Below, piece by piece: positions 1-64,000 of a stretch of 64,000 bases of DNA. Source of the stretch: Owenia fusiformis (lineage: Eukaryota; Annelida; Polychaeta; Sabellida; Oweniidae). How positions within the stretch are numbered: the first letter of the stretch is position 1; each line of letters starts with the position of its first letter. The stretch is from assembly GCA_903813345.2 (NCBI GenBank), contig CAIIXF020000006.1:2168001-2232000 (forward strand), given 5' to 3'. Made by a program: the position numbers and the translations under genes. The notes under the pieces are model-generated. The model had not been told where the DNA came from and searched no databases. It saw only the letters and a list, made by a program, of their open reading frames with translations.

Positions 1-873
1 AAAATCTGCCTTTCTATGATTTTACGTATGTGATCAACAATAACACATTCATTATGTTTACTAAATCTGCTACAATCTTTGATAACTGTTTAACCAATGT
101 CTAGTACAGGTTTATATCTAGTCACTATGATAATATTGTTACACTGTATTAATTATTTATTAAACAAATGTTCTATGCATCCGCCTTTCACCTTCACAAT
201 CACATGGAGACTAGAACTGAACTGGTCAATGGCGAAATCCAGCAGTTCTTGTGGTAGTCGTCTCCACTTATCCTGCAGAACTTCTTATAGTTGATCAATA
301 ATTTGTGGGGTTTAACCATTAACTACAATACACTGCTCCAGGTGCCCCCATGTGTGATAGTCCCAGGGGTTGGTATCTGGTGTATTGGGTGGCCATTCGA
401 CTCAGGACTAATCTTCTTCAAAAGGAACATCTTTAAAGAATGGGGGCTCTTTCAGCCCCAAGTGATTACATATTCCAGCAGAATAGCGCTACTGCCCATA
501 GGCCAAAAGTCACTATGGAATATCTGGAGCAAAATACCCCTTGATTCATTAGTCCTGATGAATAGCTGCCCAATACACCACTTTACAAAGATTGCAGCAG
601 ATTTAGTGAACATAATAAATGTTCTATCCATGATCACATAAAATTATAGAAAATCACATTTTCTAGGAAAATTGGTAAATCTCGGACACATGAACAATTT
701 ACCATTAATATTCAAACATCTGACAAAAAAAATTGTAGTCAGAATTAGCTGAAGTATTTGAATGATAAAATATGCCTATCCTTAAGTTTCTGTAAAAAAG
801 TTCATGTCAATACCATAATGTTATGATACTTTTTTACCTTCTAAAAAGGTTGCAAATTTTTTGGCCCACTCTG
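1..873 (-). mobile_element. Tc1/mariner-type transposon remnant, cut by the window edge
   Basis: The - strand of about 330-400 reads WPPNTPDTNPWDYHTWG, the third catalytic block of IS630/Tc1/mariner transposases (consensus like WPPNSPDLNPLDY). Further along the same strand, after a stop, a frame reads IEHLF after a VIKVKGG-like stretch, as at the C-termini of this family. The right end at 873 reads GTTGCAAATTTTTTGGCCCA then CTCTG followed by TA, as expected for a mariner terminal repeat with a TA target. Stops and frame breaks mean that it is dead. The left terminus lies before the window. Confidence 0.75.
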
Positions 874-1194
874 TAGTAAGGGGACTAATTAAAAGAACAT
901 GTTGAAACATTGAAACGTTTTGAATGTTTATCACTCAATTAGAGATATTTAAGCACAAAAAATGAAACGTAATTTTGTGAATTTTTCACATGGCTTCACT
1001 TCATATTTATTTCAATATATACTTCTTTCAGATTGAATTTTAATCGAAATGAAATATTTTTTGAAAAAATGTAGAATATGATATGCCTTTAAGGAATCAA
1101 AAAAGAATAATTCACCTTTCAAACGATTTAATGTTTAATTGATCAAAATATATATCTTGTTGGTACGAAATTCTGCCTGTCCACACTTTTTGGC

Positions 1195-1498
1195 CAAGGA
1201 GGATTGGCTCCCAGGGTGCAACATCGATATTCTGTCCCATATATGGGCATGTCGTGCTACAAAATTTGAATTCCAACCACCGCCATTTTGTTCACTTCAA
1301 CATTTGAATCGTGAAGTTTGGTTTTATCTCCTAACGAAAAATTCCAAAACTCACAGGAAATGATCGAGATATTGGTTCGAATATTTTGAACTGTTTATTT
1401 TTAATCTATAATCGGTTATAATTTCAGAAAATAACGACATTTCGGCGTTTTCATTGCTGGAAAATATCGACTTCGATTCTGGGAGCCAATCCTCCTTG
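1195..1498 (+). mobile_element. 304-bp TIR element (family A, copy 1)
   Basis: The ends are a perfect 20-bp inverted repeat, CAAGGAGGATTGGCTCCCAG. The element is flanked by a perfect 9-bp target duplication CTTTTTGGC (1186-1194 and 1499-1507). It has no coding capacity. A 9-bp duplication suggests a Mutator-like origin, but the TIR is not one I recognise. Confidence 0.9.
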
Positions 1499-1507
1499 CT
1501 TTTTGGC

Positions 1508-1871
1508 ATAAATATAAGCGTTAAGTTAGCATTGTTATATTATGACGTCATCACACAGAATCTCTTCGTCTTTTTCAAAATGGTGAATTTAAATATTGTG
1601 AAAATTTGAGAAAGATCCGTTTAGATATGAAAAAGTTGTCTTCATTTTTCGTTTAAAATTAAAATCATTTTTCTTCAAAATGTTACAGTCCTACCCGGTT
1701 TTAGCGTAGAAAGCCACATAATACGGCTTGCGTGATTCTCATTTAAAAAGTTCCAAATTAATTGTTTTGAATCCCGATAGGCAAAATACTGTCCATCAAT
1801 GACCTATTTATTCAATAATATTTTTCTGAAACTTTTTTGTATGTCGTAAATCAATGATGGCGACATTAAAT
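1508..1871. other. No feature seen
   Basis: AT-rich spacer between two copies of the same TIR element. I see no coding or repeat structure. Confidence 0.5.
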
Positions 1872-2176
1872 CAAGGAGGATTGGCTCCCAGAGTGCAACA
1901 TCGATATTCTGTCCCATATATGGGCATGTCGTGCTACAAAATTTGAATTCCAACGACCGCCATTTTGTTCACTTCAACATTTGAATTGTGAATTTTGGTC
2001 TTATTTCCTAACGAAAAATTCCAAAAACTCACAAGAAATGATCGAGATATTGGTTAGAATATTTTGAACTGTTTATTTTGAATTTATAATCGGTTTTAAT
2101 TTCAGAAAATAACGACATTTCGGCGTTTTCATTGTTGGAAAATATCGACTTCGATTCTGGGAGCCAATCCTCCTTG
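1872..2176 (+). mobile_element. 305-bp TIR element (family A, copy 2)
   Basis: Same 20-bp TIR and nearly the same interior as the copy at 1195-1498, in the same orientation. The flanks share a 7-bp direct repeat ATTAAAT (1865-1871 and 2177-2183), shorter than the 9 bp of copy 1. The copies are separate insertions, because their flanks differ. Confidence 0.88.
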
Positions 2177-2235
2177 ATTAAATTATACAATTTAATTTAT
2201 CGAATGACACTTTCAACTTTTATTAACAAGTTTTA

Positions 2236-4090
2236 AACAAGAACACAAATGTGTACAAAATGTCCCCACCAATGGGTGATCTCATCAAATGGTTATCCCG
2301 AAAATGAGTAGACAAGACTTTACCGACACAATTTGAGGACATGAAATCCAAAATGGGCACCCAGAATGCCATAAAATTAGTTAGTTCTAGATTTTCATAC
2401 TAAGAACCACTCCGTCAAACAGTTAACCAGAAAAAACGTAAACAATACTTTACAGACATGATTTTAGGGTGGAAAATCCAAAATGGCCGCCTTGACATTT
2501 ACCCAGAATCATTTACTAAGAATCATCCCTGAAAATTTGAAATTGATCTACCAAACGGTTCACCTGAAAATGCGTAGACAAGACTTTACTGACAAGATTT
2601 TAGAACGGAAAATCCAAAATGACTGCCTTGACATTTACCCACAATGCCAAAAAACTAATGAGATCTAGATTTTCATACTAAGAATTATCCCTGAAAATTT
2701 TAAATTGATCTACCAAACGGTTCACCTGAAAACGCGTAGACAAGACTTTACTGACAAGATTTTAGGACGGAAAATCCAAAATGGCTGCCTTGACATTTAC
2801 TCAGAATGCCAAAAACTAATTAGATCTAGATTTTCATACTAAGAATCATCCCTGAAAATATGAAATTGATCTACCAAACGCTTCACCAAATGCATAGACA
2901 AGACTTTACAGACAAGATTTTAAGACAGAAAATCCAAAATGGCCGCCTTGACATTTATCCAGAATACCAAAAAACTAATCAGATCTAGATTTTCATACTA
3001 AGAATCATCCCTGAAAATTTGAAATTGATCTACCAAACGGTTCACCTGAAAACGCGTAGACAAGACTATACAAACAAGATTTTAAGACGGAAAAATCCAA
3101 AATGGCCGACAATAAAAAAGTGATTATGAGTTTTTGCTGATTTCTTTTTACAAAATTATCACATATAACCACCATTAACAATAACAAAGGCTTTTACAAC
3201 AAAGTACACCTGAAATTATTTATAAAGCTACTAAATAGTTAAAGTATGAAAAATCAAAAACACCATTCAATATGATACAAAGTATTATCGCACGTTAAAT
3301 TTTCTTAAGACATTTAAAATGGCTGCCATGACTGAGCTAAGGTATGAGGTTCCATATCCATCCGCCGACTACATAGTCCATTTAAAAACGCGTGGCATTG
3401 TTCTAAATAACGCCATAGTTGGCTTCTGGGGTACCTAGTATGCCACTATTTGGTATCAAAATAAAGAGGAGGAGTTCAACTTTCATTTGAATTACGAAAA
3501 TAGCGATGTAGGTCAAAAATAGTTCCGACATGAGCATGTTTACTACGCGTTTGCCCGTCATATCAGAATTGAGGAAGTGGTGGCAAACGCGAGTTACAAT
3601 AAATGGACGCTGATATCTCAAAAAGTAACCTGACTCCCTATAATTTGATGTAGATCAATCGAACCCCTATATGAACAGGTACATTTTGATATATAACACT
3701 ATGGGGGGTAAGCGTTTTATAGTTGGTCACGAACGCCATATGTGCAAAGTATTGTTATGAATTTTCGAATTTGGTGTTGGATAACGGTACTCATACCCTA
3801 ACAGGTCCAAAACCTAATCAGATCTAGAATGAAGTGAGCTGAACAAGATGTTAAAGTTTTAAAAGCAACTGTGAAGCATTTTTTCTTAAATTTTGCAGAC
3901 AAGGATTTTAGCATTTGACTTGAAAATGGCCGACAGAAAGTAGGTATCGAGTTAAGTTATCCCGGAAAATTTGAAGGTGATATCTGTAGCGGTTTAGGAG
4001 AAAACTGCCGGACGTACGACGGACGGACGGACGGACAGACAGACGGACGGACGGACGCGCCTAGGCCGACAATATGGCCCCACACTATGT
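2236..4090 (-). repeat. Hairpin-ended non-autonomous repeat with internal tandem units
   Basis: On the - strand this begins near a (GTCC)n tract (4010-4058) and ends in a small hairpin (2243-2254, ACACAAATGTGT on the + strand) followed by TCTTGTT. Inside, about 2480-3115 is four to five tandem units of ~160 bp, each with AAAATCCAAAATGGCCGCC-like sequence; the region up to 3960 is a more diverged continuation. The same hairpin plus TCTTGTT ending is seen in the repeat at 60,640-61,590. I infer a Helitron/Helentron-like non-autonomous family, but the ends are approximate. Confidence 0.6.
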
Positions 4091-4277
4091 GATGGGGGGG
4101 GTACACCCCAGTTGTCCGAAACCCATTACTCCGAAAAATATAGTCATAATTTACCAGAGAAAGGGGGGACGTACTTAATCTAAGGCCAGTTTCATGCCAT
4201 GTATTTGGCCAAATTAATGGCACGGACGCATTCTGATTCACTTTGAATTGCATCCATTGCATGGCGTTACCAGAATG

Positions 4278-4785
4278 CAGGCCTGTCAACTGTCCCGCAA
4301 TTTGCGTATTTGTCACGCATTTGCTGAAGAATTTGAAGTCACGCCAGTTATTTTTGCGTGACAGAAAATGTCACGCAAATACGCATTTTACCTGGTAATT
4401 GTCAAGCAAAATGATTGCTGTAGAAAAATTTCTAAAAAAGGTCGTCTACACAGCAAAAATACGAACGCCGAAAAAAATTGTACGCATTTCGTTCGGACTT
4501 TTCACGCGAATGACGTATATGTCACGCATTCCGTTCGAAAATTTTCGTACCTACCCCCCCCCCCCCCCCCCCTCCCCCCCGTTGATGGATGTCTCAACCG
4601 CGAGCGTAGCGAGCGCGAAAAATTTGAGGTGTTCAAAATTTGGCAAGATGTAATAAAATTTAAACCAAGGTGTTCAAAATTTGGATGAAGGTGTTCAGAT
4701 TTGGACCAAGGTGTCCACATTTTGAGGGGAGGTGTTCAACATTTCCAAGTCACTCATGTTAGGTGTTCCCAAGTTGACAGGCCTG
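4278..4785 (+). mobile_element. 508-bp TIR element (family B)
   Basis: Inverted ends CAGGCCTGTCAACT / AGTTGACAGGCCTG. A direct repeat AGAATG flanks both sides (4272-4277 and 4786-4791). The interior is rich in GTCACGCA motifs and contains a long C tract (about 4553-4580). A diverged copy lies inverted at 14,575-14,815 and a fragment at 42,955-43,025. It has no transposase. Confidence 0.8.
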
Positions 4786-4965
4786 AGAATGGCAGGAACG
4801 GGGGGTTTATTTTAAATTGTGATTCTAAAAAAGGTTATCAAAACACAATATATATTACGGAACAGTTCTTCTTCAATCTCTTTTATATTGACAAAATAAA
4901 ATGAAACATTTTGAAACAGATAAAATAAGTTAACGCATATAGAACTTTGAGAATAAAACAGTATA

Positions 4966-7050
4966 CGAGGGGTGATCAATAAGTAATGGACGCTTTTTAC
5001 ACAGATGCTTTTTATAGACCAATCCCTTCGATTTTCTTACCAGTGATACATCATTCAGTGATTCATCATTCATCATTATCTATCAACTCTGAAGATTTGA
5101 AAACAAAACATGTAATATCTTTTGATATATCTTTATTTCCGTGAAGGATGTATAGGTACCCTGGGACCGACATTTACGTCAAACATTCTGAAGCTATTTT
5201 AGCTTGTTTAACATGCAATGCAGATGAATGCAGGCTGAACAAAACAAACCATTATGGTCATGAATTACCCCATTTTGTTATGCCATAGTTGATTTTGAAT
5301 ATTTCATCATCACTATGTGGTATTCATGCCACATTCATTCCACAGGGTCCTCTACATAGGTTCCATCAAGTGCTACATACAGTATGTACACAATTTCTCA
5401 TCCTCTTAATTCAAGATTGTGGGACAAGGCTGAATCCATTCTCTGACATGGTAGCAAGATGCAGTTGCACGGGTTGTTTTATTTCATCAATATCAATAAA
5501 CATCACGGGGTACCATCGAATAATTTTGGCAACGTACCGGAGAACGACATTTTACTAAGAAATGGCAATAATTTAGCACAATATATTTTTTAAATAGAGT
5601 TCTTCTTTGATTTTGACAAAAGTAAGTATTCCATACAATGGCTATTTCATTCATGAGTTTGTAGGAATTCTGTTGGAACCCAGTTCTGATCAAGTACGAA
5701 GTTATTGAAATCGGCGCAGTCGGACTTTACTCCGAAAGATGGTTTTTCGATTATAACTTTTTACAACATTTAAGTATAGACTTTTGAAAAAAGTACAGAA
5801 TAGTCCTTATACTATTGAATAATTCTGTTATTTCTGATTCACACGACTCTGATTTGTTTAATTTAAAAAAAGGTTTAAAAATATTACTTAGGAACGTAAC
5901 CGGAGCTGGGAACGTAACCGGAGCAGATCAGTTGAATTATTTAATCAAAAAATTAAAATATATGATTTAAAGCACATATACTAATTTAAAAACATACGGG
6001 ATTGTTCGAATGCGTATTTATTAATATATATGCTTTAAATCATATATTTTATTTTTTAAATTATATAATTCAACTGATCTGCTCCGGTTACGTTCCAAGC
6101 TCCGGTTACGTTCCTAAGTAATATTTTTAAACCTTTTTTTTAATTAAACAAATCAGAGTCGTGTGAATCAGAAATAACAGAATTATTCAATAGTATAAGG
6201 ACTATTCTGTACTTTTTTCAAAAGTCTATACTTAAATGTTGTAGAAAGTTATAATCGAAAAACCATCTTTCGGAGTAAAGTCCGACTGAGCCGATTTCAA
6301 TAACTTCGTACTTGATCAGAACTGGGTTCCAACAGAATTCCTACAAACTCATGAATGAAATAGCCATTGCATGGAATACTTACTTTTGTCAAAATCAAAG
6401 TAGAACTCTAGTTAAAAAATATATTGTGCTAAATTATTGCCATTTCTTAGTAAAATGTCGTTCTCCGGTACGTTGCCAAAATTATTCGATGGTACCCCGT
6501 GAACATGCATCCTTTCTCTATAGAAATAAGTAGTATAGAAATAAATAAGTCACATGTGAGCAGATCTGGACAATATGGTGCATTGGCCAAGGGCTCAGGG
6601 ATATTGTTTTCTGAACATTTTGAGATCTGTGGGCAGGTGCATTGTCCATATGGAGTAGGGTATTCCCTTCTCTCACCACCCCTTTCTTCCACAATGCTTT
6701 CTCAAACTGACCTGCAAACCCCTTCCATACAACACTCTGACATCACAATACTTTCTGTTTATGTGTTGACCAGCCAGCAAAGTATTTCAAACAACACAAC
6801 ACATGTTGCATATGAAAAGTTAAAATCTAACTGAAATTTGCCAAACTGGCTGAAAACTGAATATGTGACGTAAATGTCGGTCCCGGGGTACCTGTACATC
6901 CTTCATGGAAATAAAGATATATCAACATGTATTTTATATTTTGTCTTCAAATCCTCAGAAATGATGTATCACTGGTAGGAAAATCAAAGGGATTGGTCTA
7001 TAAAAAGTATCTGTGTAAAAAAGCGTCCATTACTTATTGATCACCCCTCG
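4966..7050 (-). mobile_element. Mariner-like transposon, decayed and interrupted
   Basis: The terminal repeats begin CGAGGGGTGATCAATAAGTA and are inverted for roughly 190 bp. TA dinucleotides sit just outside both ends (4964-4965, 7051-7052). The - strand around 6560-6600 reads APYCPDLLTCDLF, a decayed form of the mariner catalytic block PPYSPDLAPCDFF. The - strand of 5290-5490 reads DGTYVEG, as at mariner C-termini. The transposase is split by the palindromic insertion at 5504-6501 and by stops. Confidence 0.85.
5504..6501. mobile_element. 998-bp near-perfect palindromic element nested in the mariner
   Basis: Two arms of about 490 bp are inverted copies of each other with few mismatches, around a short centre near 6003. 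The ends begin CACGGGGTACCATCGAATAA. A 5-bp target duplication AACAT flanks it (5499-5503, 6502-6506). Near the centre each arm has an 18-bp tandem pair containing GGAACGTAACCGGAGC. No protein is recognisable. A CAC start with a 5-bp duplication recalls Transib, but the rest of the terminal heptamer does not fit. Confidence 0.92.
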
Positions 7051-7052
7051 TA

Positions 7053-7716
7053 CATATTACGTTGTCAAAACATTTCGTCGCATTTAACATCTTAGTCTCT
7101 GTATTTTATCAAATTGTAAAAGAACAAAACATTCTTAACTTAATCACTTGGGATCAACTGGAAACGAAGGCAGGTTGTCCTCGTATCAAAATGGATGTTC
7201 TCCCATTCGCAAGAAGTTATATTTTCGCCATGTACTCACTTCATCCTTTTAATTTTATCTCTATTTCTCGAACAGAGTACGTAAGTGAAGAATAAGTTTT
7301 GGTTTCAAAAGATGTACACGTCAACTTTACTAAATAAATTTCCACTGGCTTGGGAAAGCTATTTTTCCTTTTATGAACGTCCGTCACCCATTGGAAAATG
7401 TTGTTCCCTCTTAAAAAAGGCCCATGGGCCAAAAAGAAAATTGGTTTAAAAATTGTAGACCCCTATGTCTGTATGTATGGTTGTGTAAACGCCACTTTGC
7501 TATGAGAATAACATAATTTAACTTTGTTTGTTTGAACATCTATCATCACCTGTATATGAACTTTCGTAGGCTAAACGTAATTAAATTAACGTCTTGACTT
7601 AGCATATTTAGCCTACTTTTGCAATGATGTCAACGTTATTCCAATGTTATGTTGTGATTCGCAGAGGTTGCGACACGATTCGTTTAAAGAAATTGTATTT
7701 TTCAAATAAGATCCCC
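7053..7716. other. No feature seen
   Basis: AT-rich sequence with a few short open frames and no recognisable motif. Confidence 0.45.
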
Positions 7717-11239
<3,523 letters not shown>

Positions 11240-11247
11240 GTGTGTAC

Positions 11248-11832
11248 TAGTGGTGTCAATTAACCGCTTGAGCATTAACCGGTTAACCGGGGGGTTTTAC
11301 CGGTTAAAGTCGGTTAACCGGCGGGAAATTTGAACTGATAATTTCAAGTGAAATCTTCATTTTCGATCTTGAAAGTTGAAACAAATTGGAAAAAATGATA
11401 TATCGGCGTTTTTTTTACGTTCGTCAAGCTTTACTCTATTCTATGTAAGTAAGCGCGGGAAAGCAATGTGGCAGGGATTAAAGTTGCTGATTGGATGTTT
11501 GTAAGGAATTATCGGACCTATCACATGTATGAGTAGCTCACATGAAACTGACGCTTGAAAAACAAACAGATTAAAATGCAAAGTAAGCGCGGGAAAGCAA
11601 TATGGCAGGGATTAAAGTTGCTGATTGGATGTTTGTAAGGAGTTATAGGACTTATGACATGTATGAGTAGCTTACGTGAAACTGACACCATAAAACCAAA
11701 CGGATTAGCATGCAAAATAAGCGCGGGAAATCACAGAATTATACACGGTCAACTAACCGCCCATAAAAACACAGACCGGTCAAGGCATTATCGGCGGTTA
11801 ACCGGTTAACCGGTTAATACTTGACACCTCTA
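11248..11832. mobile_element. 585-bp hAT-like MITE
   Basis: Ends TAGTGGTGTCAA and TTGACACCTCTA are inverted, with runs of GGTTAACC just inside each end. A perfect 8-bp target duplication GTGTGTAC flanks it (11240-11247, 11833-11840). TAG-type ends with an 8-bp duplication are the hAT signature. The interior holds two and a bit direct repeats of about 133 bp, each starting at AAGCGCGGGAAA. Confidence 0.92.
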
Positions 11833-11840
11833 GTGTGTAC

Positions 11841-12599
11841 GATTATTAACGATTTTTTAAAGGTTTAATGACAGTACCGACTGAGTAGTTAAAATCTTCC
11901 ACTTTCAAACAATACATACTTTTTTATAATTCTTCTCTATGTCTACACAAATAACACCTTGAGAAGGTCATTGAAGGTCAAATCTAATGTCAGATTTGAA
12001 CTTCTGAGAACTTGTAGATGATTTTGAATTTTTTTTTCAATTTGAAGCACGTTGGAAAAAACCTTTTTGACCTCGAGAAAGTCGTTGAAGTCAAATCTAT
12101 CAGATTTGAACTTCTGAGAACTTGTAGATGATTTAAAATTGAAGTCAGTCTAAACAGTATATTTGTTAAGTTATTGGAAGTTTTTAGAATTTGTTACAGA
12201 CGCCAGATGACGACGCCAAGCGCTGTCTGCCGTCACAAAAAAAGGAGACCATAACAATGCATATGTATGTCACCACTTTTGGCGGTGAGGTAAAAACAAA
12301 TTAAAAATAATGTTACTTTATCAAAAAAATTTAGACATAAAAATATAAGGATGGCCCAGGCTCTGATGAGTTGGGCTATTTTTTGTAGGCTGCTTTTCAT
12401 TTAATTAATTAGTCCTAAATTGACCACATTCATCTTAATTAAACTTGCTCAATTACACTCGGAGGAAGTTAAGTTGTCACTCAATATTTTTTTTGTTTGA
12501 AATTCCCTACAAAATTTTCCCTGGATATCACACTAATTTCCTGATTTTGAGAGATTTTGTTTGAGAAACAGTAAAAGTTTAGTGAGGCAAATTAGAAGG
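11841..12599. repeat. Two direct repeats of a GAAGGTCA-type motif; rest empty
   Basis: About 11,952-12,020 and 12,070-12,135 repeat a stretch that includes CAGATTTGAACTTCTGAGAA. Related sequence is inverted near 61,265-61,330, inside a longer repeat, so this is probably a fragment of that family. Nothing else is recognised up to 12,600. Confidence 0.5.
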
Positions 12600-14205
12600 T
12601 GGTGTCAAAGGTCCATGTGCAGTATGGCAAGTGATTTTAGACAGTCTTATCTCTCAAAATGGGTACTTTATGGCCATCAATACAGTGGTTTTTATTAAAA
12701 CAATATGTTTTCTTTCAAGTGAAGTCCCTATGATAGTAAAATATCAATCTAACTCTCTGAAAAATTATGGATTAGGTCCCCATCTTGGCACTTTTTTAAA
12801 AATGTTAAGACTCAATTTCTAAAAAGAGGATCTTGTTTTTCTCAATTTAAACATATCGAAATATTCTTCTAAACTATATTAACAATTTCTGTAAAGGGGA
12901 TGCGTATTGAAATCTGTTTAAGTTAAAAACCACATATCCCATGTTATTTTCACATAGGGAAAACTCATGCTATCCATTGTTTTCAGCATAATTTTGGTCA
13001 TCAAAAATTGATATCTTCACACTAGACTTTCAATACCATTCTACTTTTGAAGAAGTTTTAGACCCCTTGTTGAATAATCTTTTCATGCAATAAAAAAACA
13101 GAAAAAGATCCTCTTTTGAGTAAATATGTCAAAAATTTTGAAAAAATGTTGACATGACATCCCTATTCATAAATTTTCGAATTGTTCGATTGATATTTTT
13201 ATCATCATGGGTTTTCACTTGAAAGAAAACATATTGTTTTATACCTGTATACCTGTATACCATTTCTTCTGGAAGAAGGAAGAATCCTATATTATCCAGA
13301 TCTTGTTATATGTAAGGTCTTACTAAGTGGGAAAAAGGTGGGGTGGGGGTTGTTTTCTTGAAAGCTCACTGGACATGGGTTAAAGGGGCTGTCATCTAGT
13401 TGTAGTGGTACTTTAGGTTATGGAAGTGTTTGTCAATTTGCGCCTTGAACTGGTTGACATTGTCAGCATCTATTGCAGTCTGTGGGAGATTGTTCCAGTC
13501 TTTCACAATTCTGTTTCCGAAAACATTCTTCCTGACATTCAGTCTACTGTATCTTGTATTGAGCTTCTCAGTGTTTCCTCTGGTTCTATGAGCTTCAGAT
13601 TTTTCAGCAATGTCAGTGATATTAATCCTGTCAAGACCTTTTATGATTTTGTAGGTTTGGATGAGATCCCCTCGTCTCCTTCTGTACAGGAGTGATGGTA
13701 GTTTCAGGTATCTTAACCTATCCCCATAATTCATGTCCTTAATTTCTGGTACAAGTTTTGTCGCTCGTCTTTGGACCTTTTCTAGCTTGTCAATATCCAT
13801 GTTGTGGTGAGGATTCCATACGCTGTTTGCGTATTCCAAGTGGGGTCTTACAAGTGATTTGTAGAGAAGAGGGAGGATTGTTTTGTCCAGATGGGAGAAA
13901 GTTCTTTTTATTATTCCAAGGATGCTATTGGCTTTAGAGACTGATAGGTCAACGTGTTGGTGGAACTTGAGATTATTGTCGATATTGACTCCAAGGTCCT
14001 TTTCAGTTTTGGTGATATCCAAGATCTGGTCATTCATGGTATATTTATGTTGATCATTTCCATGTCCAAGGTGCATTACTTTGCATTTAGCGGCATTAAA
14101 AGGCCATAATAAAAACCACTGTATTTATGCCCATTCAATATTCATAGTTAAATATATGACCGTCTAAAATCATTTGTCATACCGCACATGGACCTTACTA
14201 TGGAA
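12600..14205. mobile_element. Long palindromic element split by a retrotransposon
   Basis: The left arm (about 12,600-12,940) is inverted relative to 12,990-13,240 plus 14,099-14,205. Examples: TATGTTTTCTTTCAAGTG near 12,705 faces its complement near 13,212; CAGTGGTTTTTATTA near 12,684 faces its complement near 14,104. The right arm is broken exactly where the CR1-like fragment sits. A third, single-arm copy is at 38,453-38,530. No ORF belongs to it. Confidence 0.85.
13241..14098 (-). mobile_element. CR1-like non-LTR retrotransposon, 5'-truncated
   Basis: The - strand 14076-13396 encodes the C-terminal part of a reverse transcriptase ORF2: LGVNIDNNLKFHQHV, YKSLVRPHLEYA, LEKVQRRATK, then the usual tail with DWNNLP. 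The frame runs further upstream as FNAAKCKVMH before it hits the truncation at about 14,098. The catalytic palm is missing. The 3' end (13,241-13,262) is a short run of an 8-bp repeat (TACCTGTA), as CR1/L2 elements carry. It is inserted in the right arm of the palindrome at 12,600-14,205. Confidence 0.9.
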
Positions 14206-14574
14206 GTCACAGTCAGCATGCAAGCCCAAATCATTATCTGTACTGTCTTATCTCTAAATTCAATAATGTAATCTGGAGTATCCGGCAAAAAAAGTGGATG
14301 TGGTTCAAAATGCTGCAATTTGATTAGTCAAAATGGCAAATTTCGAAAAACTGTCTGGCAGGTCTGTTTTTGAATGTTTTGTTGAATTCAACTATCTGTC
14401 GGTGCAAGTTCCATCTGTTGATCAAGTTCCTGTGTCATGGCGATCCTGATATAGTTTTACAATATTGGAACAGGTCTGCAATCATTTCATATGTTTAATC
14501 ATAAGCCCACGGTTTGATATGACAAAATTACAAATAGAAAATTATCACCTTATTGAACTTAGAGAGAAGAACTT

Positions 14575-14815
14575 ACAGGTACGAAATATTTTGAAGTCCG
14601 AACAAAATGTGTTCATTTTTTTGGCGTTCGGTTCTGTGCTGTATTGGTGATCACTTTTTTGAAGTTTTTCTACAGGAATATTTTTGCTTGACAATAATCA
14701 GGTAAAATGCGTATTTGTGTGACATATTCTGTCACGCAAAAATATCTGGCGTGACTTCAAATTTTCCAGCAAATGTGTGACAAATACGCAAATCGCAGGA
14801 CAGTTAGACGGCCCG
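14575..14815 (-). mobile_element. TIR element family B, copy 2 (diverged, inverted)
   Basis: The complement matches 4285-4550, including TCACGCAAATACGCATTTTA-like sequence and the terminal CAGGACAGTTAGACGGCC, a mutated form of the family end. Only the half next to one terminus is kept. Confidence 0.75.
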
Positions 14816-16091
14816 TACTGACTGTGACGAAACTAGACAGCTCTGATGAGTTGGACTCTTAGTTTTGACTTACATCAGAGTCATCCTCTATATCAGATTT
14901 ATAAATAAAGACCCTACAGGTGCATCTAGAGGGATGCATCAACTATGACGAAACAAGAAGTTGACTTTGAACTTTGAAAAAAAGTCGAATGACATTCTAC
15001 ACTTCCTCCTACCTTAGAGATTAATCCAGTCAATTATCTACATTCTATCACATTAAATGTAGAAAACTCCATATCGCACAAAACATGCGAAATAACATCA
15101 AATAAAGTCATAAATAATATTTTACCAATTTCGAAAATTTAGCGCAGCCATTTCTGATTTGTAAGTTTGAATACGAATTATATTTTCGAACTAAGTGTAT
15201 TTATTCACAAGATCCAAACTTATCGTATTGTGATTGTACACTTAAATATAAATCATAACAATTTTATAAATTATTATTATCATTTCATATGAAGGCTTAA
15301 TCTTTTTCAGAAGTCTGCATTTTTGATAATTATACAAAGCTAGCAAATATCTAGGTCACATGACATCATCTTGGAAACTTTGAGGAGATAAAGCTTGGCC
15401 TTCATCGACTGTTTTTGGGGCAATTATCACTTATTATTCACATGATTATACATCTTCACGAACACTAAAGTATAAGGTATGTATTTGATTTATGTTTTGC
15501 TTATATCATCTCCGAAATAAATCGAAAATGGCAATGTTTCAAAATTGACCTCCTAAAAATCAGCTGGGATTCATTTCTAGGGTCCTGGAAATTTCCACTC
15601 TCATTTTGCAAAAATTCTAATATTTACAATTTGCATGATAGGGGTAAGTAGATGTTGCTTGTTCCTTTTGTTGGACAATTTCTTGATACCCAACAGCTGT
15701 GCAATACAAACGCTGTTGCAATATTGCACAATATCCATCCAAGGGCGAACGTAATACCCGAAGCGTGCCTCGCTCGCAATTTTAATGTATTCTGCATTCA
15801 GCTGTTAGAAATAGAGGGGTGAACTTTGTATTTATTAGTGTTTTTACCCCCTTTGGACATGAAGTCCAGAGCTGAATGTGAAACGCTAAGAAACAATAGG
15901 TAAAAGAAGATTGTCCCCGTCTGTTTTGATTGTCCTGCTGGGAAACCAATGGGGTCTTCTCATCTGCATAATCAGGTCACCTTATATCCCACAATAGAGC
16001 TGGGTAACACTGGTATTCTGGTAAGCAGAAAACACAATCGCCACTTCAATACCTTTCCCTGTTTTTTCTGTTCGCATTAGCCCTCATTTAC
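14816..16091. other. No gene seen
   Basis: AT-rich sequence. The phrase CTCTGATGAGTTGG at 14,843 also occurs near 12,361. I see no splice-flanked frame, although a non-coding first exon of the PRAS40 gene could lie here. Confidence 0.4.
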
Positions 16092-16100
16092 ATATTATAC

Positions 16101-16970
16101 TAACCAAACCCGTCTGGCCCAGTAATCTACTCCCGATTCTGTATTGTCGTAGATCTAGGGCCAGACTAGGTCCAATGCAAAAAAGGGGGTATTTACTCCG
16201 GAAAAACACACACTGCTGAATCATCACTTATAATTCATTCCCTATTAGCCATCCAACCAAAACATCGGGTACCATGTAAACCCAAGTATTTATTTGAAAT
16301 AAAGAGAACATAACTTACGCGTAAATGTGGTGTTTTGTTTGTTATATTGATGTTGAAATGGGCACAACATTTCGTCAATATTTCGTCAGTTCTCCGCACC
16401 GAATAAAGTCACGTGATGTGACGTAACACGAGTGTGACGCGATAATTTTTAAACTTTCATGGAACGAAAATACATTTCCCGGGAATCAATACATTCCAAA
16501 TATTACGATTTGTTCAGCAGATTTGTTATCAAAACGTAGATTACTTTATAAAACAGACGTGCCTGTGTTGTATTTAAACTGGAAAGAAATATGGTGGACA
16601 TTAAATACGATTTTTCAATTTGTTGAACTGACGGAATGTAGTACTGAACGAAATAAGCAGCCGAGACTTCTCGATATTCTACGAGATCACGAACAGATTG
16701 CAGAAGAATTTTTCTTTTTGCTGCGTTTAGACGTTTCGTTCTTATTTATTAGCCGTCATCCAGCGATGGAAACCTAATATAAATACAAAGTTTGATACAA
16801 GGAACAAACACGTAAGTGATTTTTATGATGTTTATTCATTTATCAGCACGTATTATACATTGAAAAACCAGTGTGTTTTTTCCGGAGTAAATACCCCATT
16901 TTTTGCATTGGATCGAGTCTGGCCCAGATCTACGTCAGGAGTAGATAACTGGGCCAGACGGGTTTGGTTA
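16101..16970. mobile_element. 870-bp TIR element, just upstream of the PRAS40 gene
   Basis: Inverted ends of about 110 bp start TAACCAAACCCGTCTGGCCC. A perfect 9-bp target duplication ATATTATAC flanks it (16092-16100, 16971-16979). The interior has an 84-codon open frame at 16,523-16,777 with no recognisable motif, probably chance. It also holds TCACGTGA (16409-16416) next to GTGACGTAAC. Confidence 0.92.
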
Positions 16971-17418
16971 ATATTATACATGTACGTTATCATAAGTTAA
17001 TCAATTATGTAGCTAACGATGTAAATGGATCGTAATGAAATAGAGTATACTTACTGCAAAACGGTGCTGAAAAAGGTGCCTTAGTCTTACCCCTTTAACC
17101 ACTACTTTGTAATGAGGACTTGCATAGCCCCTGATGACGATGTCGTTTCATTTCGTTTGATACACATACTAAGGCCCGGGTATAATAAGCCCTTGATCCA
17201 TATAAGAATTAGAAATATATTACTGATATAAACAGTACATGGTTGACATAGTCTAGCTGCAAGCCTATGTGAGCCCATACCTCCCCTGGTGTAATAGATA
17301 AGGAGGTCCAGAGACAATGAAGAAAGACTATGGTTTAGACTTAAAGTATTTGGTCATTGATTAATAAATATAATTTAATACATAATAAATGTTGTTTTGT
17401 ATTTTCAGGTGGTATCCT

Positions 17419-20400
17419 ATGATGGGCAAGTTAACCTGTGCATGTCTCAATATAAAGATCCATATCAAGCAAGCAGAATCACAACCTTTAGACTTAAATA
17501 ACTTTGGTAAGTGACCAGTGTACTGATATATCCACACAGAATCATGTATAATGAGCGTTATACATTTGATGAGAATCATGGCCAAAGCAAGCTGTGAGGC
17601 ATGTCATAACTGTGAAGGTCATAATCCTACTTGTTCTCCACAGTATTAAAGCAAGTGGGCATACCACCCAGATTTTAAAAACAAGCTTATACCCACCATC
17701 CTCCTAAGCAGGTGTCCAGAAGCCATACCTCCTTCCCCCCTGCTATAAGCAGTTAGCATTTCCCCGATTAAGAACTGGCAATTTGATTCGCAACACTGCA
17801 ACAACAATCATGTATACGTCATCGGCGCATAATTGGATCACGTGATTCAGTTTAATCGGGCGTTTCCAACTTGGTTATAGCAGGGGGTAAAAAGAAAGAA
17901 GATATTCTGAATTTTGAAGTCCTTTGATCGGAGGATGATACCCACCTGAAAATCCATTAGCACCTACTTTACTTGAAAATGAGAAAAATCATGAAAAATG
18001 GGCATATTTTGACCATCTCAGTCTGAATTGTGAAAATAAGTATCTTGCACGCACTTGAAAGAAAATCCTTTGGAGAATGCTGGGAGTGAGATGTATTGTA
18101 TCCTCTTTGGCTGTAAAGTTTTATTTTGCCTCTCATACTAAACTTTAGGATCATTAGACTATAGAACACTAAACAATATTTGCATTAAAGAAATGGGACA
18201 GAAGAATAATAGAACCTCTCTAAAGTTAACTTGTATGAAAACATAATTATTTTGATTAAGCACATATTCGTTACAGATTTGCTCAAATATTAAGCTTTAC
18301 ATCCACTAAAAATACACTCCCAACACTAATGCATGTTGAATAAATAATTTTTGTAATAATATACATACCGGCGGCATATTCAATTGTTTCATATGAGTGC
18401 ATGTGAATATTCATTAATGTAGCTAAATTATTGACTCTATATTCAGATGCAGATGCTCACTTGAAGGCTCATGATTTCTTCAAAGAAGATGTTTGTCAGG
18501 CAATCCTTGACTTAGCAGGAATCACACAGGTACAACCCCCCCCCCCCTTTTTATTACTACCCCAACTTTGAAATTAAAAGACAAAAATTAGCCACAGATC
18601 TACTGAGGATAGACAAATTTTCTCAATTCTCTGCCTAATATTAGAGGGCTTTCGTCATCGATATATAAGTTTTCAGTCAACCTATACTGTAAGTTTAACT
18701 TTTAAATGACGTAAACACCACTGGGGAGGAAGGTTTCGCAAAGAAACCAGGAAAGTACATTTCATTAGAAAACTTTTCCTTGTTTCCTAAATGAGTGCAT
18801 TGATTTGTCAATATCCCAGCAATGGCCGAATTCATTTTTAAGTTGTATTATTATATTTTGAAACCGGAATTCACAAACTACATACTTACCAAATATTTTG
18901 TTGTGATTTGAAGGATGAAAGCACCTTATCTTCGTTTCCAGAGTTCCTCCCGGTGCTGGACAAGTTCAAGTTTGCATATTCCAAATAACTTATATCGAAA
19001 GCTCTCGAAAGCTATCGAAACTTGAAACTTCCAATATAGGGCATCAGTCAGATTTTATGACATGTCATTTTGACAAGCTTGTTTCAAATACTGTAGATTG
19101 GGTTAATTTGGCGCCCGCTTTAATTTGGCGAATTTGGCGAAACTGAAAAATTCGCCAATATAAATCTTCGCCAAAATTTAGAATGAATCCCGGGGAATTG
19201 TCTAGGGTATTTCGTCCAGTGTATTTAGGTCACTTCCGGTTTAGTTTTTTCCAAAAATATGAACTGTCTCTCATAAATTGGCTCAGAACTGGTCAGTCAC
19301 TCATTAATACTCAGGGAAAAACTAGAAAGGAAAAGCGTGGTATGGTAGCAGCATCGATCAAGGTGCAAAATGTAAAGGATGATCTCACAAAAATGTACAA
19401 ACGTGTTGAATATCGCCAGTGGTTCTCAAAAGAAAAAAAGAACATAGCCAAACATTTTTTTGCATATCCGCCAAATTAAATAGCCGCCAATATGCCAAAA
19501 ATGGCAAAATCGCCAAATTAAGTAGCGCCAAATTAACCCAATCTACAGTATCAAATCCATGACATCGTAGTACATGTATGTGTCTTTTTATTATACGGTT
19601 AATTGATAATCTATTTCTTTAATATGAATGTATTTATATTATGACTATATTTATCCCAACAAACAAAGTTCGGTAGGGATACAGTGAAGCCCTCCGTCCG
19701 TCCATCCGTCTGTCCGTCCGTCCGTCAGTCAGTCCGTCCGTCTGTCCGGAAGATAACTCAAATACTAGTAGACGGATTTTCTTCATATTTAATGGAAAGA
19801 TGTATATTGGAAAATAGTTTTACTCACAAATTTTTTTTTCAAGATGGCCACCGCTTTAAAAATGATGGGACTTTTTCGCAAAAATCATAAATTTTTCATT
19901 CTGAACCAAAGTAATTAATATTATTGTTTGAAATTTTGGTAGTATATTCACAACATTTGTCTATTTCACATATATTCCATGTTTTTTATCCTGACCCCCA
20001 GGGGCCGTGTATGGGGGGACAGAAAAAGAAAAATTTTCGCTAATTTTTAGATCTTTCTTAAGTATAGCTTTATTATACTCAAATGAAAGACAATTAAGAG
20101 TAGATTGCAAATATTGTATCTTTTTTCTGATTCGAGCCTTGTAAAATTCAAAATGGCCGTCTATTGTACGATTTCGTAATAATTTTTCGATCCCTTCAAA
20201 GTATGGCAATATTATACTCAAATTGAAGGAATTTTGGAGAAGGTCACAATTATGGTATTATTTTTCAGATTTGTATCTCAGAAAATTCAAAATGGCTGCT
20301 TTGCAGGAATTCACAATTCTAAAATCTAATTTTTTCAATTTTAACCAAAGTTATGAGTATAATTGATTGGAATTCGCTAATTGATATTTTGTTCGTTGGG

Positions 20401-23400
20401 ATTTGCTACTCCGCAGAGTTGCCGTTATCTAGTTAAAAAGTATTTTAACATTATATATACTGTACTTGGCTCTCAAAAATACTCTACATGTTCTAGGAGC
20501 ATGGATTCTTGGTGAAGACAGAAGAATGTGGGGACTGGAGGGTTTCCAGCTGTTCCAATTGTGATATGTTCACACACGCTGTACAGGCCAGAGTCAGATC
20601 TGGAATTGTCCTTGTCAACAATGCTCTCAAGGTGAGTGATTTGTACCCTTTTTAATAGTATCACTTTTAAAAGTGAGCTTAATCTACAATCTTTCACTAA
20701 GAAATTATCTTTACATATAGCCTTACCTAATCATATTAGGTCAGTCGAAATACAGGTGACCAATCTGAATTGCAAATACATTTACTCCCAATGAAGGCCA
20801 CGACATAACAGCTACTTTTTGGTTTTCATTTGAATAATAATTGATATATTTTAGAAACCGTCCATTCATTTCTAACTTAGTAACTTGACACTTTTGGTAC
20901 ATCAGTGATCTCCCCAGGAATTTTTTCCAAGGTGGGTGCAAAATTATCATTTTCACAATTCAGAACAAAATTGGTCAAAATTTGCCAATTTTTCATGATT
21001 TTTCTCATTTTCGAGTGGGTGCAGTGGATTTTCAGGTGGGTGCAAGCCTGATTTTCAAAATCTCAGGTGGGTGTTGTGCCCACTTTCTTTAATGCTGGGG
21101 AGATCACTGTACATACTGGAAGTATGTATGCAATATTGGTTTATATACAAATAATGTTTGCCTCATTTTTTATTGTCAATATCAGTCCACTTCTTTTGAA
21201 TTCTAATGTATTGACTATATTATTGAAAAAAGCATCCTCACTCAGATTTGATTCAGTTTTTCATCAAAAATAGACTTCTCAACAGTAGTTTCTATTATGA
21301 AACATTTCTCCTTGTAGAGTGATCCGGCTATAATAGAAAGACTAATGACGTCATCAGACTATTCCCCACTCTACAAGATTGTTCTGCAGAAGAGGACTGA
21401 AGAGGACACCCAGCCAATCAGATCAATTCGTGAGTAACCAATCAAATCTGTTGTACTATAATGCAAACCTGACTAAAAAGTATAATATGGGAAATCATTG
21501 TTATTACATATTTGAAATATTAAGTTTCTTGTACCTGACCTCATTGTGAGATTTACTGTAATGTTTGAATTAATTGTATGAAACCTTAAGATATGGAATT
21601 GTTTGGATTGAAAAGTGCAGTAGGGACTCAGGGAGACACTTATTAATTGTAGAAAACTATGAAAAGTTTTGAACATTGTTACAAATTGCCAAAGATGTTT
21701 AAATTCTGAAACAATCAATGTTGTTGATCTACATAGTTTCTCAATAATTCTTTCATCTCAGTTGAAATATGTTGAATTCATGATTTGAACAATCAATTAA
21801 CATGTTAAAAATTTAAATGTTTTCAGTTTAAGAATGAGGTTATATCTAGAGGTTATAATTACTGTGACGGTTTTGAATTTCTGAATTGCGGGGTCAATCT
21901 ATGATCACTTTTGACCAATCAGAAGAATGAAAAATAACGATAATTACTGTTTTATTTATTTTGCAGCATTAAGTGACAGCAGATATGAATCTCTCCAACA
22001 TAGTCTGACTACCATACAACATGTGCTTAATACATACCTTATACAAGAAGAAACTGCAATGGAAGACAGAATAAGGTAAAATTAACATTATAAGGTGTCA
22101 AAAGGGTAAAGCTACAGATGCTCTAATTTGGAGAGATTTATTCAAAGTTGCTACAGTTATCTAATATTAAAGAATGGCATTAATGTATTTGTGATGACAT
22201 ATGGTAACTCTACTTTAAAATTGCTGCAATTACTTTAGAGGTTAAGACAAAAATGTGATTGATTAATACCAAATGATTTGATGATCTTTTGGAAAATCTG
22301 ATGTTATTTAGTGAGTGTATAACATTGCTTTATTCCAGACACTTTGAAGAGGAACAACGTGCTGTTTATAATACATTGAAGAGCAGAGCTAAACAAGAGA
22401 AGAATACAATGGCTAGGTAACTCATATTCTAATACCTATCATGTCTCTATGCATCATTCTGTGGAGAGAGTACCCTGGGTAACACAAAAGGCTGGCATAA
22501 CGGTTCTAGCCTCTGAGTGCAATGCAGTTTTTGCACTGATAAGATCTTTATAATCTCATTAAATAACTTAAATGGCATTTTGATTTAAGCCCAGGGCTCA
22601 TTGAATGATGGATAATTTATATTTTAAACCACAAATGTCTCGTATCAAGACTTTGAATGAGTGCAATTACCTAAATTCAAAGTATATGACACACGGCATG
22701 AGTGCATTAAATCATCAACAATTCATTGAGTCATATGTTAAATTGCCTTTCACACATTGCAAAACATTTTGAACAGTATCATTAAAAAGAAAAATAATGA
22801 ATTTTTTGCAAGGAAACATTTGTTTTTTTAAGGTTTTACCTTATGATTTGACTTGCATAAGCACCTGTCTTGCTATTCGTTCTGATAGTGCTTATAGTTT
22901 TAACTCAGCACAGCTGCCTATGGAATTGATGACAATATCATTGTTGAATCTAAAAGTCTGGTTCAAAATATAGAATACTATTTGATATAGTGTTTCATGC
23001 TGCCTAGCAGGTGTGAATAGAGTTTCAAAATCAAGTGATTCTCAGCTTTGAATACACATAGGTTGATGACAGTATTGTAGTGTATTGAGATGCATCAGCA
23101 ATGTTTTAACCATTAAAGTGCATCACTTCTTCAGATTGGCTCTTGCAAACCAAGACATAACTATCCAAACAACATTGTCTCATGCCATGTCTGACCTGAT
23201 GTCCCCCGCAAATGACAGATTTGGCGTGAAGTCCCCAGAGAAGGATTCCAACCAGTCATCGCCAAATACAGGAAGTTTCAAAGGAAGCATTTCTAGTCCT
23301 GCTTTCCCAGGAAGATTAGTAAGTTAAGATAAGAAAAAAAGTAAAAGATTTTGTCTTGAGAGTTTATGTATATTTACTAAATTGTCAAATCCCAGGAAAG

Positions 23401-25404
23401 ATAGGGTCCATCTCAAAAGTTCAATATAGGATTACTTAATGTATTTGATCAGTTAATCTATGACCCCCTCCCCCTCCCCCTCATAACTGTGTTTGAGAAA
23501 TATTGATATGCGTTACTTGAAAGTCTCACTATATTGGTGTTTTTCGAATTATAATTTTATTTCACTGGGTTCGCGTTCTTTTCCAGTGTACTGAATGAAA
23601 ATATTAGATTCCCGGGAACGATGTCAGAAAGCTAACTTTATGACCCCCTTCCCTCCTTGCTGTTCAAATACAGTTAATTTTCCAACATTGATCATTTGAA
23701 ATGCTCCCTTAGTTAGTTAGATATAATTTTAAAATGCTTGTGACACAGAAATAGATTTTATAACTAAGCTTGTTCCTCCAAGATTTTTATTTTCTGGATA
23801 CAAAATTGTTATTATACTGTATAAATGTTATTTTAATGTTTGTTACTGTATTGGTTAAGTTTGTTTTTTGTATATACCCTATAAGGGGTGATTTGAGAAA
23901 TAAATACTTATAATATATAAATATTTTACACATTTTTGGGGGTATGTTGCAATCTTGTGAAAATAACCGGATGGAATCTCAATCATTAGAAAAGTATTAA
24001 TGTGAATTTCAGGCTAACTATGGTGCTAGATCTCATGAGGCGACGTCTTTCCTTGCCAATAAGCCTACAGCAAGTCCAGACGCTGATGGTAAGTGACCAA
24101 CTTTTCTCATAGTCACCTAAAGAAAATTGGAATAGAAAGTTTAAAACATCAAGTTCATGGAATGCATTGGATATTAATCTAGAAGATGACAAATTACATG
24201 CTGAGGTTGGTTATTGCCTTATAGAACCAGTGTGCGTTACTTAATTTACTATGATTAATAGTTCATATTTCACCATGGTGTATAAAATGTGAGACAAATG
24301 TCAGCATGTAACTGAGAAGGTAAATATTAGCAAGAGGACTTGAACATGTATTCAAATATATCATTTCTATGTCGCCACAAAGAGGTGGTATATTGTTATA
24401 GCCACATGAAAAGTGCTACATTGTCATTATCTTGTGCTGGTCGGTCGTAGGTAAAATTGGCACAACAGATCTTGTCATCAACATCAAGATAAAAGGGATT
24501 CTTCTCTTTGAAAATGCTGGCAATTGGCAAGAACTTTTGGGCATGTTGGGTTATTCGGACATTTTGCTCTTCCGGTGCGATAGTTATCAATTTATGTGTT
24601 GTCTGTAATTGGCAGTAATTGGTGGCTGGCAGTTGGTGTAAACATACGTCTGTAACAAACTGTGACACTTTTGTAAACATTTGCAATGACTTACCAAATA
24701 GTGACATTTTGTAATGTAATGTAAATAACTTATTGAATTCATATCTATCTGATTTATAAATAACTATTTCCAGCTGTTTTTGCTCTTGAGGGTTTTGAAG
24801 ATGAAATCTATGCCTTTGATGGTTCCGACGACAATGATACTGATGATAATAGTAGCTTAACTGATAGCTACAGTGATGAACCAAGAGTCAACCAACCAGG
24901 CCATGTAAACTTCTCCACATCTGTGCCTATCTCCGTACCAACTGACTGGGCTATGTTGAGAAAAGCCAGGAACTCTACCACAGAGTATCCCGACGAAGAG
25001 GTTTGTCTCAATATTCATTTTTCAGATCGTAGTTAAAATGTTTTTAAAATTAGAATCACAAAACTATAGTCTTCAACAGTATGTGTTTTATATTCTTTCT
25101 GAAACCATGAATTAATGTTGGCTGCGAAAGAATATTTTGAAGTACATTGCAATGACAATCTTAATATTAAGAAAATTCCTACAAATGTCTGAAATTCTTA
25201 ACTTTATGATTGCTTCACAGGTTATGAAGGCTATTTTTGTCCAGGAGTGTACATTGATTAATTATGTTGTAGGTGCCTGAAGACATGGCAGCCAGTATCA
25301 AAGCTATGGCCAGGAGTGTACATGAAAGCTCCACTGAGATGTTTGGTGACCTACCTAAGAGACACATTAGAACTAGAGACATTGTTAGATCATTTAAACA
25401 ATAG
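17419..25404 (+). CDS. AKT1S1: PRAS40 (proline-rich Akt substrate, mTORC1 component) orthologue, ten coding exons, 407 aa
   Basis: Exons: 17419-17506, 18447-18529, 20497-20631, 21318-21429, 21967-22075, 22339-22416, 23135-23318, 24013-24088, 24774-25000, 25273-25404. All introns are GT-AG and phases agree throughout. PRAS40 is a cytosolic mTORC1 substrate and inhibitor phosphorylated by Akt. The C-terminal half shows the family: FALEG (291-295) where human has the TOS motif, an acidic Ser/Asp stretch (306-324), SVPISVPTDW (338-347) around the mTOR site, and AASIKAM...FGDLPKRHIRTRD (370-400) around the Akt site. S342 aligns with human S183 and T398 with T246. The N-terminal half has CAC (7-9) and CSNC (76-79), possibly metal ligands, then a probable coiled coil (145-210); human PRAS40 is only 256 aa. 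ATG 17419 or 17422 is chosen because the exon has an acceptor at 17,408 and no upstream coding exon was found; an upstream coding exon cannot be excluded. Confidence 0.9.
17636..18045 (+). repeat. Interspersed repeat in PRAS40 intron 1, split by an insertion
   Basis: 17,636-17,697 and 17,938-18,045 together match the complement of 20,930-21,110 (for example ACCCACCTGAAAATCCA and GAGAAAAATCATGAAAAAT). The gap between the two parts is the 240-bp insertion at 17,698-17,937. Confidence 0.85.
17698..17937. mobile_element. 240-bp TIR insertion nested in a repeat
   Basis: It is flanked by a perfect 9-bp duplication ATACCCACC (17689-17697, 17938-17946). Its ends ATCCTCC / GGAGGAT are inverted, and a second inverted pair CCCCTGCTATAA / TTATAGCAGGGG lies inside. 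The uninterrupted homologue at 20,930-21,110 supports its being an insertion. Confidence 0.85.
18538..18547 (+). repeat. C homopolymer just after a splice donor
   Basis: A run of about 10 C starts some eight bases after the donor of PRAS40 exon 2 (GTACAA at 18,530). The donor itself is not a strong consensus. Confidence 0.6.
19091..19548. mobile_element. 458-bp TIR element in PRAS40 intron 2
   Basis: Ends CTGTAGATTGGGTTAATTTG are inverted, with TA on both sides (19089-19090, 19549-19550). The interior carries further inverted TTTGGCGAATT motifs and a 98-codon open frame (19,183-19,479) that I do not recognise. The TA target suggests Tc1/mariner-type mobilisation. Confidence 0.88.
19654..20432 (+). 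mobile_element. Helitron-like non-autonomous element, copy 1
   Basis: It starts TCCCAACAAACAAAG after an A and ends GTTATCTAG before a T, matching the Helitron rule 5'-TC...CTRR-3' inserted between A and T. About six bases before CTAG is a hairpin GCTACTCCGCAGAGTTGC. TCCCAAC near the start is inverted as GTTGGGA near the end. A (GTCC)n tract and several diverged ~140-bp tandem units fill the interior. The copy at 51,126-52,242 obeys the same rules. Confidence 0.8.
20930..21110 (-). repeat. Interspersed repeat in PRAS40 intron 3
   Basis: Complement of the repeat in intron 1 (17,636-18,045), here without the 240-bp insertion. GTGGGTGCA occurs several times. It ends near CTGGGGAGATCACTG; no target duplication was identified. 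Confidence 0.7.
24372..24405 (+). repeat. Short interspersed repeat fragment (GTGGTGACATATTGTTAT type)
   Basis: GGTGGTATATTGTTATAG resembles 47,395-47,510 and 62,252-62,345. All three share ATATTGTTAT next to a CCACC/GGTGG palindrome. Fragments only. Confidence 0.5.
24774..25000 (+). CDS. AKT1S1: PRAS40 exon 9: TOS-like, acidic and mTOR-site region
   Basis: Residues 290-364. It opens after TTTCCAG with AVFALEGFEDEIYAF, runs through an Asp/Ser-rich stretch, and holds SVPISVP. The TOS consensus (F, small, hydrophobic, acidic) is met in its first four positions by FALE, but the fifth residue is Gly. The donor is the weaker GTTTGT. Confidence 0.85.
25273..25404 (+). CDS. AKT1S1: PRAS40 exon 10: Akt-site region and stop
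   Basis: Residues 365-407, ending SFKQ-stop. It matches the human C-terminus in order (DRIAASMRAL / EDMAASIKAM; FGDLP in both). The residue equivalent to the Akt target is T398, preceded by KRHIR rather than RPRLN. Confidence 0.9.
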   Translation: MPEDMAASIKAMARSVHESSTEMFGDLPKRHIRTRDIVRSFKQ

Positions 25405-26190
25405 CTGAAATCTTCTGCAACACAGAATTTCTGACATTGTGAGATAATTTATACAATTGAAGAAATCCTCAAAACTGGGCAGTGGGCAAATTTTAGTTCA
25501 CTTGTCTAATTGTAAATTAATGTAAATCATGAGTATGATTTATGCAACAGTTTTACATGCAGACATTCTAATAAAGAAGTCACTAGCAAGAATGATCTGT
25601 TGACAGTCACTGTTCTCTTCAAAGACATGCTTTTTGAAGTGGATGACTCGAGAATTACCACATAAAGAAATGAAGAGGAAATGATTAACCATTGATTTTG
25701 TACAGATCTGACCTGTATAATGTTCATTCACTTTTGTTAATCCTAAGCTCATTTTAATTTTGCACATATATGTATTCATTAACAGTAGACTTGATATTAT
25801 GTACAAGATTTACTTAAACTTGATACATCTGTATTCTGCCTCAAATTTGGGTAGGGCTTATCAACAAATTGCAAGTCATCTTTTTAAGGTTATTTGTATA
25901 GGTAAAACATGAACATATTTAACTGTTTACTTTCTGAAGAAAAAAATATCCACACATTTCTATGTTGAGATTATTTATTTTCATATGTTAAAGAGTATTC
26001 TATTTTTGCATTTAGGAATAGCTGTTGTGTAAATTATTGAAATCATTTGTATCTGTCATTTGTAATCATTGTAATTAACTGTAAGGGTCATTGTGTGTCA
26101 AGTAGCAAAACTCTTTTGATAACTGTTGAATATGATGTCGTATCTCAGTTAAAAACTGTACAAAATAAAGTGAGTTTGCCAAAATAAGAT
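25405..26190 (+). other. AKT1S1: PRAS40 3' untranslated region with poly(A) signal
   Basis: No frame continues after the stop at 25,402-25,404. The first strong AATAAA is at 26,164-26,169, giving an expected 3' end near 26,185 and a UTR of about 0.78 kb. Confidence 0.65.
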
Positions 26191-27410
26191 ATTTTGTCAT
26201 TGGTTGCAAAATTACTATTTTTATCGCATCCTTTGGTGCTATATTGTGATCAGTTTGCCGGGTGGACAGTTAAGCAGGGAGGTGTCTTGATAAATGTGCC
26301 TACAGGTTTCCAGCCAAACAGTTTGAGGGAGTCATCTGAAATTTTCAGGGATGTTTCTACCTAGTATAGTTTAGAACTGATCAATTTTTGAGCATTCTAT
26401 GTAAATGTTAAGGTGGCCATTATGGATTTTCCGTCCCAAAAATTGTATTCTATTAAAGGGTGCGATTCTGTCCACTCTGTGTTATGTACTTATTTCTTGA
26501 CATGATAGCCTGAAAATATCACATTAATTAGGGAATAATTTTGGATATTGTACTGAAATTTCACATCTCTAGTGTCTTACATATATAAGATATGAATCAT
26601 GAGTGAGTGTCACTTATTTAAAGAAATATAATTACAATACATAGAACTTGTTCAGTGTCAGAATACATACTATATCTAGTAGTAATCATTACGTAATGTC
26701 ATACGTATTTGAGACCGCTAATTGTAATTTTTTTTCAGTAAACTTTAGTAATATTTATATGAATTTTAGTAAAACATGTTCACTATCTATTATGCCTTTA
26801 GATATCTTGTTTCTAAGTTATGTGACAAAATCCAAAATTAAACCTAAGATTTGGCTTGTGATTCGAGTGTCACAACAGATTATCACCATTTTGTATAAAG
26901 TCTGCTATTATTATATGCAGCATATTGAATGCGAATAACATTGAGTAGTTGATGTATATGAAGTTAGCAGTTTAGATAAAGTTCTAATATGTATTACATT
27001 CAAGGAAGAATTCTTATTCTCGTGATCATAAATTAGTAAAAGGAGGAAATACCCAGAATTCATTGTTGAACCTATCTCCATATGAAGAGATGTTTGAATT
27101 CTGGGTAGTCATTTCGTCCTCTTATAATATTGATACAAGGAATGTTCTCACACTGCCAATCATATTATACGAGTATAAACATAAAAACCATATACATATA
27201 TCGTATGTATATTTGCACTTGCATTTTTTTCAACTGAAATATATTTGCATTATTATATTTTACATGTTGAAACCAGAAATAAATTATTAAAAAGTATAAA
27301 AAATGCTTTTCTGTAGATTACGAGGAGGAGGGGTTCCCAAGAATCCATAGATGAATATATTTTCATATGTAAAGAGGAACTTCTAGAGGATCTTCGATAG
27401 GTTCATGTAT
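26191..27410. other. Intergenic, one small hairpin
   Basis: AT-rich. The only structure seen is ACCCAGAATTCA...TGAATTCTGGGT near 27,051-27,107, a 12-bp inverted repeat. About 26,290-26,450 has text related to the AAAATGGCC repeats (complement). Confidence 0.45.
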
Positions 27411-27415
27411 GAATT

Positions 27416-27607
27416 CAGGCCCGTAGCCAGGATTTGCCAAGGTCCAGTTTTCAAAAATTTCCAGGAGTTCACATTTGACAACTTTGGCCCAAATATGGCT
27501 AAAATCACTTGAGAAGTGCTCAAAATGGTGAAAAGCTGCATGATTTTGAAAGAATTTTTGGCCAAGGAGGGGGGAGTTCTTGCGAAACCCCCCTGGATAC
27601 GGGCCTG
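27416..27607. mobile_element. 192-bp MITE with CAGGCCCGTA ends
   Basis: Left end CAGGCCCGTAGCCAGG and right end CCTGGATACGGGCCTG are inverted. GAATT lies directly outside both ends (27411-27415, 27608-27612). A decayed copy is at 56,225-56,345. Confidence 0.82.
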
Positions 27608-27612
27608 GAATT

Positions 27613-28360
27613 CTGGGATATTTTCCATAGACAAAGGTCGATAGAAATAATATATATTGATGATGATGCAGCCTACCCCAGAAACCTATAATCAAGTAAT
27701 GATGACCCTCATTTATCTATTCTTGTGTATTCACCCTCTGACTGTGCTATATATCGATAAATAAGTATGTGTAGCTCAATTGTGCCACTTTACATTGCGA
27801 CCTAGGATGCGATTTGTTTATTGGTTGTGCTAAACATTGGGGTTCATGTGCTATTGCTATTGCATCAAGCTATTATTTCACAATTGAAGTTTATGTTCCC
27901 AATTGAGATTCAGAGGGTGGTTGTACCAAAGGTCATCCAACTTGTATTTGAACTGATTGACATTTCTTGCTGGCATATTGTATAAGAAGTGCTGTCTTTG
28001 GCGTTTTCATTCCAGGAACATGTATATTGCGTTTTCTCTTGGTTGTCTTGCTCAAGTGTTCAATTGTGGAAAGATTGTTTTAGGGTGTATCAAGTCTATC
28101 AAGAGCTCTGGTTGTTGATCATCTTAGGGTACAATAACCTTGACTGATATTGAGCAATGTCCCAGAAACCTTTCTTTATTCTTAATTTTGTCAAAAGTTA
28201 CAAAAGTACCTTAAACTAAAGTAGAAATTCATTTCAGCAGTATAAACTTGCAGAATGTAAATTATATGCGTCACAAATTAAACAAGCATTGAGATTTTTT
28301 TAATTCTGGTGGCCTGAATGATGGGATAGATTGACCTCTTGTGATCTACATCTTTGCCCG
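27613..28360. other. No feature seen
   Basis: AT-rich, without recognisable coding or repeat structure. Confidence 0.4.
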
Positions 28361-28516
28361 ACATTACCCAGCATGCACCATATTTTGACCTACTTGTCTA
28401 CATTATCATAATATTCTCAAATAACAGGTAATTTTTTACCTTTGGCAACATAATTTGGATTAAATTGCTCGTCAACTTACAACGAGGAAAGAGAGGAATC
28501 CATCGCATCTATTTTG
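28361..28516 (+). promoter_or_regulatory. Possible promoter and non-coding first exon
   Basis: CCCAGCATGC (28,368-28,377) resembles the core of the ZNF143/THAP11 promoter motif. About 140 bp downstream, 28,470-28,516 is less AT-rich and ends in a good donor, TTTTG then GTGAGT (28,517). It could be a 5' exon of the nuclear receptor 15 kb further on. This is inference only. Confidence 0.25.
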
Positions 28517-29009
28517 GTGAGTATTTGGGAGTTCTGAGTACAGGAAAAGAATGTTTAAACAGAACGATTCTAGAGGTTAGTTATTTGCAGTTCAAAATGG
28601 CGTAATATTTCCCTACTTTTTTATCAGTCTTATGCTGACATGACCTTCTTACAGTAGCACTCCAATATGTTAAAACAGGGTTCGAAACATACAGCTGTGT
28701 CAATGACAATCAGTGTTCGCTCTTGGTAGCGGAAAAAACGTGCTGCCTTCAGAAGCAAGAGGGAATAACAAAAGTGTTCAAATTGTGAATCTCTGTCAGT
28801 TTAGAGTCCATTTCACTGCTTCATTTCGTCAGTAGAACGGCAAAAATAAGAAATTGGGAGGCCATTGTGCAATAATATATGGAAAAGTATATTCATAATG
28901 TACATGAATGACATTTGTATATTTCAGATTTTTTAGTTTTTTGTCCAATAAGCCTGTGCCGTCTTGTAATTTGAAGAATTTCAGCCATGTTAATCTTATT
29001 CAAAATAAC
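28517..29009. other. No feature seen
   Basis: Nothing recognised before the retrotransposon 3' end. Confidence 0.4.
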
Positions 29010-30835
29010 ATTTTTTATTTATTTAGATTTTATTTATTCAGGGATATCTAATAAGAAATACATATGTTTTCTTGTTTCCATTAGAACCCTGCAGACACAC
29101 ATACACACTACATTTAACAATAAAATATGTGACAATACATATCATAAAATTAGAAATTTGTAAAAACAGTACATTAATATGTGTAAAAATACTATATGAC
29201 TAGTCGATAAAAATAAGCATTAAAAGTTTATTGTCACACTTGACATTTGAGCATATTAAGACATGTAAAATTACAATTATTCACTAATTGAAGCAAGGAA
29301 TTGCTTTTTTAGAAGAACTTTAAAAGATTGCACTGATGCAGATTCCTTTAAATCTAAAGGTGCCTTGTTCCAGAGAACAGATGCTCTGTGACTAAAAGTT
29401 TGTGTGCCTGCATTATTACAATTTTGTTTAATAAAAATACATTTGTTAGTTGTAGCACGAGTACCATAGTTGTGAGTGTCCTTAGTTAAGGTAAAACTGT
29501 CCTGCATATAAGTGGGAACCAGTCCATTCACTACCTTATACATTAGTGTCAGGTTGTGCATGTCCTGCCTCTCTCTTATGGATGGCCACTTCAGAGTATT
29601 TCTAACATCCTGGGATGGGGTACGTGGGGCACATTTAACTATCAATCCACCAGCACGGTTTTGGAATCTCTGAATTTTATCTAAGAGTTGTGAGCTGCAT
29701 CCAGAGATGACAGCATCACCATAATCAAAAATGGGTGTGATGGTAGATTGGATTAAAAGTTTGGTTGTATTGAGGGTAAGAGAATCTCTCACTCTCCCAA
29801 TGACCCCTAACCTTTGTGACAATTTTGTACAAGTTTTGGTTATATGTGTTTTCCAAGTGAGTGTTGGATCAAACCACAAACCAAGATATTTGAAAGCGTC
29901 GACTTGTTTAATTTTTTCTCCATTTATGACTATGTCGTCACTTTCATCTACCTTTGACAGTTTCTTGGATGACCCATACACCATGAATTTAGTCTTCTTG
30001 ACATTTAATGTTAATTTATTTGAGCACAGCGATTTGTGTACCACATTCATGTCAGCTGTTAACTTTGCTTTAATAGAGTGAATATCTTTGGCATGGTAAA
30101 ATATGGCAGTGTCATCTGCATAGAGAGTGACTTTGGAGTCTTTAATTTGATTTTGGAGGTCATTTATGTATAGAATAAAAAGCAGAGGCCCGAGTACAGA
30201 GCCCTGAGGTACTCCATACTCGACTGGTAATGAAGATGACACTTTGCCATTTATACTTACACATTGACTTCGACCAATGAGATAACTGCTGAACCAAGAC
30301 AATTCTTTGTCTCTGACACCGATGTTTTGCATTTTCATGAGCATTAGGTTTACATCGACGGTGTCAAAGGCTTTTTTCAAATCAAGATATACTACACCTG
30401 TTAAAAGCCCATTTTGGGTGTTGTTAAGTATATAATCAGTAACATTTACAAGTGCGGTCTGCGTGGAATGTTTGGGCCTAAAACCCGACTGATGAACAGC
30501 TAAGATATTATTGTCAGTCAGGTAAGTATATAATTGATTGTGTACAAATTTTTCAAATACTTTTAGACAGACTGGTAGAACAGATATTGGTCTGTAATTT
30601 GAAGTATTCAAATTGGAGCCATCTTTATAGATTGGCGTAACTTTAGCCTTCCTCCACTGATCAGGTATTTCCCCTGTCATTAGAGAAAAGTTAAAAAGGG
30701 TTGTCAAGGGGATAGATATCTCGGGGGCTGCCATTTTTAACAATCTTCCCGAGATACCATCCGTTCCCGTTGCTTTTTTGGCAGACAAGTTCAGCAGCTG
30801 CTTTTGGACCTCATGGCAGAGAAACATCCAAATAT
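29010..30835 (-). mobile_element. Non-LTR retrotransposon (CR1/Jockey group), 5'-truncated, long open RT
   Basis: The - strand 30,835-29,277 is an uninterrupted reverse transcriptase: KKATGTDGI, YRPISVLP, HQSGFRPKHST, LDLKKAFDTV, GVPQGSVLGPLLF, then the catalytic YADD, and a full thumb and tail ending FLASISE. The endonuclease and ORF1 are absent, so it is 5'-truncated, as usual for target-primed insertion. The frame continues to 30,998, but those extra ~55 codons are flank, and the first ~15 are the end of a TIR element (30,950-31,078). The 3' end is an A/T-rich TTTA-type repeat near 29,010-29,035. The intact frame implies a young copy. Confidence 0.92.
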
Positions 30836-30949
30836 AAGGGGCCACACACTTTATAAGCCAAACTAGAAGCAATCCAAGTTGAAGTGGATATTCACATGTT
30901 AATGCCGACTCTTCAAATGTTGAGGTGATTTTGTCGCCCAAATGCGCCG

Positions 30950-31078
30950 CAACATGGATTGGCTCCCAGAATGCAACATGACACGTGCCAGCTTTCAAAA
31001 TGCAGTTCCACCATTTTGAAACCTGTCACGAGTAAACAAGGTTAACTGATGTTGCATTCTGTGAGTCAATCGTCCTTG
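30950..31078. mobile_element. TIR element family A, short copy
   Basis: About 129 bp. Ends contain GATTGGCTCCCAGAATGCAA and its near-complement TTGCATTCTGTGAGTCAATC. The TIR matches the elements at 1195 and 1872, but the interior is different and much shorter. No target duplication can be seen. Confidence 0.75.
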
Positions 31079-32229
31079 CATAACAAACATGGCGATTCAT
31101 GGAAACATTTGTTCGATTTGGTAGGGATTTATCCATCATTTGCAGATATGAAGCTTTGGATTCATTTATTGTGCTACTTAAACATGTTTAAGTGAAAGGG
31201 AATTATTTTTCTACCGCTTGAGAGAGTTTGAGACACTAAACTTGGAATTTAGCTCATTGTGACAACTTTTGATGGTTGAGTTGTATTTTTGTCCCCAACT
31301 TTAGAGCTGAGAATCAAAATATCCACCCACCTTTAAGGATTTTTACCTCAAATGGTGAGCTATTTCAATCACTCTCTTGTCTGTCTGTCAACAACAGTGG
31401 CACGTTTTAAAAGGTCTGTCGATAGTAGTCCCATTTCACATGCAATCTATTGCAAGACTTATGCCTGGCACAACCGTCACCATGTTATAAAGCTATGTTT
31501 TTAAGCTTTGCAAGGATCCTGCCATGACAATGGTAGTGTTATAGTGAAAGCCTGGTATAACCATGTCCGTGACAATGCTATATTACATTGCAAAGCCTGT
31601 CATGACCGTGATTATGTTAAAGCCTTATATGACTGTGGCAATGGTTGTAAGGCCTGTCATGACCATGGTAATGTTAAAATCTGATATAACCGTGACAATG
31701 TTCACGTTCTTGAATGAGATTGGAATTATAGTTTGTGGAAATGAATTATGAGTCAGAGTGGTAGTAGTCTAGATTTACATATGTATCTAAGGTAGTTAAA
31801 CAATGAAATTTTTCATTACGGTATTCTCACGCTACTGACGTAACAACCCTGGCGTAAAAGTAACTATTAATGATCAGTGATAATTTATATTAAAGGAAGG
31901 GATTATATAAAAAGTGTTAATGAATGTTGATTTAATAAATGGTTATCCTTTATGGACACCACCTAATAAGGGATTATCTAATATTTTTTTCAAATATCGT
32001 CAATGATTATCATATCAAACAAGTATAAAATACAATATATGAATGAGTCATTCTTTATATGGATAGGCCTACAGGAATGATAATCATCGGTATTTGAAAC
32101 TAAAGTCAATTGACATCCTTAGTGGGTGTATGTTACGTGATGAAGTAATTATAATTATTAGTCTAGGGATATAAATAAACTAAGTATTATTTGTCATCCT
32201 TTATGGATGAGCAATACTCCTATTCGCGA
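31079..32229. other. Mostly no feature; diverged tandem and repeat fragments
   Basis: 31,355-31,400 (GTGAGCTATTTCAATCACTC then GTCTGTCTGTC) is the 5' end of the repeat type also seen at 46,495. About 31,490-31,705 is a diverged tandem of ~50-bp units with CATGACCATGGTAATGTTA. At 32,188-32,212 is one isolated copy of the 39-bp satellite core. Confidence 0.55.
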
Positions 32230-32640
32230 TAAGAGTTCAGGTGGTAATTTACATAAATATCTCCCATGATGCATCGCTTTGGAAGGGACAATTTTTCATT
32301 GGCCCGCCGAACGAGTCGATTACTCTGAACGTTTCTCAGCTTTTGATCTTCCATCAGTGACGTCACTGGAATTGGACGGCATTTTCAACTACAGATATCT
32401 TCAGATTTGGGGATTATAGTTCAAAAAGCTTTGTCGTATATCTTAATTACATACATACCTATCGTTTGTGCAAATGAAACCCTATATAAATGTTTAATAG
32501 AATCGCAGTGCGGCATTGAAAATAGCACCCCTGTGTAATCCAATGGGAAAGAACCCGGATGTAGACGAAGTTGTACCATACATGAGAGCTCTTCAAACGG
32601 AAGGCAGCTAAACTGAACGAAATTAAACGTTATCGCGTAT
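32230..32640 (+). promoter_or_regulatory. Possible promoter next to the satellite
   Basis: A comparatively GC-rich island with CCCATGATGCA (32,263-32,273, ZNF143-like), an inverted CCAAT box (ATTGG, 32,298-32,302) and a perfect CRE TGACGTCA (32,358-32,365). It lies 11 kb upstream of the first receptor coding exon. No exon could be defined. Inference. Confidence 0.3.
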
Positions 32641-32650
32641 TGGTATATTG

Positions 32651-35600
32651 AGCATAAGTGAACTAAGTATTTGTCATCCTTTATGGATGAGCATAAATGG
32701 ACTAAGTATTTTTCATCCTTTTTGGATGAGCATAAATGGACCAAGTATTTGTCATCCTTTATGGATGAGCATAAATGGACTAAGTATTTGTCATCCTTTA
32801 TGGATGAGCATAAATGGACTAAGTATTTGTCATCCTTTATGGATGAGCATAAATGGACCAAGTATTTGTCATCCTTTATGGATGAGCATAAATGGACCAA
32901 GTATTTGTCATCCTTTATGGATGAGCAATTGAGCATAAGTGAACTAAGTATTTGTCATCCTTTATGGATGAGCATAAATGGACTAAGTATTTGTCATCCT
33001 TTATGAATGAGCATAAATGGACCAAGTATTTGTCATCCTTTATGGATGAGCATAAATGGACTAAGTATTTGTCATCCTTTATGAATGAGCATAAATGGAC
33101 TAAGTATTTGTCATCCTTTATGGATGAGCATAAATGGACTAAGTATTTGTCATCCTTTATGAATGAGCATAAATGGACCAAGTATTTGTCATCCTTTGTC
33201 ATCCTTTATGGATGAGCATAAATGGACTAAGTATTTGTCATCCTTTATGAATGAGCATAAATGGACTAAGTATTTGTCATCCTTTATGAATGAGCATAAA
33301 TGGACTAAGTATTTGTCATCCTTTATGAATGAGCATAAATGGACTAAGTATTTGTCATCCTTTATGAATGAGCATAAATGGACCAAGTATTTGTCATGCT
33401 TTATGAATGAGCATAAATGGACCAAGTATTTGTCATCCTTTATGGATGAGCATAAATGGACTAAGTATTTGTCATCCTTTATGAATGAGCATAAATGGAC
33501 TAAGTATTTGTCATCCTTTATGAATGAGCATAAATGGACTAAGTATTTGTCATCCTTTATGAATGAGCATAAATGGACTAAGTATTTGTCATCCTTTATG
33601 AATGAGCATAAATGGACTAAGTATTTGTCATCCTTTATGAATGAGCATAAATGGACCAAGTATTTGTCATGCTTTATGAATGAGCATAAATGGACCAAGT
33701 ATTTGTCATCCTTTATGGATGAGCATAAATGGACTAAGTATTTGTCATCCTTTATGAATGAGCATAAATGGACTAAGTATTTGTCATCCTTTATGAATGA
33801 GCATAAATGGACTAAGTATTTGTCATCCTTTATGGATGAGCATAAATGGACTAAGTATTTGTCATCCTTTATGAATGAGCATAAATGGACCAAGTATTTG
33901 TCATCCTTTATGGATGAGCATAAATGGACTAAGTATTTGTCATCCTTTATGAATGAGCATAAATGGACTAAGTATTTGTCATCCTTTATGAATGAGCATA
34001 AATGGACTAAGTATTTGTCATCCTTTATGAATGAGCATAAATGGACTAAGTATTTGTCATCCTTTATGAATGAGCATAAATGGACCAAGTATTTGTCATG
34101 CTTTATGAATGAGCATAAATGGACCAAGTATTTGTCATCCTTTATGGATGAGCATAAATGGACTAAGTATTTGTCATCCTTTATGAATGAGCATAAATGG
34201 ACTAAGTATTTGTCATCCTTTATGAATGAGCATAAATGGACTAAGTATTTGTCATCCTTTATGAATGAGCATAAATGGACTAAGTATTTGTCATCCTTTA
34301 TGAATGAGCATAAATGGACTAAGTATTTGTCATCCTTTATGAATGAGCATAAATGGACTAAGTATTTGTCATCCTTTATGAATGAGCATAAATGGACTAA
34401 GTATTTGTCATCCTTTATGAATGAGCATAAATGGACCAAGTATTTGTCATGCTTTATGAATGAGCATAAATGGACCAAGTATTTGTCATCCTTTATGGAT
34501 GAGCATAAATGGACTAAGTATTTGTCATCCTTTATGAATGAGCATAAATGGACTAAGTATTTGTCATCCTTTATGAATGAGCATAAATGGACCAAGTATT
34601 TGTCATCCTTTATGGATGAGCATAAATGGACTAAGTATTTGTCATCCTTTATGAATGAGCATAAATGGACTAAGTATTTGTCATCCTTTATGAATGAGCA
34701 TAAATGGACTAAGTATTTGTCATCCTTTATGAATGAGCATAAATGGACTAAGTATTTGTCATCCTTTATGAATGAGCATAAATGGACCAAGTATTTGTCA
34801 TGCTTTATGAATGAGCATAAATGGACCAAGTATTTGTCATCCTTTATGGATGAGCATAAATGGACTAAGTATTTGTCATCCTTTATGAATGAGCAAAAAT
34901 GGACCAAGTATTTGTCATCCTTTATGGATGAGCATAAATGGACTAAGTATTTGTCATCCTTTATGAATGAGCATAAATGGACTAAGTATTTGTCATCCTT
35001 TATGAATGAGCATAAATGGACCAAGTATTTGTCATCCTTTATGGATGAGCATAAATGGACTAAGTATTTGTCATCCTTTATGAATGAGCATAAATGGACT
35101 AAGTATTTGTCATCCTTTATGAATGAGCATAAATGGACTAAGTATTTGTCATCCTTTATGAATGAGCATAAATGGACTAAGTATTTGTCATCCTTTATGA
35201 ATGAGCATAAATGGACCAAGTATTTGCCATGCTTTATGAATGAGCATAAATGGACCAAGTATTTGTCATCCTTTATGGATGAGCATAAATGGACTAAGTA
35301 TTTGTCATCCTTTATGAATGAGCATAAATGGACTAAGTATTTGTCATCCTTTATGGATGAGCATAAATGGACTAAGTATTTGTCATCCTTTATGGATGAG
35401 CATAAATGGACTAAGTATTTGTCATCCTTTATGAATGAGCATAAATGGACCAAGTATTTGTCATCCTTTATGGATGAGCATAAATGGACTAAGTATTTGT
35501 CATCCTTTATGAATGAGCATAAATGGACCAAGTATTTGTCATCCTTTATGGATGAGCATAAATGGACCAAGTATTTGTCATCCTTTATGGATCGAGCATA

Positions 35601-36869
35601 AATGAACCAAGTATTTGTCATCCTTTATGGATGAGCATAAATGGACTAAGTATTTGTCATCCTTTATGGATGAGCATAAATGGACCAAGTATTTGTCATC
35701 CTTTATGGATGAGCATAAATGGACTAAGTTTTTGTCATCCTTTATGGATGAGCATAAATGGACCAAGTATTTGTCATCCTTTATGGATGAGCATAAATGG
35801 ACTAAGTATTTGTCATCCTTTATGGATGAGCATAAATGGACCAAGTATTTGTCATGCTTTATGGATGAGCATAAATGGACTAAGTATTTGTCATCCTTTA
35901 TGGATGAGCATAAATGGACTAAGTATTTGTCATCCTTTATGAATGAGCATAAATGGACCAAGTATTTGTCATCCTTTATGGATGAGCATAAATGGACCAA
36001 GTATTTGTCATCCTTTATGGATTGAGCATAAATGAACCAAGTATTTGTCATCCTTTATGGATGAGCATAAATGGACTAAGTATTTTTCATCCTTTATGGA
36101 TGAGCATAAATGGACCAAGTATTTGTCATCCTTTATGGATGAGCATAAATGGACTAAGTATTTGTCATCCTTTATGGATGAGCATAAATGGACTATGTAT
36201 TTGCCATCCTTTACGGATGAGCATGTGAACTAAGTATTTGTCATCCTTTAAGGATGAGCATAAATGGACCAAGTATTTGTCATCCTTTATGGATGAGCAT
36301 AAATGGACTAAGTATTTGTCATCCTTTATGGATGAGCATAAATGGACCAAGTATTTGTCATCCTTTATGGATGAGCATAAATGGACTAAGTATTTGTCAT
36401 CCTTTATGAATGAGCATAAATGGACCAAGTATTTGTCATCCTTTATGAATGAGCATAAATGGACCAAGTATTTGTCATCCTTTATGGATCGAGCATAAAT
36501 GAACCAAGTATTTGTCATCCTTTATGGATGAGCATAAATGGACCAAGTATTTGTCATCCTTTATGGATGAGCATAAATGGACCAAGTATTTGTCATCCTT
36601 TATGGATGAGCATAAATGGACTAAGTATTTGTCATCCTTTAAGGATGAGCATAAATGGACCAAGTATTTGTCATCCTTTATGGATGAGCATAAATGGACT
36701 AAGTATTTGTCATCCTTTATGGATGAGCATAAATGGACTATGTATTTGTCATCCTTTATGGATGAGCATAAATAGACTTAGTATTTGTCATCCTTTATGG
36801 ATGAGCATAAATGGACCAAGTATTTGTCATCCCTTATGGATGAACATAAATGGACTAAGTATTTGTGTT
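32651..36869 (+). repeat. 39-bp satellite array, about 107 units
   Basis: The unit can be written as TAAGTATTTGTCATCCTTTA followed by TGGATGAGCATAAATGGAC. Each unit holds the hairpin TCATCC-TTTAT-GGATGA; many central units have GAATGA instead, which breaks one pair. Because 39 is divisible by 3 and the unit lacks stops in several frames, the array makes open frames of up to 812 codons on both strands; these are not genes. Small irregularities occur near 32,925, 33,190, 35,590, 36,020, 36,225 and 36,487. A marker variant (CATGCTTT) recurs at multiples of 39, showing higher-order structure. Confidence 0.98.
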
Positions 36870-37140
36870 CCTAATAGATGAACTTAAGTAAATAACAAAA
36901 TAAAAAAATACAGCGAGAAAAACATTGAACCTTGGTTGAAATTTAAAAGGTAGACAGAGAAGTAAAATAAATATCAAAAATTGTCTCCACTTTGACAACC
37001 TGTTTTCTTTGTGAATTCTTAGTCAATTGCAATTTCGATTACAGTTTTGAAAAGATAATTAAATTTAAAGAAACAAACTGCTATAAATGATACAAATTTT
37101 CATTTGAACGAAAAGGGGTTTTTTGCAAGGCTTTATCTCC
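36870..37140. other. No feature seen
   Basis: AT-rich spacer between the satellite and the GC-rich element. Confidence 0.5.
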
Positions 37141-37143
37141 TTA

Positions 37144-37827
37144 TGGCCTAGTCACAAAGCCCGGCCAATGTCCGGCATCGGTAGAGCTTGGTGGATTTTT
37201 TTGGTGCCACCGAGCTCTCCTCATCGGAAGCAGAGCTCGGTGACGTGAACGGACTCCGTCCGGACATCTTCAAGCGACCGACCGAACACCGGCCGGTGAC
37301 CGTACGGAGTCTGTCTCAAAATGGTAGTTTTTTTCTGCCGATGTGGCAGCAACTACCGGCCGGAGGTTGACCGGACATCGGAAGGAATATGGCCGGTAGC
37401 CGAGCAGGTAACAGGACACCGTGCAATCGCCGGCCGGGTTGTTAACGGGCTTTGAACAGTGACCAGCCGATGCTCTGTCCCACATCGGCCGGAGCTCGGT
37501 CGGAGCTCGGCCGCTGTCCGTTAAAAAACCTCGTCCTCTGGTTGTCTCAGATGCACGGGACACCGGCCGATACTCGGCCGTGCACCGGCCGACGTGTTTT
37601 CCGATGTGGTTACGATGGGGCTGCGATGACATGATGAGGGAGCTCGGTGAGAGCCCGGTGAAATTTAACTCCGAAGTTAAAATTTCACTGAGCTACCACC
37701 GATGCGGTTTTAAGCAACAAATGCCACGGATGTCTGGCCGGTGTCCGGCCGGTGTTCGGCTGAGTTCGGTGAAAATTGCATCGCTGGCTCATCGTAACCT
37801 CATCGGCCGGGCTATGTGACTAGGCCA
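37144..37827. mobile_element. 684-bp GC-rich Harbinger-like element
   Basis: Inverted ends TGGCCTAGTCACAAAGCCCG / CGGGCTATGTGACTAGGCCA. A 3-bp duplication TTA flanks it (37141-37143, 37828-37830), as for PIF/Harbinger elements. The interior is strikingly GC-rich for this window, with many repeats of CGGCCGGTG, GAGCTCGGT and their complements. The open frames in it come from this low-complexity composition. Confidence 0.88.
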
Positions 37828-37830
37828 TTA

Positions 37831-38452
37831 ACAAAGAGCCAAACAATAGCGAACATACAATGTCATAATGTTACATTCAATTGTCAACAAGTCCATGTAA
37901 TCTAATTTTAAAAAGAAATTCCTCAAATGCCTTAAAACCGTTTAAAAAATTGTTCCATTTTCCCATGAATTACTGATTAGTTTACACTTTTGGCGATTGC
38001 ACTGTATAAAATGGCCTCTGTTGACCTGATGAAACTCATGAGTCATAAACTTATCACTATTTTATCACTTTTAACTGAATAAGTCACCAAAAAACACACC
38101 ACTGGTTAGAAATTAACTACTCTGATCTTGAATACATCAATGATTTGTAGGGATCGCCTGCTAGATTTAAGGAATCATAAGGAAAAATGTCTGGGAAATG
38201 TTTTCTTCAATCTGTGAAAACTGAAAGTGAAAGTTAGGCTTACAACTCTGTTGTATTTATTGTTTGATCACGCTGTTCTGTGTTGCATACATAAAGAATA
38301 TCATTTCAGACATAAAGAATATCATGGCATTGGCAACATACTACTTAATTAGATATATATTGAATGCAGTTTACTGTAGTGTTTTGTGAAATACCATTTG
38401 CAATATTATAAATCAATTCTCTTATTTGATTGTACAAACTATTGCACAATAT
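37831..38452. other. No feature seen
   Basis: AT-rich, nothing recognised. Confidence 0.45.
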
Positions 38453-38530
38453 CAGGTCTGTTTAGTATGGCAAGTGTTTTAGACAGTCATATCTTTCACA
38501 ATGAACACTTTTTATCACACCATCGGTGGG
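38453..38530 (+). repeat. Single-arm copy of the palindromic element
   Basis: AGTATGGCAAGTG and TTTTAGACAGTCATATCT match the left arm near 12,618-12,650 and the inverted arm near 14,160-14,195. Confidence 0.7.
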
Positions 38531-38537
38531 ATATAGT

Positions 38538-38606
38538 CGTCATACTGGTCGTGATCGTGATCGTGGTCGTGATCGTGATCGTGGTCGTGGTCGTGATCGT
38601 GATCGT
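38538..38606 (+). repeat. (GATCGTG/GTCGTG)n microsatellite
   Basis: About eleven 6-bp units of GTCGTG, GATCGT or close variants. The His/Asp-rich frame on the - strand is a by-product. Confidence 0.9.
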
Positions 38607-39012
38607 CCCGCTTTTTGTCATCGCCGTTTAAGGAAAACTGCTCATCAGATTTTCTCCAAATTCGCAGAGATAGAGCATATGAAGTACTAGAGCTGATTAA
38701 CTTTTGGGTGGCCATCTTGTTTTCTGGCGGCCATTTTGAAGGTTTTTCGAAAAATCTTGTCATCGCCATTTCAGGAAAACCGCTCATCGGATTTCCTTCA
38801 AATTTACACAAATGATAGAGGATATCAAGTACTAGAGCTGATTAACTTTTGGGTGGCCATCTTGTTTTCTGGCAGCCATTTTGAAGATTTTTCGAAAAAT
38901 CTTGTCATCGCCATTTCAGAAAATCCGCTCATCGGATTTCCTTCAAATTTACACAAATGATAGAGGATATCAAGTACTAGAGCTGATTAACTTTTGGGCG
39001 GCCATCTTGTTT
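38607..39012 (+). repeat. Tandem repeat of about 145 bp, 2.7 units
   Basis: Each unit runs from CTTGTCATCGCCATTTCAGG through ATCAAGTACTAGAGCTGATT to TTTTCGAAAAAT. It belongs to the broad group with AAAATGGCCGCC-like phrases (here GCGGCCATTTTGAA). Confidence 0.88.
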
Positions 39013-39154
39013 TCTTGTTCTTGAAATTTGTTAACATAATAGGAGAACAGTTTTCCTGGTTCATAGTGTCTGCCTATTTGATGGTGTGATCTCGTTCACG
39101 TCCTGTGCCTTGTTCAATTTAAATATGACATTTCCCATTACATAATTATAGGAT

Positions 39155-39289
39155 ATCCTATGATTTTGAGGAATATCATTTTTATCTACGAGGTGATATT
39201 GATATCTGCACTAGAGAGCGAAGCGAACGAGTGCATATATCAATATCACCGAGTAGATTAAAATGATATTCTGAAAAAAATCATAGGAT
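39155..39289. mobile_element. 135-bp foldback element
   Basis: Arms of about 50 bp, 39155-39205 and 39237-39289, are inverted (ATCCTATGATTTT...GAGGTGATATTGATAT). The loop contains GAGAGCGAAGCGAACGAG. Probably a foldback MITE; a clear target duplication is not seen. Confidence 0.75.
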
Positions 39290-39988
39290 GTTCTTATTAT
39301 CAGCGGTGGCGGTAGGCATATATTTTTGTGAGTCATCATGACTCAGGTAGTTTAAAAAAAGTGAGTCACAAGAAAAAAAGTTGAGTCAAAGCTATAAAAG
39401 TGTTTTTCTTGAGTAAAAATGCATACAAAATGTAGAAACCACATACAAAATCTATTTTTTGATTTTGTGCATACCTTTTATTGTACTCTTATAGCACATT
39501 AACAACTAACAATTAATTGATTAGGCAATTGCAAGAAAAATGTCACTATTCTAATCATCTGATTATCTGGTCCAGCGAGTCATGGGTGTGAATGGAGTGG
39601 GACGAGGAGTTTCTCCCTGTGTGGAGTTACACAAATTGGGGTCAAAGCGTTTCATGTTGAAATTAAACATTTTTGCAATCATTCCAAAGTCTAAAACGGC
39701 AATATAAGTCCGACCACAATACTGGGCATCATTTAAATTGAATACGGTAGAATCTTGTAATTATAGCTGATCAAATGAAACCGAAAGTAGATTTGTTTTC
39801 ATACCTAATTTATCATCATTACCCCCCTTAATGTGCGATCGACTGGATTTTCATGTGCCCATTATCTATCTTCATAGGATCAGCTTCAGATCTAGTGAAT
39901 CGAAGATCTTAACTTGAGGGAGTTAATTGAAAATACTTGGTGAAAACTTACGATAGATCGGTCACTGTGAGCACCATTGATAAACCTA
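39290..39988. other. No feature seen
   Basis: AT-rich; nothing recognised up to the retrotransposon insertion. Confidence 0.4.
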
Positions 39989-39996
39989 CTGCGCAT

Positions 39997-41437
39997 CATG
40001 TGAAACACAACTTGTCAATACAATAGAGAATATAGCTCGGGCCCTCGACAACAATAAACAAACAGACATGTTGGTATTAGACTTTTCCAAAGCATTTGAC
40101 ACGGTGGCTCACGAACGCCTCTTGCTCAAACTCGACTATTATGGAATTCGCAATAATAACTTGAACTGGTTCAGATCCTGGCTTGTGGGAAGATCACAAC
40201 AGGTAGTGCTCGATGGTGAATCAAGTTCAAAAACTCCAGTAAAATCAGGAGTTCCTCAAGGAACAGTTCTTGGACCACTCTGTTTCCTTGTTTATATCAA
40301 TGATATGGGCAATAACCTATCATCCTCAGCCAGTCTTAAGCTTTTTGCCGACGACAGCCTTTTATTCATGACAGTCGAAAGCAAGCAAGATGCATTAACA
40401 CTACAGGAGAATCTTGATAAACTGGTCTCCTGGGCATCAACATGGCAAATGAAATTCCATCCATCAAAATGCTATGTGCTAAATATTCACAAAGGTAAAT
40501 CCCCTATCATGCACAATTACACCATGCTAGGGGAAAACCTTAAGTCGGTAACACACATCCCATACCTAGGAATTGACATCACAAATAACTTACGCTGGAC
40601 TACACATATTCAAACTATTGTATCCAAAGCCAATAAGGTGCTTGGATTTCTCAGGCGCAACCTCCATCAATGCCCTGAAAAAGTGAAGGCTCAGGCGTAT
40701 AAGTCACTAGTCCGGCCTAATTTAGAGTATGCCAGCTCGGCATGGGATCCATACCGACAAAAAGATATTGATATGTTGGAACAGGTACAGAGAAGAGCAG
40801 CCAGGTTTGTAACCAAATGTCACTCAAGGGAACCAGGCTGCGTCACCAAAGCTCTTCAAGACCTACAGTGGGAGCCACTGAAGGAGCGTCGAGAGGCTGC
40901 TAGAGTTTTCCTTTTCTACAAAGGAAAGCAGAACCTAGCAGCCATCGACGTGCCTCCATACTTCCGCCAACAGATCAATACCAACACTAGGTTGTATCAT
41001 CCTTCTAAGTTCATACAACCATCAGCTAGAACGGATGCATACAAATTTAGCTATTTCCCTAGGACAATAGCTAAATGGAACACTCTACCTGGTGACATCT
41101 TAGACTGTGACAGTCTAAGTAGTTTTAAATCATCATACTATGCCTATGTCAATAACTGCAATTAAATAGGTGTGTTTTTAATATAGATCTATGTTTTAAT
41201 GTAAAGGGTCCCCAGTGCACAGCAACAAGCCTGCACTACTGGTAAAAGGGGGTGATGTCAACGCGGTAGCCTGACAGTCTCCCCAGGTAAAATGAGTTGT
41301 AAACCATAGATCTATTTTTAAATGTTAAGGTTTTAAATCATATTCTATTCAAATTCTATCACTGTTAAATTATATATCTGCTTTATATGGGCTTATTAGC
41401 CTTTTGCAGATTATTGACATAGACATAGACATTACAT
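39997..41437 (+). mobile_element. CR1/L2-like retrotransposon, 5'-truncated, intact partial RT
   Basis: The frame is open from SCETQLVNTIENIARAL (about 40,000) through ATG 40,068 to a stop at 41,165. It encodes LVLDFSKAFDTVAHERLL, GVPQGTVLGPLCF, the catalytic FADD, YLGIDITNNLRW, SLVRPNLEYASSAWDP and LEQVQRRAARF. The fingers and endonuclease are missing. An 8-bp duplication CTGCGCAT flanks it (39989-39996, 41438-41445), and the 3' end carries a GACATA repeat, as CR1-like elements do. No frame break: a recent insertion. Confidence 0.92.
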
Positions 41438-41445
41438 CTGCGCAT

Positions 41446-42033
41446 GCTGATGAAGGGGACGGCTCAAGGAAACTTGCTAACTTAGCGAAGGAATTTTGCG
41501 AACTTGCGAAGGAAACTAAAAGTTCGTAAATCTAGCGTGTGAACATTCAAGGGAAGATTTTATGCGGTAATTTAGATAAATATACGATCACTAAAATCCT
41601 TAGAAGGGAGTATGAAATTAATAAATTATTGTTCAATGTTATGTTCGTTTTATTGCATTTTTGATACGCCCCCTAGCAAAGTGCTTCACGAGATAAACAA
41701 ATCGAGGGATCGATCAATGTTTTCAAGTTTATCATTGAATCTGAATCACAGGGCTTTAAGAATTATATGAAATACCGAAATGAGAAAATGATCGGTAGGA
41801 AGGAGGCTCGATTGCGCTGAACGAAATGTTAGATTTCCGGAATTAGCAAAATTATAAATTTGATAAATCACGTATTTTCACGTATAGGGATCAATTTAAC
41901 CAAGTACCAAGCGGGGATTTTGCATGTGAAACAAACGTGCGTCAGATAGACTCGGTAGACAATGAATATTTGCGTCAGAGTTGCAAAAATGTGAGTAAAA
42001 AACGTAAAAAATTGCGTTAACGCCACCTCTGTA
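41446..42033. other. No feature seen
   Basis: Phrases such as AACTTGCGAAGG repeat once or twice near 41,470-41,520. Otherwise nothing recognised. Confidence 0.4.
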
Positions 42034-42299
42034 TTATCCTACACTTACAAGGAGTGTACTAAATGTATAATATCATTGCAAAATGAAGCATGCCAAATAG
42101 AGTCAATTTGGCGGGAAATCAACAAGCGGAGTATATCGTCACAATATCCTCCACATATTGGATTTTCCGGAGTATATTGTCACGATATCCTCTGCCCGGA
42201 GTATATCGTTACGATATCCTCCGGATATTCATTTTGCCAATAAATATCAAATTTATTTTTTAATGTTATTATACATTTAGTACACTAAGTGTAGGATAA
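42034..42299. mobile_element. 266-bp TIR element with TA target
   Basis: Ends TTATCCTACACTTA / TAAGTGTAGGATAA, continuing inward to the inverted pair TGTACTAAATGTATAATA / TTATACATTTAGTACA. TA is on both sides (42032-42033, 42300-42301). The middle repeats GGAGTATATCGT and GATATCCTCC three times, themselves inverted. Confidence 0.85.
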
Positions 42300-43218
42300 T
42301 ATGTTATATCTTTCAAGTAGATTCTCAAGAATAATGAAAAACCTGTGAACTGGGAACAAGGAACACTTTTTGGGGCAAATTATGAAAATTCACCTGTGAA
42401 CAAGGAATATTGGTGACACTGTTCTATTATATTTCAGAGGTGTGAAAGTCTTAAAGCCAATATCTGATTCTAAAAAGCTTGGATTAATATGGTTGAGATT
42501 GAGATAAGTCAATTGTTTACAGGATGTAGCATCCCACCCACAGTTAATTAACCTGATATATTTAAAACTAATACAAATCTGTTTGTTACTTATTATCATG
42601 ACACTAATTCTTCCTTTCAACAAACCTTATTACTTCTCATCAGTTGTGATAATCTAGGGACTGACACAATTGTTTAATGGAGATGACAGAAGTCCATGTG
42701 TCATGTTGAGCCAAATCTCTTTCAATATTTTACTGATCCAAAATTCTAGATTATCAATGATATAAAATGGGGTTGATGAAACTTGAAATTCAGTTCTTAG
42801 GAACATATCTCTACACATCACATCAATAACTACATCAACTAGACATCATCAGACGCAGGCATCAGCAGCTAAAATCAACATAGGGAGAACGCCCCTTACC
42901 CTCAGCCAACGAAGGCAGGTTGAACAAGGAAATTTTCCTCCAGTCCCAAGAGCATTCCCTGTTCACAGGTTTTACTATATATGTGACGCATTTGCTTTGA
43001 AATTTTTTGTACCTACCCCCTGCCCCAACAATTAATGTTGTTAGCCACATTCATAATTCTTCTCTGTCAATTCTAAACACCAAACGTAATCGGCATCATC
43101 CAAGAGAACCAAAACATCTAACTGTTTATTTCTGGAATGTTATCTTCAGTTGCCAAACTTTCTTCTTGCCAGATTGTAAACTATAAAAATGACTGAAAAT
43201 GTCTTGCTCTATTTGTAG
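42300..43218. other. Upstream of the receptor; one repeat fragment
   Basis: 42,955-43,025 (GTGACGCATTTGCTTTGAAA, then GTACCTACCCCCTG) is a fragment of TIR family B. No promoter signal is convincing. Confidence 0.55.
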
Positions 43219-43248
43219 ATGTATATTGGTACATGTTGACAAGATAGG

Positions 43249-43350
43249 ATGCCACATGGTGCCGTGCCTTATCCATTTGGGCAGTGCAGGATCTGCAATG
43301 ATGGAGCAACTGGAGTCCACTATGGAGTGGCAACCTGTGAAGGCTGTAAG
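43249..43350 (+). CDS. Receptor exon 1: first zinc finger
   Basis: Residues 1-34. C-X2-C-X13-C-X2-C, with P-box residues EGCK and the intron directly after the Lys (AAG then GTGGGT), the conserved position in many NR1 genes. The acceptor may be TTTGTAG at 43,212-43,218, which would make 43,219-43,248 untranslated. Confidence 0.9.
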
Positions 43351-46300
43351 GTGGGTTATGTTATTCTATTGGATATACATGTAATAGTTTCATGCAATCT
43401 CAACTTTGAAGAATTTGCTCACAGTTACAAGGTATCAACTGGAGAATATGATAAATGCATATACAGTATAAATATATTATTAATTGACAATTCGATGCAA
43501 AGCGAATATATTTGTGAAAATACAAGGTAAAAGTATTTTTGAATAGATAATGGAAGGGATATTAAATAGTTTAAGTTAGTTTGATTGTTGCCAGCATCAG
43601 AACAACTTCGAGCTGCACAATGTTGAAAATTTGAAATTTACAAGCCACCCTATTTAGAATCTATGTGTCAAAAAAATGATGGGATTTTGGACTACATGTA
43701 TGTTTAAAAGAAATATGGGATCAGTCCGTGATCATCCTTGGTCCAAGGGTATCCAGTTCAATCCATTAATGATGAGCTGGGATAATGAATGCCGTATCTC
43801 ATTGTTGAAATCAATAATACTTGATTTACTTAGCACCTGCCTTTCATTGATTGCATGAAATACATAGCTACTAATATATGTGTTTAATGGTTATGTTAAC
43901 AGGTGAAGAGTTCTCTCAAACAATATCAATATTATTGATGTTAGTATCATGTCACTCAAATGCTAATTTATTGGCAGTTTGATTGAAAATCAGGCTAAGT
44001 AACAGAATTATTTTCAGAACCATCAGAAATTCTCTTTGACAACATATCCTGTTGTAGAGTTATATTGTTATTATTACATGTGATAAATATATCAAGATTT
44101 TTAATCAATTTCATATATTTCATAGGTTTCTGAATTTACTACTTTGAGAATTAAACTTTAGCCAATCATAATAGTTCCGAAGGTTCTAAATTCCAAAGGC
44201 AAGTTCCAATGTGGGAAGTGAGTATGATCAAGTTTGTCTCAATAATGAGAATCTAAGATTAATAAATTTAATTATCACATACATTGGGTTTTCATGGTAA
44301 TCATTTTGATACAATATTTAACCACATGACAATCTGAGTAAATAGTGTGTAAGTGGCTATATTAAATGTTTTACGTGAGCAACCACTGATATTATTAGAT
44401 TTATACATACGAGCTACATATGTGCAGAATACTTTGAAATACTTCAAAAACGTCTTTGTGTATTTTCTTATTTATCTTGATCAAAACATGGGCTTTCAAT
44501 TTCTAGTTGAAAGCCCATGATCAAAAGGTTGTCTTGCATTTAAAAGATTTCAGAGGTTTTACATGCAGTTCAACTGGCAAATTATTTCATACATAGCCCC
44601 AGAATATGTATATAAAATAACTTTTGAAAAGATACATAGGTATCGAATTTTAAATTTATGGACATCAAAGATTGTTAAGATTTTCATAAGTATTAAGTAA
44701 CACTTCTCGAACCATCAATTTGATAGATGGAATGTCCTTTGTCCTGGCAAATTGCTGCTTCTTCAAGTAACAGTCAGCAAATAGGGAATTTGAAATTTCT
44801 TGTAAATACCAAATGGAAATATGAGTCTATTCTCCTTTAATTTCTCAAAAATCTGATGTAGGGATCATTCGAGCCAATGAAGAAATGCACATTTTCAAAG
44901 ATGGAGGTGCTCACTTGGTGGTTAATGCTTGCTAGATATGGCAGCCTTATTCGAGAGTGGGTAACCAGTTTGATCTATTGAATCAGCTTCAAATTTACCA
45001 TGCTCATTAAAATCCTAGTAATTTTTTTTATGTTTTCAGGGTTTCTTTAAACGTAGTATCACAAATGAGCAGAAATACAAGTGTTTTTTCGGAGGATCCT
45101 GTCAGCTAACACCCCAAAATCGCAACCGCTGCAAGTCATGTCGATTCCAGCGATGTCTTTCAACTGGAATGTCTGTTGAAGGTGGGTATCACATCTATTA
45201 AAGGACAACTGAAATAGCTTTTCTCAACTTGCAGCTACAAAAATGCGGTTTTCTCCATTGTAAGCCCAACGTAGAGTTCTTGCGATAGTCATTATAAAAT
45301 AAATGTTAGATAACTGCTAACGGTCATAAATAACGAAATAAAACTAACTGATCAATCAAATTGGCCCCCACGTGATAAGTAACGTCATATACAAAATATA
45401 GCTTTGGTTTATTGGTTCCTTAGTAATCACAACCTCACGGCAACCATAGGATTGTAGTGTTAACCAAAACAAAACATTTTGGCATTATGACGTTATGGGC
45501 CATGTGGGGACCAGTGAGAGATCACGTGGGGGCCAATAACGTCACAACCAATTCGAATATTGCTTATTAAGCAGCTATAACGATCGTTAGAGTGAAATAG
45601 TTTTCGCACTACTGATGAGAAAATATGTCCAAATACATTTATCAAAAAATTATATTGATTCCTTTAGGTTAAAAAATACCATTTCATATCTGCTTTAAGT
45701 GGTGACACTATATCATGTTTGTGTCTAATTTCAGACAGGATTTAATTGATATGGCACGGATTGTGTTCATGTCTCAGAAAGGGAGGGATAATTATTTGAC
45801 ATCTTTCACATTATAGTAGAGAGATTGCAACTGACTTATTGCATGTTTATTATTCCCATATAACACTTAACTTATGAAGCATTTTATTATTCATCATTGA
45901 TTGTGCAGCTCCTACGTCCATAAGTGTGATATTCTTACATAATCGTCATCTATACCTAAGAATATCCCACTTATGGATAGAGCTGCCCAATAAATGATTA
46001 CGTTATCAAACACTTCATAAGTTATACGTTCTACGGGAATAATAAACATGCTGCTGCAAAATCTCTCTAATGACATAGGTCATATATTTATTTTTTCCTA
46101 TATTTATCAGGTCCCACTCTCTATTTTGTCAACCAGGCTGTTTTTAATAAAGAGACTCATATTCCAAATTAGAACTTGATGTATAAGAGACATTAAGATC
46201 ATGTATTTATCCTCTCCAATCATTCTGCAATACTATATCTGTAATACAGTACATGTATGGAATATTAAATCCAGAGTAGATTAAATAGGATGAAAATAAC

Positions 46301-49300
46301 TTATGAGCTAGATTAATTAATTTCTGTGTTTAAGCATCCTTTATTTAATTTATTTGTTTAAACAGTTGTCTATATCTCCTGCATTTGTCATTAAATATGT
46401 TTTACTTTATTGCAAAGTTCATTTTGTGATCATTTGACAAGACCCTCTCTTTAAATCCATGATTTCTTGTTTTAAATCTTACTCTTCATAGCTCACATAC
46501 GACACATAGTGAGTTATTGCAATCACTCACTTGTTCATCTGTCTGTCTGTCCGTCCATCCGTACCTCACAAGAAAATTACTACACAAATACATGATATAT
46601 GATAAGAGAGAGGATTTTAATTTCAAGATAGTTTCCCATCCAGACCTTTCAGGAAACATCCCAAAAAAATAATCATATGGAGTCTATTTGTCACAGATAA
46701 TAAGAATATCAAGAGTCTGCAGTGTGATGAAAAAACTGTGTCCAAAAGAATCAAGTCCTTGGGGAAAAATTGATATATCTCAATGATATATTAAGAAAGA
46801 AACTCTGTCAGCATATATCAAAAAGACAATTGCTAAAAACAAATGAATACAGATAAAATACAAAAAGTCAAAAATTCAAATATTAAAGATATGGTCAGAG
46901 TTCTAAGATGAATAAGGAAATATGAAAAAACAAGAATGAATGGAATTTAGATATCAGTCTCCGAAATGAGGGTAAACTATGGAAGAAAAACAGCAACTAA
47001 ACAAACATCGATAAAGACAGAGGGGAAGGGGAGTGTTACCGGTGGAAAAAGCTTTAACCCACCGACATGTAGTCAGTCACAAGTCTGCAGACCCAACACC
47101 AAACAAGACCAAAGAGAAAAAGTATAGTGAGAAAGAAGACCAAGAAAGAAGAAACTAAAGAGAGAAGGAAATTACAACAACAGAAACAAAGAAGAAGAAA
47201 CTAAGAAGACAAAGAGTGAAAGAAACATACCAATAAAATAAGAAGAAACCAACAGCAACTACAAATAGATTTTCTAGCTGACTGCCAATGATTTAAGACA
47301 CTAAACATGTCAAGATATCACAGTGCATCTAATACTTAAGTCTAGTTTTAGTTCAATTTTGTATATTGTAGTTTTTTTAGTTACCCCATCACTAGTGTAA
47401 ACATATTGTTATGTCACCACCACAAGTGTCAACATTAATGTCACCACCACACATGTTAACATCAGTTATATAGTCTCCAAATTTATGTGGTGGGTGTTCG
47501 GCATTTGGCATTCAGGGGTTGGCATTCGCTTGTTTTAATTTGATTACAGCACTATTTGTCATAGACTTACTTATTATTGAGTCATTATCTTATTCATGGT
47601 TTGACATTTTATCATTTTACTGTGTTGTTTTATTTATATATTAGCTATGATAAAGTTCATATTCAGTATTACTTGCAATATGAGGTAAAAATCGATATAA
47701 GTTACACAAGCTCCTGTAATTAATATTATTTAGTGTCATATGACTGACAATATATAAAAGCTATCTCATCCCATCTTTGACTTTAAAGGTGTTATAATAC
47801 ACCTCGGATGTAAATGCTTATTTTCTGTCCTGTTACTGTGTGGCGTTGTGTGCCATGCGCCTGATGATCTTCATATCACCAATCAAAAGTGTCCAAATAT
47901 TCATTTTACCAGCAGTCATACTTATAAATTTTCATTTTATGGCTCTTTATTGAAAGATCCCTTGAACTGATGTTTATTACTGCCAATTTGTTAATGCTAT
48001 CCCATCAAAATAACTGTCAATTCTTAAATACCATCCCTTCCAAATGACTGCCATATTTGTAAATGCTAATCCTTCCAAATGACTGCCAATTTGAAAATGC
48101 TAACCCATCCAAATGACTGTCAATTTGTAAATGCTATCACATCAAAATTACTGCCAATTTTTAAATGCATTCCCGTCCAAATAACTGCCAATTTCTAAAT
48201 GCTTTCCCATTCAGTAGACTGCCAATTTGTGAATGCTAACCGATCCAAATGACTGCCAATTTGTAAATGCTAACCCATCCAAATGACTGTCAATTTGTAA
48301 ATGCTAACCCATCCAAATGACTGTCAATTTGTAAATGCTAACCCATCCAAATGACTGTCAATTTGTAAATGCTATCACATCAAAATTACTGCCAATTTGT
48401 AAATGCTAACCCATCCAAATAACTGCCAATTTCTAAATGCTAACTGATCCAAATGACTGCCAATTTGTAAATGGTATCTCATCCAAATGACTGATGATTT
48501 GTAAATACTATCCCATCCAAGTGACTGACAATTTGTAAATGGTATCTCATCCAAATTACTGCCAATTTTTAAATGCATTCCCATCCAAACAACTGCCAAT
48601 TTGTAAATGCTTTCCAATTCAGTAGACTGCCAATTTGTAAATGCTAACTGATCCAAATGACTGCCAATTTGTAAATGGTATCTCATCCAAATGACTGATG
48701 ATTTGTAAATGGTATCTCATCCAAATGACTGATGATTTGTAAAAGGTATCCCATCCAAATGACTGACAATTTGTAAATGGTATCCCATCCAAATGACTGA
48801 CAATTTGTAAATGGCATCTCATCCAAATGACTGATGATTTGTAAATGGTATCTCATCCAAATGACTGACAATTTGTAAATGGTATCTCATCCAAATGACT
48901 GATGATTTGTAAATGGTATCTCATCCAAATGACTGATGATTTGTAAATGGTATCCCATCCAAATGACTGACAATTTGTAAATGGTATCTCATCCAAATGA
49001 CTGATGATTTGTAAATGGTATCTCATCCAAATGGCTGATGATTTGTAAATGGTATCCCATCCAAATGACTGATGATTTGTAAATGGCATCTCATCCAAAT
49101 GACTGATGATTTGTAAATGGTATCCCATCCAAATGACTGATGATTTGTAAATGACATCTCATCCAAATGACTGATGATTTGTAAATGGTATCCCATCCAA
49201 ATGACTGATGATTTGTAAATGGTATCTCATCCAAACAACTGCCAATTTGTAAATGCTTTCCCATTCAGTAGGCTGCCAATTTGTAAATGCTAACTGATCC

Positions 49301-52300
49301 AAATGACTGCCAATTTGTAAATGCTGTCCCATCTAAATGACTGACAATTTGTAAATGGTATCTCATCCAAATGACTGACAATTTGTAAATGGTATCTCAT
49401 CCAAATGACTGATGATTTGTAAATGGTATCCCATCCAAATGACTGACAATTTGTAAATGGTATCTCATCCAAATGACTGATGATTTGTAAATGGTATCTC
49501 ATCCAAATGACTGATGATTTGTAAATGGTATCTCATCCAAATGACTGATGATTTGTAAATGGTATCTCATCCAAATGACTGACAATATGTAAATGGTATC
49601 TCATCCAAATGACTGATGATTTGTAAATGGTATCTCATCCAAATGACTGATGATTTGTAAATGGTATCCCATCCAAATGACTGACAATTTGTAAATGGTA
49701 TCTCATCCAAATGACTGATGATTTGTAAATGGTATCTCATCCAAATGACTGATGATTTGTAAATGGTATCCCATCCAAATGACTGACAATTTGTAAATGG
49801 TATCTCATCCAAATGACTGATGATTTGTAAATGGTATCTCATCCAAATGACTGACAATTTGTAAATGGTATCTCATCCAAATGACTGATGATTTGTAAAT
49901 GGTATCTCATCCAAATGACTGATGATTTGTAAATGGTATCTCATCCAAATGACTGATGATTTGTAAATGGTATCTCATCCAAATGACTGATGATTTGTAA
50001 ATGGTATCCCATCCAAATGACTGACAATTTGTAAATGGTATCCCATCCAAATGACTGACAATTTGTAAATGGCATCTCATCCAAATGACTGATGATTTGT
50101 AAATGGTATCTCATCCAAATGACTGATGATTTGTAAATGGTATCTCATCCAAATGACTGACAATTTGTAAATGGTATCTCATCCAAATGACTGATGATTT
50201 GTAAATGGTATCTCATCCAAATGACTGATGATTTGTAAATGGTATCTAATCCAAATGACTGATGATTTGTAAATGGTATCTCATCCAAATGACTGATGAT
50301 TTGTAAATGGTATCCCATCCAAATGACTGACAATTTGTAAATGGCATCTCATCCAAATTACTGATGATTTGTAAATGGTATCTCATCCAAATGACTGACA
50401 ATTTGTAAATGGCATCTCATCCAAATTACTGATGATTTGTAAATGGTATCCCATCCAAATTACTGACAATTTGTAAATGGTATCCCATCCAAATGACTGA
50501 CAATTTGTAAATGGCATCTCATCCAAATTACTGATGATTTGTAAATGGTATCTCATCCAAATGACTGATGATTTGTAAATGGTTTTTCATCCAAATGACT
50601 GCCAAAACTTATGTCACAAAAGTAAACTTCATAAAACATGGAATAAATTAAATCATATTACAGTAAAACCTGTCTTAGTGAACACCTTTCTCTAGTGAAC
50701 ACCTGTGTTAAGTGATCACCACTTCAAGACTTATTTTACATCAACTTCTTTGTAAAATTTCTCTGTGTAGTTAATACCTACCAACAATGAACACTTTTTT
50801 GTGGTTCCATAGGTGTTCACTATATACAGGTTTTGCTTTATTTCTTTCTAATTCTATTGTCCAGATCATGTTTGTTATTACTATAACTTGATTTACATTG
50901 ATCACCGATCAGGTTTTTTATGGGATAGGTCAATGACCTTGGTGAGTTAAAAATCTTAACCAGAAAGCTTGACATGAACATTTAAAAACATTTAAACAAA
51001 GAGTATAATCATAGGTAGTGCAACTCGCTATTATTATTAGCTTGTGGCACTAAGATTATCAAAATGTGCTCCTCAATCCTTTCCAGTTTCAGCTTAGTTA
51101 TTACATATATTGGGTTTGGTTATTATCCCACCGAACAAATGTCCGTCTGTTTGTCCGGGCGATAACTCAAATACCGTTTCACGGATTTGATTCAAATTTT
51201 ATAGGCTTATGCCTTATGGGTGTAGGACCTCTGCTCGAGAAGGAATTTTCAATATGGCCACTGAATTCAAAATGGCCGTCATTTTTCGTAAAAAATGTAA
51301 TCTTTAATAACTCAAATACTAGTTTGGGGATTTGGTTCAAATTTTGTATGCTGATGCCTAGGGACACAGTAGATATGTTCGAGTAAAAATTTTCAAGATG
51401 GCGGCTAGATTTCCAAATGGCGACCATTTTTCGTAAAAAAACTTAATCTTTGATAACTCAAATACCAGTGAACGGATTTGGCTCAAATTTTATATGATAA
51501 TGCCTAGGGACACAATAGATCTGTTCAAGAAAGAATTTTCAAAATGGCGGCTTGATATTCAAAATGGCGGCCATATTTCGTAAAAAAGGTAATCTTTGAT
51601 AACTCAAATACCAGTTAACGGATTTGGCTCAAATTTTATATGATAATGCCTAGGGACACAATAGATCTGTTCAAGAAAGAATTTTCAAGATGGTGGCTTG
51701 ATATTCAAAATGGCGGCCATTTTTCGTAAAAAAAGTAATCGTCCATAACTCAAATACCAGTGAACGGATTTGGCTCAAATTTTATATGATGATGCCTAAG
51801 GACAAAAGAGATCTGTTCGAGAAAGAATTTTCAAGATGGCGGCTGAATTTCAAAATGGACGCCATTTTTCGTAAAAAACGTAATCTTTGATAACTCAAAT
51901 ACCAGTGAACAGATTTGGCTCATTTTTTATATGGTGATTCCTAGGGACACAGTAGATCTGTTGGAGAAAATTTTTTCAAGATGGCTGCTGAATTTCAAAA
52001 TGGTAGCCATTTTTCATAAGAAAAAACGTAATCTTTGATAAGTCAAATACCAGTGAACAGATTTGGCTCAAATTTTATATGCTGATGCCTAGAAACACAG
52101 TAGCTCTGTTCGAGAAAAAAAATTTAAGATGGCGGCTGATCTTCAGAATGGCTGCCATTTTTCATTTTCATTTTCGTAATCTTTGGTAACTCAACTGCCG
52201 TTCGGTGGGATTTGCTACTCCGTGGAGTTGCTGTTTTTCTAATTGTAATTCTTATTTTAAAACTGTTTTAAACTATTGTTGACATTTTATATTTGTATAC

Positions 52301-55300
52301 TTATGATCACAGACTTTCCATGTTTGTCAAGTTAATGTGTCTGGAACTATTGAATTGTCAGTATAAATACTCATATCTGCAAAAGGCCGCAAAAAATAAA
52401 TTTTAACTGCAATGTACTATTTTTCTTTAATGGTGTCTCTGCAGTCATACATTTACATGAGGCCTTCATGCAGACCATGTAGAAATCCTCATACAGTGTA
52501 TATCGGCATTGGTACCAACTGGACACATCATGAATATTTTAGGCTGTTTGTTGAGATGATCATAACTCAAAGTTTGATAATACTGAAATGTTTTTAAATG
52601 CCTAATAATTCCTTTAGGATGTACATTTTAAATTTTATTCATAGCGACCACAAAAGCAATATGATCATTTCTTGTTCTCCCAGCATTTTTGGCAACAAGA
52701 ACTATGTTTTAATGTTTTTCTCAGCCAATTTGAATAAAGAAATGATTTCCCTAAAAATCAGAAAACAAACTTTGTGTGAGTACAGTAGAACCTGCTAAGT
52801 GGAACACCTCTAGCTCTGTAAGTGGAACACCTCACAAGTGGAACACTTTTTTGCGGTCCCAAGGGTGTTCCACTTACACAGGTTCTACTGTATAATGTTT
52901 CTAAATGACAAATTCCCAGTGAATATTCTTCACTTTTGTTGTAAATGGAAATGGCTTATTTCTGAATCACCAAATTTGCCAAGTTTTGAATCTCATGGAA
53001 CAATACTTGAATTTTTCAGCTGTAAAGATGGGCCGCATTCCAAAGGTTGATAAAGAGAGAGCTCTTGAAGAGGCCCGTAGGGGAGAGAATCAGCAGCCAT
53101 CTACACAACAGCAACAGCAACAACATCAACAACAACAACAACAACAATTGCCTAGTATGTTACCAGAGGGTAGCATGCTTGATCGCTTCATATATGGAGA
53201 CAGGCCTCAACAGAGGCAGCCCCATGTACCACCTGACCAACCCACCCTGTCTACCGATACTGGGAATATGTCAGGACCAAGTAACTCTGATGTAGGCCCA
53301 ATGCATCCCCTGGGTGAAGAGAAGAGACATAATTACCCACAGACCCACGCTCCACCCCGTCAGCCAAGCAATCACCCACCACATCAGCCTCACCCCAACT
53401 CAAATCAGGTTTATCCCCACTCCCAGTCACATCATCAACAGCCCCACCAACAGAATGGAAGCTACATGAGAAAGAGTATTGAACCTTATAGAGAGAAGAT
53501 GTACCCTCAACATGCTCAAATGGCAACTCAGACAAAGCCCTTTGAAAATCAGTATTCAGTAGAAGCACAGAGAGAAGCAAAAGACCCCCATGTCGGGCTG
53601 CATTTCATGCCACAAATAAAAAATGAACCCTCCTTGAGAAACTGTAACGGTGATGTAATACCTGCCCAATTGCCCAGTCCCCAAGCCCTCCCAGCTCCAT
53701 GCCCCACAGGTGCAAGTATGAATCCCGGGGGCTCGGTGTCCCCAAACTCGAGTGGAACATCTAATGTTGCCACGCCAACCAGTCAGCAGGCAGCGATGCC
53801 TGATATTATCCATCGGAGAGTATACAGTCCCAACGTCATCAAAGAACTTTTAAGTCAAGTGATTGAAAAGAAAACTGTTAAAGAGATCCCTGATCCTTTG
53901 CTCAATAAATTAATCACATCAATACGGAGTAATCGCCATAGAGACATTCTTTATCAACGTGACAACTGTGAGTCTATGTCATCAAGTAGCTCTGGTTTTA
54001 ATAGTGCTAACAGCTACACTGAAGAATTACTTGAGAAACGTAAGACAGTTTACCACTCTGAAGATGAGCTCCCAACAAAGCTTCATCGATCTAACAGTGT
54101 GCCATATTCAAATGAAGAGGTAATTGACAGCCATGACCATCATAGGATGCAGGTTGTTCCAGAAGATTACAGACCTATGAACTCTAACCACACTGACCCT
54201 ACAAGACACATTGGGGCCTCGCAAGCTCAGCATGGGAACTATGGAAAAGATAACACCCATAACTCAAATTTAGAAGGCATAAAAGGTGAATTTGACCAGT
54301 ATTTGAAACCTGAGAGGAAAGGTACCAATAAGTCAGCCTATCCCTTATCCGATGATGATAGACGACTCGAGTCCACCATTGACCAGTTGAAACTAGCATT
54401 TGAGAATAGTTTTGCTGAGGAGACGAGAGGGTTAATGGAAATGATAAGAAAACGTTTGGCCCTTCCTGAAGTGAGTCTTCCTTTTTTGTTTGCTCACTGT
54501 CATTATTAGGAACAAATGTTGAATGAGATTGTTGTGTTTAATTATGAAGAAAGGATATATGCCATAAATGTATTGAGATAATTTTCACACTGTGTCTTGA
54601 TTCTTATCCACTTTTCCACCAATTTTTAGAAAATTTTGCACTAATGGGAGCAAGGACTCGTATAGATGGCAGTTAACTACTAGGTTGTTGTTCATATCTG
54701 GCCCATTGGTTTATGTGTAAATATTGCTGTATTAAAACTTCAAATTCTCTACATTTATCAAAAAAATATCAAATTTTCCTTCATTATTATTTACAAACAT
54801 GTTTTAAGATTCAAAATCATAAGGTTTTGGATATTTTCGATTAAATTTATCTTGGGAAATTTTTAGAGCAATTTCTACATGTTAAAGTATGCTATTAAAC
54901 CTACTGAATTTTATGCCATCTATTGACAGTCTTGAAGGCCATTGATGTATCGTTTTTTTAGAAAATTTTGCACGAGTTGATGTAACGATCTAGGTAGAAA
55001 ACTCACACAACCATTTTTCTTGTAGGATCAAAGGCCAAAGAATTTTGAATCAGACTCAATTGAAGATTTAAAGATGATCTGGAATCAGTTGATCAGCTCT
55101 ATTCCGAAAATATCACAAAAAATACTTGGTAAGTAAAGCATTCTCATTATGTCACAAGAACAATGTGCAAGTCAACTATCCTTTGTATATCAAAAATCAC
55201 TGTGTAAGTCAACCTTATTTTCTATTAAGTTTAGAATTAAAAGAAATCATAATTTTAAAACCTTTCTGGATGATACATCTGAAACACATTTAATGGCATC

Positions 55301-57469
55301 AAGATTCTAAATCATTCTGAATCACAAAACTCATCAAATCAACTCAAGAATGAGAATTTATTTGAATTATGTAATTAATTCATCCACCATTGCTTGTTTT
55401 TGTCCCAGTATTTAGCAATGGTATACCAGGCTTCAATGACTTAGACAAGGAAGACCAAGGCAAGCTCATTAAAGATGCGTACTTTGACATATGGATGGTG
55501 AGTTTCAGTTACTATATGCACTCGATTTTAGTCTCTCAATTTTACTTGCATTATAAACAAATATTTAAGCTGTATGTTAACATATGTTAAAGCTGTGTAT
55601 AAACAAATATAGGAGCTGTATGTAACGAATATAAAACCTGTGTATTTAAACAGATATAAAAGCTGTATATAAACATATCAAATATAAAAGCTGTATATAA
55701 ACAAATATAAAAGCTGCATATGAACAAATATAAAAGCTGTATATAAGCATATCAAATATAAAGCTGTATATAAACAAATATAAAAGCTGCATATGAACAA
55801 ATATAAAAGCTGTATATAAACATATCAAATATAAAAGCTGTATATAAACAAATATAAAAGCTGCATATGAACATTTCAAATATAAAAGCTGCATATAACA
55901 AATATAAAAGCTGTATATAAACAAATATAAAAGCTGTTTATAAAGATTAATATAAAAGCTGTATACAAACAATCTCCATTAAACATTGCAGATTACCTCT
56001 AGTGGCTATATCCAGGGAGGTGAAAGTTACATGTTATTGGACAACGGCATATTTTACTCCAAATTCTGGATGAGTAGGATTCTACCAGCAGATCTGATAG
56101 GAAAGATGTTTACAGTCGCAGAGGGGTTTAATGAGTGTATGCTAACATTCTCAGAACTCAGTATTCTATGTTCAGTTCGCCTTACAGACCCGGGTAAGTA
56201 TCTTTTGAGATGATTTATACAGTAGGCCCCTCAAAGCCAGCTTTTGCCAAGGGGGTTTTGCCAGAGTGGTTCACTTTGACAAATTTGGCCCATATCACAT
56301 AAAAAATGCCTAGAATGGTGAAAAACTGCATGATTTTACAGGGGGTATGGTATACACACTGGTATACATGTATATATTCTGCTGGTGTATTGTATATATT
56401 TACTATTTTGAATTGTCTTTTGAAGAGGGGGATATTTCTGTCATGATAGTGGCATAATTATGATTTTGCATAGTGCCATCCCACCTTTTTCATCACAATT
56501 TCAAAAGGTGGCTTTTACAGACAGAGTATATCAAGTTTTTGGCTGATTCATTTTTTTGCTAGACTATCTTCAGTCATTTTGGATCATTTTCAATATACCT
56601 TGTCATCTCAATTCCAGGAGAGCCGCTCATAGAATTCCATTTAAATGTGGTACAGATGTTTGACAGATATTAAATGAACATCTTGAATTTTCTTGGCCAT
56701 TTTCTTTACTTTACAAAATGTTGGATAAGAGGTTTTATTTTGCAAAACCCTGTCATGAATTCATTTCATAGGCCATGGTATAAAACATATTTTCACCCTG
56801 CTTTCAGGTCGGTCGTGTATCAAAAACACTAAAGAGTTAAAAGCCATTAATAATCACTTATTGGACTGTCTTGCCAAAGAGGTGCCCATCAATCACCCTG
56901 AGAATCACTCCCGGATCCTCATCAACATATTCCGCCTCTTACCTACACTGGACAGTCTTGCTGAGCAGAGCAGTAACGTCATCATGAACTTCTCCCTTCA
57001 GTTTTCTGAAGGTAAGCCTGAGTGGTCTAATAGTTTTTCATGGAATGGTTCATGGAGTTGTGTCTAATTGAAGTTTCAGTTGTAATTAAGTATAATTCAC
57101 TTGGTGATATCAATTGAAATGTTTATTTGGGTTGAAATATATTTTGGAAATAAACATAGGATATATTTGATATCATAGGATTTTCCTCTTGCTGATAGGA
57201 TGATAAGTCATATATAATCATGTGATATCACATCACAAACAAAAATATACCTGCCCAATACCTGCCTTAATCCTGAAGCTGATGTATAAATGTCGGCCAA
57301 AATGAAATTTTATCGAAAAAATCATTGTTTTTCAGATAGTCTTGCAGGAACTGGGAGTAGCAAGTCTAGCTCTGCCAGCTGTTCTGACAATACACAGAGA
57401 GAAGCTGAGAAATCTGATGATAAACGTAACAAATTTGACAGACAACCAGTTGTTGAAATGAGCCAATGA
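43249..57469 (+). CDS. Nuclear receptor, NR1-like, eight coding exons, 808 aa
   Basis: Exons: 43249-43350, 45040-45181, 53020-54470, 55026-55128, 55409-55497, 55992-56193, 56808-57011, 57336-57469; all GT-AG, phases consistent, 2427 nt. It encodes a nuclear transcription factor with an N-terminus of only 12 residues, a DBD (13-95: CRIC...CEGCK, GFFKRSI, C-X5-C-X9-C-X2-C) with an NR1-type extension AVKMGRIPK, a hinge (96-530) with polyQ (106-124) and Ser-rich parts, and an LBD (530-764) with the signature FSNGIPGFNDLDKEDQ in helices 3-5. The last exon is polar and has no AF-2 helix. The extension and LBD suggest the Rev-erb/E75/ROR/PPAR side of subfamily NR1, or the mollusc-described NR1P group; I cannot decide. 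The Met is chosen because TGA at 43,237 lies in frame upstream. Intron 2 is 7.8 kb and full of repeats. Confidence 0.92.
44486..44518. repeat. Perfect 13-bp hairpin in receptor intron 1
   Basis: CATGGGCTTTCAA, 7-base loop TTTCTAG, then TTGAAAGCCCATG. ATCAAAA on both outer sides is a direct repeat. Confidence 0.85.
45040..45181 (+). CDS. Receptor exon 2: second zinc finger
   Basis: Residues 35-81. It starts GFFKRSITNEQKYKC after TGTTTTCAG and ends in GMSVE with donor GTGGGT. The D-box loop is CFFGGSC. NRNRCKSCRFQRCLSTGM is a typical second-finger helix. Confidence 0.95.
45361..45536. repeat. Inverted repeat with CACGTG in intron 2
   Basis: TTGGCCCCCACGTGAT (45361-45376) and its exact complement (45521-45536). 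Just beyond, AACGTCA / AACGTCA occur outside and inside, so this is the core of a larger, decayed foldback element. Confidence 0.75.
45815..46080. mobile_element. Foldback element in receptor intron 2
   Basis: About 265 bp folding on itself: AGAGAGATT...GCATGTTTATTATTCCC on the left, GGGAATAATAAACATGC...AATCTCTCT on the right, with TCCATAAGTG...CACTTATGGA near the centre at about 45,950. Confidence 0.82.
46081..47977. other. Intron 2: one repeat head, A-rich stretch, otherwise nothing
   Basis: 46,495-46,560 (GTGAGTTATTGCAATCACTC, then (GTCT/GTCC)n) is the 5' part of a repeat type. About 46,980-47,240 is strongly purine-rich (AAGAAGAAACTAAG types). 47,395-47,510 carries the GTCACCACCACAAGTG / ATATTGTTAT fragment. 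Confidence 0.5.
47978..50604 (+). repeat. 34-bp satellite array in receptor intron 2, about 77 units
   Basis: The consensus is GATGATTTGTAAATGG followed by TATCTCATCCAAATGACT. Units left of about 48,640 are of an older, mixed type (GCCAATTTGTAAATGC then TAACCCATCCAAATGACT); to the right they are more uniform and alternate GATG and GACA variants. A composite with CCATTCAGTAG recurs near 48,210, 48,610 and 49,260, showing block duplication. Open frames on the - strand are by-products. Confidence 0.97.
50661..50838. mobile_element. Small MITE with CAGTAAAACCTGT ends
   Basis: CAGTAAAACCTGT at the left, ACAGGTTTTGCTTT at the right, TA beyond both. The interior repeats AGTGAACACCT. Related in end and interior style to 52,783-52,890. 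Confidence 0.7.
51126..52242 (+). mobile_element. Helitron-like non-autonomous element, copy 2
   Basis: It starts TCCCACCGAACAAATGTCCG after A and ends GTTTTTCTAA before T. The 3' hairpin is GCTACTCCGTGGAGTTGC; its stem is one pair longer than in copy 1. TCCCACCGAAC is inverted as GTTCGGTGGGA near the end. It holds about seven ~143-bp units, each with AACTCAAATACCAGTGAACG and ATGGCGGC phrases. Confidence 0.82.
52783..52890. mobile_element. 108-bp MITE close to the hinge exon
   Basis: Ends CAGTAGAACCTG / CAGGTTCTACTG with TA on both sides. The interior repeats AAGTGGAACACCTC. It lies 130 bp before the acceptor of receptor exon 3. A similar interior phrase is found at 59,850-59,890. Confidence 0.85.
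53020..54470 (+). CDS. Receptor exon 3: DBD extension, long hinge, LBD helix 1
   Basis: Residues 82-565 in one exon. It begins AVKMGRIPKVDKERALEEAR, passes a polyQ tract, then a Pro/His/Gln-rich region, then a more structured block VIKELLSQVIEKKTVKEIPD and a Ser-rich stretch, and ends with LESTIDQLKLAFENSF and MEMIRKRLALPE, likely LBD helices 1-2. Donor GAA then GTGAGT. Confidence 0.92.
55026..57469 (+). CDS. Receptor exons 4-8: ligand-binding domain and tail
   Basis: Exon 4 holds IEDLKMIWNQLISSIPKISQ, exon 5 the LBD signature ending DAYFDIWM, exon 6 the beta-turn to helix 8 (YMLLDNGIFYSKFWM, CSVRLTDPG), exon 7 helices 9-11 (NHLLDCLAKEV, ILINIFRLLPTLDSLAEQSS) and exon 8 a Ser/Lys/Asp tail ending VVEMSQ. 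No hydrophobic-hydrophobic-X-Glu-hydrophobic-hydrophobic motif follows helix 11. Confidence 0.9.
55590..55980 (+). repeat. Minisatellite in receptor intron 5
   Basis: About 17 units of some 23 bp around ACAAATATAAAAGCTGTATA. It ends roughly 12 bases before the exon 6 acceptor at 55,991, leaving an A-rich region where a polypyrimidine tract is expected. Confidence 0.93.
56225..56345 (+). mobile_element. Decayed copy of the CAGGCCCGTA MITE
   Basis: Matches 27,416-27,560 in AATGGTGAAAA..CTGCATGATTTT and TTTGGCCCATAT, with poor ends. Located in receptor intron 6. Confidence 0.65.
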
Positions 57470-58120
57470 ATGTAATGGATCACACGACATCCTCACATAT
57501 GTGGAATGATAGAGAATGGGCCTGTTTGGAAACTGGGGACTAACTTATTAAGTTCACCCCTATAATATCATCATAAAATGAGAAATATTATACTCTGTTG
57601 TTGCATTTTGCAGTTTTAGTATGATAAATGTGTACAGATAGATATATCAAAGTGATATGATGTATTTTGATATACCATTAGAAAGATGTACAGCTATACT
57701 GTTGGTCTTTGCTCTTGGATAGGCCTATAAACTTGTTTTTGCAGCTATTTAAACAGATAGAGAAGGTAGGTAGAGTACCTTAACACCTAATTCAGGTAGG
57801 CAGAGTACCTTAACAAACACTGATGTAGATATATGCATTGTTGTCTTGTATATCTGATATTTGTGTCATCCAGCATATACATATATAAATATAATGTTAT
57901 AGAAATTGTATATACAGAGCATAATTAAACTAACAGGATAAATGTTTATATTAATCATTAAAGCTCAAAGAAAGCAGTTTAAGGTAACTTTATATATGAC
58001 CATTTCTGACATTAAACACTGCTAGTCCAAGATTAAAATGTAATATTTAGGGTTCTGCTGCTTCAGAATTGAGTATATATGAAGGCATCTTGCTCAATTA
58101 AAACATTCAGTGAATAAAAT
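57470..58120 (+). other. Receptor 3' untranslated region with poly(A) signal
   Basis: AATAAA at 58,113-58,118 is the first full signal after the stop (TGA at 57,467-57,469). A pair of GGTAGGTAGAGTACCTTAAC-like direct repeats lies near 57,765-57,815. Confidence 0.55.
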
Positions 58121-59130
58121 GAAGTTATGGACAGAAACTTCCTAACAGTTGAGACACTACAGTATTTAGATGGAGGCTTGTTGCATTTATCATTAAGATA
58201 TTTGTGATTTGATTGATGGAACATAACATGTAGCTACCTGTGAACCAATCAGATCCCAGATGTCTTAATTTACTCATTTTCAGTTTCTTGAATGCCTGTA
58301 ATGTATCTGCTTGATATATTTATGTATATGTCACACAAGAATAACAAAAAACTCAGGGTCAAAAATTATATTTCTACATAGGTCATTGATTCTGACGTGT
58401 CTATTTGTAAAAATCAGTATACACCATTGCATATTTTCCTATGTTATGAAACTTGACAAAAAAATGGAAGATGTAGTTATAAATTATTTCTTAAAGTTAT
58501 TAGTTTTTAAAGAATATTATTAGACAGCCTTAACTAGTCAAAATGGGGGAATGTTACTCTGGCACATCTCATAATTTAGGCTGGCCCTTTACCATAAGTG
58601 GTAGGCCAGGCATTTCTAATTCGTAATTATGCACATTTCAAATGTTGCTTGAGACCCCCATGTAGGAAAGGTCAGGAATTTGATTGGCAGTAATGTCCCA
58701 GGGGTGGGATTTTGACATCCTACTTTGCCTGGGAGTAGGGCCTTTTGAAATGTATATTCTGGCAATCCTGGTAATCCAGAATTTTGACAATGTTTTATAA
58801 GCTATTATTTCTTCCAAGGTGGGGAAATTGACTCCTTATGCTGTTCTCAGGGAACTGACTTTGACTGCTCAATTTATATGTTGTCAAAATCTGATCCACT
58901 TTCTGTTTGGAGGAGTCACATGTAAACCTTTGAATGGTGCATAAAGATCTCTATTTTGGAAATTAACTTTGTATTGATTTGAAAATGAATATTACATAGT
59001 AAATATTTTGGTTCATGAATATTCTCTATTGTGCAGTTAAATATGTATTGTAAATAATGTTGTACAATGATGGGTCCAGATGTTCTGAAAAGTTGTACTA
59101 TTGTATATATTATACACCTCATGGACATAA
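58121..59130. other. Intergenic, no feature seen
   Basis: AT-rich, nothing recognised. Confidence 0.4.
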
Positions 59131-59837
59131 TTGCTGGAATTACACATGGCGTTTTACAAAAGCGTCTTCGGTTTTAACCAGGTTTAAGAATTAGGTGTAA
59201 TCACAATTGCGGTTTTACAAAAGCGCTTTTCTAAAACTCCAAGAACCCTTGTCACTAGTAAACGGCATAAGTCGTTAGGCGTTTTAAGTGTGCAGTGTAA
59301 TACCGATCGGTTTTTGTAAGAAGCCTTATGCGGGTTTTTACTAGTTTTTAACACTTGCCCTAAACGAAATATTTGATACATGATAAGAAATCCGGTCACA
59401 CTGCTATCTGGCTATATCTAAATTGAAAATGGATGAATGTCGCCAGGTCACATCGAAATCAAGTGTTATCTTCAGAGAATATGTACATATCTTTCTTTTA
59501 CCTTTTTATTATGTTTTCTCATAATTAATAAAAGATAAATAAAAATTATGCAATGTCATCAGGTCATGTATTTCTAATCAAATTATGGAAGATCAGTTTT
59601 GTCTTAGATGCAGCAAGAATACATTTACAGGAGATGTACACTTGTAAACATGTATGCTGGATATTATCCATAACTACATCGTTAAAAGTGCACGAAAGGC
59701 GTTTTAGAAAAAACAGGTGTAATTCCAAAATATAAATCCTAAGACGCTTTAGAAATGATGGTGTAATCAGAATGGCGATTTTGTAAAGCGCCTTCCACTA
59801 AAACGTTTTAGCGGATTTTAAGGTGTAATTCCAGCAA
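59131..59837. mobile_element. 707-bp TIR element
   Basis: Ends TTGCTGGAATTACAC / GTGTAATTCCAGCAA, continuing inward with inverted GGCGTTTTACAAAAGCG-like motifs that recur several times. No clear target duplication and no protein. Confidence 0.78.
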
Positions 59838-59932
59838 ATGTTGAACATCTCCCAAGTGGAACACTTTTAGGGGTATTAAAGGTGTTCCCCTTGGCCCTTA
59901 CATAGGCTATTCTATACTTATTTTTAAATGTA

Positions 59933-60139
59933 CAAAGTGTCCCAAAAGTATGGGACCCCCCAGGCAGATATATACCAATATATATATCAATGCCTCCATA
60001 GTAACCTGTAGACGTTTTTCCATTTGTGAGTTGAAACATGAATGTAGCTTTGGATAAGCTTTAAAATGATATATGACACATACTATGGAGACATTGGTAT
60101 ATATCTGTCTAGGGGGTGCCATACTTTTGGGACACCCTG
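59933..60139. mobile_element. 207-bp mariner-type MITE
   Basis: Ends CAAAGTGTCCCAAAAGTATG / CATACTTTTGGGACACCCTG, nearly palindromic over about 60 bp each, with TA on both sides (59931-59932, 60140-60141). The GTGTCCCAAAAGT end is typical of mariner families. Confidence 0.88.
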
Positions 60140-60141
60140 TA

Positions 60142-60639
60142 TAATAAAGCTGAACATATATAGATGTTTTATAAATTAGTAGCCTAATGCTGCATTGCAT
60201 GGTTTATGCCTATCATGACATTGTATAAAAATATATATAATTCAGAAATTTAATTCTAGTAGCAAGGGTTCTACAGAACCTAATGTTTGCCATAAGTGCT
60301 ACTGTATTGCTTTATAACAGCCCTTTGGTCAAATTATGAGAGTATGAGACCAAACTTGAACAAGAATTATTCCTTGTAAAACATCATAATAAGCCACCAT
60401 AACAGAGAAGTTTGAGTGAGATCTGCTTCATTACATTTAATTAAGTAAAACCTGTTTAATATCTGAACATCACCGTATTCAAATTTGCAATGTCCCATTA
60501 TCTCCCACATTAAAAGATCCTAAAATGTGAACACCTACTATTTCAAACACCACTCCAAGATGCCAAGTGGCATTCAGATTAGGCAGGTCCTGCTGTATTT
60601 TATTGATAACTGTAGTATACTGTTACTGAACTGATTTTT
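60142..60639. other. Intergenic; a decayed MITE trace
   Basis: AAGTAAAACCTGTTTAAT (near 60,444) to GGCAGGTCCTGCTGTATT (60,582-60,599) may be a decayed relative of 50,661-50,838. Otherwise nothing. Confidence 0.4.
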
Positions 60640-61590
60640 GGCTCACACAGTGAGCCTATGGGATTGACCAGGCGTCCGTCCGTTGGTCCGTCCATCCGTC
60701 AACATTGGCCGCACAAATTAAAACTGCTATTCGGATTGAGTCATATCCACATTCATTTTATGCATATCCATAATGCCTATTTGACCTATCATCGCAATTT
60801 CCCAAGTTCGCCCGGTTTCCGAGAAATTGCAGATTTTGACGTCAAAAAGTCAAATTTTCTGTAAATACTAGACACTTTGTTGAAGTAGAACTTTCAAATA
60901 ACTTTTAGTAGTTGGTGTATATGCAACTTATGTCCTCTGAAGATTTCAAAGCTCTTGGAATTACGGTTTTTGGTGTTTACTCTATAAAATTTGAAAAAAA
61001 GTAGGACTTAGTCATTTTCAGGAAACTTTCTCATGTATAAAGTCAATGGCAGGTTTTGTGATTGACAAGATTCTTAAAGTTTGCCTTATACTTGATCATT
61101 TCCTACAATAAATTACATCATTAATAGATTTAAGAATTCCCTACATATTTCTCAATATATGTCAGCATCAAATTTTTACAGTTTTTGAGATATTTGATGT
61201 AAAAAACAGTAAAAATAAGTTATTTTTCAACTTGCTTCAATTTGACCAAATTTTTTTTTGAAAATCATCTACAAGTTGCCAGGAGTTCAAATTTGACCTT
61301 TACTTGACCTTCAGTGACCTTCGAAAGGTCAAAAAAGTAGATTTTTCAAATTGATTTTTGGATGTAAATTTTGGTCAGCTTAATCACAAAAGACCTTACT
61401 GAGCTCTGAATAAGTAGAATTTTCAAGGTCAAAGGTCATCAAACTAAGTCACACAACTATGCTATCTAAGTTTCTATCTAAGTTCGAGACTACAAATTCA
61501 AATCAATATTTTTGTTTGAAAGTCAGGATATAAATTCCTCTGAAGGTTCCAAACTGTGTGAGCACAGGACCGTGGGTCCTTCATTCTTGT
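60640..61590 (+). repeat. Hairpin-ended non-autonomous repeat
   Basis: It starts with the perfect hairpin GGCTCAC-ACA-GTGAGCC (60640-60656), followed by a GTCCGTCC tract. It ends with GTGTGAGCACAGGACCGTG and the hairpin AGGACC-GTG-GGTCCT (61566-61580), then TCATTCTTGTT. The interior has GACCTTCAGTGACCTTCGAA-type phrases shared with 11,950-12,135. Same ending style as 2236-4090. Confidence 0.7.
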
Positions 61591-61671
61591 TGGCCTCCTA
61601 TCATATATTAATGTTGCTCATACTGCATTTGCTCAAGGTGATATTGCATAATCCTACATGTATGGTGGAGT

Positions 61672-61769
61672 TAGGATATGGGATATCATTACCAGGGATA
61701 GGATATTGGATATCTTTACCAGGGATAGGATATGGGATATCATTACCAGGGTTAGGATATGGGATATAT
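61672..61769 (+). repeat. 30-bp minisatellite, 3.3 units
   Basis: Unit AGGATATGGGATATCATTAC plus CAGGGATAGG-type text. The GISLPGIGY-like frame across it is a by-product. Confidence 0.9.
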
Positions 61770-63520
61770 TTTCTCATCAGAATTGTCCCATCATTTTCAC
61801 ATTCTACAAACTGACACGTTGCAAATGAATCTGATTGAAATTCATTCTAAATAGTGTAACATTGTTTCATATTGAAACCAAGGTAACAAGGAATGCCTAC
61901 TTTTAAATGTACAAAATGTATGAAATGGAATGATGTCCATATTGTTTCATATTAAAATCACCTAAACAGGAATGCCAACCATTCTAATGGAATCAAAATT
62001 CAGTTGTATTTTCCTCTGAGTAAAGTTTGTGTTTTCCATTAAATATGGGAGTATACAGTATTAACAAGAAACTTATTTACAGACCATGGTAGTGTTTTAT
62101 TTACAGCTGTGTGTCCCGATGCAGCTGTGACATCTGTAGCAATTCTTGTTCAGTTTTTCTCTTTTTAGCTCATTTATTAAACAAATGGTAAGAAAATCTG
62201 AGAAAGAAAAATTGAAGGACATGGTATTAAAAATCTATGTTTGATTTGATTTTTATGTCACCACCACCACAAGTGGTGACATATTGTTATAATCTCCAAC
62301 TTTTTGTGAATGGTGTTCGGCAGGTCGATGTCTGTAACAAAAGGCAGGTGGTGACATTTTGCATGTTAATGCCTTGCAAGAATTCATTTTTTAAGTAAAT
62401 GGATTGTTTTTATCCTGACCTAATTGTGCAACTTAATTTTAAATGTTAATTATGTTGTATGTTTGTGATGTCAAGACCGTGCAGTATGATGAAAATAAAT
62501 CAAAAAATAAATGTATGTATTGTCATAAAACATCTTTTGTGTTTCTAGAATTACAAATTGAGGTGAAAATCCCATCCGTTCAACTGTTCAAAGAGCTGTT
62601 CTCGAGTTCAACAAGTATTTAGAGGTAGAAAGTCCAATGATGATAGCTTAATGAAAATTATTTGAAAAGCTTGTACTTTACATGTTTTTGTATTTCACAT
62701 TTGAAACTGCTCCCCAAAGCTGGACAAAAAGTAAAAAATTAAAAAAGAATCGATACATCTAATGTCATTAATACCTTCAGAGTTGTGTTGAAAACATATA
62801 TAGATATTATCATGTCATTATCGTGCCTTTAAAAGATAAAAAAGCAATGGTATGATACTTTCGCGCTCTCCTAGAGTACTTGGACTTCAAACAGAAGTGA
62901 AGGTTATCCACAAATGATATACACATGACAGTTAATTTTTCTTGTTATAAATTTGTGAAGTTTTTTAAGTGTTTTTTTTGAAAAATAGGATGCTCCCAAG
63001 CTGGACGGATCTTCCGATCACCTGACGTCATATGGCACATAAGAAAATGGGACCGAAAAAGAGCTCAGTTTGCGAGTTATTTGGCTTAGAGGTGTTAGAT
63101 ATACAAGTTCTATTGAATATAAAATTAATGTCTAATCTAAGCTCTTTTGTTCTGGTCTGCTCAGGGCATCGCTCTCCATCTTTTCCATTCTCTTGTCATT
63201 TTTTGCAATACTGAGCGCAATTGTATGTTTCCTGTTGATAAAACTTTGTGTAAGATACAATTTAGAAGATTTCAAAATGCATGGATTTTCTCATACTGTT
63301 TGAGATGACAATGGGGGGGGGGGGGGGGTAATGATATTTGATAAGGTTGTGTGTTTTCTGACTCTTCATGAAATCTGCAGTCTTCCGGGTTTTATCTGGA
63401 TTAGGTCCTGGTTTATAATTAACAAACATAAACGCTGATTGCAGTTTTAATCTGTTTATTTGTATGCTCACGATTCAAATACAGATTTTAATTCACTTCG
63501 TATTCGTATGATTGTTTGTT
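61770..63520. other. Intergenic; two small repeat features
   Basis: 62,252-62,345 is the GTCACCACCACCACAAGTGG / ATATTGTTAT repeat. A G run of about 16 lies at 63,314-63,329. The rest may hold the 3' UTR of the - strand gene at its right end, but nothing is certain. Confidence 0.45.
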
Positions 63521-63538
63521 CCAATTTATTTTCACTGA

Positions 63539-63685
63539 TCAACCAGGGCTGAGCTGGTTTTCTTCATTCCAGTCAGCAAACACAGGCCAAGACCCTGTAC
63601 CAGGATGGGGATTCGGAGGCACTTCACAAGTGTGCAAATAGTGTTTCCATTGATCACGTGTCCATCCAAATACACAAAAGCCAAA
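63539..63685 (-). CDS. Last coding exon of an unidentified gene entering from the right
   Basis: On the - strand, after a pyrimidine-rich CTTTTTAAG acceptor (+ strand complement 63,686-63,694), 48 codons read FGFCVFGWTRDQWKHYL...EVPPNPHPGTGSWPVFADWN...LSPG and stop (TGA, complement 63,539-63,541). The exon is richer in G and C than its flanks and the residue mix (five Trp, several Pro) is unlike chance AT-rich frames, so I take it as real coding sequence. It starts in phase 0 if the acceptor is right. I do not recognise the family. An AATAAA on the - strand (complement 63,525-63,530) lies only ~10 bp past the stop, too close to be the only signal; TTTATT also occurs near 63,452. Upstream exons lie beyond the window. 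Confidence 0.6.
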   Translation of the reverse strand, partial: FGFCVFGWTRDQWKHYLHTCEVPPNPHPGTGSWPVFADWNEENQLSPG

Positions 63686-64000
63686 CTTAAAAAGGTAAAT
63701 ACATGTTATAGGGTTCACAATGAATGCGCTTCTCTACACCTAAATTGGTTTAATTTGGCTTTATTCACTTTGGCCAGTTTGGAGTTACATAATTTTGCAA
63801 ATGTTTCAATGAACTATATATATCAAAATATAAAGATTGACAAAGATTTAATAGGCCAAATAAGGTAGAGAATGGTGCCAAATTAAAGCAATACACAGGG
63901 TTCAAAAAGTTTAGAATATATTTCAAAACAATCAAAATTATACACTGTAAAATAGGTTTAAGTAATTGCATCATACATTTATCTTTGGATAAAACATTCT
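63686..64000. other. Probable intron of the - strand gene
   Basis: AT-rich; no second exon of the - strand gene is visible before the window ends. Confidence 0.4.

Follow-up and report, generated by a model that had tools for sequence, protein, structure and literature searches.

An intact, divergent NR1-like nuclear receptor gene of the annelid Owenia fusiformis, with almost no A/B domain and possibly two alternative ends

To which branch of the NR1 nuclear receptors does a gene belong whose DNA-binding domain (DBD) is canonical and whose remaining parts fit no named subgroup, and where does such a gene begin and end? These questions are raised by a locus in a 64,000-nucleotide stretch of the Owenia fusiformis genome, the whole of which is called the window here. 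Eight exons with GT-AG borders (43249-57469, plus strand; Table 1) join into one open frame of 808 codons, which runs from an ATG at 43249 to a TGA at 57469 without a stop or frameshift. All eight zinc ligands are present in the DBD (residues 13, 16, 30, 33, 49, 55, 65 and 68), the P-box is EGCK within an intact EGCKG, and the second finger is followed by the extension (CTE) AVKMGRIPK. The Pfam zf-C4 family matches this domain at 98.2 bits against a cut-off of 21.1, and the two C4 fingers and the P-box that mark the superfamily are both found. A scan of the genome with the zf-C4 profile recovers both DBD exons within the window, one at C6:2211282 and the other at C6:2213037, and a search of solved structures with the DBD gives Rev-erb alpha first (E = 3.1e-28) and then PPAR gamma (E = 7.2e-25). 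The hinge comprises about 440 residues (about residue 90 to 530), is rich in Q, H, P and S, and lies in one open exon. A preliminary description of the locus had placed the first zinc-finger cysteine at residue 13, called the DBD canonical and given the hinge this length, and the joined frame bears out all three. The idea of a conserved hinge was dropped, since a 444-residue piece of exon 3 contains no Pfam family and the genome search gave no second match to the hinge. Judged from its sequence, the gene is real and intact.

Table 1. Exons of the NR1-like gene and candidate exons at its two ends (positions in the window)
Feature	Position	Strand	Evidence
Probable 5' untranslated start of first DBD exon (43219; alternative 43173)	43219..43248	+	acceptor 9.6/9.7; in-frame TGA 43237-43239
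Coding exon 1: start and first zinc finger to EGCK	43249..43350	+	frame, Pfam zf-C4
Coding exon 2: second zinc finger	45040..45181	+	frame, Pfam zf-C4; acceptor 15.3
Coding exon 3: CTE AVKMGRIPK, long hinge, beginning of LBD	53020..54470	+	1451-base open exon
Coding exon 4: LBD, before and into helix 3	55026..55128	+	NR1D2 alignment starts here
Coding exon 5: LBD signature VFSNGIPGFNDLDKEDQGKLIK	55409..55497	+	frame, solved-structure match
Coding exon 6: middle helices of LBD	55992..56193	+	frame, solved-structure match
Coding exon 7: LBD as far as helix 11	56808..57011	+	frame, solved-structure match
Terminal exon A: Ser/Lys-rich tail without AF-2	57336..57469	+	acceptor 9.3; codon score 0.18 per codon
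Terminal exon B (proposed): ROR-like AF-2 helix 12	62549..62622	+	in phase; acceptor 7.1

The ligand-binding domain (LBD) is much less typical. Pfam PF00104 gives it 19.1 bits, under the cut-off of 23.5, and the gene is not among the matches when the genome is scanned with the Pfam LBD model. The domain is recognized by the search of solved structures, in which Rev-erb beta (NR1D2) comes first (E = 2.7e-17, query residues 57-234), the next distinct receptor group is LXR alpha (E = 2.5e-11), and the best 60 of 292 PDB matches are all NR1 (NR1D, LXR and PPAR). When the domain was scored with 17 LBDs of NR1 type and with a portion of one from NR6, the highest values were those of Rev-erb beta (65.6 bits), Rev-erb alpha (56.2 bits) and the E78 of the same genome (56.0 bits). 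Both the LBD and the CTE are therefore nearest to NR1 members. The positions of the LBD introns, compared by eye with those of other receptors, gave no clear match.

Two positions in this LBD depart from the common pattern. The helix-11 His is the haem ligand of Rev-erb and E75, and the helix-3 Lys forms part of the charge clamp. In helix 11 the gene has Ser where the aligned Rev-erb, E75, ROR and E78 rows have His; QSSN replaces the MHSE or LHTE of NR1D receptors, and the NR1D-type gene of the same genome keeps LHSEK. In helix 3 it reads FSNGIPGF, with Asn at the usual Lys, versus FAK or YAK before the IPGF-like motif in most others; further exceptions are fly E75 in the row as entered by hand (FAGM) and, in the same genome, L048 (FARG), L053 and L059 (FCKR) and L058 (FAQS). 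Because of the helix-11 Ser and the helix-3 Asn, the protein is unlikely to sense haem as Rev-erb does, and equally unlikely to form the usual helix-3 charge clamp.

The 498-Mb assembly was searched for other nuclear receptors. It contains 66 zf-C4 matches, and 36 further DBDs were assembled for the tree, four of them by hand. An NR1E-type gene (E78) at C6:33.93 Mb pairs with fly E78 (100/99) in the DBD tree, and an NR1F-type gene (ROR) at C7:16.04 Mb falls in a ROR group (99/94) of the same tree. An NR1D-type gene lies at C7:26.88-26.90 Mb, its DBD and LBD being linked by position; over DBD+LBD it pairs with fly E75 at 87/95, short of a star. Since the genome holds these separate NR1D-, NR1E- and NR1F-type genes, the gene studied here is an additional NR1 gene. 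TR, RAR, EcR, RXR, HNF4, COUP-TF, ERR, NR4, HR4 and four HR96-like receptors were recognized by the DBD tree or by eye, and ER and FTZ-F1 were named by eye. Five NR1-like loci (L019, L028, L030, L033 and L040) have no subgroup in the trees, and L021, provisionally labelled NR1C, has an LBD that does not support PPAR. A genome search with the LBD of the present gene brought up nothing closely related, the one match outside the gene having an E-value of 1.85. The annelid haemoglobin-linker domain PF16915, which we take to be specific to annelids, is above its cut-off at three places of the assembly, one of them with an internal stop. The haemocyanin domain of molluscs gave no match, in a search that had no hit at all and so does not establish that the domain is missing. 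Two loci look by eye like receptors with two DBDs, and the part of the 2DBD-NR study drawn on here gives two 2DBD-NRs for O. fusiformis (PMC10497141).

In the trees and alignments, most reference rows were entered by hand; L051b of this genome is not included in the LBD alignment, and L058 was left out of the tree made from it. The preliminary description had called the gene NR1-like and left its subgroup uncertain. It was right to do so, as no named group holds the gene with support in the LBD trees or in the concatenated DBD+LBD tree of 15 rows; the firm fall into a named subgroup that the description had set against its own view is not seen there. In that 15-row tree the gene has no supported partner and an end branch of 2.76; left free, the tree pairs it with L019/L028 at a support of 43/0. 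None of the eight placements tested on it by p-AU was rejected. The best reading of these data, and one that we hold to be somewhat better than an even bet, is an additional NR1 receptor gene that is intact, evolves fast and stands nearest to the NR1C-F groups, although no tree places it inside NR1C-F with support.

It is quite possible too, if short of an even chance, that the gene arose by duplication of the annelid E78 or Rev-erb/E75 gene and has evolved fast. When the CTE is added to it, the DBD has its best scores with Drosophila E78 (101.4 bits) and the E78 of the same genome (101.1 bits), followed by own HR4 (100.9), fly HR4 (99.3) and Rev-erb (99.2), the LBD ranks Rev-erb before E78 as given above, and E78 is the nearest row by path in both the LBD and the concatenated trees. 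Holding the gene in a clade with E78, represented by one row only, improves the fit over the free tree by 0.84 log units (p-AU 0.533); for a clade held with NR1D, which is not grouped with the gene in the free tree, the p-AU is 0.386. However, the long end branch and the lack of a supported grouping speak against such an origin, and the other placements are unrejected as well: L033 (p-AU 0.425), L021 (0.357), L030 (0.352), LXR/EcR (0.275), ROR (0.175, at 4.49 log units worse) and PPAR (0.119). A lineage-specific, fast-evolving duplicate and a new lineage explain the data equally well.

It is rather unlikely that the gene belongs to the mollusc NR1P receptors or to CgNR1CDEF/MgNR1DEF, as a member of a lophotrochozoan-wide group that was named in bivalves. 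In the portion of Vogeler 2014 (PMC4070562) used here, NR1P is the name given to eleven oyster receptors and MgNR1G, a split from the common ancestor of NR1C-F is suggested for it, CgNR1CDEF alpha and beta and MgNR1DEF are left unplaced near NR1C-F, and the mollusc-specificity of NR1P is stated as not clear. The neighbourhood is thus the same as that of our gene, but the source organism is an annelid and not a mollusc, and the eleven oyster members contrast with a gene for which neither LBD nor hinge finds a close relative in its genome. Membership in NR1P is a lead at most.

A relationship to NR6 (HR4/GCNF), or a chimeric protein combining an NR1 LBD with a DBD of NR6 type, is very improbable, even though it has supported groupings on its side. 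In the 67-row DBD tree, which was built without the CTE and does not include L034 or the first-DBD exon of L037, the gene groups with HR4 and GCNF (99/80 and 97/95) on a long branch; the HR4 of the same genome is the best match of the DBD core without the CTE (93.0 bits) and stands close behind E78 when the CTE is added; and the 17-row DBD+LBD tree, which includes this HR4 and L040, again gives HR4 as partner (86/84). Both trees, however, carry a long-branch warning, long branches meeting in the latter, and with this HR4 and L040 left out the 15-row tree described above results. The highest DBD identity in the 67-row set is with human PPAR alpha (57%). NR6 membership as given by the DBD-only tree was rejected, because the CTE is of NR1 type (GRIPK, not MPGGR) and because the LBD is not NR6-like: compared with a portion of the LBD from the HR4 of the same genome it reaches 2.3 bits (E = 6.1), versus 65.6 bits with Rev-erb beta. 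A pseudogene or an artefact of the gene model is hardly credible: the divergent LBD under the Pfam cut-off and the long branch would fit it, but all zinc ligands are kept, 808 codons in eight GT-AG exons are free of stops and frameshifts, and the held-out acceptors (see below) score well.

Is the near-absence of an A/B domain, also claimed by the preliminary description, a matter of a missed exon? An acceptor matrix was trained on 30 LBD-exon acceptors of other receptor genes of the same genome, picked by profile score (the training scores average 10.4 and go down to -5.7; among all AG of the window, 9.2 marks the 99th percentile), and the seven internal acceptors of the NR1-like gene, held out from training, score 4.1 to 15.3. 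Exon starts at 43173 and 43219 score 9.7 and 9.6, respectively, and both precede the in-frame TGA at 43237; the acceptors after this TGA are poor (-8.6, -5.8, 0.6 and 3.4), the last one lying beyond the point where the first Cys codon begins. In the 33 first-DBD-Cys exons of other receptors in the genome, 18 have an in-frame upstream stop, and the frame of the other 15 stays open as far as the retrieved sequence extends. An acceptor of at least 4 lies between stop and Cys in 16 of the 18, which probably have a coding exon upstream, and the NR1-like gene resembles the other two. Because the good acceptors precede the TGA and 16 of 18 other exons differ, the gene is unusual in its own genome and an N-terminus of 12 residues is the best reading for this splice form, to which the earlier claim is thereby limited. 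An upstream coding exon may be joined at 43285, but the acceptor there scores only 0.6.

At the other end, the eight exons and the single open frame of the earlier model stand, whereas 57469 is probably not the only end. Exon A encodes a tail without AF-2, and its codon score is matched by 3 of 266 non-coding open runs. This test is weak, because five of the seven other exons of the model, several of them good ones, score 0.03 or less, and codon bias was set aside as an exon test. When the region 57012-64000 was scanned for phase-compatible exons with an AF-2 motif, one was found, at 62549 (mean of 0.2 in 30 mononucleotide shuffles). An AF-2 profile built without the NR1-like gene was used to rank 273 phase-compatible candidates from the two strands of the window, 16 of which follow exon 7 on the plus strand. 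This exon B comes first; its E-value is 0.11 and its margin 0.9 bits (7.1 versus 6.2 for the second-best). Exon 7 joined to exon B reads in frame to ...LQFSEELQIEVKIPSVQLFKELFSSSTSI and a stop, giving a protein of 788 aa. An ATTAAA lies at 62738, 116 bases past exon B, and the codon score of exon B is poor (-0.26 per codon), like that of the 55026 exon. Since it lies on the correct strand, in the correct phase and 5.5 kb downstream, and since its proposed AF-2, VQLFKELFSS, resembles the tail LHRELFSS of the ROR of the same genome, the AF-2 exon is probably real and the gene incomplete at 57469. The gene may therefore end in either of two ways, one with AF-2 and one without it, and the absence of AF-2 would be an effect of the last exon chosen; an LBD simply without AF-2, as in Rev-erb, was dropped on this ground. 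A third end is a possibility: a weak internal donor of exon A (1.7) would define a 90-base cassette, 57336-57425, in frame to 62549, and a protein of 818 aa.

How might such a receptor work? DBDs of this kind recognize AGGTCA-type half-sites, and the GRIPK extension contacts bases 5' of them in Rev-erb, ROR and E78. By analogy, the present protein would bind such half-sites and would read the 5' bases with its own GRIPK extension. It would work without an AF-1 domain, perhaps with the long low-complexity hinge in its place. The prediction for its LBD is a changed coactivator groove and no haem sensing of the Rev-erb type. The form with exon B would be able to recruit coactivators, and the form with exon A would act as a repressor or competitor, so that one gene would make both activator and repressor forms if both ends are used. 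We also consider, as a doubtful proposal, an unnamed lophotrochozoan NR1 lineage without A/B domain, in which alternative last exons would switch between an AF-2 activator and an AF-2-less repressor and the Rev-erb-type haem site would have been lost.

In short, on sequence grounds a known receptor family gains a new member here, and an unusually divergent one. The literature search, most subscription papers and supplements being outside its scope, found no description of the gene, and for Owenia fusiformis and nuclear receptors it found only the 2DBD-NR work. Few nuclear receptors of annelids have been described, and this gene extends their set by a divergent one; it also suggests that those bivalve receptors which resemble NR1C-F and have no firm place may have counterparts beyond the molluscs. 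For flatworms, the part of Wu 2021 (PMC8363021) used here lists divergent groups named NR1a and NR1b.

Among the named systems close to this gene is NR1D (Rev-erb alpha/beta and E75), which gives the best solved-structure match for both DBD and LBD and shares the GRIPK extension; the identity to human Rev-erb alpha is 35% over 263 DBD+LBD columns. It differs from NR1D in having KRS instead of RRS after the P-box, Ser instead of the helix-11 haem His, and probably an AF-2 exon, and a separate NR1D-type gene exists in the genome. NR1E (E78) has the best DBD+CTE score and the third-best LBD score; however, this genome has its own E78 at another locus, with a DBD that hardly differs from that of fly E78 (entered by hand), whereas the NR1-like gene is far off. 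The AVK.GR extension is common to NR1F (ROR/HR3), of which the genome also holds a separate gene. The mollusc NR1P and CgNR1CDEF/MgNR1DEF receptors, likened here by their description in the portion of PMC4070562 used, are likewise novel or unplaced NR1 receptors near NR1C-F in a lophotrochozoan, but they are mollusc receptors, whereas the gene described here comes from an annelid.

In the same genome, an NR1-like receptor (loci L051-L052, G000:C9:27795800-27813100) has its last ligand-binding domain (LBD) exon in two candidate copies. Both copies are in phase and end in an AF-2-like sequence (the C-terminal helix 12 of the LBD), and the pair reads as mutually exclusive last exons. At another locus, L059 (G000:C5:9924500-9930500), a second LBD was found that closely resembles the LBD of the L053 receptor (C5:35.6 Mb). 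No match to zf-C4, the Pfam family of the DNA-binding domain (DBD), lies near L059 among the listed matches of the genome scan, and this locus may possibly represent a receptor that either lacks a DBD or carries a divergent one.

The window itself contains the repeats and coding-like features listed below.

Repeats and coding-like features of the window
Feature	Position	Strand	Location	Copies	Basis
Minisatellite, 34-base unit	47979-50605		within intron 2 of the receptor gene	~77	
Satellite array, 39-base unit, 95% match	32649-36866			~108	
Open frame resembling LINE-type reverse transcriptase	39984-41165		upstream of the receptor gene		by eye
Tandem repeats resembling C2H2 zinc-finger coding units	9503-9984	minus			by eye

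Elsewhere in the genome, odd P-boxes (VPCER, SSCAH) occur in the zf-C4 domains of L010 (G000:C8:25.3 Mb) and L017 (G000:C12:18.06 Mb). Two further loci, L034-L036 (G000:C8:9515-9535 kb) and L037 (G000:C8:15137-15140 kb), have exons that, judged by eye, are arranged like those of 2DBD nuclear receptors.
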